From: Rhodococcus triatomae
GTDB lineage: Bacteria; Actinomycetota; Actinomycetes; Mycobacteriales; Mycobacteriaceae
Direction: 5' to 3'
Assembly: GCF_014217785.1 (NCBI RefSeq)
Contig: NZ_CP048814.1
Coordinates: 4,216,001 to 4,280,000 of the forward strand
DNA length: 64,000 bases
Under the pieces are notes generated by a model. It was not told where the DNA came from. It saw nothing but the letters and a program-made list of their open reading frames with translations, and did no database searches. The position numbers were made by a program, and so were the translations under genes. Shown here in pieces: positions 1 through 64,000 of the stretch; position 1 is the stretch's first letter, and each line of letters starts with the position of its first letter.

Positions 1-1277
1 ATGCACACGACGGAGATCAGGACATAGCCGATGCCGAGGCCCACCACCGGCCAGATCGACGCGGTGCGGGTGAGGAGGAACTGGCTGGCCATCGGGGCGG
101 TGCCGGCGAACAGGGCCGTCGACATCTGGTACGAGAGCGAGATTCCGGTATAGCGGACCTCGGTCGGGAACACCTGGGCGAGGATCCCGGCGAGTGCCGC
201 GTAGTACATCGCGTGCGGCGCGGTCGCGAGCACCATGCCGAGGACGGCGAGTGGGAGAGAGCCGGTCTGGATCAGGACGAACATCAGCGGGAGCAGGACC
301 AGCTCCGGCAGGAGCATCCAGAGCACTGCGCGGGCGGGTGCCATCCGCGTCGCGAGTACGGCTCCGAGCGGTTGCAGGATCACCTGGGCGACCAGGGCGA
401 TCGTGATGACCAGGAGGAACTCGCTGCGCGCGAAACCGAGTTCGGAGGTGGCCCACGCGAGGGCGAAGGTGGTCTTGACGTAGGTGATGGCGACTCCGGC
501 GACGACGGCCCCGATTCCGAGCACCACGACGGCGCGATGGTTGCGCAGGACCTCGACGAGCGGGATACGGGTGCGCTCCTGGTTGGCGGAGGCCTTCCGC
601 ATCTCCGGTGTCTCGGAGATCCGCAGCCGGATGTACAGGGCGACGACGATCAGCGCGGCGGAGGCGAGGAAGGGGATCCGCCAGCCCCAGCTCTCGAAGG
701 CCGCATCGGACAGCGCGGTCAGTCCGAGGAAGGTCACCGTCGCCAGCAGATTGCCCACCGGCGAACCCTGTTGTGCGAACGCTCCGTACAGGACCTTCTT
801 TCCCGGTGGCGCGAACTCCGTGGCGATGAGTACGGCGCCGCCCCACTCGCCGCCCATCGCGATCCCCTGCAGGATGCGCAGCAACACCAGGATGATCGGA
901 GCCCAGACGCCGATCTGCGCGTAGGTGGGCAGTAGTCCGACTCCGACGGTCCCGATACCCATGAGCAGCAGCGTGATGATGACGGCGTTCTTGCGACCGA
1001 ACTTGTCGCCGAAGTGTCCGAAGATCACCCCGCCGAGTGGCCGGGCGACGAATCCGACGGCGAAGGTGGCGAACGCGGCCAGCGTGCCGACGGCAGGGGA
1101 GACGTCGGGGAAGAAGAGGCGGCCGAGCACGAGCGCCGACGCCGTTCCGTAGATGTAGAAGTCGAACCACTCGATGGTGGTACCGACGAATGCCGTGACT
1201 CCGGCCCGCTTGGCCTGACGGGGGTTGTAGGCGGGCGCGGCGGGGGCGTCGGTGTTCGGAGGTTGTGCGGTGCTCAC
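1..1277 (-). CDS. MHS-family MFS transporter, 3' end outside window
   Basis: Cytoplasmic-membrane proton symporter of the metabolite:H+ symporter branch (ShiA/ProP/KgtP type). The reading frame on the minus strand is open from a GTG at 1277 to the window edge, about 425 codons, so the C-terminus is missing. Near the N-terminus the family signature is visible: TTIEWFDFYIYGTASALV, followed by ARPLGGVIFGHFGDKFGRK, the MFS loop 2-3 motif. Many hydrophobic segments follow. It is divergent from the LysR gene at 1428, a usual arrangement for a transporter controlled by its neighbour. The substrate cannot be read from the sequence; organic acids or shikimate-like compounds are family possibilities. 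Confidence 0.88.
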   Translation of the reverse strand, partial: MSTAQPPNTDAPAAPAYNPRQAKRAGVTAFVGTTIEWFDFYIYGTASALVLGRLFFPDVSPAVGTLAAFATFAVGFVARPLGGVIFGHFGDKFGRKNAVIITLLLMGIGTVGVGLLPTYAQIGVWAPIILVLLRILQGIAMGGEWGGAVLIATEFAPPGKKVLYGAFAQQGSPVGNLLATVTFLGLTALSDAAFESWGWRIPFLASAALIVVALYIRLRISETPEMRKASANQERTRIPLVEVLRNHRAVVVLGIGAVVAGVAITYVKTTFALAWATSELGFARSEFLLVITIALVAQVILQPLGAVLATRMAPARAVLWMLLPELVLLPLMFVLIQTGSLPLAVLGMVLATAPHAMYYAALAGILAQVFPTEVRYTGISLSYQMSTALFAGTAPMASQFLLTRTASIWPVVGLGIGYVLISVVC

Positions 1278-1427
1278 GGAATCTCCCTGGCATGTGGAGG
1301 TGGCCGTCACGAGGACGATGAAGAAGAGATCGACATCACTATGAGCCCGGAGACCGTGTACTGTCCAAGACCTAATCGCAGAGGATCAAGAGCCTGGCAC
1401 ACATAATCGAACGGGTCGGAGGCAGAG

Positions 1428-2312
1428 ATGGAATTGCGCCAGCTGCACGCGTTCCTGGCGGTGGCGGAGGAACTGCACTTCGGTCGAGCGGCCGAGCGGC
1501 TTCATCTGGCGCAATCGCCGCTGAGTCAGACGATCCGGGCGCTCGAACGCGAACTCGGCGCACGATTGTTCGAGCGCACCACCCGGTCGGTTCGCCTCAC
1601 CGCGGCGGGTGAGGCGCTACTGACACCCGCGCGCATCATCGACGCCCAGGTCGATGCCGCGCGGCGCGTCACGCGAGCAGCCGGTGCGGGAGAAACCGGA
1701 CGTGTCAGTGTCGGATTCGGCGGTGCCAGCGGGTACGCCGTGCTCTCCGCCCTCACCCGTGAACTGGCGGAGAGCTCGCCGGGGATCGAACTCGACCTGC
1801 GGCCTCAGATGTACTCGGGCGAGGTGGTCGAGTCGCTGGCACGCGGGACGCTCGACATGGGGATCGTCGGGCTCCCCGTCCCCGCCGGGCTGGCCACGCG
1901 GGTCGTACGCCGCGAATCGCTCGTCCTCGCCGTCCCCGACGGCCACGCCCTGGCTACTCGCGCCGAGATCGTCCCGGCGGATCTGGCGGGCGAGCGCTTC
2001 GTGGCGTACCCGTCCGATCACGGTTCGGTGGTGCGCGACGCGACGACGGCGCTCTGCGCGGACGCCGGATTCGCGCCGGTCGTCGCACACGAGGCGCCCG
2101 ACCCCTACAGCCTTCTGGCGATGGTGGGCGCCGGCCTGGGAGTCGCCGTGGTCGTCCAGTCCACGGTGCGGATCACCCTCGACGGCGTCGTCTACGTTCC
2201 CCTGATGTCGGACGCTCCCACGCTGCCGATCGCGCTCGCCTGGGACGGTGCGCATCCGTCGCCCGCGGTGCGGACGGTGGTGCGCCTGCTCGACGCGGTG
2301 GTCGACGGGTGA
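1428..2312 (+). CDS. LysR-type transcriptional regulator
   Basis: 294-residue LysR-type regulator. The N-terminal winged helix-turn-helix is clear (ELRQLHAFLAVAEELHFGRA, then SPLSQTIRALERELGARLFE), followed by a substrate-binding fold from about residue 90. It starts at ATG 1428 after GGAGGCAGAG-like upstream sequence. It is divergent from the MHS transporter, with 150 bp between the start codons, so that transporter is the likely target and its substrate the likely co-inducer. I could not fix a T-N11-A operator with confidence. Confidence 0.9.
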   Translation: MELRQLHAFLAVAEELHFGRAAERLHLAQSPLSQTIRALERELGARLFERTTRSVRLTAAGEALLTPARIIDAQVDAARRVTRAAGAGETGRVSVGFGGASGYAVLSALTRELAESSPGIELDLRPQMYSGEVVESLARGTLDMGIVGLPVPAGLATRVVRRESLVLAVPDGHALATRAEIVPADLAGERFVAYPSDHGSVVRDATTALCADAGFAPVVAHEAPDPYSLLAMVGAGLGVAVVVQSTVRITLDGVVYVPLMSDAPTLPIALAWDGAHPSPAVRTVVRLLDAVVDG

Positions 2313-2328
2313 GGGCCACCACGACGCA

Positions 2329-2363
2329 CGACACCGGCGCCGCACAGGGCGGCGCCGGTGTCG
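2329..2363. terminator. Strong hairpin between lysR gene and sigA
   Basis: Perfect 15-bp stem (2329-2343 with 2349-2363, CGACACCGGCGCCGC arm) and a 5-base loop, between the convergent lysR and sigA genes. There is no clear U-tract, but the stability and position fit a bidirectional terminator. Confidence 0.7.
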
Positions 2364-2403
2364 TGCGCGATTGATCGGTGTCGTGCGCGAATGATCCGGT
2401 CGA

Positions 2404-3747
2404 TCAGTCCAGGTAGTCGCGCAGTACCTGGGACCGCGACGGGTGCCGGAGCTTGGACATCGTCTTCGACTCGATCTGACGGATGCGCTCGCGGGTGACG
2501 CCGTACACCTGGCCGATCTCGTCCAGCGTGCGGGGCTGGCCGTCGGTGAGGCCGAAGCGCAGCCGCACGACGCCGGCCTCGCGCTCGGAGAGGGTGTCGA
2601 GCACCGACTGGAGCTGATCCTGCAGCAGGGTGAACGACACCGCGTCGACCGCGACGACCGCTTCCGAATCCTCGATGAAGTCGCCGAGCTGGCTGTCGCC
2701 CTCGTCGCCGATCGTCTGGTCGAGCGAGATGGGTTCACGCGCGTACTGCTGGATCTCCAGCACCTTCTCGGGCGTGATGTCCATTTCCTTCGCGAGTTCC
2801 TCCGGAGTCGGCTCGCGGCCGAGGTCCTGGAGCAGCTCACGCTGGATGCGGCCGAGCTTGTTGATGACCTCGACCATGTGCACGGGAATGCGGATGGTGC
2901 GGGCCTGGTCGGCCATGGCGCGCGTGATGGCCTGGCGGATCCACCACGTGGCGTAGGTGGAGAACTTGTAGCCCTTCGTGTAGTCGAACTTCTCGACTGC
3001 ACGGATCAGGCCGAGGTTGCCCTCCTGGATCAGGTCCAGGAACGCCATCCCACGCCCCGTGTACCGCTTGGCCAGCGAGACGACCAATCGCAGGTTGGCC
3101 TCGAGGAGGTGGTTCTTCGCGCGGTTACCGTCGCGGCAGATCCAGGACATGTCGCGGCGCTGCGCGGCGGGCAGCTTCTCGCCCTTCTCGGCGAGTTCCT
3201 GCATCAACTGCGTGGCATAGAGACCGGCCTCGATCCGTTTCGCGAGCTCGACCTCCTCTTCCGCGTTGAGCAGCGCGACCTTGCCGATCTGCTTGAGGTA
3301 TGCCCGCACCGAGTCCGCGGATGCGGTGAGTTCGGCATCCTTGCGGGCCTGCCGCAGGGCCTCGGACTCTTCCTCGTCCCAGACGAAGTCGCCGGAAGCC
3401 TTGTCCTTCTCGGACGGCTCCTCGACCTCCTCGGCGGTCTCGACCTCGACGACCTCGGTCGCGGCGAGGTCGCCCTCGGTGACCTCGATGTCCTCGATGT
3501 CGACTTCGGCGTCGCCGTCCTCGGCATCGCCCGGCTTCTTCGTGCCGGCCTTGCCCGCGGCCTTCTTCGCCGCTGCCTTCTTGGCCGGAGCCTTGCGGGC
3601 AGCCTTCTTGGCAGGTGCCTTCTTCGCGGCCTTCTTGGCAGGTGCCTTCTTGGCCGGAGCGGAGCCGTCGGCCGCCTCGGCGGCGGGTCCTTCCGGTTCC
3701 GTCTGCGAAGCAGATTCAGCAGTCTGACGTGTATCGGTGGCTGCCAC
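2404..3747 (-). CDS. sigA: Primary RNA polymerase sigma factor SigA
   Basis: Housekeeping sigma-70 factor, 447 residues. The first 70 or so residues are low-complexity Lys/Ala/Pro repeats (KKAPAKKAA units), then an acidic stretch. Region 1.2 follows ([15 protein letters not shown]), region 2 ([20 protein letters not shown] then [12 protein letters not shown]), region 3 and region 4.2 ([20 protein letters not shown]). This is the mycobacterial SigA/RpoD layout with its basic repetitive N-terminal extension. It neighbours ppgK and suhB as in M. tuberculosis. Confidence 0.98.
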
Positions 3748-3942
3748 GTACGCCCTTTCGTGACGGTGTCGTGCGGCGTCGCGCCAGAGTGATGGTCCGG
3801 CGGAGAGGTCTGTTGGTTCTGCCCTGGCGCGCAGCCGGGCTCCTTCATTGTAACGACCGATTCGGACTTGCCCGTAAGTACCGACGTCGGAGCGCCGCGG
3901 CGTGGCGTCCGGACGTCGTCCACGCGGGGCGGCCCGGCTCGC

Positions 3943-4695
3943 TCAGGGAGCGATTCCCGCCTCCACCGCGAGCGCTGCACCGACGATACCCGCGGTGTTG
4001 CGGAGTGCCGCGGGAACGACCGGCGTGCGGTTGGTCAGGTGCGGGATCCACTTGTCGTGCTTGCGGCTGATTCCGCCGCCGGCGATGAACAGATCCGGCC
4101 AGAGCAGTTCCTCGAACCGGATGAGGACCTTCGACACCTGCTTGGCCCAGTCCTTGTAGGAGAGATCGTGATCTTCCTTCACCGACGAGGCCGCGCGGTG
4201 CTCGGCCTCCTTGCCGTGGACTTCCATGTGACCGAACTCGGTGTTGGGGATCAGGACGCCGTCGTGCAGCAGCGCCGACCCGATGCCGGTACCGAAGGTG
4301 AGCAGAATCGTCAGGCCCCGGCGGTCGCGCCCGGCGCCGAAAGTGTCCTCGGCGAGGCCTGCGGCGTCGGCGTCGTTGAGGACCGTCACCGCCCGCCCGC
4401 CCAGCGCGTCGCCGAACAGGGCCCGCGCGTCCGTACCGATCCACGACGGATCGATGTTGGCCGCCGTGCGGGCGATCCCGCCGGTGACGACACCCGGAAT
4501 CGTGACCCCGACGGGGCCGGACCAGCCGGCGAGACGGGTGATCTCGGCGACGGTGTCCGCGACGGCATCGGGGGTGGACGGCTGCGGAGTGAGGATCTTG
4601 ATCCGGTCGCCGACGAGTTCGCCGGTGTCGAGGTCGACCAGTGCGCCCTTGACTCCGCTACCGCCGACGTCGACGCCGAAGCCGTGTCTTCCCAT
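3943..4695 (-). CDS. ppgK: Polyphosphate glucokinase
   Basis: ROK-family kinase that phosphorylates glucose with polyphosphate or ATP. 250 residues. The N-terminal phosphate-binding motif [11 protein letters not shown], the [11 protein letters not shown] loop and the acidic NDADAAG segment are all present, as in actinobacterial PpgK. ATG 4695 is preceded by GGAGGAG at a normal distance. It is divergent from the suhB-like gene and lies next to sigA, the conserved actinobacterial order. Confidence 0.95.
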
Positions 4696-4752
4696 GGGTG
4701 CTCTCCTCCAGGACGTGAGACGGGCGTGTTGCGACGAGGGCAACAGTAGTGC

Positions 4753-5829
4753 GTGTGGATGGTGACAGGCGCCCGATACGACGCGCTCCCGGTGCGGCGG
4801 GGGATCGGGATGTGGTCCGATGGGCCGGTGAGCGCAACCGAGAGTTCCCGCCCGAGTTCCGACACCCAGGGTTCCGACACCACGAGTTCCGGCACCACGA
4901 GTTCCGACACCACGAATCCCCCTGCACCGAACGACGGGGTCACCCCGCCCGACACCGGGACCGGACTGCCGGCGCTGCGCGCGGTGGCGGTCGAGGTCGC
5001 CCGGGAGGCGGCCGCGCACATCCGGCGCCGACGGCCGGAGATCTTCGCCGTCAGCGGGACCCGGGACGAGGCCGAATCGTCCGTGCAGACCAAGTCGACG
5101 CGCACCGACCCCGTCACCGTCGTCGACCGCGAGGCGGAACAGGTGATCCGCGCGCGCCTCGAGCTCCTGCGCCCCGGCGATGCGATCCTCGGCGAGGAAG
5201 GCGGCGGTGACCACGCGGATGCCGCGGGGCTGCGGTGGGTGGTCGACCCGATCGACGGCACGGTGAACTTCCTGTACGGCATTCCGGCGTACTCGGTGTC
5301 GCTCGCGGTCCAGCGGGACGGTGTGTCGATCGCCGGCGCCGTCGTCGACGTCGTCGCGGACGTGACGTACTCGGCGGCACGGGGGGCGGGCGCGAGCATG
5401 ACCGATGCGGCCGGGCACTCGACACCGTTGCGCTGCAACCCGATCACCGCTCTGGCCATGGCGCTGGTGGCGACCGGTTTCGGCTACGGCGCGGACCGCC
5501 GGCGGCGGCAGGGCGAGTTCGTGGCGCGATTGCTGCCCCGGGTACGGGACATCCGCCGGATGGGTTCAGCCGCACTGGATCTGTGCATGGTGGCCTCGGG
5601 GCGGGTGGACGCCCACTACGAGCACGGGCTCAATCCGTGGGACTGGGCCGCGGGCGCGCTCGTCGCGGAGGAAGCCGGTGCGCGGGTGCGGGTGCCGTCG
5701 GCGCGGTCGAGTGGAGCAGCCGGCGACCTGACGGTGGCGTCCGCGCCGGGGATCGCCGACGAGTTGGACGCCACCGTGGCCGAGCTGGGGCTGGACGAGC
5801 CGATCCCGGAGGGGGTTGCGGCGGGCTGA
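4753..5829 (+). CDS. suhB: Inositol monophosphatase family protein (SuhB-like)
   Basis: Mg2+-dependent inositol-1-phosphatase-type phosphatase. Metal-binding motifs are present: [17 protein letters not shown] and, late in the chain, [17 protein letters not shown]. The first 70 residues are a poorly conserved Ser/Thr/Pro-rich extension built on a short DNA repeat (GTTCCGACACCACGA-like, about 4840-4920). The start is uncertain: GTG 4828 is in frame and removes 25 residues. It is divergent from ppgK and homologous in position to Rv2701c. Confidence 0.9.
4845..4920 (+). repeat. Degenerate 15-bp tandem repeat inside the suhB-like gene
   Basis: About four or five in-frame copies of a GAGTTCCGACACCAC-like unit encode a Ser/Ser/Thr/Asp/Thr repeat in the N-terminal extension of the phosphatase. 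It adds only disordered sequence ahead of the catalytic domain. Confidence 0.7.
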
Positions 5830-5844
5830 TCCCCGGCGGGATCG

Positions 5845-6534
5845 TCAGCAGCGAGCCGTGCGCGCCGCGGCGAGCAGGTCCGGATCCAGGGGTGCGGGCT
5901 CGGCGCCGGGAGGGGCGTCCTCGAGCGAGCGCAGAACTTCCTCGGCGTCGGCGTTCGGTGCGATCGACCGGAAGTAGGTGCCGAGGGCGAGATCGACCGT
6001 GTCGTCCGGGCGGGCGTCCTCGATCAGTTCCGCGCACGGCGCGATCAGCCACAGGGCGCTCGCCGCGGCACGACCCTCCTGGCCGAATCGAAGCTGCCCC
6101 TGGCACTGGAGGTTCTGGTCGGTGTAGATCGGATCGTTGCCCACCTGGACGTCGGGTGCGCTCGCGAATCCGTAGTCGTTGAGTTGCGCGGCGACCTGAG
6201 CGGCCTGGCCGTGTTCGCCGTTGCCGTTGAACACCCGCACCTTGGTCGCCGAGAGAGCTGCCGGTTCCACGTCGGTGACGACGGACCGGTCCACCCGGGT
6301 ACCGAGCGCGGCGGCCGGGTCCCCCGAGAGCGAGGCGTCGACCGCTTCCGACGGCGGCGGATTGCAGCTGACCGCCTCGGTCGTCTCCTCGTCGGACGTG
6401 AGAATCGTCACCCACAGCACGGCGCCGAGGAGGGCCAGGACGGAGAACACCGCGAGGATCGGTGCCGCCCGCCGGCGACGGAACGGCCGTCCCTGGTCGT
6501 CGGTGGAGCTTCCCTCGGTGATCAGTGAAACCAC
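5845..6534 (-). CDS. cei: Envelope integrity protein Cei
   Basis: 229-residue single-pass membrane protein. A short cytoplasmic N-terminus with an RRRR cluster is followed by one transmembrane helix (ILAVFSVLALLGAVLWVTIL, about 26-45) and an extracytoplasmic LytR_C-type domain (KVRVFNGNGEHGQAAQVAAQ). Four cysteines lie outside the membrane. Start and N-terminal sequence (GTG 6534, VSLITEG) resemble Rv2700/Cei, which is needed for envelope permeability in M. tuberculosis. It converges with the suhB-like gene. Confidence 0.88.
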   Translation of the reverse strand: MVSLITEGSSTDDQGRPFRRRRAAPILAVFSVLALLGAVLWVTILTSDEETTEAVSCNPPPSEAVDASLSGDPAAALGTRVDRSVVTDVEPAALSATKVRVFNGNGEHGQAAQVAAQLNDYGFASAPDVQVGNDPIYTDQNLQCQGQLRFGQEGRAAASALWLIAPCAELIEDARPDDTVDLALGTYFRSIAPNADAEEVLRSLEDAPPGAEPAPLDPDLLAAARTARC

Positions 6535-7001
6535 GTTCGCCTCGTCTCTCGTCGGACACTGCGCTTGGTATATACCGCTTGCCGCGCGCGAACCACTCTA
6601 GATTCCACGCGTGTCCGCGGTGCAATTCCGGCCTCGTCACAGCCGCGGTACGGGCGTACTGGCGAATGTCACAACATGCGCGGGTGTTGGTGTCGATTTG
6701 CAGACGATTTGCGGAATACCCGGAATCGGTTATCACTCGAGCCCCGGCGTCGGCTACTGTCTGGCCGCCCGAGTGATTGAGCAGCACGACGGGGGCGTGT
6801 TCGCCGGCGACGAGAAATGAGGCGCAGATCATGTTTTCGATCGGCGATTTCGGGCACTAGTCGGAGAGCTTCCTGCGTTGTGCTCCACCGAAGGCAGTGA
6901 ACCGCAGCGTTGTGGCGGCCGCCGCGCGGATTGTCCGAAACGTCGGAGTGATCGCACGCGATGGGCCGGGATATACGAAAAGAAGACAAGGGGTAGACGA
7001 G
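6535..7001. other. Intergenic region between cei and the DUF4193 gene
   Basis: 467 bp holding the divergent promoters of cei and the DUF4193 gene. A possible sigma-A promoter (TTGCGG, 16 bp, TATCAC, around 6710-6740) points right. No convincing gene or RNA is visible. Confidence 0.4.
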
Positions 7002-7304
7002 ATGGCAACTGACTACGACGCACCGCGCCGGACCGAGACCGACGACGTGTCGGAGGATTCTCTCGAGGAGTTGAAGGCCCGCCGGAACGAGGCGCAGTCG
7101 GCGGTCGTCGACGTCGACGAATCGGACACTGCGGAGTCCTTCGAACTGCCGGGCGCCGACCTCTCCGGCGAGGAGCTGTCGGTCCGGGTGGTGCCCAAGC
7201 AGGCGGACGAGTTCACCTGTTCCAGCTGTTTCCTGGTGCATCACCGCAGCAGGCTGGCCAGCGAGGCCGGCGGCGAACTGGTGTGCCGGGACTGCGCGGC
7301 CTGA
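7002..7304 (+). CDS. DUF4193 zinc-ribbon-like protein
   Basis: 100-residue acidic protein of the DUF4193 family (Rv2699c homologue), conserved across actinobacteria and of unknown role. The C-terminal part has paired cysteines (FTCSSCFLVHH and LVCRDCAA), which suggest a zinc ribbon. ATG 7002 follows AAGGGGTAGACGAG. A longer in-frame opening from 6897 lacks family similarity. Confidence 0.9.
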   Translation: MATDYDAPRRTETDDVSEDSLEELKARRNEAQSAVVDVDESDTAESFELPGADLSGEELSVRVVPKQADEFTCSSCFLVHHRSRLASEAGGELVCRDCAA

Positions 7305-7369
7305 GCGAGAGAATCGCGGCCTGAGCGCGAGATTGTGGGCCGACAGCCGACCGGGAGGGTCGCGGGACG

Positions 7370-7897
7370 TCAGTCCTGCGGCCCTCTCGCTGCATCGAGG
7401 ACCTTCACCAGCTCGTCGGGCCGACGGGTGCTGACCAGCCAGTACGGGGTGGGGTCTTCGGGGTCGTCGAGGACGACCAGGACCATCGGGCCGACCCACA
7501 CGCGGTGCTGGACGAAGGCAGCCGGATCCAGCTGGCGCCCCAGTGCGGCGCTCTTCGCCGAGGCCGGCACCGCGGCGGTCCGCGACATGACGGAGACCGG
7601 CAAGCTCGCCCCGCCCACCTCGAGACGGACGTCCCCTCCGTGGTCGACCACCCGGACCCGGTGCCGGCCGAGCCACACCACGCCCCAGATCGGTAGGGGG
7701 AGGAGCAACACGTAGGGGAGCCACGCCCGCAGGCCGGGTGCCCCCATGTGGACCTCGGCGGCGAGCAGGCCGGCGACGAACAGGCCGGCCAGCCACCACC
7801 ACACCGGCACCCACAGGCGCTCGGAGTAGAGCACGGTCGGTGCCGCGTCGGCGGTGGAACCGGCGGCGGTGTCTTCACGAGATGGTGTTTCGGGCAC
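7370..7897 (-). CDS. DUF3093 membrane protein
   Basis: 175-residue protein with two adjacent transmembrane helices ([20 protein letters not shown] and [15 protein letters not shown]) and a soluble C-terminal domain ending near [19 protein letters not shown]. It matches the DUF3093 family (Rv2698 position) and lies divergent from dut, as in mycobacteria. Function unknown. Confidence 0.88.
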
Positions 7898-7938
7898 TCA
7901 TCCAGGATAGTCGCCCGCGACGAGTAGGCTCGTTGCAC

Positions 7939-8502
7939 GTGAGCGACCTTTCTCCCTCCCCCCTGCCGCCGATCGCCCTGCAGCGGCTGGACCCGGGCAT
8001 TCCCGTCCCTCGACGAGCGCACCCCGGTGACGCAGGTGTCGATCTGTGTGCCACCGGCGACGTCACCATCGAACCGGGCCGTCGAGCCCTGGTCGGTACC
8101 GGTATCGCCGTGGCGCTGCCGGTCGGCACGGTGGGCCTGATCCATCCCCGTTCGGGGCTGGCGGCGCGTTCCGGACTGTCGGTGGTCAACACGCCGGGAA
8201 CCGTCGATGCGGGCTATCGCGGCGAGATCAAGGTCTGCCTGATCAACCACGATCCGGAGACCCCGATCGACATCGCCCGGGGCGACCGGATCGCTCAATT
8301 GCTCGTCCAGCGCGTCGAGCTGGTGTCCTTCGTCGAGGTCGATTCGCTCGACGAGACCAGTCGGGGCAGTGGCGGTTACGGATCCAGCGGCGGTCACGCG
8401 AGCCTGGTCGAGAGCTCACTGCCGAGCGACGGCACGGAGCAGAACGATGGAGTGCAGACGTCCGAGCGGGTCTCTGCACTCGACGGAGAAGGAGCCCGGT
8501 GA
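7939..8502 (+). CDS. dut: dUTP diphosphatase
   Basis: Trimeric dUTPase that hydrolyses dUTP to dUMP and PPi. The five motifs are visible: [47 protein letters not shown] and the flexible C-terminal [13 protein letters not shown] 7939 gives the family N-terminus. After motif 5 the chain has an extra tail of about 31 residues, longer than the mycobacterial enzyme. It overlaps the next gene by one base. Confidence 0.97.
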
Positions 8503-9473
8503 TGTTCGGTCGGCGTAAGAAGAACGCACCCCGCGACGACGAGTCCCGTCGCGATCTCGTCGACGAGGAGTACCTCGCCGAGGCCGGCGACGGCGAGGAG
8601 TCGGCGGCCGAGAACGACTATGCGGACGAGGACGACTACGCGGACGAGTACGAGGGCGTCCCGCCTCCGGACGGGGGCCCGTACGACTTCGAGGATCTCG
8701 ACGCCGACGCGGACCCCGCGGTGGGAGCGCGGTGGAACCGACTCGACCTGGGGTCGGTCTACGTGCCGATGCCCGAGGGGTCGCAGCTCCAGGTCGAGAT
8801 GGCACAGGACGGCACACCCCAGGCCGTGCACGTGGTCACCGAGCACGGGCGGGTCACGGTTGCGGCCTACGCCGCACCCAAGTCGCCGGGGCAGTGGCGT
8901 GAGGTGGCCGCGGACCTCGCCGAATCGTTGCGTGGAGACCAGGCGAGCGTGGCTGTCGAGAACGGCCCGTGGGGCCGGGAGGTGTTCGCTGTCACGGCCA
9001 ACGCCGATCTGCGATTCATCGGCATCGACGGGTATCGCTGGATGATCCGCTGCGTCGTGGCCGGACCCCGCGACGGTGTCGGTCCCGAGTCGCCGGTGGT
9101 CGCCACGGCGCGCGACATCCTCCTCGACACCGTGGTCAAACGTGGAGACGAGCCGCAGCCGGCGCGCACTCCGCTGCCGGTGGTGCTTCCGGCCGCGCTG
9201 GCGCAGCAGCTGGCGGCTGCACACGAGCAGCAGCTCGCCGCTCGTCAGCAGCAGGCGGCAGCACAGCAGAACGGCGGGCAGACCCAGCCGCCTGCCGCGT
9301 CGCCCGCCGGAGCGGCGACGCCCCAGGCAGGAACACCCCAGCCGGAAGCGCCCCAGCCGGAAACGCCACAGGCGCCGAGTTCCCCGACGAGCCCGAACCA
9401 GGCGAGCCCGAACCAGGAGCAACAGCGCCGCCGGGGCTCGGGCGGTTCCGCCATGCAGCAGCTGGGCGGCTAG
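8502..9473 (+). CDS. DUF3710 protein
   Basis: 323 residues. A basic start (MFGRRKKN) leads into an acidic disordered stretch to about 65, a conserved DUF3710 domain (about 75-225, WNRLDLGSVYVPMPEG and GIDGYRWMIRCVVAGP) and a Gln/Pro/Ala-rich tail with PQPEAPQPE repeats. Conserved actinobacterial gene (Rv2696c), function unknown. It overlaps the dut stop by one base and is probably co-transcribed. Its end overlaps the convergent hydrolase gene. Confidence 0.9.
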   Translation: MFGRRKKNAPRDDESRRDLVDEEYLAEAGDGEESAAENDYADEDDYADEYEGVPPPDGGPYDFEDLDADADPAVGARWNRLDLGSVYVPMPEGSQLQVEMAQDGTPQAVHVVTEHGRVTVAAYAAPKSPGQWREVAADLAESLRGDQASVAVENGPWGREVFAVTANADLRFIGIDGYRWMIRCVVAGPRDGVGPESPVVATARDILLDTVVKRGDEPQPARTPLPVVLPAALAQQLAAAHEQQLAARQQQAAAQQNGGQTQPPAASPAGAATPQAGTPQPEAPQPETPQAPSSPTSPNQASPNQEQQRRRGSGGSAMQQLGG

Positions 9474-10207
9474 TCTCCGGCGGCCCGGCCGGTGCTCTGG
9501 GCTCCGGCGAGCTCGTCCCACGCGGCGAGGCACGTGCGCCCCAGGGCCGCGGCATCGACGGCGAGGTCGTCGAGGGACAGGGTGTGCACCACGGCCCGGG
9601 GTAGGGCATCGGCCCATGCGTGGGCGACTGCCAGAGGGTGGACCGCGTCGTCGGTGGCCGCCGCGATCGCGACCGGGACGTTCAGCGTGCGCATCTGCGC
9701 GAGGGAGGGGGCGACGTACGCGGCCGCCTCGTCGAGCGCACCCGACAGTCCGGCCCCGTGGGTACGCCAGGACCGCGACAGCGTGTCGGCGAGCCACGCC
9801 GGGCTCGAGGAGCGCATCCGATCGGTGACTGCCGCCAGCCCGTCGGCGCGGAGGGAGTCGGCGGTGATCCGGGCGCTCAGGGCCGCCGGTGCGTCGTCCG
9901 GTGCTCCGGTCCACGGCGGCAGCGCGGCCAGCACGGCGCAGGACGACAGCGGGTGTTCCCGCGCCCAGTCGACGGCCACTGCCGCCCCGATGGAGATCCC
10001 GCCGAGGAGGATGCGACCGTGGCGTTCCGCCGCCGCGTCGAGTGCGTCGCGGTAGCTTCCCACGACGCGTGCCGGGTCCGGTTCGACGGCGACGACGTCG
10101 ATGCCGTGTCGGGCGAGGGGAGCGGCGAACGCAGCGCGGGCGAACGCCGCATCGGATCCCGTGCCGGGCATGATCACGGCCACCTCCGGCCGTTCGGATG
10201 TGTGCAT
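9470..10207 (-). CDS. Alpha/beta hydrolase-type protein
   Basis: 245-residue alpha/beta-hydrolase fold protein in the Rv2695 position. The nucleophile-elbow region reads GGISIGAAVA, with Ser in the G-x-S-x-G context, and a late His lies in HTLSLDD. The N-terminus VAVIMPGTGSD suits an oxyanion-hole region. ATG 10207 is used. Substrate unknown. Confidence 0.8.
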   Translation of the reverse strand: MHTSERPEVAVIMPGTGSDAAFARAAFAAPLARHGIDVVAVEPDPARVVGSYRDALDAAAERHGRILLGGISIGAAVAVDWAREHPLSSCAVLAALPPWTGAPDDAPAALSARITADSLRADGLAAVTDRMRSSSPAWLADTLSRSWRTHGAGLSGALDEAAAYVAPSLAQMRTLNVPVAIAAATDDAVHPLAVAHAWADALPRAVVHTLSLDDLAVDAAALGRTCLAAWDELAGAQSTGRAAGD

Positions 10208-10236
10208 ACACCGATCTTGCCCGCCGCACGGAACGT

Positions 10237-10299
10237 GGCTTTTCCGCACCCTGCCTTTCCCGCACCCTGCCTTTCCCGCACCCTGCTTTCCCATACCCT
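10237..10299 (+). repeat. Tandem 16-bp repeat upstream of the hydrolase gene
   Basis: Three and a half head-to-tail copies of CCCGCACCCTGCCTTT with small changes in the last. It lies just upstream of the minus-strand hydrolase start and 130 bp before the OB-fold gene, so it occupies their shared promoter region. Confidence 0.8.
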
Positions 10300-10426
10300 T
10301 GCCGACGCACCGTCCTCCTGCGCTCGTCCCGCCGGGTGCGGCCTGGATCGGCGTCGGGAGAAGGACTAGAGTTGCCGGGTAGAGTCCCGAATTTCCGACC
10401 GCAGTCCAGCAGTTGCAGGAGTCTTC

Positions 10427-10804
10427 ATGGCATCCGTCGCGACCGGCTACTTCCGCCGGCTGACGCGCAAGCTCACCGAGGACGTCGACCAACTCGACGC
10501 CGAGGAGATGGCCGAGTCGTCGAAGGCCGAGGGCGCGACCCAGGCCTGTGACTGCCGCAGGGGCGAGGAGGTCACGATGGTGGGTCGTCTCCGCAGCGTG
10601 GAGGCGCGCTCGACCACCGGCAGCACGGGTGTGGAAGCGGGCTTCTTCGACGGCACCGACGAGATCACGTTGGTCTGGATCGGTCGCAGGCGGATTCCCG
10701 GGCTCGAGACGGGCAAGCGCATCCTGGTCCGAGGCCGGGTGGGCGAGCGCGGCGGTCGCAAGGTGATCTTCAACCCGTACTACGAGTTGCGCGACGATTC
10801 CTGA
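10427..10804 (+). CDS. OB-fold nucleic acid-binding protein
   Basis: 125 residues. A helical N-terminus (FRRLTRKLTEDVDQLDAEEM) is followed by an OB-fold from about residue 45 (EVTMVGRLRSVEARS, ITLVWIGRRRIPGL, GKRILVRGRV). Homologue of Rv2694c by sequence type and position. ATG 10427 follows a CAGGAG site. Confidence 0.85.
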   Translation: MASVATGYFRRLTRKLTEDVDQLDAEEMAESSKAEGATQACDCRRGEEVTMVGRLRSVEARSTTGSTGVEAGFFDGTDEITLVWIGRRRIPGLETGKRILVRGRVGERGGRKVIFNPYYELRDDS

Positions 10805-10866
10805 CCCGGACCGGCGTCGGCACTCGCCGGTGAACGGCCCCACCTCCCGTATGGCACTCTCGAGGG

Positions 10867-11622
10867 GTGACCGAAACGAAGCAGCAGTCCATCCTCGAAC
10901 AGCTCGGTGGTTTCAGCGGGTTGGTGTATTCGACGGTGCCGATTCTGGTATTCGTGCCGGTCAACGCGATCTCGAATCTGACCGTGGCGATCTGGGCGGC
11001 ACTCGGGGTCGCGCTGGCCATCCTGCTGCTGCGGCTCTGGCGTCACGAACCGATCCAGCCCGCCATCTCCGGGTTCTTCGGGGTCGGAATCTCCGCGTTC
11101 ATCGCCTATCGCACCGGAGACGCCAAGGGCTACTTCCTCTTCGGAATCTTCACGTCCCTCGCGTACGGTGCGGTGTTCCTGATCTCCATCCTGGTGCGCT
11201 GGCCGCTGGTGGGTGTGATCTGGGGCTATCTCAACGGTTCGGGCAGCCTGTGGCGCAAGCACCGAGGCGCGCTGCGCGCCTACGACATCGCGACCGGGGC
11301 CTGGATGCTCGTCTTCGCCGCCCGCTATCTGGTGCAGTCGCAGCTCTACGACGCGGACTCGACGGGGTGGCTCGCGGTCGCCCGGATCGCGATGGGGTGG
11401 CCGCTGGCCGGGCTGGCGCTGCTGGTGACGATCTGGGCCGTGCGCCGAGCGGATCGCCTGGTCGAGCCCGGGCCTCGCGAGGACGACCAGGGCGATGCCC
11501 CGGACAGCGATGCCCCGGATGGCGAGGCACCGGACATCGATCGGGTGGAGCTCGATCAGGTGGAGGCAGGGGAGATCGCCCCGCGCTCCGACTCAGGGAG
11601 TCAGGCCGACCGCACGCCGTAG
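10867..11622 (+). CDS. DUF3159 membrane protein
   Basis: 251 residues with five or six transmembrane helices in the first 205 (for example VYSTVPILVFVPVNAIS and WPLAGLALLVTIWAV) and an acidic tail with PDSDAPDGEAPD repeats. Family DUF3159, homologue of Rv2693c. GTG 10867 is the start. The last 30 bases overlap the convergent trkA gene. Confidence 0.88.
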   Translation: MTETKQQSILEQLGGFSGLVYSTVPILVFVPVNAISNLTVAIWAALGVALAILLLRLWRHEPIQPAISGFFGVGISAFIAYRTGDAKGYFLFGIFTSLAYGAVFLISILVRWPLVGVIWGYLNGSGSLWRKHRGALRAYDIATGAWMLVFAARYLVQSQLYDADSTGWLAVARIAMGWPLAGLALLVTIWAVRRADRLVEPGPREDDQGDAPDSDAPDGEAPDIDRVELDQVEAGEIAPRSDSGSQADRTP

Positions 11623-12255
11623 ATCGTCCTCGACCTCCGCGGACGCGACGAACAACAACTCGTCGCCGCCCTCGAGCGGATCGTCCGGCTGCGGCACGAT
11701 CACCCGGCCGCCGCGCAGGATGGTGACCAGAGCCGAATCGCGGGGAAGGTCGAACTTGCGTACCGGTTTGCCCGCGAGCGGGGTGTTGTCCGGCAGGGTC
11801 ACCTCCACGAGGTTGGCGTTGCCCTGCCGCAGGGTCATCAGCCGGACCAGGTCGCCGACCGACACCGCTTCCTCCACGAGAGAGGCGAGCATGCGTGGCG
11901 TGGAGACTGCCACGTCGACGCCCCACGACTCGTCGAAGAGCCACTCGTTGCGCGGGTCGTTGACCCGGGCCACCACCCGCCGCACCCCGAACTCGGTTTT
12001 CGCCAGCAGGCTCAGGACGAGATTGGCCTTGTCGTCCCCGGTCGCCGAGATGACCACCTCGTAGGTCTGGAGTTCGGCGGCCTCGAGCAGACTGAGCTCG
12101 CACGCATCGCCGTGAACCCAGGTCGCGTCGGGGACGGACTCGGGTTCGACGTGTTCGAGCTTGCGCTCGACGAGCATGACCTCGTGGTTGCTCCGGACCA
12201 GTTCGCGGGCGATCGAGCGGCCGACCGCTCCGGCACCGGCAACGGCGACTCTCAT
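11593..12255 (-). CDS. trkA: TrkA-type potassium uptake regulatory protein (CeoC-like)
   Basis: 220-residue RCK protein. The N-terminal NAD-binding Rossmann motif reads VAVAGAGAVGRSIARELV (residues 3-20), followed by a TrkA-C domain (NLVEVTLPDNTPLAGKPV onward). It gates K+ uptake at the membrane. Second gene of a tandem trkA pair, 69 bp after the partner gene, as in the Rv2691-Rv2692 pair. Confidence 0.93.
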   Translation of the reverse strand: MRVAVAGAGAVGRSIARELVRSNHEVMLVERKLEHVEPESVPDATWVHGDACELSLLEAAELQTYEVVISATGDDKANLVLSLLAKTEFGVRRVVARVNDPRNEWLFDESWGVDVAVSTPRMLASLVEEAVSVGDLVRLMTLRQGNANLVEVTLPDNTPLAGKPVRKFDLPRDSALVTILRGGRVIVPQPDDPLEGGDELLFVASAEVEDDLRRAVGLTP

Positions 12256-12324
12256 CGGGCACTTCCGTTCGGGTAGGTGATCGGCGTCGGGGGCAGGGAC
12301 GTTCGGCTCCTCATCGAGGGCTCC

Positions 12325-12999
12325 TCACCGTTCCCGATCGGGCGGTGGATGCCCGGCCAGTGCCACTGCCTCGGCGACGGTGCCGGAGACGGCGGCGACG
12401 TACACCTGGTCGTCCGCCTGGACGACGGTCTTCGCCGTGGGGAGTACCCCGGTGCCGAACCGGATGAGGAAGGCGACGCGGGAGCCGGTGGCGGCCTCGA
12501 GTTCGGTGACGGGCCGGCCGGCCCAGTCCTCGTGGAGCGGGAGTTCGGTGACCGCGACGGTGCCCGAAGGGTCACGCCACTTGGCGAGTTCGCCGTCCTG
12601 AGTGAGGGTGTGCAGGAAACGATCCGTGGACCACGGGACCGTCGCGACGGTCGGTATGCCGAGCCGTTCGTAGACCGCGGCACGTTTCGCGTCGTAGATC
12701 CTGGCGACCACCTTGTCGACTCCGAACGTCTCGCGCGCGACGCGGGCCGCGATGATGTTGGAGTTGTCGCCGGAGGAGACCGCCGCGAAGGCATCGGCGC
12801 GCTCGATCCCGGCGCGAGTGAGCACGTCCCGGTCGAACCCCATGCCGACCACGGTGGTGCCGGCGAAGTCGGCGTCCAGACGCCGGAAGGCACCCGGCTC
12901 CCGGTCGATCACGGCGACGTCGTGTCCGAGCCGCGACAGTGAACCGGCGAGCGAGGATCCGACCCGTCCACACCCCATGATCACCACGTACACCCGCAC
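12325..12999 (-). CDS. trkA: TrkA-type potassium uptake regulatory protein (CeoB-like)
   Basis: 224-residue RCK protein, first gene of the pair. GTG 12999 gives VRVYVVIMGCGRVGSSLAGS, with the GxGxxG dinucleotide-binding motif at the usual position, and a C-terminal TrkA-C domain. An upstream extension of the frame to 13143 lacks similarity and would run into the divergent permease promoter. Confidence 0.93.
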   Translation of the reverse strand: MRVYVVIMGCGRVGSSLAGSLSRLGHDVAVIDREPGAFRRLDADFAGTTVVGMGFDRDVLTRAGIERADAFAAVSSGDNSNIIAARVARETFGVDKVVARIYDAKRAAVYERLGIPTVATVPWSTDRFLHTLTQDGELAKWRDPSGTVAVTELPLHEDWAGRPVTELEAATGSRVAFLIRFGTGVLPTAKTVVQADDQVYVAAVSGTVAEAVALAGHPPPDRER

Positions 13000-13209
13000 A
13001 CTCCTGTTCGTCGAGCGCGCCCCGGTGTGTCGCGAAGCGCCCGGGCAACGCCCGGACGGACACCCGGCGGCATCGCGGTGACCCGTCGCGGGACACCGAA
13101 TCGACACGCTACATCGATCATCCCCGAGAGCAAGCCGGGCCAAGCGGCTATTTCGGGCAGTCGGTGCCTCTCGGTGATACGCGGGGCGACGACGGCATAC
13201 GCTTTGGCG

Positions 13210-15204
13210 GTGTCAAAGCTGTCGACCGCTGCCAAGCGGCTGTTGCTGGGCCGTCCGTTCCGGAGCGACACGCTCGGGCACACGCTGCTGCCGAAACGGA
13301 TCGCCCTACCCGTGTTCGCGTCGGACGCGATGTCCTCCGTCGCGTACGCACCGGAGGAGATATTCCTCGTGCTGTCCGTCGCGGGCATCTCGGCGTACGC
13401 GTTCTCGCCGTGGATCGGGCTGGCCGTCGCCGTCGTGATGGCCGTGGTCGTCGCCAGCTACCGGCAGAACGTACGGGCGTATCCGTCCGGCGGCGGCGAC
13501 TACGAGGTGGCGACGGTCAATCTGGGCCCCAATGCCGGACTCACGGTGGCGAGTGCCCTGATGGTCGACTACGTGCTGACCGTCGCCGTGTCCATCTCCG
13601 CGGCGGCATCCAACATCGGGTCGGCGCTGCCCTTCGTGGCCGAGCACAAGGTGCTCTTCGCGGTGGCGGCGATCGCCTTGCTCACCGCGATCAACCTGCG
13701 CGGAGTCCGGGAGTCGGGGAGCGCGTTCGCGATTCCCACCTATGCGTTCGTCGTCGGGATGGTCGCGATGCTCGGCTGGGGCCTGATCCGGACCTACGTG
13801 CTCGGCGAGGATCTGCGCGCGGAGTCGGCCTCGTTCGAACTCGTGGCGGAGGATTCACACCTCTACGGCGTCGCGCTGGCCTTCCTGGTGGCTCGTGCGT
13901 TCTCCTCCGGATGCGCGGCGCTCACCGGCGTGGAAGCGATCAGCAACGGGGTTCCGGCATTCCGCAAGCCGAAGGCGCGCAACGCCGCAACCACACTCCT
14001 GATGCTCGGCACCGTCGCGATCGTGTTCCTGATGGGGATCATCGTGCTGGCGCAGAAGATCGGCGTCGTCTATGCCCACGACCCGGCGGCGCAACTGGCC
14101 GGGGCGCCGGAGGGCTACCAGCAGAAGACGCTCATCGCGCAGATCGCGGAGACGGTGTTCGACGGCTTTCCCGCCGGGTTCTTCTTCATCACCGTCGCCA
14201 CCGCACTGATCCTCGTCTTCGCGGCGAACACCGCCTTCAACGGCTTCCCGGTCCTGGGATCGGTTCTCGCGCAGGATCGCTACCTGCCGCGCCAGTTGCA
14301 CACCCGCGGCGACCGGCTCGCCTTCAGCAACGGCATCCTGTTCCTCTCGGGCGCCGCGATCGCACTGGTCGTGGTGTTCGGCGCCGAGGTGACCAAGCTC
14401 ATTCAGCTCTACATCGTGGGCGTGTTCGTGTCGTTCGTCCTCAGCCAGACCGGGATGATCCGGCACTGGACGCGGCACCTGGAGGGCGAACGCGACCCGG
14501 TTGCCCGGCGCCGGATGAAGCGTTCACGGATGATCAACGGGACCGGGCTGGCGATGACGGCGGTGGTCCTGATCATCGTGTTGATCACCAAATTCGTCAT
14601 GGGGGCCTGGATCGCGATCGCCGCGATGGCCGCGATCTTCGTGCTGATGCGCTCGATCCGCAGGCACTACGACAGCGTCGCCGCCGAACTCGAGGCGCAG
14701 GAGTGGGACGGCGTGCTCCCCAGCCGGACCCACTCGATCGTCCTCGTGTCGAAGCTGCACATGCCGACCCGCCGGGCACTCGCGTACGCGCGCGCCACCC
14801 GGCCGGACACGCTCGAGGCGATCACCGTCAACGTCGACGAGCCGGACACCCGGGCGCTGGTGCGGGAATGGGAGCGCAGCGACATCGCGGTACCGCTGAA
14901 GGTGATCGAGTCCCCGTACCGCGAGATCACCAAACCGGTCCTCGAGTACGTGCGGCGGGTGCGCCGTGATTCGCCGCGAGACGTGGTCACCGTGTTCATC
15001 CCGGAATACGTGGTGGGACACTGGTGGGAGCAGGTCCTGCACAACCAGAGCGCGCTGCGGCTCAAGAGCCGGCTGCTCTTCCAGCCGGGAGTGATGGTGA
15101 CCAGTGTTCCGTGGCAGCTGAATTCGTCGGAGCACACCCGGCCGACGGACCCGCGGAATCTGCCCGGCGCCACTCGACGTGGCGTCGGAACCGACGACAA
15201 GTGA
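13210..15204 (+). CDS. APC-family amino acid/K+-type permease
   Basis: 664-residue transporter, homologue of Rv2690c. About twelve transmembrane helices occupy residues 45-490. The unwound helix 1 region follows RIALPVFASDAMSSVAYAPE, typical of this KUP/APC-like group. A soluble domain of about 170 residues follows. GTG 13210 gives the conserved MSKLSTAAKRLLLGRP start. It is divergent from the trkA pair, consistent with shared ion or amino-acid transport control, though the substrate is not known. Confidence 0.9.
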   Translation: MSKLSTAAKRLLLGRPFRSDTLGHTLLPKRIALPVFASDAMSSVAYAPEEIFLVLSVAGISAYAFSPWIGLAVAVVMAVVVASYRQNVRAYPSGGGDYEVATVNLGPNAGLTVASALMVDYVLTVAVSISAAASNIGSALPFVAEHKVLFAVAAIALLTAINLRGVRESGSAFAIPTYAFVVGMVAMLGWGLIRTYVLGEDLRAESASFELVAEDSHLYGVALAFLVARAFSSGCAALTGVEAISNGVPAFRKPKARNAATTLLMLGTVAIVFLMGIIVLAQKIGVVYAHDPAAQLAGAPEGYQQKTLIAQIAETVFDGFPAGFFFITVATALILVFAANTAFNGFPVLGSVLAQDRYLPRQLHTRGDRLAFSNGILFLSGAAIALVVVFGAEVTKLIQLYIVGVFVSFVLSQTGMIRHWTRHLEGERDPVARRRMKRSRMINGTGLAMTAVVLIIVLITKFVMGAWIAIAAMAAIFVLMRSIRRHYDSVAAELEAQEWDGVLPSRTHSIVLVSKLHMPTRRALAYARATRPDTLEAITVNVDEPDTRALVREWERSDIAVPLKVIESPYREITKPVLEYVRRVRRDSPRDVVTVFIPEYVVGHWWEQVLHNQSALRLKSRLLFQPGVMVTSVPWQLNSSEHTRPTDPRNLPGATRRGVGTDDK

Positions 15205-15214
15205 CGAGTGACGT

Positions 15215-16501
15215 GTGAGCGAGAACTGGACCGGCCGAACCTTCGAGGCCGACCTCGGCCGACCCGGGCACGGCGGATTCGTGGTGGCCAGGCACGACGG
15301 CCGGGTCGTGTTCGTCCGGCACGGGCTGCCGGGGGAACGGGTCCGGGTACGGGTGACCGAGGACCGCGGTGGTTCGTTCGCCCGCGCGGACGCCGTCGAG
15401 GTGCTGGACCCGTCTCCGCTCCGGATCGATCCGCTGTGTCCGGTGTCCGGGCCCGGCGGCGCCGGATGCTGTGACTTCTCGCACGCCGCACTGTCCCTCC
15501 AGCGGGAGATGAAGGCCGAGGTCGTCGCCGAGCAATTGCGTCGAGTGGCCGGAATCGATCGTGCCGTGCCGGTGGAGGAACTGCCCGGGACCGGAACCGG
15601 TACGGGGTGGCGCACCCGCGTGCGGCTCGCCGTGGACGGGGACGGGCGCCCCGGGTACCACGGCTACCGGTCCGCGGACATCGTCACGGATCTACGGTGC
15701 CCGCAGATCGTGTCGTCGGCGTACGACGGACTCGACGACCACTCGTGGAGGCCGGGGAGCGAATTGCAGGTCGTGGTCGACGACGACGGTGCCCGGCACG
15801 TCGTGGAGATCGCCGCACCGAAGATGTCCCGGACGGGTCGGGCGAGCCGGGGCCGTCGCGGCGCGACGGCGCGGCGTGCGGCCGGATCGGCTCCCCGGCG
15901 CGAACGAGTGGTGAGCGGATCGGGCCGGGCCGTCGAGCGTGTCGGTGGCCGCCGGTGGGAGCTGTCCGCCACCGGCTTCTGGCAGGCCCACCGGTCCGCC
16001 GCCGAGACCTACTCGACGGTGGTGCGGGAATGGGCGCGCCCCGACCCGGGCGCGCACGTGTGGGACCTGTACGGCGGGGTCGGGGTGTTCGCCGCAGTGG
16101 TGGCCGGGGACGTCGGGCCGGGCGGCCGGATCGACTCGGTGGAGTTCTCCGCGACGGCGGTGCGCGACGGTGCCGCGGCACTCGCGGACGCGCCTCAGGT
16201 GCACTTCCACGCTGCCCGGGTGGAGCGGGCCATCGCCGAACTCGCCCCGAATCCGCAGGTGGTGATTCTCGACCCGCCCCGATCGGGTGCGGGCAAGGAG
16301 GTCGTCGCGGCAGTGTCGGCGGCAGGCCCGCAGCGGATCGTGCACGTCGGGTGTGATCCGGCGTCGTTCGCCCGCGATCTCGCCCTGTACTCCGGACACG
16401 GCTACCACCTCGACCAGGTGCGTGCCTTCGACGCGTTTCCGCTCACGCATCACGTCGAGTGCCTGGCACTGCTCGTCCGCGGGGACGGCTCCGGCGGGTA
16501 G
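15215..16501 (+). CDS. TRAM-domain class I RNA methyltransferase (TrmA/RumA-like)
   Basis: 428 residues. An N-terminal TRAM domain (about 1-60) is followed by a Cys-rich segment (CPVSGPGGAGCC) and a SAM-binding domain (VWDLYGGVGVFAAVVA, ILDPPRSGAGKE). The catalytic cysteine lies in HVGCDPASFARDLALY. This is the uracil-5-methyltransferase architecture, homologue of Rv2689c. GTG 15215 lies 10 bp after the permease stop, so the two are probably one operon. Confidence 0.92.
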   Translation: MSENWTGRTFEADLGRPGHGGFVVARHDGRVVFVRHGLPGERVRVRVTEDRGGSFARADAVEVLDPSPLRIDPLCPVSGPGGAGCCDFSHAALSLQREMKAEVVAEQLRRVAGIDRAVPVEELPGTGTGTGWRTRVRLAVDGDGRPGYHGYRSADIVTDLRCPQIVSSAYDGLDDHSWRPGSELQVVVDDDGARHVVEIAAPKMSRTGRASRGRRGATARRAAGSAPRRERVVSGSGRAVERVGGRRWELSATGFWQAHRSAAETYSTVVREWARPDPGAHVWDLYGGVGVFAAVVAGDVGPGGRIDSVEFSATAVRDGAAALADAPQVHFHAARVERAIAELAPNPQVVILDPPRSGAGKEVVAAVSAAGPQRIVHVGCDPASFARDLALYSGHGYHLDQVRAFDAFPLTHHVECLALLVRGDGSGG

Positions 16502-16514
16502 GTCGCCGGAGCCG
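16486..16514. terminator. Hairpin between convergent genes
   Basis: Perfect 11-bp stem (CGGCTCCGGCG at 16486-16496 with its complement at 16504-16514). The loop contains the methyltransferase stop codon. It stands between convergent genes and probably terminates both. Confidence 0.65.
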
Positions 16515-16544
16515 CCCCAGCCCTCAGGACTGTGGCCGGGCCTT

Positions 16545-17381
16545 TCAGGACTTGCGGTTGTACAGACGCATCGTCAGCGGGCCGAAGACGACGACGAAGC
16601 CCGCGCACCATCCGAGTACCAGCGTCAGCTGGTCGAGCTCGAGACTGCCGGCCATGAGTCCGCGGATCGTGGTGACCAGGCTGCTGATCGGATTGACGTT
16701 CACGAACGACTGCAACCAGCCGGGCATGGTTGCCGGATCGACGAAGATGTTGCTGGCGAACGTGAGTGGGAACAGGATGAACATCGAGACGCCCATCACC
16801 GCCTGCTCGGTGCGCATCAGCATCGCGAACATGGTCCAGATCCAGGACATGCTGAACGAGAACAGCAGCAACAGCGCGATCGAGGCGACCACACCGACGA
16901 GGCCGCCGTCGGGGCGGAACCCGAGGATCAGCCCCAGCACCATCACGATGATCGACGCGATGGTGTAGCGCACGACGTCGCCGAACAGCGCACCGACCAG
17001 GGGCGCGGGCCGCCAGATCGGCAGCGAACGGAACCGGTCGAACACGCCCTTCTCGATGTCCTTGTTGAGCGTCAGCCCGGTGTACATCGTGATCATGACG
17101 ACGGTCTGCACCAGGATGCCCGGGATGAGGAACTGCACGTACGCGTCGGTCGAGCCCGCGAGCGCGCCGCCGAACAGGTACGTGAACATCAGCGTGAACA
17201 TGATCGGGAACATCGTCACGTCGAACAGCTGCTCGGGGACGTGCTTGATCTTGAGCAGTGCCCGCCAGCCGAACGAGAGCGACGTCGACAGCCAGGACGG
17301 CGGTGTCGGACGAGGCGCGTCGATGCGGAGGACGTCGGCGACCGCAGTGGGGGAGGCCGTGGACACGTCGGTCGTGGTCAT
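16545..17381 (-). CDS. ABC-2 type export permease (DrrB-like)
   Basis: 278-residue permease with six transmembrane helices of the ABC-2/DrrB daunorubicin-resistance family ([18 protein letters not shown] early, [12 protein letters not shown] in the middle loop). It starts at ATG 17381, overlapping the stop of the ATPase gene by four bases, so the two form one exporter. Position matches the Rv2686c-Rv2688c antibiotic-transport cluster, but the substrate is unknown. Confidence 0.92.
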
Positions 17382-18339
17382 GATGCGTTCTCCTCGGTGG
17401 GACGGCCGGTGAGGGCGAGGAACACCTCGTCGAGACTCGGCTGCCCGAGTGCGAAGGTGCTCACGCCGATCCCGGCGTCGTGCAGAGCGGGTAGGGCACG
17501 GGCGACGCGTTCCGGGTCGTCGGTGCGGGCGGTGAGAGCGAACGGGTCCGGCTCCTCGGTGACCGGTACGGCGAGGATCTCGCGCAGTACCGTCGCCGCC
17601 GTCGCGCGTGAGGTGACGTCGTCGACCCGGACGTGCAGCGATCCGGACCCGAGCGAGGCCTTGAGCTCGCCGGTGGTGCCCTCGGCGATGACCTTTCCGT
17701 GGTCGATGACCGCGAGCCGATCGGCGAGCTGGTCCGCTTCGTCGAGATACTGGGTGGTGAGGAGAACCGTCGTGCCGCCGGCCACCAGGGCGCGGACGAT
17801 CTCCCAGACCTGGTTGCGGCTGCGGGGATCCAGACCGGTGGTCGGTTCGTCCAGGAAGATCAGCTCCGGCGTGACGATGATCGAGGCCGCGATGTCGAGC
17901 CGCCTGCGCATGCCGCCGGAGTAGTTCTTCACCTGCCGCGTGCCCGCGTCCTCGAGTCCGAAGGCATGCAGGAGCTGGTCGCCGCGCTGGCGTGCGGCGG
18001 CGCGGGAGTACCCGTACAGCCTCCCGAGGAGGGTGAGGTTCTCCGTGCCGGTGAGGTCCTCGTCGAGGGAGGCGAACTGGCCGGTGAGGGCGACTTTGCC
18101 CCGGACGGCCTCCGGTTCGGTCGCGACATCGTGCCCCAGCACCGTGGCCCGGCCGCCGTCGATCGGCAGCAGGGTGGCCAGCATCCGGATCGCGGTGGTC
18201 TTTCCGGCGCCGTTGGGCCCGAGGACGCCGTACACGCCGCCGAGCGGGACGGACAGGTTCAATCCGTCGACGGCGGTGTTGGAGCCGAACTGCTTGACCA
18301 GAGATTCGGTGTCAATGGCGAGCTGTTGGCGCTCTGACA
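17378..18339 (-). CDS. ABC exporter ATP-binding protein (DrrA-like)
   Basis: 320-residue ATPase. Walker [13 protein letters not shown], signature [15 protein letters not shown], Walker [17 protein letters not shown] and the H-loop region are intact, and a DrrA-type C-terminal domain follows. ATG 18339 gives [14 protein letters not shown]. It pairs with the overlapping permease. Confidence 0.95.
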
Positions 18340-18645
18340 TGGGAGCCCTTTCCGTGTGGTGGGGTGCGTGCGACCCGAGACGAGTGGTGGGTGCGTGCGA
18401 CCCGTGACGAGCGTTCGACCCGCGACGACCAGGATGTCGGATCCACGCCGCGCCGTCATCCGATTTTCCTGCCGTCCCGCGATCGTCCTGCCGTTCTGCG
18501 TGTCTCGCCGTTCTGCCTGTCCCGGACGTGCACGCACGAGTGTGCACGCAGATACCGACAAGGATCGCGCGCAGAACTCATCGCTCGTGCTCGCGCACGC
18601 CGCCTGCCCGCCCCGATGCCTGCCTGCCCCGCTGCCCGGAGGCTG
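18340..18645. other. Intergenic region with short direct repeats
   Basis: 306 bp between the DrrA-like start and the glutaminase stop. It contains two copies of GTGCGTGCGACCCG followed by (A/T)GACGAG (18363-18408), a third partial copy, and repeated GCCGTTCTGC units. It includes the promoter of the exporter operon. No gene seen. Confidence 0.5.
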
Positions 18646-20472
18646 CTAGCGCAGCGGCCCCACCCCGGAGCGCACCACCGAGCGCAGCGCCAGGTCGAGT
18701 TGTTCGTACGCCCCGGCGGCCAGCCGCTGGAGCAGAGCCACCTCGAGGTCCGGTCGATGTGCGGCGATGTCGTCGTACACCTGCGGAGACAGGACCGCCG
18801 CTGTGACCTCGGTGTCGGCCCGCATGTCGTGGAGCCAGGGGGTGCGGAGGATCAGGGGCATCTCACCGAAGCTCATCCCGGCGGAGAGCGTCATGATGCG
18901 GTGTACGACTCCGTGGGCATCGGTGACCGTGCTGCTCACCCGCCCCGAGAGAATCAGGAACAGGCCCGACGGGGGAGTGCCCCGTGCGGCGATGCAGTCG
19001 TCGCGGTGGAACCGGACGGTGTCGAGAACCTCCTCCAGGAGGGTCCGCTGCGGCTCGCCCAGCGCCGCGAGCATCGGATGCTCCGAGAGCGCGATCTGCT
19101 GCCTCGCGTCGGCCTCGGGCCCGTGCAGCTCGAGGAGGACGTCCTCGCACCACTGCAGCGCGCTGTCGAGGTCGACGAACACGCGGCCGCCCCTGCCGGT
19201 GAGATCGGAGGCGGATTCGCCGAGCAGTCCGTCCGGATCGACGAGTGCCACCCCGCACCCCTGGGCGGCCAGGTCCGAACGCGCCGCGGCGAGCATCGTC
19301 GCGGCGACGTCGCCGACGTCGTCGACGCGACGGACGTCGATGACCACTGCCTCGAGGAACGACTCGGCGTTCGCCATCTCGCGCACGGCGGCCTCCGCCC
19401 CGGCGAAGAGCAGATCGCCGTGGAGTTCGTAGACGCGACTGTGATAGCCGACCTCGTCGAGCAGCGCTCGTTCCGCGGCGGGCCTGCGCATGCGAGAGGG
19501 GGCCTCGGCCACCGTGTAGCGCGCCCGCACGGACGAGCGCGAGGCGCGGGTGACATGCAGGAAGTGCAGTTCCAGCTCGCGGGACAGGGCCCGGCAGGCC
19601 TGCACGCCACGCACGCTGTTCCCGTGCCGGTCCAGCCGCGGCGAGTACACCGCGATCCCGATCTGACCGGGCAGGACGGCGACGATGCCGCCGCCGACGC
19701 CGCTCTTGGCCGGTAGGCCCACGTCGGCGAGCCATTCGCCGGCCGCGTCGTACATCCCGCAGGTCGCCATGACGCTGAGCACCTGCTCGACGAGATCCGA
19801 GTCGAGAACCGTGGCCGACGTCACGGGGTTGACGCCGTTGTTCGCGAGGGTGGCCGCCATGAGGCTCAGGTCCCGGCACGTGACGTCGATCGAACACTGG
19901 CGGAAGTAGAGGTCCACCGCATCGTCCGGGTCCTCGGTGATGATGTCGAACGAGCGGAGCATGTGGCCGATCGCACGATTGCGGTGACCGGTGCGGGCCT
20001 CCGAGGCGTACACGGCCTTGTTGAAGTCGAGCTCGCGTCCGGCGTATGCCGAGTACGCCGCGCGGATGCGCCGGAACCGGTCGGCCGGGTCGGCCCCGGC
20101 GACGAGGGAGGCGGCCGTGATGGCACCCGCGTTGATCATCGGGTTGCGGGGACGTTCGGTCTGCGGATCGAGGCTGATCTCGTTGAACGGCTCACCGGAG
20201 GGCTCGACGTCGATCTTCTCGCCGACGGCCACCCGCCCGCGGTCCGCGAGTGCGAGTGCATAGGTGAACGGCTTCGAGATCGACTGGATGGTGAACGGGC
20301 TGCGGGTGTCGCCGCGCTCGTAGACGTATCCGTCGACCGTCGCGATGCAGATACCGAACGAATCGGCGGGGACGGCCGCCAGCTCGGGGATGTATCCGGC
20401 GACCTCGCCGTCGTGGTTGTCGAGTGCGTCCCGATAGACCCTGTCGATCAGGGTGTCGACCACGTTGCCCAT
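18646..20472 (-). CDS. glsA: Glutaminase fused to STAS and cyclic-nucleotide-binding domains
   Basis: 608 residues. Residues 1-305 are a serine-dependent beta-lactamase-fold glutaminase: the catalytic SISK lies in FTIQSISKPFTYALA, with later NPMINAGAI and SGVGGGI motifs. A STAS-like domain follows (about 350-450), then a cNMP-binding domain (about 470-580, GLFLILSGRVSSTV and GMSFGEMPLI). Glutaminase-STAS-cNMP fusions occur in actinobacteria. The C-terminal parts suggest control of glutamine hydrolysis by a nucleotide or partner. ATG 20472 is used. It is divergent from dxs. Confidence 0.92.
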   Translation of the reverse strand: MGNVVDTLIDRVYRDALDNHDGEVAGYIPELAAVPADSFGICIATVDGYVYERGDTRSPFTIQSISKPFTYALALADRGRVAVGEKIDVEPSGEPFNEISLDPQTERPRNPMINAGAITAASLVAGADPADRFRRIRAAYSAYAGRELDFNKAVYASEARTGHRNRAIGHMLRSFDIITEDPDDAVDLYFRQCSIDVTCRDLSLMAATLANNGVNPVTSATVLDSDLVEQVLSVMATCGMYDAAGEWLADVGLPAKSGVGGGIVAVLPGQIGIAVYSPRLDRHGNSVRGVQACRALSRELELHFLHVTRASRSSVRARYTVAEAPSRMRRPAAERALLDEVGYHSRVYELHGDLLFAGAEAAVREMANAESFLEAVVIDVRRVDDVGDVAATMLAAARSDLAAQGCGVALVDPDGLLGESASDLTGRGGRVFVDLDSALQWCEDVLLELHGPEADARQQIALSEHPMLAALGEPQRTLLEEVLDTVRFHRDDCIAARGTPPSGLFLILSGRVSSTVTDAHGVVHRIMTLSAGMSFGEMPLILRTPWLHDMRADTEVTAAVLSPQVYDDIAAHRPDLEVALLQRLAAGAYEQLDLALRSVVRSGVGPLR

Positions 20473-20620
20473 GGGTCCGACCCTAAGGTGTGACCCGCTT
20501 CGCCGGGCCCGATGCGACTGCGTTTCGGTCGCCGGTGGGATCGGCTCGTAGACTGGATGCACTGTCGACTGTCGGCGGGAGCAAGTGCGTGTGGCTTGCG
20601 TGACGGAGGGAGCGATCTCG

Positions 20621-22513
20621 TTGGGTGTCCTTGCCCGCATACAGACGCCTGACGATCTGCGTCGGCTCACCCCCGCGGAGATGACCGAGTTGGCCGGCGA
20701 GATCCGTGAGTTCCTGGTGCAGAAGGTGTCGGCGACCGGCGGCCATCTCGGGCCCAATCTCGGCGTCGTCGAGCTGACGCTCGCGCTGCACCGTACCTTC
20801 GACTCGCCGCGCGACCCGATCGTGTTCGACACCGGCCACCAGGCCTACGTGCACAAGATCCTCACCGGCCGTGCGGCGGAGTTCGACTCGCTGCGCAAGC
20901 AGGGTGGTCTCTCCGGGTATCCGTCGCGCGCGGAGAGCGAGCACGACTGGGTCGAGTCCTCGCACGCGTCGGCCGCGCTGTCCTACGCGGACGGGCTGGC
21001 GAAGGCGTTCGCACTGACCGGGCAGAACGACCGTCACGTCGTCGCGGTGGTCGGCGACGGGGCATTGACCGGCGGCATGTGCTGGGAGGCGCTCAACAAC
21101 ATCGCGGCCGGCAACGATCGCTCGGTGGTGATCGTCGTCAACGACAACGGTCGCTCCTATGCGCCTACGATCGGTGGTCTCGCGGATCATCTGGCCGCGT
21201 TGCGGCTGCAGCCGGGCTACGAGCGCGTCCTCGACAAGAGTCGCAAGTTCGTGCAGCGGATGCCGTGGGTCGGTCGCACCGCCTATTCGATCCTGCACGG
21301 AATGAAAGCCGGTCTGAAGGATGCGGTGAGCCCCCAGGTGATGTTCACGGACCTGGGCATCAAGTACCTGGGTCCGGTGGACGGTCACGACGAGGCGGCA
21401 CTCGAATCCGCCCTGCGACGGGCGAAGGCCTTCGGCGGTCCGGTCATCGTGCACGCCGTGACCCGCAAGGGCATGGGGTACGCGCACGCGGAGAACCACG
21501 TGGCCGACCAGATGCACTCGACCGGCGTGATCGACCCGCTCACCGGGAAGTCCACGTCGGCGTCGGCGCCGGACTGGACGTCGGTCTTCTCCGACGAACT
21601 CGTCCGACGGGGCGCCGAGCGTGAGGACGTCGTCGCGATCACCGCGGCGATGCCCGGCCCGACCGGACTCGCGGCGTTCGGGGAGCGTTTTCCCGAGCGG
21701 ATGTTCGACGTGGGGATCGCGGAACAGCATGCCGTCGCCTCGGCCGCGGGCCTGGCGCTCGGTGGGCTGCACCCGGTGGTGGCGGTGTACTCCACCTTCC
21801 TCAATCGCGCGTTCGATCAGCTCCTCATGGATGTCGCACTCCTGGATCTTCCGGTGACCCTGGTCCTCGACCGAGCCGGAGTCACCGGCAGTGACGGCGC
21901 CAGCCACAACGGAATGTGGGACCTGTCACTGCTCGGCATCGTCCCGGGGATGCGTGTGGCGGCACCGCGCGATGCGGCGACGTTGCGGGAGGAACTGGGC
22001 GAGGCGCTCTCCGTCTCGGACGGTCCGACCGCGATCCGCTTCCCGAAGGGGAAGGTGCCCGACGAACACCCGGCCGTCGAACGTCTCGACGGCGTCGTCG
22101 ACGTGTTGCGGGTTCCCGCGAACGGTGGCCGGGACGTGCTCCTCGTGGCGGTCGGGGCGTTCGCCTCGGTCGCGCTCGACGCGGCCGAGCGACTCGCCGA
22201 GGACGGGGTGGCGGTGACGGTCGTCGATCCACGGTGGGTCCTGCCCGTTCCGGACGGTCTCGTCAAGCTGGCCGCGGACTTCCCACTTCTGGTCACCCTC
22301 GAGGACAGTGGCGTGCACGGCGGTGTGGGCGCGACGATCTCGTCGGCGTTGCGCGCAGCCGGGGTGGGCACGGTCTGCCGTGACGTCGGCGTTCCGCAGC
22401 GTTTCCTCGATCACGCGTCCCGCGACCAGGTGCTCTGCGATCTCGGGCTCACCGGCCAGGACATCGCTCACCAGGTGAAGGGGTGGGTCGCGAGCGGCGC
22501 CGCCGACGCCTGA
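20621..22513 (+). CDS. dxs: 1-deoxy-D-xylulose-5-phosphate synthase
   Basis: 630-residue thiamine-diphosphate enzyme that condenses pyruvate and glyceraldehyde-3-phosphate, the first step of the MEP isoprenoid pathway. Visible motifs are [15 protein letters not shown], the ThDP/Mg motif [17 protein letters not shown], and [18 protein letters not shown] 20621, with GGAGGGAG nine bases upstream, gives a start like mycobacterial Dxs. An in-frame GTG at 20585 would add twelve unconserved residues. Confidence 0.97.
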
Positions 22514-22521
22514 CGCCGCGG

Positions 22522-23958
22522 TCAGCCGGCCTCCTCGAGAGTGCGTCCCCGAGTCTCCTTCACGAATTTCGTCACGAACAGGAACGACAGCACTGCCATC
22601 CCGGCGTAGACCGCATAGGTGATCGACAGGTTCCAGTCGGCCAGGGACGGGAACGTCGACGAGACCAGGAAGTTCGCGATCCAGTTGGCCGAGGTGGCCA
22701 CGCCCACGGCCGCCGCGCGCACCCGGTTGGGGAACATCTCGCTGATCAGGACCCACACCACCGGTCCCCACGACAGCGCGAAGAAGAAGACGAACAGGTT
22801 CGCCGCGACGAGGGCGATCGCGCCGTTGGTGTCGGACAGGGTCGCCACCGATTCGCCGTGCTCGTCGCGGGTGATGGTGGCCGAGTGGAAGCACACCGAG
22901 ACCGTGGCGAGGGTGATCGCCATTCCGGCGGACCCGGTGAGCAGCAGCGGTTTTCGTCCCACTCGGTCGATCACGCCGATGGCGACGAAGGTGCCGAGGA
23001 TGTTCACCAGGGCGGAGACGACGCTGATCAGCAGGGAGCGGTCCTCGCCGAAGCCGACTGCCTGCCACAGCGTGGCCGAGTAGTAGAAGATCACGTTGAT
23101 CCCCACGAACTGCTGCAGCGCCGCGAGCCCGATACCGATGAACACCAGCGACGCGACGCGGTAGTGCTCGGAGAACAGGTCCCGGACCCGGACCCGTACC
23201 CGTTCGGTGCCCAGCGAGGCCTGGATCTCCCCGATCCGGCTGGTGATCCGAGCCTCGTCGCCGCCCTCGAGATCGGCGACGATGCGGCGGGCGTCGTCGA
23301 TGCGGCCCTGGGAGACGAGGAAGCGCGGAGACTCCGGAATGGTGGTCGTGAGAACCAGATAGAGCAGTGACGGCACGGCGGCGAGGGCGAGCATCCACTG
23401 CCACGCGGCGATGCCGGCGAGGTTGTTGCCCGCTCCGCCGGCGGCAGCGGCGAGGGCGTAGTTGACGAGCTGTGACACGGCGATGCCGAGCACGATCGCC
23501 AACTGGTACATCGAGCCCAGCCGCCCGCGGATCTTGGCCGGGGAGATCTCGGCGATGTACGCGGGTGAGATGACCGACGCGAGCCCCACTGCGGTGCCGC
23601 CGACGAACCGCCAGAACGTGAGATCGACGATGTCGAACGGGAACGCCGAGCCCAGTGACCCGACGGCGAACAGCACTGCCGCGATCCGCATCACCCAGAT
23701 GCGGCCGATCCGGTCGGCGATGCGTCCGGCCGTCCAGGCGCCGAGAGCAGCGCCGAGCAGCGTGAGGGAGACCGCGAGGCCGGTTTCGCCCGCGCCGATC
23801 TCGAACCTGTCCCGGATCGCTCCGACGGCACCGTTGATGACGGCGGTGTCGTAACCGAACATGAATCCGCCCAGCGCGGCCGCCGCCGCGAACAGGACGG
23901 CGTGTGCGACGTCCGCCCGGGGAGCACTCCCGTCGTATGCGCCAGCTCGCTGGACCAT
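22522..23958 (-). CDS. Sugar porter family MFS transporter
   Basis: 478 residues, twelve transmembrane helices. Sugar-porter signatures are GGFMFGYDTAVINGAVGAI in helix 1, GRIADRIGRIWVM, PESPRFLVSQGR after helix 6, and a C-terminal FVKETRGRTLEE. Probably H+-coupled uptake of a monosaccharide or polyol. It is convergent with dxs, only 8 bp apart. Confidence 0.93.
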   Translation of the reverse strand: MVQRAGAYDGSAPRADVAHAVLFAAAAALGGFMFGYDTAVINGAVGAIRDRFEIGAGETGLAVSLTLLGAALGAWTAGRIADRIGRIWVMRIAAVLFAVGSLGSAFPFDIVDLTFWRFVGGTAVGLASVISPAYIAEISPAKIRGRLGSMYQLAIVLGIAVSQLVNYALAAAAGGAGNNLAGIAAWQWMLALAAVPSLLYLVLTTTIPESPRFLVSQGRIDDARRIVADLEGGDEARITSRIGEIQASLGTERVRVRVRDLFSEHYRVASLVFIGIGLAALQQFVGINVIFYYSATLWQAVGFGEDRSLLISVVSALVNILGTFVAIGVIDRVGRKPLLLTGSAGMAITLATVSVCFHSATITRDEHGESVATLSDTNGAIALVAANLFVFFFALSWGPVVWVLISEMFPNRVRAAAVGVATSANWIANFLVSSTFPSLADWNLSITYAVYAGMAVLSFLFVTKFVKETRGRTLEEAG

Positions 23959-24065
23959 GGCTGTTCACTCCCGTGCCGGGCCGACCGCGTCGTCGGCGTC
24001 ACGATCGGACGCTACGCCGATCGCCCCTGTGTCCGGGGAGAATTCGGATCGCGTCGGTGGCGGAT

Positions 24066-25082
24066 TCAGCTTTCGGCAACCGCCGTCAGCTGGGGGGTCA
24101 GCTGGTCCAGCACCCACGGGGTGGCGAGGACGCTGGTCTGGCTCAATCCGGCCACGATTCGCTGGTCCGCCAGGCCGAGGACACCACCGCGGGCGGTGGC
24201 TCCGAGTGCACCGAGAACCGGGTACTCGGCGAGGGGCCGGTCCTCCGGGAGGAAGACGATCACGACGTCGGCATCGACGTCGCCGAGGTTCTCGAGGGAG
24301 ATGTCCCGGTAGAAGGCGCCCGCGGTGTCGGAATCGGCGAGTGCCTGGACCCCGGGCGAGACCTCGAATCCGATCTCGGTGAGCAACTGGACCCGAGGGT
24401 CGGTGGGCATGTACACGGCTGCGGACGAGGCCTCGTCGAGGCTGATGACCGAGATCGTCTTGCCCTGGTATTCGGGGTGTGCGGCCGCCGTGTCGGCGAG
24501 GGTGCGGTCCAGTTCCTCGACCAGCCCCGCCGCGTCGTCCGACCTGCCCAGCGCCTCACCGACGAGGGTGGTCTGATCCTGCCAGGTGGTCTGCCAGGCC
24601 TTGTCGGGGTACGCGACGGTGGGGGCGAGCGTCGACAACTGGTCGTAGACGCCCTCCTCGAAGCCCTCGTAGGGGGCGAGGATCACGTCGGGCGCGAGAC
24701 CGGCGACGGCTTCCACGGGAATGGACGTGGCGGCGTCGAGGAGCGTGGTGGCATCCGGGTCGAACTGGTCCTGGAGCCACGGCATCACACCGTTGGGATC
24801 GGCGCCGTAGTCGTACCGGGGCATTCCCACGGGAGTCTCGCCGAGGGCGTAGACGATGTCCTGGGCATTCCAGCCGAGGGTGACGATGCGTTCCGGCTTG
24901 CTGTCGATGGTGGTCTCGCCGAACGTGTTCGCGATGGTGACGGGGAAGCCGTCGCCGGCCTCGGCGGACGTGGTGTCGTCGTCACCGGAGGAGCAGGACG
25001 CGAGAACCAGGGTCGCGGCGCCCGCGACGGCGACGGCGGCCAGACGGCGCCGCGCGAGGGGACGGAGATGGTTCGAGAACAC
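24066..25082 (-). CDS. Iron-siderophore ABC transporter substrate-binding lipoprotein
   Basis: 338 residues. A signal peptide ends in the lipobox LVLASCSSG (lipidated Cys about 30), followed by a FepB/FecB-type periplasmic-binding domain with the helical backbone motif ERIVTLGWNAQDIVYALG. It captures ferric siderophore at the outer face of the membrane. The promoter carries a near-consensus IdeR box, so iron repression is expected. No permease or ATPase is adjacent. The Tn3-family transposon is inserted 236 bp upstream of the start. Confidence 0.93.
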   Translation of the reverse strand: MFSNHLRPLARRRLAAVAVAGAATLVLASCSSGDDDTTSAEAGDGFPVTIANTFGETTIDSKPERIVTLGWNAQDIVYALGETPVGMPRYDYGADPNGVMPWLQDQFDPDATTLLDAATSIPVEAVAGLAPDVILAPYEGFEEGVYDQLSTLAPTVAYPDKAWQTTWQDQTTLVGEALGRSDDAAGLVEELDRTLADTAAAHPEYQGKTISVISLDEASSAAVYMPTDPRVQLLTEIGFEVSPGVQALADSDTAGAFYRDISLENLGDVDADVVIVFLPEDRPLAEYPVLGALGATARGGVLGLADQRIVAGLSQTSVLATPWVLDQLTPQLTAVAES

Positions 25083-25111
25083 TGTTCGACTCCTTTGACG
25101 CGCAAAAGTTG

Positions 25112-25130
25112 AAAGGTAAGCCTAACCTGC
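25112..25130 (-). promoter_or_regulatory. IdeR/DtxR-type iron box
   Basis: Read on the minus strand the 19 bases are GCAGGTTAGGCTTACCTTT, matching the TTAGGTTAGGCTAACCTAA consensus at most positions. It lies 30-48 bp upstream of the siderophore-binding lipoprotein start. Confidence 0.85.
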
Positions 25131-25318
25131 AGGTTCGTGGGCGCGGGGGATGTCCACGGAATTTCGCTCACCGTGAATGAAAAGCCCCCTCCTCGATGTG
25201 GGTGGCGTAATCGGTGCCCGTATCCGGAACGGCACAGGTCATGGCGCGGATCGCGGGTTCGGCCCCGGCGCATTCGGCAGTCGGTTCCCGTGCCGGTTTC
25301 CGACTCGGGAAGGCATGT

Positions 25319-25351
25319 GGGGTCCAGTGACGAGAAAAGTCGCGCTTAGCG
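25319..25351 (+). repeat. Left terminal inverted repeat of the transposon
   Basis: 33 bp starting GGGG, as usual for the Tn3 family. It differs from the right end only at base 29 (T against A). The GGC(A/G)TGT just outside is also inverted at the other end. Confidence 0.92.
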
Positions 25352-25400
25352 ATGTTTGCCCTGGTCGGTGCGTGTCAGTGGTCGGTGGGATCATGCGGGA

Positions 25401-25763
25401 ATGCTGGAGGCGGTGAATGCGGCGGTCCTGGTCGCCGAGGCTCAGGTGCTGATCGGCGAGGCTCTGGGATTGCCCGCCGCGGATCTGGATCCGGTCCTGT
25501 ACCCGCCGGATCCGGTGCGGGGCAGTTCGGGCTGGTTCACGCTCGCGGTGCGTGAGGGCGCGGTGCCGGCGGCGCGGCTGAGCGTGCTGCTGTGGGACGC
25601 GAGCACCGGCTGGTATTGCCGCGGGCTAGCCGATCCGTACGGGGTGTGGCGTGAGACCGGGTTGCCGCCGGAATCGGACCCGGTCGACGTGGGCTCATGG
25701 TTCGCCGATTTCGTGGCTGGGCCGATACCTGATGTGGAAGATTCGGCCGAGATCTTGTTCTGA
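25401..25763 (+). CDS. Hypothetical protein between IR and tnpA
   Basis: 120 residues, not recognised. It starts at ATG 25401 (MLEAVNAAVLVAEAQ), is acidic, rich in Asp/Pro/Trp, and has no membrane segment. It sits between the inverted repeat and tnpA, in the same direction and 44 bp before the tnpA opening, so it may be a small transposon-borne gene expressed with tnpA. The N-terminal extension in the same frame covers the inverted repeat edge and is unlikely to be translated. Confidence 0.55.
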   Translation: MLEAVNAAVLVAEAQVLIGEALGLPAADLDPVLYPPDPVRGSSGWFTLAVREGAVPAARLSVLLWDASTGWYCRGLADPYGVWRETGLPPESDPVDVGSWFADFVAGPIPDVEDSAEILF

Positions 25764-25806
25764 TTCTGGTTGATTCGGTCGAACAGCGAGCGCGGTTGCG
25801 CCGCTG

Positions 25807-28800
25807 GTGGTTTCATGTGCGGCTGTGCGTGATGAGGGGGCCGTGGAATACGGCCGGTTCGGTGTGCTGTCGCAGACGGATTTGGAGCGGTTCTTTTACC
25901 TCGACGATGCCGATCGCAAGCTGATCGCCGAGCGTCGCCGCGACAGCAACCGCCTCGGTTTCGCCCTCCAGCTCGTGACTGTGCGTTACCTTGGCATGTT
26001 CTTGCCGGATCCGCTCGATGTCCCGGCCGAGGTGGTCACCTACCTGGCCGAACAGCTCGATATCGCCGACCCGACCTGCGTGAAGTCCTACACCGAACGC
26101 AAGCAGACACGCTACGACCATCAGGACGAGATCGTCCGCACCGACGGGCTGACCGAGTTCGCGCAGGTCGAGGGCGAGCTGGTGGCGTGGATCGCTGATC
26201 AAGCGTGGATGACCGGCGACGGCCCGAAGGCTCTGACCGCGGGCGCGGTGCGCTGGCTGCGCGAACGCAGTGCCTTGCTTCCGGGCGTGACGACCCTGGA
26301 ACGGCTCGTCTCCGAGAGCAAGCAGGCCGCTGATCAGCGGCTGTGGACGCATCTGGCCTCCCAGCTCACCGGCCGGGAAGCGGGAATCCTGTTGGGGCTG
26401 CTGGAAACCCGCGAGGAGGGCCGCCGCAAGGTGGTTGAGCTGGAACGCCTGCGCAGGGGCGCGTTCACCCCGTCGACGACGGGAATGAAGCACGCGCTGG
26501 CACGGGCGCGGGACCTGTATGCGGTGGTCCCGGCGTCGGTCGATATCACCGAGGTGCCGCCGCGCCGGTTGATCGCCCTGGCGGCGCACGGGATCACCGG
26601 CAAGACCTCGCATCTACGGCGCTTGAAGTCACAGCGGGAACGGTTGCTTGCGTTATTGACGGCGACAGCGTTCACGTTGCGGGCCAAAGCGGTCGACGAC
26701 GTGCTCGAACTGTTCGACCTGCTCATGGTCACCGACCTGATGGCCAAGGCCGAACGCCAGTCCAAGGACGAAAAGCTGCGCCGATATCCCCGAGTGACCC
26801 GCAACGCCGGGAAGCTCGCCCGCGCCGTGCGGGTACTGCTGGAGATGAGCGAGGCCGACCCGCAGCTGTCCCTGGAACTGGTGTGGGACCTGATCGAGAG
26901 CACCGTCTCCAAATCCGAGCTACGCGCGGCGCTGGCCGCGATCGACGAGCTTGTCCCGCAAGCGGATCCGGAGTTCGACGGACAGCGCCTCGAGGAGCTG
27001 GCCGGCCGATTCGCCACGGTCCGCTCATTCCTACCCGCGATGATGCGCACCATCGACTTCGGCGCCACCGGCGACGCCGGGCCGGTCCTCAAGGCTATGC
27101 ACACTCTGGCCGAGCTGATCTCCCCGCAACGGAGCCGTGGGCTCCCGGCCCGCTGGCTCGAAGCCCGCCGTGTCGATCACGACCTGGTGAGCGGCGGCTG
27201 GCAGCGACTGGTGTACCCCGCGGAGCGGCCGGAGGAGACGGTGGATCGGGCCGCGTACACGCTGTGTGTGCTCGAACAGTTCCATCGGCATCTGCGCTAC
27301 CGCAACATTTTCGCCGAGGATTCCTCGAAATGGCGTGACCCGCGCACGCATCTGCTGTCGGGGATGGCGTGGGAGACTGCCCGCGACACCGGCATGAACG
27401 CCCTGGGCCTGCCGGACAATCCGCGGCCGATGCTCGGTGAGCTGGCCGCGAGCGTGGATGCCGCATACCGGGAGCTGGCCGCGCGCCTGGGCGACGACAC
27501 CCCCGCCAGCGTGGATGAGGACGGCAAACTGCACGTGGCGGCGTTGAGCGCGGTGCCGGATCCACCCAGTCTGACCGATCTGCGCCGCCGCGCGGCGGCG
27601 ATGATTCCGCGGGTCGACCTGCCGGAGCTGGTGTTGGAGGTGATGTCGTGGCTTCCGGAGTTCGGTGAATCCTTCACGCACGTCGCCGGCACCAGTGCCC
27701 GCGTCGCCGACCTCGGTGTCTCGGTCGCGGCGGTGTTGTGCTCGCAGGCGATGAATGTCGTTCTGGCGCCGGTGGTTTCACCCGGCGCGGACGCGTTGAC
27801 ACGGGATCGGCTGCGCCACGTCGACCAGCACTATATTCGGGCGGAGACGATGGCTGTGGCGAACACGGTGCTGGTCAACGCCCAAGCGAACGTGCCGTTG
27901 GCTCAGCTGTGGGGCGGCGGCTGCGTCGCCAGTGTGGACGGGATGCGGTTCGTCGTGCCCGTCCGGTCCATCCACGCCCGACCCAACCGAAAATATTTTG
28001 GACCGAAACGAGGCAGTACCTGGCTGAACATGCTCAACGACCAGGCCGCCGGGCTCAACGCGATGGTCGTGTCGGGTACCCCGCGTGACTCGCTCAACGC
28101 CATCGACGTGATCCTGCGCCAACCCGAGGGCAGCAAGGTACCCGACGACATCATTTCCGACGCCGGATCGTATTCCGACATCGTCTTCGGCCTGCTGCAT
28201 TTGCTGGGCCGCAAGTATCGGCCGCAGCTCAAGCACCTGCCTGATCAGCGATTGTGGCGCATCGACCCGGCCGCCGACTACGGTCCCCTGGACAAGGCCG
28301 CACGCGGCCGCATCGACATCGAGAAAGTGTGTTCCCACTGGGAGGACATGTGCCGCGTGGCGGTGTCGATGAACCGCGGTGAGGTCTCCGCGCACGAGGT
28401 CACCCGCATGATCTCCCGCGACGGCAACCCCACCAGCCTGGGACAGGCCATCGCCCACTACGGCCGGACCTTCAAGACGCTGCACATTCTGCGGATGGCC
28501 GACGACGAACCGTATCGGCGCGAGGCAAAGGCCCAAGCCAACCTCCAAGAAGGCCGTCACGACCTGGGACGCACCATCTTTCACGGCCGCAGGGGCGAGA
28601 TCACCCGCGCCTACCTCGACGGCATGGAAGACCAGCTCTCCGCGCTCGGCCTGATCTTGAACTGTGTCGTGCTGTGGAATTCGGTGTACCTGGACCGGGC
28701 ACTGGACGAGCTACGCGCCCAGGACTATCCGGTGCGCGATGAGGACGCCGCCCGCCTCTCGGCGTTCATCCGAAAGCACATTCGCCTGGAAGGCCATTAC

Positions 28801-28875
28801 AGCTTCCATCTGCCCGAACTCGGCGAGGGCCACCGGCCGCTCCGCGATCCGGACGCCCCCGACGAGGACGACTGA
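25807..28875 (+). CDS. tnpA: Tn3-family transposase TnpA
   Basis: Up to 1022 residues, normal Tn3 transposase length. The N-terminal DNA-binding region has the family sequence RLGFALQLVTVRYLG. The DDE residues can be read at about D711 (SVDGMRF), D785 (ISDAGSY) and E915 (LQEGRHDLGR). The start is uncertain: GTG codons at 25807, 25825 and 25843 are in frame; 25825 leaves about nine residues before YGRF, as in relatives. The gene is intact. It catalyses replicative transposition using the 33-bp ends. Confidence 0.96.
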   Translation: MVSCAAVRDEGAVEYGRFGVLSQTDLERFFYLDDADRKLIAERRRDSNRLGFALQLVTVRYLGMFLPDPLDVPAEVVTYLAEQLDIADPTCVKSYTERKQTRYDHQDEIVRTDGLTEFAQVEGELVAWIADQAWMTGDGPKALTAGAVRWLRERSALLPGVTTLERLVSESKQAADQRLWTHLASQLTGREAGILLGLLETREEGRRKVVELERLRRGAFTPSTTGMKHALARARDLYAVVPASVDITEVPPRRLIALAAHGITGKTSHLRRLKSQRERLLALLTATAFTLRAKAVDDVLELFDLLMVTDLMAKAERQSKDEKLRRYPRVTRNAGKLARAVRVLLEMSEADPQLSLELVWDLIESTVSKSELRAALAAIDELVPQADPEFDGQRLEELAGRFATVRSFLPAMMRTIDFGATGDAGPVLKAMHTLAELISPQRSRGLPARWLEARRVDHDLVSGGWQRLVYPAERPEETVDRAAYTLCVLEQFHRHLRYRNIFAEDSSKWRDPRTHLLSGMAWETARDTGMNALGLPDNPRPMLGELAASVDAAYRELAARLGDDTPASVDEDGKLHVAALSAVPDPPSLTDLRRRAAAMIPRVDLPELVLEVMSWLPEFGESFTHVAGTSARVADLGVSVAAVLCSQAMNVVLAPVVSPGADALTRDRLRHVDQHYIRAETMAVANTVLVNAQANVPLAQLWGGGCVASVDGMRFVVPVRSIHARPNRKYFGPKRGSTWLNMLNDQAAGLNAMVVSGTPRDSLNAIDVILRQPEGSKVPDDIISDAGSYSDIVFGLLHLLGRKYRPQLKHLPDQRLWRIDPAADYGPLDKAARGRIDIEKVCSHWEDMCRVAVSMNRGEVSAHEVTRMISRDGNPTSLGQAIAHYGRTFKTLHILRMADDEPYRREAKAQANLQEGRHDLGRTIFHGRRGEITRAYLDGMEDQLSALGLILNCVVLWNSVYLDRALDELRAQDYPVRDEDAARLSAFIRKHIRLEGHYSFHLPELGEGHRPLRDPDAPDEDD

Positions 28876-28975
28876 CCCGGGGGCGCTCCTGGGGCGCGTT
28901 CTGCCCGCTGAGCCGCTCGGACACCGGTCTCGGCTGCCCGGTGCGGGACCCCATCCAGCAGGATTCGTGGGTGGT

Positions 28976-29191
28976 TCAGTGCTGGTGGCTGCGTTCACCG
29001 GTGATCACGCGGATGATCCAGTACAGGCCGGCGAGCCCGATGAGCACGAACACGATGTCGTCGAGGGGGTCGGCGATCGGTTCCAGGGCCCGGTCGAGCA
29101 CGTTGACGTCGGTGACGAACGCGGCCCAGGCGAACGCGCCGATCAGCAGTAATACGAAGGCGATCCAGTCCGGTATCGTGCGTGGCCGCAT
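28976..29191 (-). CDS. DUF378 small membrane protein
   Basis: 71 residues, two transmembrane helices (IAFVLLLIGAFAWAAFV and DDIVFVLIGLAGLYWIIRVI), matching the DUF378 family. It is the last gene of a minus-strand series with the two lipoproteins. Function unknown. Confidence 0.82.
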   Translation of the reverse strand: MRPRTIPDWIAFVLLLIGAFAWAAFVTDVNVLDRALEPIADPLDDIVFVLIGLAGLYWIIRVITGERSHQH

Positions 29192-29313
29192 CGTAGGTTC
29201 CCTTCTCGAGATGTGTCGTGATGCACCGGCTGCCGCTCGCGGCGAGCCGGGTCGGTCATGGGCGTCTGGCGACGGGGCAGGCGCCCATGACCGGTGGCGT
29301 GGGTGTGTTCGCG

Positions 29314-29988
29314 CTACCGCGCCGTGGCGGTGAAGTCGTCGAAGCAGGTGTGGGAGTCGGCCTTGGTCCACAGTCCGATGCGGCCGCTGCGCAGGCGGTC
29401 GTGGCGGGTGTGCACGATCTGGGTGCCGTCGAGGTAGCCGGTCATGGTGTCGCCGGTGATCTCGACGCGCAGTTCCTGCCATTGTCCGGTCGGGACGGGG
29501 GTGTTGGCTTCGGCGAGGATCGAGCGGGTGCCGTTGGTGTATTGGTAGAAGTTGACGTTGCCTTCCAGTGCGTTGGCGCGCAGCACGTAGTAGTTGCCGG
29601 GGTCGACGCTGCGGAAGATGATTCCGGCGGCTTGGTCCTCGGTGCCGGAGATGGGCAGGAACCGGACGCTGATCGTGGCGTCGGTGTAGTTCGCCGGGCC
29701 GAGGGTGAGGGCGGGATATTCGGCGGTGGCGGTCTGGCACAACGCGTTCGGCGGGGTGGGTGTGCCGTCCTGGGCCTGGATCTGCCAGGTCCCGGTGGCG
29801 ATGTCGGTGCCCTCTGGCAGTGTCGTGTTGTCGTCGAAGCCGATGGTGGTGACCTGGCCGACGGTCGCGGTGGGCCCAGCCGCGGTGGTGGGCTCTGATG
29901 CCGGGCCGGTGTCGGAGCAGCCGGTCCCGGCGGTCACCACCCCGACCGTGGCGAGCAGGGTGAGCGCGGTTCGCGCGCGTGTGAGCAC
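29314..29988 (-). CDS. Lipoprotein with a laminin-G-like/DUF1080-type domain
   Basis: 224 residues. A lipoprotein signal with lipobox TAGTGCSD (Cys about 24) and a Thr/Ala linker lead to a concanavalin-like beta-sandwich (FRSVDPGNYYVLRANALEGN, QWQELRVEITGDTMTGYLDG). Such domains bind sugars or other proteins at the cell surface. It starts 22 bp after the DUF1259 gene stop, so the two are probably one transcript. Specific role unknown. Confidence 0.8.
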   Translation of the reverse strand: MLTRARTALTLLATVGVVTAGTGCSDTGPASEPTTAAGPTATVGQVTTIGFDDNTTLPEGTDIATGTWQIQAQDGTPTPPNALCQTATAEYPALTLGPANYTDATISVRFLPISGTEDQAAGIIFRSVDPGNYYVLRANALEGNVNFYQYTNGTRSILAEANTPVPTGQWQELRVEITGDTMTGYLDGTQIVHTRHDRLRSGRIGLWTKADSHTCFDDFTATAR

Positions 29989-30010
29989 GGTTTTACCTCG
30001 ATACTGGGGT

Positions 30011-30970
30011 TTATTTCTGCAGGTTGGTGGCGTCGAGTGCGGTGCGCAGTGCCTTGGACAGGCGCACGGCGTCGTCGACGGCCCAGAAGTGCATGTAGAA
30101 CAATCGGGGGTTGTCGTCGAGGCCGTGGTTGTGGATCTCGACGACCTCGATACCGGCGCTACGCAACGCTTGGACGACCGGCTGGATCTCGGATTCGATC
30201 ATCGCGAAGTCGCCGTTGATCGCCGCGCGGCCGCCGCCGACGGGCTGGAAGTTGATCGCGGTGGTCAACCCCAGGGCCGCGGGCAGGGTGTGGGTGCCGT
30301 CGGTGACGGTTTCCGCGCGCGCGATGCCGTATTTGTATACCCCGCCCTCGCTGGTGCCCTTGCGGCCGAGCGCGGTGTCGATGCCGGCGGTGTCGAGGTC
30401 CAGGGGCGGCTGCTCACCCGATGCCGGCGTGGGTGGGCGGATACCGGTCTTGTCCAGCGCGGCTTTGATGGTCTGCGCGAGTTTGGCGGGGTCGCCCATG
30501 CCGTGGATGTGGGTCCACCAGATCGGCGGCTCGTGCTGGGGCAGGTGTTTGTGCACCGCGGTCTGGGCCAGGCCACCGGCCTGCAGCGCGTCGGTGACGG
30601 CGGGCAGTTCGGCCTCGGTGACCACCAGGTCGCCCATCAGCATGGCCTGGTCGCCGTATTTGGTGAACGCGGCGTACCCGCCCAGCGACAGGCCCGGGTT
30701 GATGGTGACGTCGCGGACCTGCACCGACAGATCGGTGCGCGGCAGCCCGACCCGGTAGACGGTATTGGTTTTGTCGAACTTTCCGCTGCGGCCCAGGATC
30801 TCGGCGACCGGTGCCCAGTCCGCGTCGGTGGTTTGCGTGGCGGCGGCGTGCTCGGCGGTGCCGCCGTGCTCGGTGGTGGTGGAGTCGGGGGTGTCGGTGT
30901 CGTTTCCGCAGGCCGTGATGGCCAGCAGCGGAACGGCGAGCAGGGCGGTCAACGCGGTGCGTATCGTCAT
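30011..30970 (-). CDS. DUF1259 lipoprotein
   Basis: 319 residues. Signal peptide with lipobox LLAITACGND (Cys about 21), then two DUF1259 repeats with HIHGMGDP and EIHNHGLDD motifs. DUF1259 proteins (LppO/LpqO-like) have been proposed to bind metal or peptidoglycan; the paired His motifs fit metal binding. It is first gene of the minus-strand lipoprotein operon. Its promoter region contains the ATGAAG repeat array, so control by the adjacent two-component system is likely. Confidence 0.82.
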   Translation of the reverse strand: MTIRTALTALLAVPLLAITACGNDTDTPDSTTTEHGGTAEHAAATQTTDADWAPVAEILGRSGKFDKTNTVYRVGLPRTDLSVQVRDVTINPGLSLGGYAAFTKYGDQAMLMGDLVVTEAELPAVTDALQAGGLAQTAVHKHLPQHEPPIWWTHIHGMGDPAKLAQTIKAALDKTGIRPPTPASGEQPPLDLDTAGIDTALGRKGTSEGGVYKYGIARAETVTDGTHTLPAALGLTTAINFQPVGGGRAAINGDFAMIESEIQPVVQALRSAGIEVVEIHNHGLDDNPRLFYMHFWAVDDAVRLSKALRTALDATNLQK

Positions 30971-31074
30971 CAGCTCGCTCCTCCGGCCCACAGTGTGATC
31001 GGCGTGTCCATCGCTGTTCTGCCTCCTGCTCGGTCGCGCGGTGCGGTGTGTGCGGACAGATCTACTCCGTGGTG

Positions 31075-31127
31075 ATGAAGCCACGATGAAGTATGAAGCT
31101 GCGATGAAGTATGAAGCTGCGATGAAG
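31075..31127 (+). promoter_or_regulatory. Six ATGAAG half-sites: likely response-regulator boxes
   Basis: ATGAAG occurs at 31075, 31086, 31093, 31104, 31111 and 31122. The spacing is 11, 7, 11, 7, 11, that is, three ATGAAG-N5-ATGAAG pairs with an 18-bp period. This direct-repeat layout is typical of OmpR/PhoB-family binding sites. It lies between the divergent lipoprotein operon and the response-regulator gene. A fourth pair lies before the PepSY gene at 59905. Confidence 0.8.
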
Positions 31128-31189
31128 CCTGGCATCGGAGGTGGCGGTCGTTGCGGCATGCTGTGAAGGGCGGGAAAGGGCGGTGAGTG

Positions 31190-31888
31190 ATGCGGATACT
31201 CGTGGTCGAGGACGAGCCACGGATGGCGCGGCTGTTGCGGCGCGCCTTGACCGAGGAAGGATATGCCGCCGATATCGCCCCCGACGGGGTCGCCGGGTTG
31301 GACGCCGCCACCGGCGGTGGCTATGACGCGATCGTGCTGGATGTGATGCTGCCGAAACTGGACGGGTTCACCGTCTGCCGCACGCTGCGTGCCCAGGGCG
31401 ATGACGTCCCGATTCTGATGCTCACCGCCCGTGGGCAGGTTCGTGACCGGGTGGCCGGGCTCGACGGCGGCGCCGACGACTACCTGACGAAACCGTTCCA
31501 TCTGGCGGAGTTCTTCGCGCGGCTGCGCGCGCTGCTGCGCCGCGGGCACCCCGAGCCCGCGGCGCCGCTGTGTGCCGGGGATCTGCGGCTGGATCCGGTG
31601 ACCCACCGGGTGTGGCGCGGCGAGACCGAAATCGAGGTGACCGCCAAGGAATTCGCGCTACTGGAAACCTTCCTGCGGCATCCGGGCGCGGTGTTCACCC
31701 GCCAGCAGCTGCTGGAACACTGCTGGGACTTCGCGTTCGAGTCCCGCTCGAATGTGGTCGAGGTGCACATCCGCGCCCTGCGCGACAAGATCGACCGCCG
31801 GTTCGGGGTCACCAGCCTCGAGACCCTGCGCGGGGTCGGATACCGCCTCAACCCGGTCACCGCGACCGGACAGCGGGAGCCGTCGTGA
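31190..31888 (+). CDS. OmpR/PhoB-family response regulator
   Basis: 232 residues. Receiver domain with acidic pocket VVEDEP, phosphoacceptor D51 (IVLDVMLPK), the switch Thr in LMLTARG and the Lys in YLTKPF. A winged-helix output domain follows (AKEFALLETFLRHPGAVFTR and NVVEVHIRALRDKI). ATG 31190 is preferred to the GTG one codon earlier. It overlaps the kinase gene by four bases. It probably regulates itself and the lipoproteins through the ATGAAG array. Confidence 0.95.
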   Translation: MRILVVEDEPRMARLLRRALTEEGYAADIAPDGVAGLDAATGGGYDAIVLDVMLPKLDGFTVCRTLRAQGDDVPILMLTARGQVRDRVAGLDGGADDYLTKPFHLAEFFARLRALLRRGHPEPAAPLCAGDLRLDPVTHRVWRGETEIEVTAKEFALLETFLRHPGAVFTRQQLLEHCWDFAFESRSNVVEVHIRALRDKIDRRFGVTSLETLRGVGYRLNPVTATGQREPS

Positions 31889-32973
31889 TCTCGCGGTGGC
31901 CCATCCGGATCCGGCTCACCGTCGCCTTCGGTGTGCTGATGGCGCTGGTGCTGTCGGGTATTGGTGTCGTCACCGTGCGCCAGGCCCGCGACGCCGCCGA
32001 CGAATCGGTCACCGACGGCCCCAGCCGCGCACTGATCGAGGCGATGATCACCGACCTGCGCGGCGAACTGCTCCTCGCGTTCCCGCTGATCTGGATTCTC
32101 GCCACCGCCGGTGCCTTTCTGCTGGCCACCGCCGCACTGCGCCCGGTCGAGCGGATGCGCGCCCGCGCCGCGCAGCTGCGCCCCGACGATCCGGACCCGT
32201 ACCTGCCGATTCCCGACAGCGACGACGAAATCGCGCGCCTGGGAACCACATTCAACGATCTCCTCGCGCGGCTGCACGACGCGCTCGACCGCGAGCGCCG
32301 CTTCGTCGCCGACGCCGGCCACGAACTGCGCACCCCGTTGAGCCTGCTCACCACCGAACTCGAACTCGCCCTGCGCGCACCCCGCGGCAATACCGAGCTC
32401 ATCGCCACGGTGCGCGCCGCGCTCGACGACACCAACCGGCTCTCCCGCCTGGCCCAGGACCTCCTGCTGCTGGCGCGCAGCAGCGACGACGACAGCTTCC
32501 TCACCGGCGATACCCACCAACTACACCCCCTCCTCGCAGCGATCACCGACCGCTACCCGGACCCGATCGGGCTGGACTGTCCGCCGCGGCTGTCGGTGCG
32601 CGTCGACCCCGACCGCTTCGAACGCGCGATCGGCAACCTGATCGACAATGCCCTCGACTACGGGCTTCCACCCATCCACCTCACGGCGGCACAGCACGAT
32701 TCGATGGTCACCATTACTGTCCGTGACCACGGGCCCGGCTTCCCACCCGAGTTCTTGCCCCACGCCTTGGACCGGTTCACCCGCGCCGACGCCGCCCGCA
32801 CCCGCGGCGGTAACGGGCTCGGGCTGTCGATCGTCGCGGCCATCGCCGCCCGCCACCACGGCCGTGTCCACGCCGCCAACCATCCCGACGGCGGCGCCGT
32901 CGTGACCGTGGAATTGCCCGCCGTTGCTGACCTCGCCATCGATGGCGACACCGTGGGCGGGAAGCGCCGCTAA
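31885..32973 (+). CDS. Sensor histidine kinase
   Basis: 362 residues. Two transmembrane helices (about 12-32 and 62-83) flank a very short extracytoplasmic loop of about 30 residues. A HAMP linker, dimerisation domain with H146 (DAGHELRTPLSLL) and HATPase domain (NLIDNALDYG, DHGPGF, GGNGLGLSIV) follow. The small sensor loop suggests it senses through the membrane or a partner, for example the PepSY protein. GTG 31885 overlaps the regulator stop. Confidence 0.95.
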   Translation: MISRWPIRIRLTVAFGVLMALVLSGIGVVTVRQARDAADESVTDGPSRALIEAMITDLRGELLLAFPLIWILATAGAFLLATAALRPVERMRARAAQLRPDDPDPYLPIPDSDDEIARLGTTFNDLLARLHDALDRERRFVADAGHELRTPLSLLTTELELALRAPRGNTELIATVRAALDDTNRLSRLAQDLLLLARSSDDDSFLTGDTHQLHPLLAAITDRYPDPIGLDCPPRLSVRVDPDRFERAIGNLIDNALDYGLPPIHLTAAQHDSMVTITVRDHGPGFPPEFLPHALDRFTRADAARTRGGNGLGLSIVAAIAARHHGRVHAANHPDGGAVVTVELPAVADLAIDGDTVGGKRR

Positions 32974-33743
32974 TTCATGCTCCGCAGCCGGTGCGCGTCG
33001 TCGAACAGCGCACGCTGGGCCAGCGCACCACTACTTGCGGCGGCGATGGTGGCGGCGGCGAGCAGCATGTACATCACCACGATCTGGTAGCGGATGGCCG
33101 TCAGCGGGTCCACTCCGGCGAGGATGAGTCCGGTCATCGCGCCGGGCAGGCTGATCAGGCCCACGACCTTGGTGGCGTCGATGGCCGGAATGAGCGCGGT
33201 GCGCAGCGCCGAGCGCCGGTACGGGGCGAACGCCTCCGAGGCGGGCAGGCCCAGGCACAGGCGGGCCTCGATACCGGGCCGGGCGCGGCGGGCGTCCTCG
33301 AGCATCCGGTGCAGGGCCAGGCCGGCGGCCTGCATGGCCCCGGCCACGATCATGCCGCCGACCGGCACCACCACGCGGGCCTGGGTCGAGATCACCCCGA
33401 GCAGCACCAGCACGGACAGGGTGGCCGCGGTGGCCGCGGCTACGCCGATCGTGGCGGCCCGGCGCGCATGCGGCAGGCCCGCACCGCGCCGCCCGGCTAC
33501 CTGCCCGGCGATGACGACCATGACCGCGACCCAGGCCAGCGCGCCCGGTAATCCGGTGTGCGCGAACACGATCAGCAGGATCGCACCGACCGCCGCCAGT
33601 TGGATCGCGGCCCGCGCGGTGGCGGCGAGCAGGTCGCGGGTCAACCGCAGCCGCTGCCGGTAGGCGATGGCGACCGCTACCGCGACCAGCGCCAGACTGG
33701 CCGCCACGCCACCCCAGCCGGGCAGCGACACCTCGGGGTTCAT
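32970..33743 (-). CDS. fetB: FetB-like permease (UPF0014), putative iron exporter
   Basis: 257-residue membrane protein of the UPF0014/FetB (YbbM) family, about seven helices. Conserved features include ATARAAIQLAAVG and LPGAMTGLILAGVDP with an RYQIVVMYML segment. In E. coli FetA-FetB exports iron and protects against peroxide. Its ATG overlaps the fetA stop by four bases, so it was made with FetA. Because fetA is split, the permease now probably lacks its ATPase and its native promoter. It is convergent with the kinase, with a 4-bp overlap. Confidence 0.88.
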   Translation of the reverse strand: MNPEVSLPGWGGVAASLALVAVAVAIAYRQRLRLTRDLLAATARAAIQLAAVGAILLIVFAHTGLPGALAWVAVMVVIAGQVAGRRGAGLPHARRAATIGVAAATAATLSVLVLLGVISTQARVVVPVGGMIVAGAMQAAGLALHRMLEDARRARPGIEARLCLGLPASEAFAPYRRSALRTALIPAIDATKVVGLISLPGAMTGLILAGVDPLTAIRYQIVVMYMLLAAATIAAASSGALAQRALFDDAHRLRSMN

Positions 33744-33982
33744 CGCGGCCCGTGGTGTCGGTCGAGCCCCCGGGTGTCGGGGGTCAGCTTCGCGTGCTCG
33801 AGCCGCCACACCGTGGTGGCGACCTGCGCGACGAACCCTTCGTCGTGGCTGACCAGCATCACCGTGCCCCCGGCGGCGGTGTGATCGCGAATCAACTCGC
33901 CCACCACGGCGGTGGTCGTGGGGTCCAGGGCGGAGGTCGGTTCGTCCAGCAGCAGCACCTGCGGTTCGACGGTCAATGCGCG
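33740..33982 (-). pseudogene. fetA: 3' part of fetA (ATPase) cut off by a 22.5-kb insertion
   Basis: Encodes the last 80 residues of an ABC ATPase: ALTVEPQVLLLDEPTSALDP (Walker B and D-loop) and VMLVSHDEGF (H-loop). The 5' part is at 56531-56953. Joining the two gives exactly 666 bases, an in-frame 221-residue FetA whose Leu-Ala-Arg / Ala-Leu-Thr junction is what the family shows after the signature motif. The minus-strand open frame upstream of the break is foreign. Confidence 0.92.
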
Positions 33983-34275
33983 ATCTTCGTGATCGCCGTC
34001 TTCTTCACGACCGACTTGAATCCCGCGGCCCTCGGCGCGGCTCTGGCAGGGCTGGTGGTCTTCCACCTGCTCCAGCGGTACCGGGTGCGCGGTTGGTGGT
34101 GGTACGTGCCGCTCGGGCTGGCGATCTGGGCGTTGACCTACCACGGCGGGGTGCACGCCACGGTGGCCGGTGTGGCGATGGGCCTGATCCTGCGCACCAC
34201 CAGCGATGCGGGTGCGGACTCCTCGCCCGGGGAGCGTACGGAGCACCTGCTGCGGCCGGTGAGGTTCCCCCGCTT
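33980..34275 (+). pseudogene. nhaA: Internal fragment of nhaA (Na+/H+ antiporter)
   Basis: About 98 codons matching the middle of NhaA: AIFVIAVFFTTDLNPAALG, then YHGGVHATVAGVAMGLIL and SPGERTEHLLRPV. Truncated at the 5' side by the fetA junction and at the 3' side by the IS3 element at 34288. No rest of nhaA is found beyond that IS. Confidence 0.85.
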
Positions 34276-34359
34276 CCTTGGAGGGCTTGATGTTCCCCCG
34301 GTTTTCCGGAGTTGGTTTGCTTGACTCTTGGTCACGAAGTCATCGAAGGAGACTTGTTC

Positions 34360-34659
34360 GTGCCAAGGCGTTATCCCGAAGAGTTCCGTCGCAAGGTCCT
34401 GGACCTGGTCGCCGCCGGCCGACCAGTCGCGCAGATAGCCGCGGACCTGGGCATCAGCGACCAGACGATCTATGTCTGGCGCAAACAAGAACTGATCGAC
34501 ACCGGCCAGATACCGGGCGCAACGAGCGCCGAGCAGTCCGAACTGATCGCAGCAAAGCGCCGCATCCGCGAGCTCGAGCACGAGGTCGCCATCCTGAAAA
34601 GGGCGCGTGAGCTGCTGAAAGGACAGGGCCATGGCCCAAAAGGCGTTACGCGGCCATAG
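34360..34659 (+). CDS. IS3-family OrfA
   Basis: 99-residue DNA-binding OrfA: HTH (AQIAADLGISDQTIYVWRKQ) followed by a leucine-zipper-like coil (KRRIRELEHEVAILKRAREL). GTG 34360 follows GAAGGAGAC. It would fuse to OrfB by frameshifting. The element is now inactive because orfB is broken. Confidence 0.9.
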   Translation: MPRRYPEEFRRKVLDLVAAGRPVAQIAADLGISDQTIYVWRKQELIDTGQIPGATSAEQSELIAAKRRIRELEHEVAILKRARELLKGQGHGPKGVTRP

Positions 34660-34667
34660 CCACGATC

Positions 34668-35205
34668 GCGAGCGAGGGATTGCCGGTGCAGGTCGCGTGC
34701 CGGCTGTTGGACGTCTCCGAGTCCGGTTTCTACCACTGGAAATCCCGCCCGCCCTCGCAACGAGCGATCCGCCACGCCTGGCTCACCGACCAGATCCGCG
34801 CGGTCCACGCCGCCTCCCGCGGCACCTACGGCGCCCCGCGGGTGCACGTCGAACTCACCCTCGGCCTCGGTATCGACGTCGGCTACAACCAGGTCGAACT
34901 ATTGATGGCACGCGCGGGAATCAAGGGCCTGCCCGGCGTCAAACGGGCCCGGCCACGGCATCAGACTCCGACCGCCGGTGACCTGGTCAACCGGGCATTC
35001 ACCCGGTCACAGCCGAACCAGCTGTGGGTCACCGACATCACCGAGCACTACACCCAGGAAGGAAAGGTCTACTGCGCGGTCGTGCTCGACACCCATTCAC
35101 GGCGGGTCGTCGGCTGGTCCATCGACTCAACCCAGACCGCGGCACTGGTCACCAACGCCCTCGGGATGGCGATATCGAACCGGTCGCCGGAGCCGGGCAC
35201 GATCA
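34668..35205 (+). pseudogene. IS3-family orfB, 5' part
   Basis: Encodes the N-terminal HTH_21 region and first half of the rve integrase core (PNQLWVTDITEHYTQEGKVY with the first catalytic Asp). Interrupted after GTI by the nested IS3 element. Reading continues at 36488 (IHSDHGVQ, carrying the second Asp) and again at 37962. Confidence 0.9.
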
Positions 35206-35246
35206 TGAGGGGCTGGAAAGTTCTCGGACAGCGAGATTTGGTTATC

Positions 35247-36127
35247 TCAAGCCGCCTGATTCTGCTGGAACCACGCGGACTCTACTTCGTTCGGCGTGTG
35301 GTAGTCAATTCCGGAGTGCAGACGAATCTGGTTGTACCGCAACTCGATATAGCGGGTGATATCCCTTCGAGCGTGTTCCCGGGTCGGGTATTGAGTGCGG
35401 TTCACGCGCTCATTCTTCAGGGTTCCATTGAAAGATTCCGCCCAGGCATTGTCATAGCAAGTTCCCGTGCGGCCTACCGATCGCACGATGCCGAGTTCTT
35501 GTGCCACTGAGGCGAATTCAGCGGAAAGGTACTGGCTGCCGCGGTCGCTGTGGAATATTGTTCCTTCGACCATGATGGGCAGGTTCCGGATGGCCATGCG
35601 CAGGGCGTCGGTCACCAATTCGGTGCGCATATGGTCCGCCATCGCGTACCCGATCACCTTCTTCGAATAGCAGTCGAGCACGGTGGCCAGATAAAGCCAC
35701 CCTTCCCAGGTACGGATATAGGTGATGTCACCGACGAGCTTGCGTCCCGGCGCGTCGGCGGTGAAGTCGCGTGCCACCAGGTCGGGCAGGTCGGCGGCGT
35801 CGCCGGCGATGGTGGTGACCGGTCGGAACGGCCGGGGCTGGCACGGCACCAACCCCAGCTCACGCATGATTTTCCGAACGGTGTCCGGATCGACCTGGGT
35901 TCCCCACCGGGCGAGCTGGGCGTGGACGCGGCGGTAACCGTAGGTGCTGTCGGAATGATCGAAGCAGAACCGGACTTCTGCTTCGAGGATTTCCCGCCAC
36001 CGCGCGGTGGCCGAGGGTTTCCGGCTTCGCCAGTCATAGAATCCTGAGCGGGAAACTCCTGCCCACCGGCACATATCGACCACAGCGTAATTGCCTTCTT
36101 CGGACGCGATGAACGCGTACTTGACCG
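35247..36127 (-). CDS. IS3-family OrfB (nested element)
   Basis: Integrase-core transposase. D (LVGDITYIRTWEGWLYLATV), D (FHSDRGSQYLS) and E (NAWAESFNGTLKNE) are present. The frame is open upstream into orfA (to 36320), as expected for a product made by -1 frameshifting from orfA. It probably has no independent start. Confidence 0.9.
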
Positions 36128-36427
36128 TTACCGGTGCTTCTTCGCGAAGAAGGCCACCGATTTTCCCAGGAAGCGGTTCTCGTCCTCCAGTTCCCGGACC
36201 CGCCGCTCCAATTCCTTCAAGCGGGCACGTTCCGGCAAAGACAACCCGGTATCCGCTGCCGAGTTCGTGCGCTGGAGCTGTTTCACCCAGTTCCGGATCG
36301 TCTGATCGGTTACCCCGCAATCGCGCGCGACATCGGCGATCGGCCGAGACTTCTCGAACACCTCACGTGCCGCCGTTTCCCGGAACTCCGGGCTGAACTG
36401 ACGCGACTTCTTCTGTGCCACAAACAA
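36128..36427 (-). CDS. IS3-family OrfA (nested element)
   Basis: 99 residues. HTH (ADVARDCGVTDQTIRNWVKQ) and a coiled coil (ERRVRELEDENRFLGKS). Precedes orfB on the minus strand with overlapping frames, the classic IS3 arrangement. Confidence 0.9.
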   Translation of the reverse strand: MFVAQKKSRQFSPEFRETAAREVFEKSRPIADVARDCGVTDQTIRNWVKQLQRTNSAADTGLSLPERARLKELERRVRELEDENRFLGKSVAFFAKKHR

Positions 36428-36513
36428 CTCCGTTCAGTCACCCAAATCTTACTTTGGGTCGCTGTCCGAGAAAGTTCCGGCACCTCATCATTCATTCCGA
36501 CCACGGCGTTCAA

Positions 36514-37961
36514 GGCGGATTCAACTGGTCGTTGCAACACTACTGTTGCAGCGATTGTAGATGCTCGGTCATTGCTTCGGCCGGTGTTCGCCATCCGAGG
36601 ACTTTTCTGGGGCGGTTGTTGAGCGTGTGGGCGACCGCCGAGAGCTCGTCAGGGCTCCATCTGGAGAGATCAGTTCCCTTTGGAAAGTACTGCCTGAGAA
36701 GCCCGTTCGTGTTCTCGTTCGTTCCTCGCTGCCATGGGCTATGAGGGTCGGCGAAGTACACAGGAATCTCTGTCTCACTGGTGAATACCGCGTGCCCTGA
36801 CATCTCCTTGCCACGGTCCCATGTCAGCGATTTCAACAACGACAGTGGAACCGGTTTCATCGCAGCCGACAGCGCCTTATTCATCGATTCGGCTCCGTAT
36901 CCGCTCAATGCCGGACCATTCTTAACCGGCGCGGCTGCACCCCAGCCCTGTTCGCGTGGCAAGTGGACGAGGACCGCATACCGTGTCGACCGTTCGACAA
37001 CAGTGCCGATCGCAGAGCGGGCCGTGCCGATGATGAGGTCGCCTTCCCAGTGGCCGGGCACCGACCGGTCATCAGCCTCAGGTGGTCGTTTGCTCAGCAA
37101 CGTGTGTGCACTCACGTGCGCCCAGGCGACACGTTTGGACCGCGCTCGGGGCATCCGCAACGATCGCCCAGTACGCAAGCACAAAATCAACTCCCGCTCG
37201 AGCGCGCCGCGACCTTCGATATATAACGCCTGGTAGATCGCTTCATGGCTGATACGCATCGACGGGTCGTCAGGGTAGTCGATCTCCAGGCGTTTGGAGA
37301 TCTGCTGCGGGCTCCACGCCTGCACCCAGCGACGATCACCGCGGTGCGGCTTGTTCCGTCCGGTCCAGGCGCCGGTTCGAGGGCCGGCCACAGCGACCCC
37401 GTCAGAGCTTGTGATCTGCCCGGCCAAGCGCTGCTGGACATAGTCGCGCAGGCGGGGGTTCGTCGCCAGCTTGGCTGCCTTCGGGCGCCGGGCGAACAAC
37501 TCCGCTTTCCACTGGGCAACCGACGCCCGGTAATCGAGCTTGCCACCCCTGGTCGCGGCATTACGCCGCAGTTCCCGCGAAATCGTCGAAGGGCTACGAC
37601 CCAGCACTGCAGCGATTTGCCGGACACCCTTGCCCTGGGCCCGCAGCAACGCGATCTCTTCCCGCTCGGCGAACGACAGGAACCTGCCCGACGGAGTGCT
37701 CCACGAATACGGCGACATCCCGCCAGCATCACGGAACCATCGCGTCCCCGCGACCGGTGAGACACCCACCGCCACAGCACATTCCGTGGGAAGATCACCT
37801 CGGGCGATCTCGTCCCAGAACGCACGCTCGACCACTCGCTGATGCCCGGGATGACCCGGTGACCGCATCGGAGCTCGCCCTGTAACCTCCCGAACCCAAT
37901 CTGACGGTCTTCCCACAACACCCTCCTGACCTCGGATGTTGCTTCCATCGGTTGAACCTGC
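36514..37961 (-). mobile_element. IS30-family element nested in the first IS3 element
   Basis: About 1448 bp. Imperfect inverted ends of some 25 bp (GCGGATTCAACTGG and, inverted, GCAGGTTCAACCGA) and a 4-bp target duplication TCAA (36510-36513 and 37962-37965). Removal rejoins host orfB as GVQ-FTSW in frame. Confidence 0.9.
36540..37916 (-). CDS. IS30-family transposase
   Basis: 458 residues. Two N-terminal HTH regions (second: GVRQIAAVLGRSPSTISREL) and an rve-type catalytic core with GHWEGDLIIG (first Asp), TWDRGKEMSGH (second Asp) and the Glu in NENTNGLLRQYFPKG. Intact. It is longer than the classic IS30 protein because of an N-terminal extension. Confidence 0.93.
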   Translation of the reverse strand: MGRPSDWVREVTGRAPMRSPGHPGHQRVVERAFWDEIARGDLPTECAVAVGVSPVAGTRWFRDAGGMSPYSWSTPSGRFLSFAEREEIALLRAQGKGVRQIAAVLGRSPSTISRELRRNAATRGGKLDYRASVAQWKAELFARRPKAAKLATNPRLRDYVQQRLAGQITSSDGVAVAGPRTGAWTGRNKPHRGDRRWVQAWSPQQISKRLEIDYPDDPSMRISHEAIYQALYIEGRGALERELILCLRTGRSLRMPRARSKRVAWAHVSAHTLLSKRPPEADDRSVPGHWEGDLIIGTARSAIGTVVERSTRYAVLVHLPREQGWGAAAPVKNGPALSGYGAESMNKALSAAMKPVPLSLLKSLTWDRGKEMSGHAVFTSETEIPVYFADPHSPWQRGTNENTNGLLRQYFPKGTDLSRWSPDELSAVAHTLNNRPRKVLGWRTPAEAMTEHLQSLQQ

Positions 37962-38250
37962 TCAATTCACTTCCTGGGCCTTCACCGACCGCGCCCGCAA
38001 GTCCGGGCTGGTGCCATCGATGGGGTCGATCGGCGACTGCTACGACAACGCCGTCATCGAATCATTCTGGGGCAGAATGCAAACCGAACTACTCAACCGG
38101 AAACGCTGGCGAACCCGGATCGAGCTGGCGAACGCGATTTTCGAGTACCTCGAGATCTTCCACAACCGTCAGCGGCGCCACTCGGCCCTCGGTATGCGGA
38201 CTCCGATCGAATACGAGATGATGCAACCACCTGTCCAACCCGTGGCCTGA
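37962..38250 (+). pseudogene. IS3-family orfB, 3' part
   Basis: Last 95 codons of the interrupted orfB: DCYDNAVIESFWGRMQTELL with the catalytic Glu, and the family C-terminus HNRQRRHSALGMRTP. Ends at TGA 38250. Confidence 0.9.
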
Positions 38251-38308
38251 AGTCCAGTATCCCGACTCCACGAAACCGGGGGAACATCATACCCTTGCCG
38301 ATGAGAAG

Positions 38309-38535
38309 TCAGCCGACGTAAGTGTGGCCGCTGACGATGCGGTGAAGAGTGGTGTGGACGACACTGTATTCCTCGGCGGGGTCGGTCAGGCTCGCGTCGT
38401 CGCCGGGGTCGTGGTAGCGGTGGTCCAGATCGTCGTCTTGCGTGCTGTCGGAGACAGTTTCGGCTGTATTCCTTTGAGTCGGCTTTTCGCGCGGGCTTTG
38501 GCTATGCCCTCGCGGGTGATCGCGGTGATTCCGGA
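38309..38535 (-). pseudogene. C-terminal remnant of a serine resolvase
   Basis: One frame reads TREGIAKARAKSRLKGIQPK, the resolvase helix E/linker region. A second frame completes the HTH as PAEEYSVVHTTLHRIV and a stop. The frameshift lies near 38430. The catalytic domain is missing. It is a scar of another transposon next to the IS3 element. Confidence 0.75.
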
Positions 38536-38545
38536 GACGGTGGGG

Positions 38546-39127
38546 TCATTGCGTGGTCGGATGATTCAGTTGTTGCCATTCCGCTGCCCAGGCGGTTCTT
38601 CGGCGGTGGTCGCCAAGCAGTCGTCCGCACCAGATCAGCAGTGTTGCCGTGAACCAGGTTCCGCAAAGGACCGCTATGCCGGCTCCGAGGCCGTCGAGGA
38701 CTGCGTCGCTGGTTTGCCGGGGCGGGTCGACCGGGGTGCCGTCAGCGCCGATCCACACCGTAACCTGCTGGCCGCGTTCGGCGGTGTGCGGCACGGGAGC
38801 GATGAGGGTGTTGTCCTGCCCGTCCTGGTACCACCGGACTGTGGCCTGGAATCGCCGCTCGGATTTCAGGTGGACCGGATCGTCGGCGATCGTCACGGAG
38901 GCCAGAATCTTCGTCGCGTTGTCCGTCAGGATCCGGGTTCGCATACCGCTGTAGGCCGCGGTCCCCACGGCTCCGGCGATCGGCACCGCAATGATGCTGG
39001 CAAGCAGTAACAGGGCTACCGCGAGAGTCTCGAATCGCATGTGCGCATGCATCAGAGGGTTGGTGTTCCACGGCCGCATCCGCCAGATCCGGATCGGCGC
39101 CGAAGGGTGGCCAGACATCTCGCTCAC
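38546..39127 (-). CDS. Rv1733c-like membrane protein
   Basis: 193 residues with two transmembrane helices (LAVALLLLASIIAVPIAGAV at about 35-54 and GLGAGIAVLCGTWFTATLLI near 155) enclosing an extracytoplasmic domain with VTVWIGADGTPVDPP. This is the layout and motif set of the mycobacterial Rv1733c family, a DosR-regulon antigen in M. tuberculosis. Function unknown. Confidence 0.8.
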   Translation of the reverse strand: MSEMSGHPSAPIRIWRMRPWNTNPLMHAHMRFETLAVALLLLASIIAVPIAGAVGTAAYSGMRTRILTDNATKILASVTIADDPVHLKSERRFQATVRWYQDGQDNTLIAPVPHTAERGQQVTVWIGADGTPVDPPRQTSDAVLDGLGAGIAVLCGTWFTATLLIWCGRLLGDHRRRTAWAAEWQQLNHPTTQ

Positions 39128-39246
39128 CCACTTTCGGCGAACTGACTGTCCTCACGCGAGCACGATCGTTGTCCTCGGAGTATCCCACAGCGGATAGTTC
39201 GAACCGCGAATACGTCTCCGGTGACATCCGTGCAGGAGGTGGTCGC

Positions 39247-40227
39247 TCAGTCCGGCTTCTCGGTGGCGCCCAGGGAGTCCGGCTGTGCGGGCTGCTCGGG
39301 CAGTGGTCGGCGGATGCTGAGGACCACCGAAACCGTCAGCACGACGACGATTACGGCCAGGCTGACCGGTGACGGGACCTCCGGCACCGCGGTGCTGATC
39401 GTCTTGTGGGCGGCTTGGAGCATGAGCTTGACGCCGATGAACGCGAGAATGATCGCCAGACCGGTCGACAGGTAGTGGAAGCGCTCGAGCATTCCGGAGA
39501 GCAGGAAGTACAGGGCGCGCAATCCGAGAATGGCGAAAGCGACGCTGGAGTACACGATCAGTGGTTCGCTACTCACCGCCAGCACCGCGGGCACGCTGTC
39601 GACGGCGAAGACGATATCGGCCGCCTCGATAGCGGCGACGACGATCAGCAGGGGTGTGGCGACCCATTTGCCGGCCGACCGGACGAAGAAGTGCGTGCCG
39701 GAGTATTCCTCCTGGACCGGGATGAACTTGCGTACCAGCCGTACCGCGGTGCTCTTGCCGGGATCGTAGGTCTCCTCGTCGTCCTTGAGAAGTTTGTAGG
39801 CGCTGTAGAGCAGGATCGCGGCGAAGGCGAACAGGACTACGGTGAACCGCTGCACCACGGCGATGCCGAGGAGCAGGAATATCGCGCGGAAGACCAGCGC
39901 GCCCAGCACGCCGAGGAACAGCACCCGGTGTTGGTATTCGCGGGGCACGTTGAAGTACCCGAAGATCAGGGCGAAGACGAAGAGATTGTCCACCGACAGG
40001 CTCTTCTCGAGCAGCCAGGCGGTGGTGAATTCCACCGAGGCGGTCGGGCCGACCGCGACCGCGACGAGCACTGCGAAGAGCAGCGACAGGCCGACCCAGA
40101 ACACACTCCAGCGGAGCGCTTCCCTGAAGCCGATCACGTGCGGGCCGCGATGCAGCACGAGATCGACGACGAGGCTGGCGGTCAAGATCGCGCCGAACAC
40201 CGCCCACAGCCAGGTGGGGACATCCAT
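39247..40227 (-). CDS. TerC/Alx-family membrane protein
   Basis: 326 residues, about nine transmembrane helices. TerC-family motifs are SVDNLFVFALIFGYFNVP and IEAADIVFAVDSVPAVLAVS, whose acidic residues in the membrane are thought to bind metal. Alx/TerC proteins export Mn2+ or metallate exported enzymes; old data link TerC to tellurite resistance. ATG 40227 gives MDVPTWLWAVFG. No other ter genes are present, so a Mn2+/Ca2+-type role is more likely than tellurite resistance. Confidence 0.92.
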   Translation of the reverse strand: MDVPTWLWAVFGAILTASLVVDLVLHRGPHVIGFREALRWSVFWVGLSLLFAVLVAVAVGPTASVEFTTAWLLEKSLSVDNLFVFALIFGYFNVPREYQHRVLFLGVLGALVFRAIFLLLGIAVVQRFTVVLFAFAAILLYSAYKLLKDDEETYDPGKSTAVRLVRKFIPVQEEYSGTHFFVRSAGKWVATPLLIVVAAIEAADIVFAVDSVPAVLAVSSEPLIVYSSVAFAILGLRALYFLLSGMLERFHYLSTGLAIILAFIGVKLMLQAAHKTISTAVPEVPSPVSLAVIVVVLTVSVVLSIRRPLPEQPAQPDSLGATEKPD

Positions 40228-40306
40228 AATCTGTTTCCTCGGTTCGTATCGATGGTGCGTGAGTTGCACTGCGCCTTGGGGCGGCGAGTGCGGGGCTCGA
40301 TGAGCG

Positions 40307-41164
40307 TTACGGGTTGCAGGAGGGGCAGCCCGCCGGGTCTGCGAGTTCGTGACGCTCGATTCTGGTGCGGTGTTCACAGCGGGCGCAGCCGTGGATGTCG
40401 GCGGCCGGCTGCGGGGTAGCGGTGAAGCAGAACTTGCAAGGGAGTCCGGGCTCGGTGGCGATGTGGCCGAACCCGGGGGCGTCGCAGCGCGCGCAGAGCC
40501 GGTCGAGGCGTTCGGCCAGTTCGGTGGCCAGTCGGGCGATGCTGCGCATGCGGGTGGGGTTGAGGTGGGCGCGCATGTCGGTTTCGATGCGGGCGCGCCC
40601 GTCCGACGACGCCGTCGCGCAGTGTGCGACGGCGTCGGCAAGTTCGGTGTTGGTGCGGATGCCTTTGTAGAGCGGGGCGTCGCCCCGGGGGGCGCTGTTG
40701 GGCCGCACGATCACCGCGTGGCTGCCGAACTGAGCGGTGCGCAGGAATTGTGCGGCTTGTTCGTCGAGGTGGTCGACGACGGTGTGGTCGAAGTTGGTGT
40801 CGCAGTCCAGGTGGTGCACGGTGAGCTCGAGGCCGAGATCGTCGTCGACGAAGGCGAGGATTTCCAGCCCGGCCGGGGCGAACCAGATACCGGGGTGGGG
40901 GCCGAAGGCGCCTTCGGAGGCCAGTCCACGCGGCAACCCCAGGGCCTGCATGGCGAGGCGGGCTTTCCTCAACGCGGTCTCGCGCGGTGGAGCCGGGCGT
41001 TCGATCTCCCCGGTGAAGGTGCCCAGTTCGTCGGTGTCGACGCCGGTGGCGACCTGCACCGTCAGGCCGGGGCGTTCGGCCAGGGCGGCGGCCAGTACCT
41101 GCTCCTTGCCGTGTTTGGTGGCCAGGGCGACGTCGCGGTCGCGGTAGGGGTGGGGTGCGCTCAT
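40307..41164 (-). CDS. DUF6671-like protein with C-terminal zinc-ribbon cysteines
   Basis: 285 residues. The N-terminal two thirds form a predicted alpha/beta domain (GKEQVLAAALAERPGL, FGPHPGIWFAPAGLEILAFV). The C-terminus has four cysteine pairs (CARCDAPG, CKFCF, CARCEHR, CPSCNP), likely two zinc ribbons. It resembles DUF6671-type proteins, whose function I do not know. Its ATG overlaps the winged-helix gene stop by four bases, making it the last gene of the minus-strand operon opposite dabBA. Confidence 0.65.
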   Translation of the reverse strand: MSAPHPYRDRDVALATKHGKEQVLAAALAERPGLTVQVATGVDTDELGTFTGEIERPAPPRETALRKARLAMQALGLPRGLASEGAFGPHPGIWFAPAGLEILAFVDDDLGLELTVHHLDCDTNFDHTVVDHLDEQAAQFLRTAQFGSHAVIVRPNSAPRGDAPLYKGIRTNTELADAVAHCATASSDGRARIETDMRAHLNPTRMRSIARLATELAERLDRLCARCDAPGFGHIATEPGLPCKFCFTATPQPAADIHGCARCEHRTRIERHELADPAGCPSCNP

Positions 41165-41472
41165 GCGCTGCGGCCGGGTGCGTTCTTCGGCTCGGCGGTC
41201 AGGACGCTGAGGATTTCCCCGACCGCGTGGTCGCGTTCGAGGGGGTGCCGCAGCGGCAGTTCTTGGTTCAATCGGTAGCGGTTGCGGCGCCCGTCGCGGA
41301 CGCGGTCGAGGTAGCCCGCCTGTTCCAGTTCGGCCACGATGCGCTGGGCCGCGCGTTCGGTGATGCCGACCGCGTCGGCGACGTCGCGTAGCCGCATCCC
41401 GGGGTCTTGCGCGATGCACAGCAGCACGTGCGCGTGGTTGGTGAGAAACGTCCAGTCCGCCACCGTGATCAC
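41161..41472 (-). CDS. Small winged-helix regulator
   Basis: 103-residue MarR/ArsR-like winged helix: ADWTFLTNHAHVLLCIAQDP, LRDVADAVGITERAAQRIVA (recognition helix) and a wing DGRRNRYRLN. GTG 41472 follows TTGTAGG directly, with no clear Shine-Dalgarno, like the paralogue at 43570, so both may be leaderless. It lies 8 bp after the Sua5-like gene. It is a close paralogue of the N-terminal domain of the 43570 gene and of the decayed copy at 49630, so all may read the same operator. Confidence 0.85.
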   Translation of the reverse strand: MITVADWTFLTNHAHVLLCIAQDPGMRLRDVADAVGITERAAQRIVAELEQAGYLDRVRDGRRNRYRLNQELPLRHPLERDHAVGEILSVLTAEPKNAPGRSA

Positions 41473-41480
41473 CCTACAAT

Positions 41481-42659
41481 CTACGATCCCTGATTGCCAT
41501 TTTGTCTTACGTGAATTGAGTTGCGCATGTGCTTGGTCGCGCTCGCGCGACGTCGTTGACACGGTTCGCCTCCCTTCTCGGCGGCTGTGCTGGTCGACGC
41601 GGTTGCTGCGGGGCGAGGAGCGGAGGCGCGGGTGAGGCGGTCCGCGATGGCCAGGCCGACACCCGCGCGGGTGGGGAGCGAGGCGATGACGACCTCGCAG
41701 TCGTGCCGATCGAATTCGCGCAGAAGTCGGTACAGATCGCGGGCGTAGTCGCCGATGGCGGTCGGTACCTCGATCACCAGCACGTTGCCGGTGAAGGTCG
41801 ATGCCGCACTCGTGGGGGATCGCAGGACTCCGACTCGCCGGCCGTGCGATTGCTGCCGGTGGGCCTCGGCGAGGACGTCGCTTTCCTCGACCAGGATCAC
41901 GCGCGCTCGGGGGGCGTAATGCGAAGGATGCTGCCCGGGCGCGCGGTGCCCGCGCGATGGTGTGGTCGTGCGGATCGGTCGGCCCAGCGCCTGGGCGAGA
42001 TCGTCGACCCCGATCGCGCCCGGGCGCAGCAGGGTCGGCTCGTCGCCGGTGACGTCGATGATGGTGGATTCGATCCCGACCGGGCAGGTCCCGCCGTCGA
42101 GAATGAGGTCGACGACGGGACCGAGTTCGTCGGCGACGTGGTCGGCACTGGTGCAGCTGACGGCGCCGAAGCGGTTGGCCGACGGCGCCGCGATCGCCCC
42201 TCCGAATGCGGTGAGCAACTGCAGCGCGACGCGATGCTGCGGGACCCGCACCGCGACGGTGTCGCATCCGCCGGTGACAACGGGCGGAACGCGGGGACCG
42301 CGCGGCAGGACCAGGGTGAGCGGGCCCGGCCAGAACCACTCGGCGAGCACCCGGGCGGGACCCGATATCTCGGTGACCCAGTCGCCGAGCTGGCAGGGAT
42401 CGGCGAGATGCACGATCAGTGGGTGCGTTTCGGGTCGCCGCTTGACCTCGAAGACCCGGCGGACCGCCTCGGCGTTCTCGGCGTCGGCGCCGAGCCCGTA
42501 CACGGTCTCGGTCGGGAAGGCGACCAGACCGCCGCGGTGCAGAATCTCCGCGGCGTGGCGGATGTTCCGCGCCTGGGCCGCCGCCGCAGGAGCGGCGGCG
42601 ACCGTGTCGGAGAGTGTCTCAGGGGCGTCGGCTTTCGTCGATCGGGCTGAGTGCGTCAT
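41481..42659 (-). CDS. Sua5/YrdC-type L-threonylcarbamoyl-AMP synthase paralogue
   Basis: 392 residues. YrdC domain about 28-210 (GGLVAFPTETVYGLGADAEN, KRRPETHPLIVH, SANRFGAVSCTSADHV), the linker PGQHPSHYAPRA typical of Sua5, and a C-terminal Sua5 domain. The family makes threonylcarbamoyl-AMP from threonine, ATP and bicarbonate for tRNA t6A. Its ATG overlaps the upstream regulator stop by four bases. The last 30 residues look like translated promoter DNA. It is presumably a second copy besides the chromosomal gene. Linkage to a bicarbonate system is notable because bicarbonate is its substrate. Confidence 0.88.
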   Translation of the reverse strand: MTHSARSTKADAPETLSDTVAAAPAAAAQARNIRHAAEILHRGGLVAFPTETVYGLGADAENAEAVRRVFEVKRRPETHPLIVHLADPCQLGDWVTEISGPARVLAEWFWPGPLTLVLPRGPRVPPVVTGGCDTVAVRVPQHRVALQLLTAFGGAIAAPSANRFGAVSCTSADHVADELGPVVDLILDGGTCPVGIESTIIDVTGDEPTLLRPGAIGVDDLAQALGRPIRTTTPSRGHRAPGQHPSHYAPRARVILVEESDVLAEAHRQQSHGRRVGVLRSPTSAASTFTGNVLVIEVPTAIGDYARDLYRLLREFDRHDCEVVIASLPTRAGVGLAIADRLTRASAPRPAATASTSTAAEKGGEPCQRRRASATKHMRNSIHVRQNGNQGS

Positions 42660-43570
42660 CGGTCTATCTCGGAGTAGGTGATCAGCCCCTGGATGCCCTG
42701 GTCGTCGTCGACGACGAACCACTGCTCGGCCACCAGCCGCGGATGACGGGCGCGCAGATCGGCGACCTCGGCGGCCATGAATGTCGAGGGGCGGCTCGCG
42801 GCGAAGCTGGCGTAGAAGAGGCCGCCCGGGCGTGACCCTCCCGGTTCGGAGGTCGCCGCGACGAGAGCGTCGAGGACATGCCGACGGGCTTGGTCGGTGG
42901 TGTCGGTCGCCCGTAGCAGGGGGCCGTCGATCCAGCACAGCGTCCACAGCCCCGACAGCGACACCGATCTGCGGACTCCGACCATGGCCTCGACCATGGC
43001 CGTTCGTGGGGCCTCGCCCTGGGCCGCGGGGGTGGCCGATTCGTAGTGCAGCCATTCGGGCAGTCCCTCCTCGAGGTCGCCGCGAACCCAGATGCCCAGC
43101 AGTGTGCTGTCGTGCCGACTCGCCGGCGAGAGACTTTCGCGCAGGTGGTTGACGTAGTCGTTGACCGCGGACACGGCCGCGTCCAGATCATCGACGCTGC
43201 GCACCAGCAGCATCATCCACGCCGAGGTCGTGCCGACCAGCCGAGGCTCCAGTCGGGCGACCTCGGCCACGATTTCGTCGTCTCGGGTGTGGTGTTCGAG
43301 CAGGTCGAGGACCTCGCCCACGGCGACGTCCCGGTCGGTCCGGGGCCGGAAAGGCAGCTTGCCGTTGAGGCGATAGCGATCGGTCAGACCGTCGCGGTTT
43401 CGCTCAAGGTACCCCGCGCGTTCGAGTTCGGTGATTATGCGCCGGGTCGCCCGCTCTGTGATGCCGACCTCCTCGGCGATCTGGGGCAGCCGCATCTGAT
43501 CGTCACGGGCGATGCACAGCAGCACCCGAGCGTGGTTGGTGAGAAACGTCCAGTCCGTCACGCCTCGCAC
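42656..43570 (-). CDS. Winged-helix regulator with large unknown C-terminal domain
   Basis: 304 residues. Residues 1-80 are a winged helix nearly the same as the 41472 gene product (TDWTFLTNHARVLLCIARDD, QIAEEVGITERATRRII). Residues 95-304 form a domain I do not recognise, with LVRSVDDLDAAVSAVNDYVN, SGLWTLCWIDGPLLRATDTT and FMAAEVADLRARHP. It may sense a ligand. It is first gene of the operon divergent from dabB, with 219 bp between start codons, so it is the likely regulator of both operons. Confidence 0.82.
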   Translation of the reverse strand: MRGVTDWTFLTNHARVLLCIARDDQMRLPQIAEEVGITERATRRIITELERAGYLERNRDGLTDRYRLNGKLPFRPRTDRDVAVGEVLDLLEHHTRDDEIVAEVARLEPRLVGTTSAWMMLLVRSVDDLDAAVSAVNDYVNHLRESLSPASRHDSTLLGIWVRGDLEEGLPEWLHYESATPAAQGEAPRTAMVEAMVGVRRSVSLSGLWTLCWIDGPLLRATDTTDQARRHVLDALVAATSEPGGSRPGGLFYASFAASRPSTFMAAEVADLRARHPRLVAEQWFVVDDDQGIQGLITYSEIDR

Positions 43571-43789
43571 GCTACAACATGCGACAGTGATTTAACACAT
43601 TCAAATACGTGTTTTCGATTTCGTGTATCTTGAATCGCGTTATGGCGTGATCGACAGCGCGCGATCGAGTTCCCGGAGGTTACTCGCGGCAATCGGGTGG
43701 CAACCGGGCCCGTGTTCGGGTGGTCATCGGGAACGGGTGAACGCGCGGTGGTGAGTGATCAGCGGCTTGTCCGCTGGGAGGAGAGGTCA
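43571..43789. promoter_or_regulatory. Divergent promoter region of the carbon-accumulation locus
   Basis: An AT-rich stretch (43589-43645), unusual in this DNA, contains an imperfect dyad: TCAAATACGTG, 10 bases, CGTGTATCTTGA. This is the expected place for the operators of the winged-helix regulators and for both promoters. An in-frame GTG for dabB exists at 43697 inside this region, but the start at 43790 has the far better ribosome site. Confidence 0.55.
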
Positions 43790-45382
43790 GTGAGTGTGCT
43801 GCTGCTGATATCGGTGCTGTCGCCGGCGATGACCGGTCTGCTTTTGCTCGCGGGAGGGCGCACCGGCCGTCGCTGGGGAGTCGCGGTGACGGCGTTCGCT
43901 GCGGTGTCGGCTGTGGTGGTCGCGTGGTCGGTGGCGGTGCGCGGCCCGGTCGACGCGGTCGTGACCATCGGCTCGGGTGGGTCGGTGATGGCCGGGTTCT
44001 ACGCGGATCGGGTGTCGGTGGTGTTGCTGCTGCTGGTGCTGGGTGTCAGTGCCGTGGTGCAGGGCTTCGCGACGCGGTACCTGCGCGGGGACGCCCGGGC
44101 GGACCGTTTCGTCGCGGCGACCGGGTTGCTCACCACGGCCACCGCGGCGATGGTCACCGCGGCCACGCTGATCGGTATGGCTGTGGCCTGGTCGGCGATC
44201 GGCCTCGGGTTGTGGTGGCTGTTGCGGGTCTATCGCGCCGATGCGTGGGTGCCGGTGGCGGTCACACGCACCGCACGCATGGTGCTCGTCGGCGATATCG
44301 CGCTGTGGACGGGGGTGATCGTGGCCACCGTGCAGTGGGGGAACGTCGACCTGCGCGCTCTCGAGCTGCCGACGACGACGTCGGCGCCGACGGGGCCGCT
44401 CGTCGCGGGAGCCCTCGTGGTCGCGGCGGTGGCACGGTCCGCGCTGGTCCCGATGGCGGGGTGGCTTCCGGCCACCGTCGCCGCGCCGACACCACTGTCG
44501 GCGCTGCTGCACGCCGGCATCGTCAACGGGGGCGGGGTGCTGATGCTGCGGTTGCACCCGATGATCGACTCCTACGCCGCGGTGATGGGTCTGGCCTTCG
44601 TCGCCGGCGCGCTCACCGCCGTCTACGGCACCGCGCTCATGCTGACCCGACCCGATGTGAAGTCCGCACTGGCCTACTCCACCGTCGGACAGATGGGATT
44701 CATGGTGATGACATGCGCTCTCGGCGCCTACTCCGCCGCGCTGTTCCACCTGGTCGCACACGGCATGTACAAGGCCGCTCTCTTCCTGGGGTCCGGGTCC
44801 GCGGTCGGCGACCATCTCGCAGAGCGCACCGCGCCACCGCGACCACTGGGCAGTGCGGGCGCGCGGCGCGCGTTCGGAGCGCTCGCGCTTGTGGTGCCCG
44901 CAGTGGCGCTCGCTGGTGCGGTGTGGCTGTGGGGATCGGTGTTCGGGCTCGCTCATTCCGGGACGGTGTTGCTGCTGGCGTTCGCGTGGGTGACGGGCAC
45001 ACACCTGGTGTGGGGCTGGTCCCGGCGCGTGAGCAGGCCCGGTCCTGCCTGTGTGTTCATCGCGGTGCTCGTCGCGGTGATGGTCGCCTACCTCGGCGCG
45101 CTGTCGGTCTTCAGCGCCTTCACCGGACCCGCGCTGCGGGCCGAGGGTCCGGCGGTGTTGGGCGCGTGGACGCTGATCCCGGTCTTCGCGGTGATCGCGG
45201 TGCTCACCCTCGCGCGGGTCACCACCGTCCCCGCGCTGGCCTCACTGCACAAGACCTTGTATGTGGCGTGTCTGAGTCTCGGCGATCTCGGTCCGCGCGC
45301 TCGCAGGACCTCGTTCCCCGGTGGCGCGCGCCGCACAGCGCCCGCCAGATCGTTCGTTCCCGCTGTGGTAGGAGAATCATGA
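43790..45382 (+). CDS. dabB: DabB: NuoL/Mrp-like proton channel subunit of the DAB bicarbonate system
   Basis: 530-residue polytopic membrane protein of the proton-conducting antiporter family (NuoL/MrpA/DabB). About thirteen helices. Core motif PMAGWLPATVAAPTPLSALL with HAGIVNGGGVLML, and STVGQMGFMVMTCALG, correspond to the proton-path helices of NuoL. Next to dabA this fits DabB, which couples proton motive force to CO2 hydration by DabA. GTG 43790 follows GGGAGGAGAGG closely. An earlier in-frame GTG (43697) would add 31 unlikely residues. Stop overlaps the dabA start (ATGA). Confidence 0.93.
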   Translation: MSVLLLISVLSPAMTGLLLLAGGRTGRRWGVAVTAFAAVSAVVVAWSVAVRGPVDAVVTIGSGGSVMAGFYADRVSVVLLLLVLGVSAVVQGFATRYLRGDARADRFVAATGLLTTATAAMVTAATLIGMAVAWSAIGLGLWWLLRVYRADAWVPVAVTRTARMVLVGDIALWTGVIVATVQWGNVDLRALELPTTTSAPTGPLVAGALVVAAVARSALVPMAGWLPATVAAPTPLSALLHAGIVNGGGVLMLRLHPMIDSYAAVMGLAFVAGALTAVYGTALMLTRPDVKSALAYSTVGQMGFMVMTCALGAYSAALFHLVAHGMYKAALFLGSGSAVGDHLAERTAPPRPLGSAGARRAFGALALVVPAVALAGAVWLWGSVFGLAHSGTVLLLAFAWVTGTHLVWGWSRRVSRPGPACVFIAVLVAVMVAYLGALSVFSAFTGPALRAEGPAVLGAWTLIPVFAVIAVLTLARVTTVPALASLHKTLYVACLSLGDLGPRARRTSFPGGARRTAPARSFVPAVVGES

Positions 45383-47946
45383 CAGTCACCGTCGATACAG
45401 TCACCGTCGATCAGAGCGCGGTCAGCCGCGCACAGCTGCGAGCCGAGATCAGCGTGGCCGCCCGCGTTCTCACTCCTGTGTGGCCGTTGAGCAGTTTCAT
45501 CGCGGTCAACCCGCTCGGCGGGCTGGAACATCGCCGCTTCGACGCCGCCCTCACCATCGCCAGTGATCTCTACGGTGCCCGCGGCACCCTCGGCGAGGCC
45601 GAGTTCCGTGCCGCCCACACCACCGGCCGCATCACGACGGCCGATCTGAGCGAGGCTCTCGAGCGCCGATTCCCCGACGCCGTCACCGCGGCACCGGTCG
45701 AGATCGGCGGTCGCGCCCACACCGCCGTCGATATCCTGCTGGCCGACCTTGTCCACGGATCGATCCCGTCACCCCACGCTCGTCGGCTTCTCACTCTGAG
45801 CGAACGCTTCTGCGCACGCACCGCGGCAGCGATCGACGCCCAAACCGTCAAATGGTGCTCGGCGTATCTGGATCTCTGCCAGGCCAGCTGGGTGTTGCCC
45901 GGCCGCGACCGAGGCTTCTACCGGGCCTGGGCCGATCTGGCGCCACGCGATCCCCGGCTCCCGGCGGCGGCTCGCCGCGCGCTGCGCCACCTCCCCCCTG
46001 ATCCCGCCGAGGCTGTCTCGCAAGCGCTGGCTGTGCTCGGTGTCGGATCCGGCGGCGAACGGATCGCCTACCTGCGCGCGCATCTGACGCGGCTGCCGGG
46101 CTGGGCCAGTCACATCCTGTGGCGCAGCAACACACCCGGAGCCGGAATCGACCTGGTCGACTATCTCGCCGTCCGGCTCAGTTACGAGGCGCAGCTGCTC
46201 GACACCACCCAACTACCCGCACCGACGGCACCTGTTCCCGCTCGTCCATCGGATACGGCCACACACCGCGCCCGCCGCGCGGCACAGGCATTGGGCACGA
46301 TCGATCTCGATGCCGCCGCCGAGGCGTCGATCAGCGGGATTCTCGAACGCATGCCTGTCGATTCGCGCCCCCTGGTGTGGCTCGACGCCTATGAGACGCA
46401 CTATCGCCGCGGTCTGCTCGAGGAACTGGACCACCCCGCCCCCGCCCCGACCCGCGCCCGCGCCGACGCGCAATTGGTGTTGTGCATCGATCCCCGCTCG
46501 GAAGGACTGCGTCGGCATCTCGAGGCGCTGGGCGACTACGACACGTTCGGATTCGCGGGGTTCTTCGCTGTGGCCAGCCGCATCCACGCCCTCGCCAACG
46601 GTGACCCCACCATCGCGGCGCCTGCTCTGGTGACACCCCACATCGACCTGTACGAACAACCCGATCCGACGGCGCCCGCTGCGGCGCAGCGCCACATCGC
46701 CGGACTGCACACCCTCGCCGCCACCACCGACGCGGTCCACACCGCCAAAGCCGACCTGGCGGCGCCATTCGCCCTCGCCGAGATCCTCGGCTGGGCGAGC
46801 GGACCCGTGGCCGCCGCGAAAACCATCGCCCCCCGCCGCTACCGGCGCTGGCGCACCCGCACCCGGGCACGGATCGCGCCCCCCGCCCGCACCGTGATCG
46901 ACACCGCTGGCGCGCTCGGTCTCGACCAGCGCGTGCAGATCGCCGAAACCGCCCTCACGGTCATGGGACTCACTCGCGGTTTCGCTCGACTGGTGGTGTT
47001 CTGCGGACACGGCGCCAACACCGAGAACAACCCCCTCCACTCGGCGTTGGCCTGTGGCGCCTGCGGTGGCAACCCCGGCGGGCCGAACGCTCGCGCCGCC
47101 GTGGACATCCTCAACGACACCGAGGTCCGCGGCAAGCTCCTCAGCCGCGGCATCGACATACCCGACGACAGCTGGTTCGTCGCCGCCGAACACGACACCA
47201 CCAGCGACCACGTCACCATTCTCGATCGCCACCGGGTACCCGACACCCACCGCCCCGACCTCGATCGCCTCACCTCCGACCTGGCCGAAGCCGGACGCCG
47301 CCTCGCCGCCGAACGATCCCCCCTGCTTCCCGGCGCACCAGACCGACCGAGCCCGCACGCGGCGGCCCGCCACGCCCAGACCCGCAGTGCGGACTGGGCG
47401 CAGGTATATCCCGAATGGGGCCTGGCCGGCAACGCCGCGTTCATCATCGGACCACGCACTATGTCCGCGGGCATCGACCTACGCCGCCGCTGCTTCCTGC
47501 ACTCCTACAACCCCGACGACGACCCGACCGCGACCGCGCTGGAAACGATCCTCACCGCACCGGTCATCGTCGCGCAGTGGATCAACTGCCAGTACTACTT
47601 CTCCACCGTCGCCCCCGACACCTTCGGCGCAGGCACCAAGACCACTCACAACGTCGTCGGCGGAATCGGCGTTCTCACCGGCCCGGCCGGCGACCTGCGA
47701 ACCGGCCTGCCCTGGCAATCGGTCGCGGTCGGGGACCGCCTCGTACACGAACCGATGCGCCTGCTCGTCCTCGCCTACGCACCACACCAGCGAATCGACA
47801 CCATTCTGGCCCGCAACCCCAAACTTCGCGATCTCGTCGACAACCACTGGATCACCCTGCTCGCCCGCACCGGCCCGTCCTCGCCCTGGCACCACCGCAC
47901 CCGCAGCGGATGGACCCTGTATCCCACGAACGGAGCACAGCCATGA
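45379..47946 (+). CDS. dabA: DabA: DUF2309 vectorial carbonic anhydrase-like subunit
   Basis: 855-residue DUF2309 protein. The beta-carbonic-anhydrase-like zinc site described for Halothiobacillus DabA (Cys, Asp, His, Cys) is intact: C369 and D371 in LCIDPRS, H544 in FCGHGANTENNP, and C559 in ALACGACGG. The spacings match that protein closely. Near the start, SSFIAVNPLGGLEH is conserved family sequence. DabA-DabB is proposed to convert CO2 to trapped bicarbonate, driven by the cation gradient. It overlaps dabB and the PII-like gene by four bases on each side, so the three are translationally coupled. Confidence 0.95.
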   Translation: MTVTVDTVTVDQSAVSRAQLRAEISVAARVLTPVWPLSSFIAVNPLGGLEHRRFDAALTIASDLYGARGTLGEAEFRAAHTTGRITTADLSEALERRFPDAVTAAPVEIGGRAHTAVDILLADLVHGSIPSPHARRLLTLSERFCARTAAAIDAQTVKWCSAYLDLCQASWVLPGRDRGFYRAWADLAPRDPRLPAAARRALRHLPPDPAEAVSQALAVLGVGSGGERIAYLRAHLTRLPGWASHILWRSNTPGAGIDLVDYLAVRLSYEAQLLDTTQLPAPTAPVPARPSDTATHRARRAAQALGTIDLDAAAEASISGILERMPVDSRPLVWLDAYETHYRRGLLEELDHPAPAPTRARADAQLVLCIDPRSEGLRRHLEALGDYDTFGFAGFFAVASRIHALANGDPTIAAPALVTPHIDLYEQPDPTAPAAAQRHIAGLHTLAATTDAVHTAKADLAAPFALAEILGWASGPVAAAKTIAPRRYRRWRTRTRARIAPPARTVIDTAGALGLDQRVQIAETALTVMGLTRGFARLVVFCGHGANTENNPLHSALACGACGGNPGGPNARAAVDILNDTEVRGKLLSRGIDIPDDSWFVAAEHDTTSDHVTILDRHRVPDTHRPDLDRLTSDLAEAGRRLAAERSPLLPGAPDRPSPHAAARHAQTRSADWAQVYPEWGLAGNAAFIIGPRTMSAGIDLRRRCFLHSYNPDDDPTATALETILTAPVIVAQWINCQYYFSTVAPDTFGAGTKTTHNVVGGIGVLTGPAGDLRTGLPWQSVAVGDRLVHEPMRLLVLAYAPHQRIDTILARNPKLRDLVDNHWITLLARTGPSSPWHHRTRSGWTLYPTNGAQP

Positions 47947-48266
47947 CCCGCGCCGACCTCACGAGGATGACCAGAATCGAAGTCATCGTCCCGGGAACCG
48001 CCGCATCCGAGGTCCGCCGCCTCATCGAGCATTCCGGCGCCACCGGATACACCGCCATCTCCGGAGTCTCCGGCCTGGGCCACAACGGCTACCACCAAGG
48101 AGGACTGCTGTTCAACGAACAGGACACCCTCGCACTGCTCATCACCGTCATCCCCGATCACCGCGCCGATGCCCTCATCGCCGGCCTCCGCCCCCTGCTC
48201 GAGAACGCCTCCGGAGTCATGTTCGTCACCGACACCTACGTCAGCCGACCCGACTACTTCACGTAA
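47943..48266 (+). CDS. PII-like signalling protein coupled to dabA
   Basis: 107 residues with a PII-like ferredoxin fold: RIEVIVPGTAASEVRRLIEH, a T-loop-like segment GLGHNGYHQGGLLFNEQD, and TVIPDHRADALIAGLRPLLE. It lacks the Tyr uridylylation context of GlnB. PII-like proteins (CPII, SbtB) next to bicarbonate transporters bind adenine nucleotides and, for CPII, bicarbonate, and tune the transporter. The four-base overlap with dabA argues for the same role here. Confidence 0.82.
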   Translation: MTRADLTRMTRIEVIVPGTAASEVRRLIEHSGATGYTAISGVSGLGHNGYHQGGLLFNEQDTLALLITVIPDHRADALIAGLRPLLENASGVMFVTDTYVSRPDYFT

Positions 48267-48449
48267 CCCACCCGCCACCCGTTCCTATGGGCCGCTGCGG
48301 CGGTGCGCTGTGGAGGGCGATCCGTGGACAGGGAGCGAACACCATACCACCACACCAGCGAGTGCCGCGCCCGGTCGGCTCGCGCCCCGGAGCCGTCCGG
48401 ATGCCCGATCACTTCCGCTGAACCGAACAGAAACGGGTAAGACAAGACC

Positions 48450-48818
48450 ATGCCAGACGACCACTGTGAGCCGCGCGGGCCCGAGGCGACCCGCACCCCC
48501 GCGCCGTCGACCCTGGTGCCGGGCACCGGGGAGTGGTTCCTGACACAGCAGCGCACCCGTCCGGATGTGCCGTTGCCGGTCCTGGTCGAAGAAGCGGCCG
48601 TGATCGAGCAGGCCATCGGTGTGCTGATGGCGGTCTATGGGGTGCCTACCGCTCACGCGGCGCGGGTGCTCACCTGGCGGATCCAGGACACAGGATCGGA
48701 TGCGCGAGCGTTCGCCACCGCGCTGATCGCCGCGCTACCCGCTCTCCCGCCTGCCTTGCCCGAACAGCGGGCCGCGGTCGAGCGGCTACTGCTCAACCAC
48801 ACACCCGCTCCCCGATGA
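48450..48818 (+). CDS. ANTAR-like domain protein
   Basis: 122 residues. The middle resembles an ANTAR RNA-binding domain: VIEQAIGVLMAVYGVPTAHA followed by a second helix pair. ANTAR proteins act as antiterminators, usually fused to GAF or receiver domains; here no sensor domain is present. ATG 48450 lies 183 bp after the PII-like gene, so it may have its own promoter. Confidence 0.65.
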   Translation: MPDDHCEPRGPEATRTPAPSTLVPGTGEWFLTQQRTRPDVPLPVLVEEAAVIEQAIGVLMAVYGVPTAHAARVLTWRIQDTGSDARAFATALIAALPALPPALPEQRAAVERLLLNHTPAPR

Positions 48819-49069
48819 CGACGAACGTACGCGGTAGCGACGCCACCGGGGGGCTGTCCCAACGTGACCAACGGTCGACACCCGATTTCCAGCGCGGCGG
48901 CTCGCCCGCGCAGGCATCGGGCAGCGACACACAACCCAATCGACGAAATGTAATTCGTAAGTTACGATTCATATATCGGGGGTGGTCGCCCACACCCCTC
49001 GACCGTGGTGACGCCCCCGATGCCCACCACCGCGGCGCCGCGTGCGCTGCTGTCCGAGAAGGAGCCGTC

Positions 49070-49564
49070 GTGGCTGCTGCGGTCGATACCCCGGTCGTGC
49101 TGGCACTGGATGTCACCGATCCCGATGTGGACGATGTCGATGCCCGGGTGGTGACGGATCTGGTGCCCGACCACGGGGTTCTGATCCTGGCGGTGCTGAC
49201 TCCTCCCGCCCGCGCGAGCCTGAACGCACGACTGCTGGCGTGGCGCCAGGCCCAGCGCATCGACCGCGCCGATACGCTGGCCGCGCGACTGCGGGCGACC
49301 GCGAGCGGGCGCGGAATCACGGTGAGCGCGGTCTCGCAGGTGCCCGGCACCGGATTCTCGGCCTTGCCGCGCCGCGTCGCACGCGTGCTGGCGCGGCTAT
49401 GCCGCGACCGCGGCGCGGGACTGCTGGTCCTGGCCGCCGGGCCGGACGCGTGGCTTATCACCGAGTGCACTCGCCGCCACCTGCGCGACACCGCGCCCGC
49501 CGGGCTGCGGATCCGCCGAATTCAGGACTACGCCTGGCCCGACGCGAGGCCGATGAGCACCTGA
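49070..49564 (+). CDS. Universal-stress-like hypothetical protein
   Basis: 164 residues. Alternating strands and helices (VVLALDVTDPDVDDVDAR, GVLILAVLTPPARASLN, GLLVLAAGPDAWLITECTRR) suggest a Rossmann-like, USP-type fold, but no ATP-binding glycine motif is obvious. GTG 49070 follows AAGGAG. A longer frame back to 48533 is unsupported. Confidence 0.5.
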   Translation: MAAAVDTPVVLALDVTDPDVDDVDARVVTDLVPDHGVLILAVLTPPARASLNARLLAWRQAQRIDRADTLAARLRATASGRGITVSAVSQVPGTGFSALPRRVARVLARLCRDRGAGLLVLAAGPDAWLITECTRRHLRDTAPAGLRIRRIQDYAWPDARPMST

Positions 49565-49629
49565 CAGGACGCGCGCGGCGTGTGGCGAGTTCCCCGACCT
49601 ATCCGATCCCGTGGAGAAAGGGGGCGATC

Positions 49630-49810
49630 GTGTCGGTGTCGGTGGTTGACGTAACCAGCGGTACTGGCCGTCATCATCCGCGATCTCCCCCGAGTTGTGG
49701 GCATCACCGAACGAGGCGTGCAGGCCGTTTTCGCCGAGAACGTCAGCAACGGCAATCTCACTCGAGTCAAGGGGTGGGCAAGAGTCACGTACCTGGGGCA
49801 CGCGGGATCG
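49630..49810 (+). pseudogene. Decayed third copy of the winged-helix regulator
   Basis: Begins VSVSVVDVTS, parallel to VITVADWTF of the 41472 gene. After a frameshift near 49665 it continues IRDLPRVVGITERGVQAVFA and later VKGWARVTYLGH, aligning with LRDVADAVGITERAAQRIVA and its wing. It lies on the plus strand, downstream of the stress-like gene. Confidence 0.7.
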
Positions 49811-50544
49811 ATTTCATCAAGTTTCAGCAGTCAGGTGCGGTGGCCGTGCTACACCCGCACCTCCACTACCCACGGCCAGCGCCGCCTACGCCATCCCCTA
49901 GAAGCCGCCCACACCGCCCGTGCGCCGACCACCGAAGCCCCCGTGCACCGCGCGTCTTCCGCCCTCTACCTCGCCGTTCCTGGACCCCAGCCCCTGCCAC
50001 CCGCAGACGACCAGCGTTGTTCGGTCGGTCCTCCGGTGAAGACCTGCAACCTCACCGGACGGGTGCGGCCGGTCCGCAAACCGCCCTTCGGACCGGCCGC
50101 ACAGCCCGCGCGCACCAGAACCCGATCCGCGCGTTGTGCGTCGCCGCGGCATGTACCGTCGTCGACGGCCGTCACTCGCCCACGCTGGATGCGTTGTTCC
50201 ACGCCCATGTTCAGCGGCGAGAGGAACGCGGTGAACAAAGCGGTCGCCACCGCCGCGGCATGGGCAAGGTTCGCTGTCCCAGCGCGGATCGCCGCCACCA
50301 CCTGCCCGGTGGAACCGCGACGGTACTCAGACCCGGACCCGAGGTGAACAACGACAGGCGAGGTCTCGAGCAGCGGCCCGTACCCTCCAGCCACGCACCG
50401 CAAACGACCGAGCACGCCGACACACGCATTCGACCACGTGCCACCAGCAAGAGCTCAGAATCACTGACAGCTACATGTCGCCACCCTTTGCCATTGCCAA
50501 TCCGATACGGCAGGCACGCATCCCCAGCCTCTAGAGCTTCAGGA
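49811..50544. other. Gene-poor stretch before the IS256 element
   Basis: About 730 bp with no recognisable gene. Open frames here have no family features. It is probably eroded coding DNA cut by the IS256 element. Confidence 0.4.
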
Positions 50545-51924
50545 GGGTCTGTAAGTTCTCCGGTGTAAGTCCTGGGAACGATGGATGCTGTTGTGACTGA
50601 AGAGAAGTCGGAAGACGATGCAGCCGGGTCGGCTGCCGCGTCGATGGACGAGCAGATCCGGCGGTGGGCAGCCGAAGCCCGCCGTGACGGGCTGCAGCTG
50701 GTCGGTGAGGGCGGGCTGCTGGCCCGGATGACGAAGCTGGTGGTGGAATCCGCCCTCGACGGCGAGATGGACGACCACCTCGGCTATAGCAAACACGATC
50801 CCGCCGGCCGGGACGGCGGGAACTCGCGCAACGGAAAGCGGACCAAGACCGTCGAAACCGAGGCCGGGCCGGTGGAGATCGCGGTGCCCCGGGACCGCGA
50901 CGCCAGCTTCGAACCGCAGATGGTGAAGAAGCGTCAGCGCAGGCTCGGCGGTGTGGAGAACATCGTGATCTCGCTGTCGGCCAAGGGACTCACGACCGGG
51001 GAGATCTCGGCGCACCTGCGTGAGGTCTACGGCGCCGAGGTATCGAAACAAACCATTTCCACCATCACCGACCGGGTTATGGACGCCATGGCCGACTGGC
51101 AGAGCCGGCCCCTGGACCCGGTGTATCCCGTGCTGTTCCTGGACTGCGTGAACGTGAAGATCAGAGACGGCAACGTCGCGAACCGCCCGATCTATGTGGC
51201 GATGGGCGTGACCGTGGACGGCACCCGCGACATCCTGGGGTTGTGGGCCGGCGAGCACGGCGACGGTGAAGGAGCCAAATACTGGCTGCGTGTGCTGGCG
51301 GAGCTGAAGAACCGTGGCATGGCCGACGTCTGCATCGTCGTCTGCGACGGGCTCAAAGGCCTTCCCGACGCCATCGCCCAGGTATGGCCGCAGGCGCTGG
51401 TCCAGGGCTGCGTCGTGCACCTTCTGCGCAATTCGTTCTCCTACGCCAGCCGCAAGGACTGGCCCGAGCTGGCCAAAGACCTCAAACCGGTCTACACCGC
51501 GCCGTCGGAGTCCGCGGCGCTGGATCGCTTCGCCGAGTTCAGCGACAAATGGGAGAAACGATATCCCGCGATCGTGCGGTTATGGACCAACGCATGGGCC
51601 GAATTCGTGCCGTTCCTGCAGTTCGACCAAGCGATCAGACAGGTCATCTACACCACCAACGCTATCGAGTCGGTCAACGCCCGCATCCGCCGCGCGGTCA
51701 AAGCCCGCGGGCACTTCCCGACCGAGGCCGCGGCGCTGAAATGCGTCTACATGGCGATCATGAGCCTGGACCCTACCGGCACCGCCCGGCAACGCTGGTC
51801 CAACCGCTGGAAAGCCGCCCTGAACGCGTTCGAGATCACCTTCGACGGACGCCTGTCCGCCGCCCGCACGTAACCGAATCACCCGAGGAAGGAGACGGAC
51901 TTACACCTGAAACTGGACAGACCC
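50545..51924 (+). mobile_element. IS256-family insertion sequence
   Basis: 1380 bp with imperfect 28-bp inverted repeats beginning GGGTCTGT and ending GGTGTAAGTCC. The flanking octamers CTTCAGGA and GCTCAGGA share the last six bases, close to the 8-bp target duplication expected for this family. Confidence 0.9.
50581..51873 (+). CDS. IS256-family transposase
   Basis: 430-residue mutator-type transposase. D (VLFLDCVNVKIRDG), D (VVCDGLKGLPDAIAQVWPQA) and E (TTNAIESVNARIRRAVKARG) of the catalytic triad are present and the frame is intact. ATG 50581 is used. Confidence 0.96.
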   Translation: MDAVVTEEKSEDDAAGSAAASMDEQIRRWAAEARRDGLQLVGEGGLLARMTKLVVESALDGEMDDHLGYSKHDPAGRDGGNSRNGKRTKTVETEAGPVEIAVPRDRDASFEPQMVKKRQRRLGGVENIVISLSAKGLTTGEISAHLREVYGAEVSKQTISTITDRVMDAMADWQSRPLDPVYPVLFLDCVNVKIRDGNVANRPIYVAMGVTVDGTRDILGLWAGEHGDGEGAKYWLRVLAELKNRGMADVCIVVCDGLKGLPDAIAQVWPQALVQGCVVHLLRNSFSYASRKDWPELAKDLKPVYTAPSESAALDRFAEFSDKWEKRYPAIVRLWTNAWAEFVPFLQFDQAIRQVIYTTNAIESVNARIRRAVKARGHFPTEAAALKCVYMAIMSLDPTGTARQRWSNRWKAALNAFEITFDGRLSAART

Positions 51925-52047
51925 GCTCAGGAAAGGTGTGCGGGAGCGGGAAGGTGAGAATTTGCGCGCCGTCGGTGGAATGTCCAGTTAGCCTCGATTT
52001 TTCGTGAGGGTGTCGGCTGGCCTGAGTGGGTTTGAGTTGCTGTTTTC

Positions 52048-52081
52048 GCTGGTCGGGGCGGCGTGAGCCGCCCCGACCAGC
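52048..52081. terminator. GC-rich hairpin after the IS1380-like transposase gene
   Basis: Perfect 15-bp stem, GCTGGTCGGGGCGGC with its complement, and a GTGA loop, 70 bp beyond the transposase stop. Probably a terminator. Confidence 0.65.
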
Positions 52082-52150
52082 GGGTGGGCTGCCGGGTTCC
52101 ACAAGTCCGGAGGGTGTCTTTCTTGCTTCGTAGGGGCGGGTTTTTGCTGG

Positions 52151-53575
52151 TCAGGGTGCTGCGAGGCGGGCGAAAGCGGTGAGAGCGAGACCGGTCCACG
52201 GGTTGTGAGCGGGTAGGCGCAGGTGGACCCGGCGGGCGTGACGGGCCAGGCGTGCGGGGATCGAGAACAGTCGCAGTCGTAGTGTTTTCGGTTCCCAGCG
52301 GCGTGCGGAATCCGGTCCGAAGGCCAGTATTTGCGTCCAGGCGGTCAGGTCCATGGCGAGTGCGACGATCGCTGTCCAGATGCGGTTGGCGTTGTAGCTG
52401 TGGAACGGAAGGTTGCGCAGGCCGGTGTCTTTCGCGGCGCGGATGCGGTCCTCGCAGCGGGCGCGGCGACGGTGCCGTAACTCCAATTCCGGCAGCGGCC
52501 CTGTCGTGGTGTTGGTGACGAACGCGGTCAGCCGCAGCCCGTCGTGGTCGGTGAACCGCAACTGCGCGCCGGGGTGCGGGCGTTCCTTGCGCACCACCAG
52601 CCGCATCCCGCGCGGCCAACCCGACAGGTCCAGCAGGCCGGTGACCTCGGTAACCCAGGCGCCGGGCCGGGTCTTCCCGCCGGCATCGAGGGCGGGGATC
52701 CAGTCGGTGTCGATGAGGTTGTCGAGGGCAGCGACGATGTCGTCGGTGAGAACGAAACCGATCGAATACTGAACGCGGCGGCGGTGGCAGTAGTCGAGGA
52801 ATTCGTGGGTGCCGCCGCCGGAATCGGCGCGGACCAGGACTTTGCGACCGATCCGCCACCGGTCGACCCGCGGTAGCTGCGTCAACGCGTCGGCCAGTAG
52901 TTGTTTGTGGTCGTGCGCGGTATTGGAGCCGGCGTTTCCCGGGCGCAGCATGACCGCGGCCGGTTCCCCGGTGCCGGTCTCGCCGTGGTCGACGAACGCC
53001 CGCAACGGGTGAAACCCGAAACCGCGTTTGAAGGTCGGGGCCGCGTGTTCCTTGTCCGAGTGGGCCTCGGTCAAGGTGGCATCGAGATCGATCGTCAACG
53101 GCGCCGCCGCGTCGACCCCGTAATCCGGGGCGGCCGTTCCCGCCAATTCCCACGCCCGTGCTCGCGCCTGCGCGCGAGCGGAAGCAATGGCCGCCAACGC
53201 TTTGCGCGAATCACCAGCCAACACTGTGATCAGCCGCGATACCGTCGGGTCCGAGGCCACCGCACCGAACACACAGGGCTCGGCCCGCAGCAGCGCCAGG
53301 TCTGACACGCAGTCCCCGCCGAGTGCGAGCATCACCGCCAGATCACACACGACCTTGCCCGGATCATGCACCGCACCCGAGCTACGCCACGGCGACAGCC
53401 TCTCGGACAAACCCCTGCTCAACCCGGTCTTCTCCACGGTCCGTAGCAGCAATCCCGCCCCGGCCTGCGACACGACCGGCGACCCGCCGACCTCGATTTT
53501 CAGCGACGGATACCACGACATAGACTCACTCACCGAAAAGGTGCTCCTGAAACTGTTCGATTCGACCTTAGACAA
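52151..53575 (-). CDS. IS1380-family transposase
   Basis: 474 residues. Family motifs include LDLDATLT-type first Asp (TIDLDATLTEAHSDKEHA), VLVRADSGGGTHEFLDYC with the second Asp, and RRRARCEDRIRAAKDTGLRN with the Glu. Intact. The most likely start is ATG 53575, though the ATG/GTG choices near 53520 are also possible. Confidence 0.93.
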   Translation of the reverse strand: MSKVESNSFRSTFSVSESMSWYPSLKIEVGGSPVVSQAGAGLLLRTVEKTGLSRGLSERLSPWRSSGAVHDPGKVVCDLAVMLALGGDCVSDLALLRAEPCVFGAVASDPTVSRLITVLAGDSRKALAAIASARAQARARAWELAGTAAPDYGVDAAAPLTIDLDATLTEAHSDKEHAAPTFKRGFGFHPLRAFVDHGETGTGEPAAVMLRPGNAGSNTAHDHKQLLADALTQLPRVDRWRIGRKVLVRADSGGGTHEFLDYCHRRRVQYSIGFVLTDDIVAALDNLIDTDWIPALDAGGKTRPGAWVTEVTGLLDLSGWPRGMRLVVRKERPHPGAQLRFTDHDGLRLTAFVTNTTTGPLPELELRHRRRARCEDRIRAAKDTGLRNLPFHSYNANRIWTAIVALAMDLTAWTQILAFGPDSARRWEPKTLRLRLFSIPARLARHARRVHLRLPAHNPWTGLALTAFARLAAP

Positions 53576-54012
53576 GCCGAATTATCGCAGTTCAGAGCAC
53601 CTTTTCGCCAATTCCGGCACCTTGTGCCGGAATTGGCGTGAGGGATCGAGGTTAGGGCCGCATTCTCGCCGGCGAGGGTGTTGATCACTGTCGCGTACAA
53701 CCGGAGTCGTTGTTCCAGGTCCGCGACCTGCTCGAGCAGGGCGGCGCGCTCGGCGCGAAGGCGAGGAACGTCGCTGCCGCATCGGCAGCTCACCGCTGGT
53801 TGGGACACGGTGGTTCTCACCCTCGCCTGGAACTTCTCCTTCAGATCGAGGTGCCGGTGGGTCAACTGCCAGCGTTTGACACCCGCTTCGACTGCCAGTT
53901 GGGACACGCTCAGCCGTCCCGTAGCGCGGAGCGGAGTGCCGGTGAGCAGGCGATCCATTGCCGCGATGATCGCTACCCGGGTCGCGTCAGGTTCGGAGGC
54001 GGATTCAGTCAC
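53530..54012 (-). CDS. Tn554-TnpC-like (DUF6262) protein, C-terminus altered
   Basis: 160 residues from GTG 54012. TnpC-like: a DNA-binding start (DATRVAIIAAMDRLL, LSVSQLAVEAGVKRWQLTHR) and a C-terminal coiled coil (RAERAALLEQVADLEQRLRL). After ENAALTSIP the frame runs into the IS1380-like end, so the natural C-terminus has been replaced. It overlaps the tnpB-like stop by eight bases. Confidence 0.65.
   Translation of the reverse strand: MTESASEPDATRVAIIAAMDRLLTGTPLRATGRLSVSQLAVEAGVKRWQLTHRHLDLKEKFQARVRTTVSQPAVSCRCGSDVPRLRAERAALLEQVADLEQRLRLYATVINTLAGENAALTSIPHANSGTRCRNWRKGALNCDNSACLRSNRTVSGAPFR
53607..53637. repeat. Perfect 14-bp hairpin at the IS1380-like right edge
   Basis: GCCAATTCCGGCAC, CTT loop, and its exact complement. 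Just to the left, a second inverted pair (CGAAAAGGTGCT at 53534 and its complement at 53596-53607) frames the transposase start. These structures may prevent outside transcription of the transposase gene. Confidence 0.75.
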
Positions 54013-56154
54013 CTGCGCTCCTCTGTCGTGGCGGCCGGTCGTGGATGTCGAGTATCGTTGCCAGACGGTGCAATTCGTGCAGTTCGCGTTCGTGGCGGAT
54101 CGGTGGAGCCAGTGGATCGGAGACCACGCGGGTAAGCGCGTCGTAGCGGGCACGGATCACTACGATGTCCCGGTCGGTGCGGGCGATGTTGCGGCATTTG
54201 GGTCGGCAGTCCTCAAGATCGGGAGTGACCAGCGGATCGTCGGCGGTGCCGCGGAGCTGGCAGGCGGCGTGTGCGGGGTCGAATACGCAGGTCATGCCCT
54301 CGCCGTGATGGATCTGCAGCAGCGGGTTGCCCAGTAGATCGCGGGTTTGGCGCGGGCTTCGCAAAACGTGGCCGGCGAATTGAGCGTCGGCCGCTGCGAT
54401 GCGGTGGCGGTAGGCGGTGTCGGCAGGGCCGCTGACATGTTCACCGGCATCGAGCGCGCGGCGATCGGCGGCGATGTTCTCGAGCCGGCAGAGCCAGTCC
54501 TCGAAAGCGTAGTCGTCGGGGAATCCGGATTCGTAGGTTCCGGCGTATCCCTGCAGCATGCGGGTGTGGGCGTGGCCGTACTGGATCGAGGCGGCGATCA
54601 GGCCGCGCGGACGGCGCCGAATGAACCACGCGAGAGTTCTGCGAAACCGGGACGCGTTCAATCCTCCGTTCGGATCGGCGGGGATCGCGTCGGCTCGCCC
54701 ACGCCGACGACATTCGTCGTTGACCCAGGTGACGAAGCGGGCAATGTCGCGGGCCATGGTGGTCGACGTGCGGGCCTTGCCTTGGCGGGTGTATCGCGCG
54801 GCCGTCGGTAGGGTTCGAGCCAGGTCGGGAACAGCAGAGGCTGGGAGTGCAACTGCTCGAGGACCTCGATGGCACGGGCGACGACACCGATGACCACCCA
54901 CGGGATACGGCGAAGTTGTCCTTCCACCAACTTGTTACCGTCGGCGTCGACGGCGTTCTTGAAATACAGGCCCTGCATCGACCACAGATCGTTGACCGCA
55001 TCGTATTCCAGGCAGTCGCGTTGCAGATTCAGCACCTCACCGGGGCGGGCTCCGGAGAGGTAGGCGATCACCACGAAGCAGGCGGTGCTGAGCAGCCGCG
55101 CCAGTTTCGGCGCCTCGTGGTAGCTGATCGGACGGTCCCGCCACGGCCGCTCGTCGAGCAGTGCGGAGATCGGGGTATCGAGGTTGGCTTGATCCGAGAC
55201 CGGAAGACCGGCCTCAAGGACCCGGCGGCCGGCCACCGTGTCGCCCAGTCCATCGCCGACCGCTCCGATGATCAAACCGACGGGGTGCCAATCCACCACC
55301 GCGCACCCATTGTCGTCGAGGCTGCCGGGCAGGGCACCGCCACATCTCTGCAGCCGCGCGACATACTCGTTCAAGCGGCGGGGTACATCGCCGGGTGGCG
55401 GGCGGCTGCTGCGCCCGGCGTTGTCCCGCTGGGCGGGTTCTTCGTCGTGCAACCGCATGTGCTCGGCGTGGGCGGTAAGGATGTCGGCGGCGAAGTCGTC
55501 GACGAACCGGATCGCCCAGCACAGCAGGTGTTGCATCGTGGTCTCGGCGATGCGTGGTGTGCGGTTTTCGAGGTAGTTGACTGCGCGACCGAAGATTTCG
55601 AAGGATTCCTCACCACCCCAGGGCGGTGCGGGCGGCAAGCGCAGGCACTCGGGAAGCACGGTGCGGTAGGCCCACAATCGTTTGACCTCCATCAACCGCT
55701 GGTACTTCATTTGCAGTCGAATCGGCTCCTGGGCAAGGGCGGCCAGGTAGTCGTCGAGCATCGGGTTGGTGACCCGACCGAAGCTGCTGTGGCCCCGCTC
55801 GTGCATCCAGGTGAGGAACGGCCGCAGCAAGCCCAGCGCTGTCATGACCGTGCGCACCGACGGCCGGGAGTTCCCACCACGCAGCCGCGCGGCGCCGGTG
55901 TGGTTGAGCAGGTGCCAGAAGTAGATCTTCACCTCCTGCCGTAAGGGCGAGGGGATGGCCGCGAAGTTGAGGCTGTGACCACTGAAGTGGTCCTCGAAGA
56001 TCGCCGGGTCAAGGTCCCATCGGTCGGCAGCGAGCAGAGACAGCCGATCGCTGCCCGTCCCGGGCCGTAGCGGACGCGACTCGAGTACGCGGGTATTCGG
56101 CTGTGGCACATCGGTGTCGGTGCCGGGGATCGATGCATGGTGGGGTGAGATCAT
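54005..56154 (-). pseudogene. Tn554-TnpB-like large tyrosine recombinase, frameshifted
   Basis: About 715 codons. Starts ATG 56154 (MISPHHASIPGTDTD), overlapping the tnpA-like stop. The recombinase domain has the first Arg in YLSGARPGEVLNLQRD, a later FRRTLAWFIRRRPRG, and the His/Tyr region QYGHAHTRMLQGYAGTY. A one-base frameshift near 54800-54840 separates LLFPTWLEPYRRP from TSTTMARDIARFVTWV, so an intact product is not made unless this is a sequence error. C-terminal Cys-rich segments resemble other TnpB proteins. Confidence 0.8.
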
Positions 56155-56527
56155 CGCAGGTCCAGCTCTCTGTTCAGAAGTCGGCTCACCAAGTCGCGCT
56201 CGGCATCGGAGGCGTTCGCGCGGGCGGTGTCGATGGCGGCGCGGCTGTGTTGGTCGAGCAGGTCCGACAGTTGAGCGTGGGGACGGGCGAAACGCCTGCG
56301 CCCACCGCAGCGGTGTCATTTCACCACGGCGTTCGGCGAGCTGATCGTGGACGAGTACTTGCACCGGCAGATGCCGGGGTAGCGCCCGCGCACAGGGGCA
56401 TTGCAGGCACAATATGAACGAGGCCCGGCACGGCTGCCCGGCGGGTGAGTGCGGGCTGTGGGTGTTGTCGATGCAGGCACCCAGCACGGTGTCGAGTCGG
56501 CCGTCGATCATGCGCTCGAGCGTGTGA
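56151..56527 (-). pseudogene. 3' remnant of a Tn554-TnpA-like recombinase
   Basis: Starts abruptly at the fetA junction in TLERMIDGRLDTVLGACIDN and keeps the C-terminal features CRASFILCLQCPCARALPRH and, after a one-base frameshift at a TTT run near 56293, LSDLLDQHSRAAIDTARANA to a stop at 56151. The catalytic domain is missing. With the next two genes it forms the tnpA-tnpB-tnpC order of Tn554-type elements. Confidence 0.8.
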
Positions 56528-56530
56528 GCG

Positions 56531-56953
56531 TGCCAGGCACACCCGCTGCGCCTGACCGCCGGACAGTTCCGCGCAGCGGCGGTCCCCGAACGTCGGCGCC
56601 AACCCCGCCCGGGTCAGCAGCGCCGCGACCCGGTCGTCCGACAGGCCGGGGCGGGCGGTGCGGAGTTCGTCGGCGACGGTGTCGGTGAGCAGGGTCGGGT
56701 GCTGGGAAACCAGTCCGATACGGCGGCGCAGTTCCAGGACGTCGAGGCGGGTGATCGGGGTGGCGTCGAGCAGGATCCGGCCCCGGTCGGGCTCGGCGAG
56801 CCGGTTGAGCAGCCGCAGCAGGGTGGTCTTCCCGGCCCCGCTGGCCCCGACCACCGCCGCACACTCACCACCGGGAAACGTCGCATCGACCTCGACGAGC
56901 ACCGGTGCGCAGCCATGACTGACGCTGACCTGATCCAGGGTGATGGCGGGCAT
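56531..56953 (-). pseudogene. fetA: 5' part of fetA (ATPase), interrupted
   Basis: First 141 codons of an ABC ATPase: Walker A GASGAGKTTLLRLL, Q-loop GLVSQHPTLL and signature ELSGGQAQRVCLAR, where the 22.5-kb block begins. Walker B and the rest are at 33740-33982. It starts 17 bp after the chrB C-domain gene, so chrB, chrB, fetA and fetB were one minus-strand operon before the insertion. Confidence 0.92.
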
Positions 56954-56970
56954 GGTGTGGTCTGTGCCGG

Positions 56971-57405
56971 TCAGGCGGGTTCGCGGCCGAGGAGGGTAGC
57001 GCGCCGGTAGAACTCGTAGAGGCCGTCGAAGACCGGTGCGGTGACGGCGAGGGTGTGTTCGTCGTCGCCGATCATCGACAGCCCGCGCAGGACGACATCG
57101 AGGCCCGGGGCTTCGGGAGCGTCGTAGCGTTCGTCGTCGATATCGGCTTCGTGGACGATCTCGGCGATCCGAGCCAGGGCGGCGTCGCCGGTGAGCTCAT
57201 AGCGCGCCACGATGGTCTCGAAACTGCAATCGCCACCATGGTGGCCCAGCTCCACTCCGCGCATGTCGAACGCGGTCGCCTCATCGGGAACCTGGTCGGG
57301 GTCGGTGACGAACACGAACACGGCATCGGGGTCGATAAAGCGGCGGATCAACCACGCGCAGGCGGCGCGGTCGATATGGATTCCGGCACGGGTGGCCCAT
57401 TTCAT
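56971..57405 (-). CDS. chrB: ChrB C-terminal-domain protein (chromate resistance)
   Basis: 144 residues, ChrB C-domain: KWATRAGIHIDRAACAWLIR, RFIDPDAVFVFV, FDMRGVELGHHGGDCSFET. In proteobacteria this domain is fused to the N-domain; here the two are separate genes with a four-base overlap. Involved in chromate-responsive control or detoxification. Confidence 0.9.
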   Translation of the reverse strand: MKWATRAGIHIDRAACAWLIRRFIDPDAVFVFVTDPDQVPDEATAFDMRGVELGHHGGDCSFETIVARYELTGDAALARIAEIVHEADIDDERYDAPEAPGLDVVLRGLSMIGDDEHTLAVTAPVFDGLYEFYRRATLLGREPA

Positions 57406-57896
57406 GCGGATTCAATCTCCTCGCGGTCGGAATGATCGGGATGCAGGGCATCAACGGCGGCGACGGCGGCGCGCCGCTCGGCGGGCGGGAAGTAGTCACG
57501 GCGGTGAATGCGCCGCAGCTCGGCGCGCAGCCTGCGCAGCACCCGCCGCCGGGTCGCCGCATCGGCGGCGCGCGCCTGCTCGGCCTCGGCCAGCACCGCG
57601 CCGTATTCGGCGGCCCGGGCAGCGGCCAGCTCCCGGGCCAGCGCACGTTCCTGTGCAGTGACGGTTGGCTGGGCCAGCCAGATCGTCGCGTCCCCGCCCG
57701 CGGCGAGGACTTCCTCGGCGATCCACTCCAAATGCTCGCGCGTGCGGGCATCGGCAGGCAACCCCACCAGCCCGTCGCCCAGCTGCGCGACACCGAGCCG
57801 TTTGAGGTTGCGCCACACCGCGATACGGGCGGTGGACGGCTCGCGCGGCATCCGATAGCACAGCAGCACCCACCCGGCCTGCGTCGCGTTCGTCAC
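57402..57896 (-). CDS. chrB: ChrB N-terminal-domain protein (chromate resistance regulator)
   Basis: 164 residues, ChrB N-domain: LLCYRMPREPSTARIAVWRN and LGVAQLGDGLVGLPAD, with a helical, Arg-rich C-terminal half. Probably the DNA-binding, chromate-sensing part. GTG 57896. It is divergent from chrA, with the TGCAACCATGGTTACA palindrome between. Confidence 0.9.
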   Translation of the reverse strand: MTNATQAGWVLLCYRMPREPSTARIAVWRNLKRLGVAQLGDGLVGLPADARTREHLEWIAEEVLAAGGDATIWLAQPTVTAQERALARELAAARAAEYGAVLAEAEQARAADAATRRRVLRRLRAELRRIHRRDYFPPAERRAAVAAVDALHPDHSDREEIESA

Positions 57897-57925
57897 TGCC
57901 GCGCTCCCTCACTTCACTACATCAA

Positions 57926-57941
57926 TGCAACCATGGTTACA
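57926..57941. promoter_or_regulatory. Palindrome between chrB and chrA, candidate ChrB operator
   Basis: TGCAACCATGGTTACA, 16 bp, palindromic except at one pair, flanked by ATCAA on both sides. Located 30 bp upstream of chrB and about 80 bp upstream of chrA, as expected for an operator controlling both. Confidence 0.65.
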
Positions 57942-58019
57942 TCAAAAGGAACGGGTCGCAAAGGCCCACAGCGAACGACTACCGCTGCGACCTCACGCTC
58001 GTCCGAAGGAGACCCGCCG

Positions 58020-59438
58020 GTGACCGCCCCCGACCACGCCTCACCACCGCCCAACGACACCGGATCCGGGAAGCCGGGACCGCCACCGCGGCGTGATCTG
58101 GTCCCGTTCCGCCACGCGCTGCGCACCTGGTTCGTGATCTCGTTGCAGACCTTCGGCGGACCGGCCGGGCAGATCGCGGTCATGCAACGCACCCTGGTGG
58201 AGGACAAACGCTGGATCGGACAGCGGCGGTTCAACCACGCCCTGTCCTACTGCATGCTGCTGCCCGGACCCGAAGCCCAACAGCTGGCGATCTATGTCGG
58301 CTGGCTGCTCAACGGCACCCGCGGCGGCCTGGCCGCCGGCACCCTGTTCGTACTGCCCGGCGTGCTCACGCTGCTCGCGCTGTCGGCGATCTACGTCACC
58401 GTCGGCGACACCACCGCCGTCACCGCCGTCTTCGCCGGGCTCGGCCCGGCCGTGGTCGTCATCGTCGCCCAAGCCGTCATCCGGGTCGGCCGCCGCGCCC
58501 TGCACCACCCCGCCCTGGTGGCGATCGCCGTCGCCGCGTTCGCGGCCCTGACCCTGTTCGCGATCCCCTTCCCCCTCGTGATCGCCGCCGCCGCGGGCAT
58601 CGGGTGGGCATTGAGCCGCCTGGCCCCGCACACCATCCACCCCCAAAAGGACACCGGCGACGACGGCCCCGCACCCGTGATCAACGACGACACCCTGCAC
58701 CACGAACCCCCCTCCGCGCGCCGCAACCTGCGAATACTGACCGTCGGGCTGGTGGCGTGGGCGCTGCCGATCATCGCGGTCGCCGTGCTCACCGGCGCGC
58801 ACAGCATCTTCACCACCCAAGCCGTCTTCTTCTCCGGCACCGCACTGGTCACCTTCGGCGGCGCCTACGCCGTGCTCGCCTTCGTGGCCCAACGCGCCGT
58901 CGAGGTCTACGCCTGGCTCACCCCCACGGAGATGGTGCGCGGCCTGGCACTGGCCGAATCCACCCCGGGACCGTTGATCATGGTCGTGCAATTCGTCGCG
59001 TTCCTCGGCGCCTACCACCACCCCGGCGGCCTGAACCCCTGGCTCGCCGCCATCATCGCCGCCCTGCTCACCACCTGGGTGACCTTCGTGCCGTGCTTCC
59101 TGTTCATCTTCCTCGGCGCCCCCTACGTCGAACGACTACGCCACAACACCACCCTGTCCGGCGCCCTGACCGGCATCACCGCCGCCGTCGTCGGCGTCAT
59201 CGCCAACCTCGCCGTCTTCTTCGCCACCCACACCCTGTTCACCGGCACCCGCGACATCCACACCGGGCCACTGCGCATCGCCCTGCCCGCCCTCGACACC
59301 GCCAAACCCGTCGCCCTCGCCCTCACCGCCGTCGCGGCAGTCCTCGTGTTCGGGCTGAAATGGCCCATGCTGCGTGTACTCACCGTTTGCGCCGCACTCG
59401 GCGCGGCCGCCGCAGCACTCGGACTACCCGTCACATGA
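58020..59438 (+). CDS. chrA: Chromate efflux transporter ChrA
   Basis: 472-residue two-domain CHR transporter, about ten to twelve helices. Each half carries the family motif (TFGGPAGQIAVM and TFGGAYAVLAFVAQ) and PGP motif (LLPGPEAQQLAIY, ESTPGPLIMVVQ). It expels chromate using proton motive force. GTG 58020 has AAGGAGA upstream; ATG 57933 would add 29 residues and cover the palindrome. Confidence 0.95.
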   Translation: MTAPDHASPPPNDTGSGKPGPPPRRDLVPFRHALRTWFVISLQTFGGPAGQIAVMQRTLVEDKRWIGQRRFNHALSYCMLLPGPEAQQLAIYVGWLLNGTRGGLAAGTLFVLPGVLTLLALSAIYVTVGDTTAVTAVFAGLGPAVVVIVAQAVIRVGRRALHHPALVAIAVAAFAALTLFAIPFPLVIAAAAGIGWALSRLAPHTIHPQKDTGDDGPAPVINDDTLHHEPPSARRNLRILTVGLVAWALPIIAVAVLTGAHSIFTTQAVFFSGTALVTFGGAYAVLAFVAQRAVEVYAWLTPTEMVRGLALAESTPGPLIMVVQFVAFLGAYHHPGGLNPWLAAIIAALLTTWVTFVPCFLFIFLGAPYVERLRHNTTLSGALTGITAAVVGVIANLAVFFATHTLFTGTRDIHTGPLRIALPALDTAKPVALALTAVAAVLVFGLKWPMLRVLTVCAALGAAAAALGLPVT

Positions 59439-59531
59439 CCAGGCCGCAGCCGAGTACGGGCCCGGCCGCGACCCTGGCCACACGGGTGGTGCACGCGGTC
59501 TACCCCAGATCCGCGTCACCGACCGCCGGGG

Positions 59532-59843
59532 TCATTCGTCGTCGTCGGCCGGTTCTGTCCCCAGGACTTTCATGTCCTTGTCCAAGTGCACCTCGAGCAC
59601 CGAGCCGTCGGGGGCGGTGACCTGCACCCCATAGGCGGCAGCGCCCTCATCGGATTCGGTTTCGACCTCACCGGTCGTGCCGCCGGGCACCGCCTCCACG
59701 GCCGCGGCACGCGCCCGATCGGCGGCCGGCCCGGTCACCTCGTCATCGTCACCGTCGAAGGCGTACCCGATACCCACCCCGGCCGCCGCCACAATCGCGA
59801 CGCCGGCAGCGGCAGTGGTGGCGATCCTCGCCCTACGGTTCAT
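59532..59843 (-). CDS. PepSY-domain envelope protein
   Basis: 103 residues. One N-terminal membrane anchor or signal (IATTAAAGVAIVAAAGVGIG) leads to a PepSY-like domain (AVPGGTTGEVETE, GVQVTAPDGSVLEVHLDKDM). ATG 59843 follows AAAGGGAG. Its promoter has the ATGAAG-N5-ATGAAG site also found before the two-component genes, so it is a likely target of that system and perhaps a feedback partner of the kinase. Confidence 0.82.
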   Translation of the reverse strand: MNRRARIATTAAAGVAIVAAAGVGIGYAFDGDDDEVTGPAADRARAAAVEAVPGGTTGEVETESDEGAAAYGVQVTAPDGSVLEVHLDKDMKVLGTEPADDDE

Positions 59844-59904
59844 CGAACCCACTCCCTTTCTCGATCGATTCGGATGCTTGCCGAACCGACGGTAGACACC
59901 CCCG

Positions 59905-59921
59905 ATGAAGCGATCATGAAG
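59905..59921 (+). promoter_or_regulatory. ATGAAG-N5-ATGAAG box upstream of the PepSY gene
   Basis: Two ATGAAG hexamers 11 bp apart, 62 bp upstream of the PepSY start. Same spacing and same orientation relative to the regulated gene as the array before the DUF1259 lipoprotein at 31075-31127. Confidence 0.75.
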
Positions 59922-60003
59922 ATCCGCGCCGACGGCACCGGCCGCGCAGTGCGAGGCCGTCATGTCCGATGACTGCGCGGTGGGAACCCTGGGCCCGGAC
60001 CGC

Positions 60004-60924
60004 TCAGCGCCGCCGCCGCGCGGCAGGGTCGGTCTGGGCCTGCCACCGGATCAGCGCCTCCGCGGATGGCCGCGAGTACTTACCCAGGGATCGCACCGAG
60101 GTGTGCCCGCTCATCCGCATCAGCATCGGTGTCGACGCCCCGTCCTCGGCGGCGTGTGTGAGTTTCGAATGACGCAACTGATGCAGCGTGAACGGTCCAC
60201 GCGCGAACCCGCCGGTGTGGTGCTCGAACAATTCCAGGGCCCGCCGGTACGACAACCTCCCCCGCAGCGTGGAAGGGTCGATATCGCCCACAGCAACACC
60301 GGGTTTCGCCTTGCGGTCGGTCAGGAACACCGGCCCGGACTTCCGCCCGGCCAGAAGCCGGGGCAGCAGCCGCGCGGTGCCGCTCTGCCACGCGACCACG
60401 TCGCGGGCCCCGCCCTTGCGGGTCACCACGGCGCACCGGTTGCCCATGTCCAGGTCCGGGATGTCGAGCATCAGCAGCTCCTCGGCACGAGCCGCGGTCT
60501 CGTACAGCATCGTCCACAGCACCCGTTCCCGTAGCGGCACATCCGCCGCGAGCAACCAGGTCACCTCGTCGCGGGTCAGCGCCCGCGAGTGATCCGGCGG
60601 CACCTTCCGCGGCACCAGCCGGACGAGAGGATCGCCGACCAGCCACTGCTGCGCACGCCAGTACTCACACGCCGCGCGCAGCGACGCGAGGCGGACATTG
60701 AACGTCTGCGCTGAACTACCGCCCCACTTGAACACGAACCAGCCACCGACCCGCTCGGCCTCCAGCAGGCCCACATCCGAATCGGCACCGAAATCGCTCA
60801 CCAGCCGGTTGAGGGCCACGGCATACCCGCGGCGGGTGTTGGCGCTCGGGATCGTGGACAAGAAGTGATCCACCGCATCCTTCAATCGCACGCCCCGCAC
60901 CGGCAGCGCCCGCACCTGTCCCAC
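60004..60924 (-). CDS. tnpI: TnpI-like tyrosine recombinase (cointegrate resolvase)
   Basis: 306 residues. N-terminal SAM-like core-binding domain (about 12-100) and catalytic domain with R146 (YETAARAEELL), K169, H248 and R251 (LHQLRHSK), H274 (SGHTSVRSLG) and Y283. All catalytic residues are present. GTG 60924. It lies beside a core-type inverted repeat near the transposon end, so it most likely resolves cointegrates, as TnpI does for Tn4430, rather than being a phage integrase. Confidence 0.9.
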   Translation of the reverse strand: MGQVRALPVRGVRLKDAVDHFLSTIPSANTRRGYAVALNRLVSDFGADSDVGLLEAERVGGWFVFKWGGSSAQTFNVRLASLRAACEYWRAQQWLVGDPLVRLVPRKVPPDHSRALTRDEVTWLLAADVPLRERVLWTMLYETAARAEELLMLDIPDLDMGNRCAVVTRKGGARDVVAWQSGTARLLPRLLAGRKSGPVFLTDRKAKPGVAVGDIDPSTLRGRLSYRRALELFEHHTGGFARGPFTLHQLRHSKLTHAAEDGASTPMLMRMSGHTSVRSLGKYSRPSAEALIRWQAQTDPAARRRR

Positions 60925-60963
60925 GATCAGTCCTTCCGCCCCCGGTCACCGGACCCGATCGGC

Positions 60964-61060
60964 GCTACCACAGATAATTTACGGAGTCGCTCCGCCCGGG
61001 AAGAGGCATCGCGCCAGCTCGCCATCGAAGCTACCGCAGATAATAGGCCATTGTCTGCGG
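60964..61060. promoter_or_regulatory. Putative internal recombination site for the TnpI-like recombinase
   Basis: A core of two inverted arms, CCGCAGATAAT (61034-61044) and ATTGTCTGCGG (61050-61060), around AGGCC, plus an accessory direct copy GCTACCACAGATAAT at 60964, 66 bp from its match at 61030. This core-plus-direct-repeat layout is that of TnpI sites. Confidence 0.75.
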
Positions 61061-61066
61061 CAACTC

Positions 61067-61082
61067 CTTAGCGCGACTTTTC
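61067..61082. repeat. Partial second copy of the transposon end
   Basis: CTTAGCGCGACTTTTC is identical to 61169-61184 in the right inverted repeat, 102 bp away, but the outer GGGGTCCAGTGACGAG part is replaced. It may be a relic of another related transposon end or an internal transposase-binding site. Confidence 0.7.
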
Positions 61083-61166
61083 CCGGATTTGGGCCGAGCA
61101 TCGTGCCCATCCATCCGAAACCAACTGCTACACAACCCATCTCGACAACCGAGGGAAGTCAGATAC

Positions 61167-61199
61167 CGCTTAGCGCGACTTTTCTCGTCACTGGACCCC
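61167..61199 (-). repeat. Right terminal inverted repeat of the transposon
   Basis: 33 bp, complement of the left end with a single mismatch. The element ends CCCC at 61199. Confidence 0.92.
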
Positions 61200-61288
61200 A
61201 CACGCCGGAAGCACTCTCCGGAATGCCGTTAGCGTGATCGCGCAGTCGAAACGCGCTGCACCCGAACCACTGCACGGAGGAGGCACCG

Positions 61289-62077
61289 ATGACCGAGACG
61301 GCGCACCCTCGTCCCCGTCGGACCCGCGCCGACGACGCCCGGCGTTTCGCCGACCTGCTCCGCCAGCAGATCCGTGCCGACGAGTTCCGGGACCGCGGTC
61401 TGCCCTCGGAGGGCGACCTCGTCCGAGAGTTCGGGATCTCCCGCAACGCCGTCCGGGACGGGCTGGCGCAGCTCAAGAGCGAAGGGCTCATCGACCGCGC
61501 GCCCCGGATCGGGACCCACGTCACCCAGCGCAAGGTCGAGCACGGTATCGACCGGCTCGTGGGTCTGAAGCAGACACTGCGCGAATACGGCACCGTCCGG
61601 AACGAGGTCCGTGCGGCCATGGAGATCACCCCACCACCGGCCGTGGCCCGCCGGCTCGAGCTCGCAGCGGGCGAGCGGGTCGTCTACATCGAGCGAGTGC
61701 GCTACCTGGGCGATCTCCCGCTGAGTCTGGACCTGACCTACCTGGAACCGGGCGTCGGCGGTCAGTTGCTCGGCTGCGACCTCGAACACAACGACGTCTT
61801 CGCGCTCATCGAATCGGTGTGCGGGCAGTCGCTCGGCTCGGCCGAACTCGCGGTGGAAGCCGTCGTCGCCGATGCCCACTCGGCCGCGAACCTGCAGACG
61901 CCGGAAGGCGCCGCTCTGCTGCTCCTCGAGCGGCTGACCCGTCTGTCCGACGGGAAGCCGGTCGACCTCGAATACATCCGGATGCGGGGAGACCGAATCA
62001 CCCTGCGGGGAAGTCTCTTCCGCGACCCGTCCGGAAACACCACCGTCGACGACACCACCGAATGGGAGTTCACCTGA
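61289..62077 (+). CDS. GntR-family regulator (UTRA/HutC type)
   Basis: 262 residues. N-terminal GntR winged helix (LPSEGDLVREFGISRNAVRD) and a C-terminal UTRA sensor domain (RVVYIERVRYLGDLPLSLDL and GAALLLLERLTRLSDGKPVD). ATG 61289 with GGAGGAGG upstream. It is only 89 bp from the transposon end, and first gene of an operon with the ferredoxin and ABC genes, which it probably controls. The insertion may have replaced its promoter. Confidence 0.92.
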   Translation: MTETAHPRPRRTRADDARRFADLLRQQIRADEFRDRGLPSEGDLVREFGISRNAVRDGLAQLKSEGLIDRAPRIGTHVTQRKVEHGIDRLVGLKQTLREYGTVRNEVRAAMEITPPPAVARRLELAAGERVVYIERVRYLGDLPLSLDLTYLEPGVGGQLLGCDLEHNDVFALIESVCGQSLGSAELAVEAVVADAHSAANLQTPEGAALLLLERLTRLSDGKPVDLEYIRMRGDRITLRGSLFRDPSGNTTVDDTTEWEFT

Positions 62078-62304
62078 TGGCACTGGTCGGTCACCGCGCA
62101 GACGTACCCGTCACCATCGACGAGTCGTTGTGCATCGAAGGCTGCACGCTGTGCGTCGAGATCTGTCCACTCGACTCCCTCGCGATCAACCCGGACAACG
62201 GCAAGGCCTTCATGCACGTGGACGAGTGCTGGTACTGCGGGCCGTGCGCCGCGCGGTGTCCCACGGGCGCCGTCACCGTCAACATGCCGTATCTGCTGCG
62301 CTGA
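62077..62304 (+). CDS. 2[4Fe-4S] ferredoxin-like protein
   Basis: 75 residues with two cluster motifs, CIEGCTLCVEICP and CWYCGPCAARCP. Start overlaps the GntR stop by one base. Ferredoxins like this accompany a fumarate-reductase/APS-reductase-type flavoprotein in some sulfur or taurine-type ABC clusters; the partner would lie beyond the window. Confidence 0.92.
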   Translation: MALVGHRADVPVTIDESLCIEGCTLCVEICPLDSLAINPDNGKAFMHVDECWYCGPCAARCPTGAVTVNMPYLLR

Positions 62305-62377
62305 TCGCGCGCCGACCGCGTCTCGCTGTCGGCCCCACATCTCCCCGCGAAGCACGTCTCCCGAGAAGGACCCCTCC

Positions 62378-63802
62378 GTGAAACCCACCCGTCTCGTCCC
62401 GGCGGTGGCGGCTGTCGCCGCGCTCACCCTGTCGGCCTGCTCGTTCGAGCCGTCCGCCGATGCCGACGCCGTCACCGTCGTGGTCGGCTATCAGTCGAAG
62501 ACCATCAACACCGTGACCGCAGGCACCCTGCTGCGCGCTCAGGGCTTCCTCGAGCAGCGGCTCGCCGAGATCGGCGAGGAGACGGGCACCGCCTATCGGG
62601 TGGAGTGGCAGGACTACGACACCGGTGCACCGATCACCGCGCAGATGGTCGCGGAGAAGATCGACATCGGGTCCATGGGCGACTACCCACTGCTCATCAA
62701 CGGCTCACGCACCCAGGACAATCCGCGTGCACGAACCCAGCTCGTGTCGGTCACCGGGTACAACCCGGAGGGTGCGCTGAACATGGTGGTCGTGCCGCCG
62801 GACTCGCCCGCGACCACCCTCGCCGACCTGGCCGGTGCCAAGGTGTCGGCGAGTGTCGGCTCCGCCGGGCACGGCACCCTGGTGCAGGCGCTCGACCGCG
62901 CGGGCATCGACCCCGCGACCGGCGTCGAGGTCCTCAACCAGCAACCGCAGGTGGGGGCCTCTGCACTCGAGTCCGGGCAGGTGGCCGCTCTGTCGCAGTT
63001 CGTGGCCTGGCCCGGTCTGCTCGTTCACCAGGACAAGGCCACGTTGCTGTACGACGGTGCCGAACTCGGCGTGCCCACCTTGCACGGCGTGGTCGTCCGG
63101 AGCGCCTACGCGGACGAGCATCCGGAAGTTCTGGACGCGTTCCTCCGGGCGCAGCTCGATGCCACCCGGTACCTGGTGGACGACCCGCTCGACGCGGCAC
63201 GGATCGTCGCCGACGCCAGCGGGCTCCCGCAGGAGGTCGTGTACCTCTACAACGGCCCCGGCGGTACGACCTTCGAGACCGCACTCGAACCGCACCTCGT
63301 CGAGGCACTGAAAGGAAATGTGCCGTACCTCGAGTCGATCGGGGACTTCGCCGAACTCGACGTGGACGGTTTCGTGTCCGACACGGCGCTGCGGGCCGCG
63401 TTCGCGGCCGAGGGGCTCGACTACGACGCGGCGGTGGCGGACACCAGCAACCCGAGCGTGCTCCGCGGGACCGACCCGGTGTGCGAGCGAGCGGTGGACG
63501 ATGTGGCACTGGCGGGCGAGATCTGGTTCGCCGCCGGCGATGCGACGCAGGTCGCCGCGGACCCGACGTGCCTGCTCCGGGCGGTGCAGCAGGCCCGTGC
63601 CGACGGCCGTGACATCCGCGGGGTGTATGTGCCGGACACGGAACTCGGCACCCGGTGGTTCGCCGACAAGTCGGTGTGGGTGGTCGACGGCGACCGGTAC
63701 CTGCCGTTCACCACCGAGGCCGCGGCGACCCGGTATCTCTCGGCGCACCCGGGTTCCGTCCCGATCGAGTACGAGCGAGCCGTCGAGGAGGTGCGCCCGT
63801 GA
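62378..63802 (+). CDS. ABC substrate-binding lipoprotein (nitrate/sulfonate/taurine type)
   Basis: 474 residues. Lipobox LTLSACSFE (Cys 21) then an SsuA/TauA-type binding domain (GYQSKTINTVTAGTLLRAQG, KIDIGSMGDYPLL). It is longer than SsuA: the last 130 residues have DTELGTRWFADKSVWVVDGD and LPFTTEAAATRYLSAHPG, resembling a NosL-type domain. GTG/ATG start at 62378. Overlaps the permease start by four bases (GTGA). Confidence 0.88.
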   Translation: MKPTRLVPAVAAVAALTLSACSFEPSADADAVTVVVGYQSKTINTVTAGTLLRAQGFLEQRLAEIGEETGTAYRVEWQDYDTGAPITAQMVAEKIDIGSMGDYPLLINGSRTQDNPRARTQLVSVTGYNPEGALNMVVVPPDSPATTLADLAGAKVSASVGSAGHGTLVQALDRAGIDPATGVEVLNQQPQVGASALESGQVAALSQFVAWPGLLVHQDKATLLYDGAELGVPTLHGVVVRSAYADEHPEVLDAFLRAQLDATRYLVDDPLDAARIVADASGLPQEVVYLYNGPGGTTFETALEPHLVEALKGNVPYLESIGDFAELDVDGFVSDTALRAAFAAEGLDYDAAVADTSNPSVLRGTDPVCERAVDDVALAGEIWFAAGDATQVAADPTCLLRAVQQARADGRDIRGVYVPDTELGTRWFADKSVWVVDGDRYLPFTTEAAATRYLSAHPGSVPIEYERAVEEVRP

Positions 63803-64000
63803 GCGCGACCGCCACCGTGCCGGAGGTTGCGACGTCGCGAGCGCCGGCGGAGCCCCGACGGGCGGGTGGGCGCCGGATCACTCGCCGCGGGCGTGGTCAC
63901 GTCCTGATCCGCGTCGGCTCCGTCGCCGCGGCACTGGCTCTGTGGCAGTGGCTGACCGCGAACGACATTCGGCTCTGGCTGCGGTTCGACACACTCCCCA
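63799..64000 (+). CDS. ABC transporter permease, 5' end only
   Basis: First 67 codons from GTG 63799. A basic N-terminal stretch (RRAGGRRITRRGRGH) is followed by the first membrane helix (VGSVAAALALWQWLTAN), as in SsuC/TauC permeases. Coupled to the binding-protein gene. The rest is outside the window. Confidence 0.8.
   Translation, partial: MSATATVPEVATSRAPAEPRRAGGRRITRRGRGHVLIRVGSVAAALALWQWLTANDIRLWLRFDTLP

Follow-up and report, generated by a model that had tools for sequence, protein, structure and literature searches.

The window, a stretch of 64,000 nucleotides from Rhodococcus triatomae taken from a single contig of 4.77 Mb, contains a module of two divergent operons (40307–48266). 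The plus-strand operon consists of the genes for the NuoL-like membrane subunit DabB (43790–45382; PF00361/PF00662), the β-carbonic anhydrase (CA)-like subunit DabA (45379–47946; PF10070, 808 bits; PDB entry 9rd0_A, E 1e-102) and a CPII-type PII-like protein (47943–48266). The minus-strand operon encodes a long winged-helix regulator with a C-terminal domain of unassigned fold (wHTH1, 42656–43570), a two-domain, bicarbonate-using Sua5 (L-threonylcarbamoyladenylate synthase; 41481–42659; PF01300, PF03481, TIGR00057), a short winged-helix regulator whose relatives flank DAB and SbtA genes (wHTH2, 41161–41475), and a DUF6671 protein (40307–41164; PF20376, E 4e-41). These coordinates, 40307–43570, confirm the divergent operon of two winged-helix genes, Sua5 and a DUF6671-like gene described in a sequence-only reading of the window. 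A gap of 219 bp separates wHTH1 from DabB. As that reading also claimed, dabB, dabA and the PII-like gene are joined by four-base ATGA overlaps (45379–45382 and 47943–47946), the second of which depends on the upstream PII start: the annotation of the matching plasmid described below places the PII start 24 nt further on, in which case this overlap would be lost. In the minus-strand operon ATGA overlaps join wHTH1 to Sua5 (42656–42659) and wHTH2 to DUF6671 (41161–41164), and there is no overlap between Sua5 and wHTH2. Alternative starts in the plasmid annotation lie at about 41463 for wHTH2, whose start is uncertain, and at about 43561 for wHTH1. Since 57 of 88 aligned N-terminal residues are identical between wHTH1 and wHTH2, the two genes look like a duplication with Sua5 in between. 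Next to DUF6671 lies the gene of a TerC/Alx-family metal homeostasis membrane protein (39247–40230, minus strand; TIGR03718, 377.7 bits against a cut-off of 246.4), and the module boundary may have been drawn too short on this left side, TerC/Alx possibly being included.

Both subunits of the pump are common to the module and DAB2 of Halothiobacillus neapolitanus (PDB entries 9rd0, 9rd8 and 9rd9), and the best PDB match of the DabB family profile is DabB2 (9rd0_B, E 9e-74). DabA was aligned using 76 locus sequences, the window and DabA2, giving 77 counted rows that include near-copies of the window. In this alignment the DabA2 residues C351, D353, R355, A376, E444, H524, C539, H585, D590 and L658 are the same in 77/77 rows and S356 in 75/77; the window residues C369, D371, R373, E468, H544, C559, H605 and D610 are likewise conserved in all 77. 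According to PMC13144422, the zinc of DAB2 is held by Cys351, Cys539 and His524, while Asp353, the equivalent of D371 in the window, forms a pair with Arg355 and keeps the water on the zinc stable. The sequence-only reading had counted C369, D371, H544 and C559 as four zinc ligands. All four residues are indeed present, but because the DAB2 structure places two cysteines and one histidine on the zinc and an Asp-Arg dyad on the water, D371 corresponds to the catalytic Asp353, leaving three ligands plus a catalytic aspartate. An apparent loss of the finger glutamate, suggested by a pairwise alignment with alanine at E444, was rejected: this residue of the proton path is E468 in the window. In DabB, residues S237, H241, K291, S297, H320, H324 and K328 do not vary among 20 sequences and align, by hand counting, with DabB2 residues at which alanine changes impaired activity, as reported in PMC13144422. 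The hand-counted differences are R216 at the position of K235 of DabB2, and Ser135 at the complex I glutamate position (Ile151 in DabB2). With the Cys-His-Cys zinc site, the Asp-Arg dyad, the finger glutamate and the NuoL-like proton residues all shared with DAB2, DabB and DabA of the window would, as judged by their sequences, be a working DAB. Unlike DAB2, the pump resides in an actinobacterial host, on a transposon, with winged-helix and DUF6671 partners, and its dabB-dabA overlap is followed by a CPII gene.

DAB systems had been said to be known from chemoautotrophs and a few heterotrophic pathogens, which understates their spread: PMC13144422 reports them from at least 14 bacterial phyla and Euryarchaeota, heterotrophs included, and PMC8567241, PMC10880623 and PMC6458275 add little beyond the spread of DAB/MpsAB. 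Among 374 genomes of the host's class, DabA is present in 30. The phrase 'CO2 fixation into metabolism', used for the module before, is too strong, since a DAB supplies bicarbonate. The host has two β-carbonic anhydrase matches, so that a need for the module in air is not obvious and a benefit from it would be putative.

CPII is reportedly, by the title of the paper describing it, a carboxysome-associated PII-like protein regulated by bicarbonate. A profile of 24 PII-like neighbours of DAB genes finds CPII (5d4n/5d4l) as its top match, with E 5e-24 over 106 residues and nearly full length, and reaches canonical PII only partially, at E about 1e-3. The PII-like protein of the window is thus closer to CPII than to canonical PII. 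It shares this profile match with the CPII structures (PDB entries 5d4l, 5d4n, 5d4o, 5d4p, 5drk and 5ds7), and differs in adjoining a DAB pump; the likeness is one of sequence.

The Sua5 protein shows the two-domain architecture of Sua5/TsaC synthases (PDB entries 6f87 and 2eqa), including KxR and SxN motifs that align with 6f87. It differs from these in being a second copy, located on a mobile element: a shorter PF01300 protein (open frame of 226 amino acids) is encoded elsewhere in the host genome, at 540181. According to PMC10321239, Sua5/TsaC enzymes use threonine, ATP and bicarbonate/CO2, and the presence of both variants in one organism is rare and unstable. For human YRDC, PMC5951830 gives bicarbonate Km values of 13 mM (TC-AMP formation) and, together with OSGEPL1, 31 mM (t6A formation); it further states that without CO2 and bicarbonate t6A drops in some mitochondrial tRNAs, while a cytoplasmic tRNA retains it. 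Given the Km of the human enzyme and the CO2 dependence of t6A, both human data, a spare Sua5 beside a bicarbonate pump would make sense.

The 22 DUF6671 sequences compared contain eight invariant cysteines in the C-terminal half, which are zinc-ribbon-like, and a conserved N-terminal block. A sequence search of the PDB returned a single match (E 0.42), and Pfam searches with the 22 members gave weak zinc-ribbon matches in some and no ITPase match. When about 53 DUF6671 sequences were compared with 30 HAM1/ITPase sequences using hhalign, the probability was 64% (E 7e-5), rising to 76% (E 2e-5) for the N-terminal half, against at most 0.5% in 40 column shuffles, 0.1% for the reversed profile and at most 1% for five other families. 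The N-terminal domain appears weakly similar to HAM1/ITPase, which is taken as a lead and not as a classification. In the collection of papers searched, none mentions DUF6671.

The module is carried by a Tn3-family transposon of 35,895 bp (25312–61206), in line with the sequence-only reading, which had proposed a mobile and self-regulated DAB module in such an element. The element is bounded by 47-nt inverted repeats that are 89% complementary (left, 25312–25358, plus strand; right, 61160–61206, minus strand) and contains a transposase gene, tnpA (25807–28875, plus strand), whose counterpart on a matching plasmid is annotated as 'Tn3 family transposase'. The same transposon is carried by plasmid NZ_CP026745.1 of Nocardia cyriacigeorgica MDA3349 (142,547 bp, typed mobilizable), where it runs across the start of the record. 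Stretches of 13.7, 8.2 and 9.9 kb match the window element at 99.98–99.99% identity (in all 31.8 of 35.9 kb, at 99.97% or more), and a 3.7-kb insertion-sequence stretch matches at 98.5%. The outer ends of the plasmid copy coincide with those of the window, and the 5-mer ATTGA on both flanks is a perfect target duplication. All three Tn3 hallmarks, i.e., tnpA, terminal inverted repeats and a 5-bp target duplication, are thus present in the plasmid copy; in the window itself the repeats and tnpA are present and the flanks differ, GGGAA against GGAAG being an imperfect duplication at best. From other Tn3-family transposons the element is distinguished by cargo that includes an inorganic-carbon system. 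By the plasmid annotation, fetB, chrA and chrB genes are also among the cargo. A literature search for mobile DAB and for the plasmid strain returned no title or abstract opening that describes this element.

Within the host genus, the module DNA was searched for in 28 genomes and found in none of the 27 others; the longest hit in them covers 263 bases over wHTH2 with 75% identity, in one genome (G006), the remainder being shorter than 100 bases. Module stretches are present at 99% identity on contigs of N. carnea and N. neocaledoniensis, and at 87–92% in N. salmonicida, N. puris and a Nocardia MAG. The N. puris locus has, next to TerC, a stretch that resembles tnpA at 57% identity. Promicromonospora belongs to another order than the host, and a 10.5-kb contig of Promicromonospora umidemergens matches 7,978 bases of module at 88.8% DNA identity; as this copy fills the whole contig, contamination of that assembly may be involved. 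The gene order including Sua5 is seen in the window and at loci L002, L003, L004, L006, L007 (which ends inside DabA) and L087, with L005 and L019 cut by contig ends. The arrangement is thus not confined to a single genome, which would have spoken against the earlier reading: it recurs in N. carnea, N. salmonicida, N. puris, the Nocardia MAG, the Promicromonospora contig and the N. cyriacigeorgica plasmid. In a FastTree phylogeny of 97 DabA sequences, the window, N. carnea, N. puris, Promicromonospora, N. salmonicida and the MAG form one clade (support 0.99), the sister of which is one other family member, L078.

To what extent these genes accompany DabA elsewhere is seen from a census of 76 loci chosen by similarity to the window DabA, 45 of which extend from DabA by at least 4 kb on the upstream and 3 kb on the downstream side. 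Counting tblastn matches at E 1e-5 within 1–6.5 kb, depending on the gene, the neighbours of DabA in these 45 loci are DabB (45), PII (44), a related wHTH (40), a β-CA-like gene (37), DUF6671 (17), TerC within 6 kb (11, two of them from the mobile group of the window) and Sua5 (2). Among 32 further loci, 29 from the class sample and three from a search of relatives, 24 pass the same flank filter and contain DabB in 23, PII and wHTH in 10 each, DUF6671 and CA in six each, TerC in three and Sua5 in none. On these counts one part of the actinobacterial DABs commonly has the core gene set, and Sua5 is restricted to the mobile group, where, besides the two well-flanked loci, it is seen in L002, L004, L007 and L087; the link between Sua5 and DAB may rest on one acquisition. 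The β-CA-like gene, frequent near DAB overall, is found at no locus of the mobile group.

Among the 374 class genomes DUF6671 is found in seven, six of which also contain DabA; in these six both genes share a contig and are separated by less than 5 kb (Fisher p 1e-6, related genomes being treated as independent in this and the following test). The seventh genome (G175, locus L153) has no DabA match, and its DUF6671 and wHTH genes are divergent to SbtA (PF05982, E 4e-99). In 201 genomes of the family of G175, DUF6671 occurs in 15 and SbtA in 30 (29 over the cut-off), the two being adjacent in 10 of the 15 (p 2e-6); at two of these 10 loci SbtA is truncated by the end of the contig, and the search there returned no wHTH. 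No DUF6671 was detected in 20 of the 30 SbtA genomes. The remaining DUF6671 genomes of the family are three with adjacent DabA, one with DabA on another contig (G491) and one with a DUF6671 fragment and neither transporter (G557); the resulting DabA count of four in 15 refers to the DUF6671 genomes, where alone it was sought. Twelve plasmid records contain DUF6671: DabA is found within a few kb in seven and about 12 kb away on a Methylocystis plasmid, an annotated sodium-dependent bicarbonate permease (SbtA) adjoins it on three Arthrobacter plasmids, and one Pseudomonas plasmid has TerC beside it, with pyrC and an nhaR gene in the same stretch, of which the 26 kb read contain no DabA. In the SbtA loci, from small actinobacterial genomes and the Arthrobacter plasmids, DUF6671 is divergent from the transporter, as it is beside DAB, and a related wHTH is found in 8 of the 10 genome loci, although SbtA is an unrelated, Na+-dependent bicarbonate carrier. 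The SbtA loci exclude a restriction of DUF6671 to DAB; it tracks inorganic-carbon uptake rather than DabA itself.

The wHTH/DabB and wHTH/SbtA gaps show a recurring design, with a TTGACA-like -35 element, an 18-bp spacer and a TA-rich -10 element, as in TTGACT CATGAATTATAGTTCATG TATTAT at the sbtA gene of L153 and TTGACA CCTGAATTGCAATGCATG TATCAA at the dab genes of L009. The spacer forms an imperfect inverted repeat, in many cases CAyG-N10-CryG; a repressor bound there, between -35 and -10, would exclude RNA polymerase. With 100 shuffles per region, which keep base composition only and leave the kinship of the regions uncorrected, the spacer repeat reaches p≤0.05 in 23 of 45 scored regions, i.e., in 16 of 37 DAB and 7 of 8 SbtA regions. 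The scored regions are those of the early DAB loci and the SbtA loci, leaving out L083 and L087 (copies of the window region), later-found DAB loci, and L185 and L189, where no wHTH was found and SbtA is cut at a contig end. Among the 22 regions that fail are all six of the mobile group of the window, with p values of 0.20 for L006, about 0.24 for L002, L004 and L005, and above 0.5 for L003 and L007. In a count of gapped dyads, the top dyads occur in seven regions, near-identical ones counted in, against at most two in shuffles. The region of the window, scored without shuffles, gives 13 at a site other than 43602–43631. By analogy with L006 and other loci, a candidate promoter/operator was placed by eye at 43602–43631 (spacer CGTGTTTTCGATTTCGTG, -10 TATCTT), which may be a degenerate version of the operator.

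Taken together, the module is probably a self-regulated inorganic-carbon supply system carried as Tn3 cargo, whose parts would constitute a portable low-CO2 survival regulon. By its agreement with the DAB2 residues, DabB would pass protons and DabA would use that energy for one-way hydration of CO2 to intracellular bicarbonate. The CPII-type protein, as its family suggests, would sense the adenylate/bicarbonate state and tune the pump, and a winged-helix protein may repress the dab promoter via the spacer inverted repeat, a feature supported in relatives, when carbon is sufficient. From its association, DUF6671 would be a dedicated partner of inorganic-carbon uptake systems and probably a co-regulator responding to nucleotide or carbon state. 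Sua5 would be an extra bicarbonate-consuming enzyme protecting tRNA t6A synthesis when bicarbonate is scarce. The supply system would thus combine a pump of known type, found here in new surroundings, with two regulators whose role appears to extend to inorganic-carbon uptake in general.

Other explanations bear on the pump, the island and the passengers. The pump might not be a CO2 hydrator driven by protons but an MpsAB-type Na+/bicarbonate symporter, a mode of action proposed for the homologue MpsAB (PMC13144422), and the coupling ion cannot be fixed from sequence alone; with the zinc site, the Asp-Arg dyad, the finger glutamate E468 and the DAB2 proton-path residues all retained, in a comparison that involves DAB2 only, this appears unlikely. 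The main rival, which partly overlaps the preferred reading because high pH also lowers CO2, holds that the island serves mainly in alkaline-pH or metal stress, with DAB and TerC/Alx contributing to pH or Mn balance and low CO2 being secondary. The TerC genes near DAB in 11/45 loci, the TerC beside DUF6671 and nhaR on the DabA-less Pseudomonas stretch, and the fetB, chrA and chrB genes of the transposon agree with such a role, which is nevertheless improbable, as SbtA, CPII, Sua5 and the β-CA-like gene near DAB (37/45) have bicarbonate and not metals in common.

That Sua5 and DUF6671 are passengers unrelated to carbon, with only dabBA-PII being of importance, is consistent with the restriction of Sua5 to the mobile group and the lack of DUF6671 in 28/45 well-flanked loci. 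Against this, DUF6671 accompanies two carbon-uptake systems that have no kinship with each other (12 plasmids, with DabA close by in seven and at about 12 kb in one, and SbtA in three), and Sua5 retains its operon place and motifs, which makes the passenger explanation rather unlikely.

Beyond this locus, the self-regulated supply system may, as a tentative proposal with somewhat less in its favour than against it, represent a hitherto unnamed bacterial low-CO2 regulon, in which a winged-helix repressor and DUF6671 control DAB or SbtA via a common operator, a design shared by 7 of the 8 SbtA regions tested. Such a regulon would recruit extra copies of CO2/bicarbonate enzymes, i.e., Sua5 here and pyrC, ilvD, bioD and carboxylases on other plasmids, and in this transposon it would be cargo that protects t6A. 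DUF6671 would act in it as a zinc-ribbon protein, one of whose domains may resemble nucleotide pyrophosphatases. If this holds, CO2 supply in ordinary heterotrophs is a regulated and horizontally selected trait, low-CO2 fitness spreads horizontally with t6A tRNA modification as one protected CO2-limited step, and DUF6671 gains a role. It would also offer a way to test whether bicarbonate limits bacterial t6A, as reported for human mitochondria. The module suggests that bacteria can acquire the capacity for life at low CO2 from one another as a single unit.

The enzyme genes near DUF6671 on the plasmids were compared further. An interpretation of PyrC and IlvD as CO2-independent isozymes was rejected, as the lysine is kept in both PyrC copies (KYYPA and KLYPA) and in all four IlvD copies (CDK). 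We take this lysine to be the carbamylated one of dihydroorotase (PyrC), and presumably IlvD is a similar case. By sequence these genes appear to be extra copies at most. A possible enrichment of such enzymes near DUF6671 comes from raw counts on few plasmids: among the 12 stretches ilvD occurs in four, pyrC in two and cysD in four, the last having no CO2 explanation.

When other genomes of the host genus are searched with the DNA of the module, a single sizeable match appears, a stretch of 263 bases (75%) over the second winged-helix gene, wHTH2 (locus L158, G006:C1:4402663-4402925). In the host itself one of the two carbonic anhydrase matches (G000:C1:2619719-2620219) lies inside an open frame of 788 aa, where it is perhaps fused to a transporter domain.

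On a mobilizable plasmid of 23.7 kb from Mycolicibacterium aubagnense (NZ_CP122998.1), which originates from mine sediment, a wHTH-TerC-CBS-DUF6671 group is divergent to dabB, dabA, a PII gene and a carbonic anhydrase gene. A sister DAB locus, L154, encodes a long regulator resembling wHTH1 (11813-12637, 41% identity), and matches to Sua5 and DUF6671 are both absent within the 19 kb fetched. From their sequence clusters, we take genes near DAB to be glnA-like in 18 loci and glnE-like in 14, with L018, L022, L025 and L042 among these glnA/glnE loci. The DabA match of Mycobacterium helveticum (L075, 8001-10665) is split in two pieces, possibly by a frameshift or a sequencing error.

DUF6671 is also found on plasmids of other bacteria. 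A single stretch of a Methylocystis rosea plasmid (NZ_CP034087.1, 276000-306000) carries DAB genes and DUF6671, together with bioD, genes for crotonyl-CoA carboxylase and an acyl-CoA carboxylase beta subunit, pyrC, ilvD and two formylmethanofuran dehydrogenase A genes. Many of the enzymes encoded here use or need CO2. On a Pseudomonas hygromyciniae plasmid (NZ_CP070507.1) a stretch of 26 kb (224000-249868) has the gene order TerC-DUF6671-pyrC and also contains a Tn3-family transposase and a murF-like fragment; DabA was not found within it. Arthrobacter sp. U41 has two separate conjugative plasmids (L236 and L237) that each encode a sodium-dependent bicarbonate permease, a small 'transcriptional regulator' and DUF6671, with ilvD coming next.

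According to the plasmid annotation of the Nocardia cyriacigeorgica copy (L087), transposases of the IS3, IS30 and IS256 types lie inside the transposon that carries the module, at 34278-38300 and 50581-53575 of the window, and the stretch 52151-53575 presumably encodes a further insertion-sequence transposase. At window position 53009/53010 the plasmid copy is longer by approximately 2.4 kb (L087, 13735-16144), and this extra stretch, which overlaps an annotated reverse transcriptase/maturase, is perhaps a group II intron.
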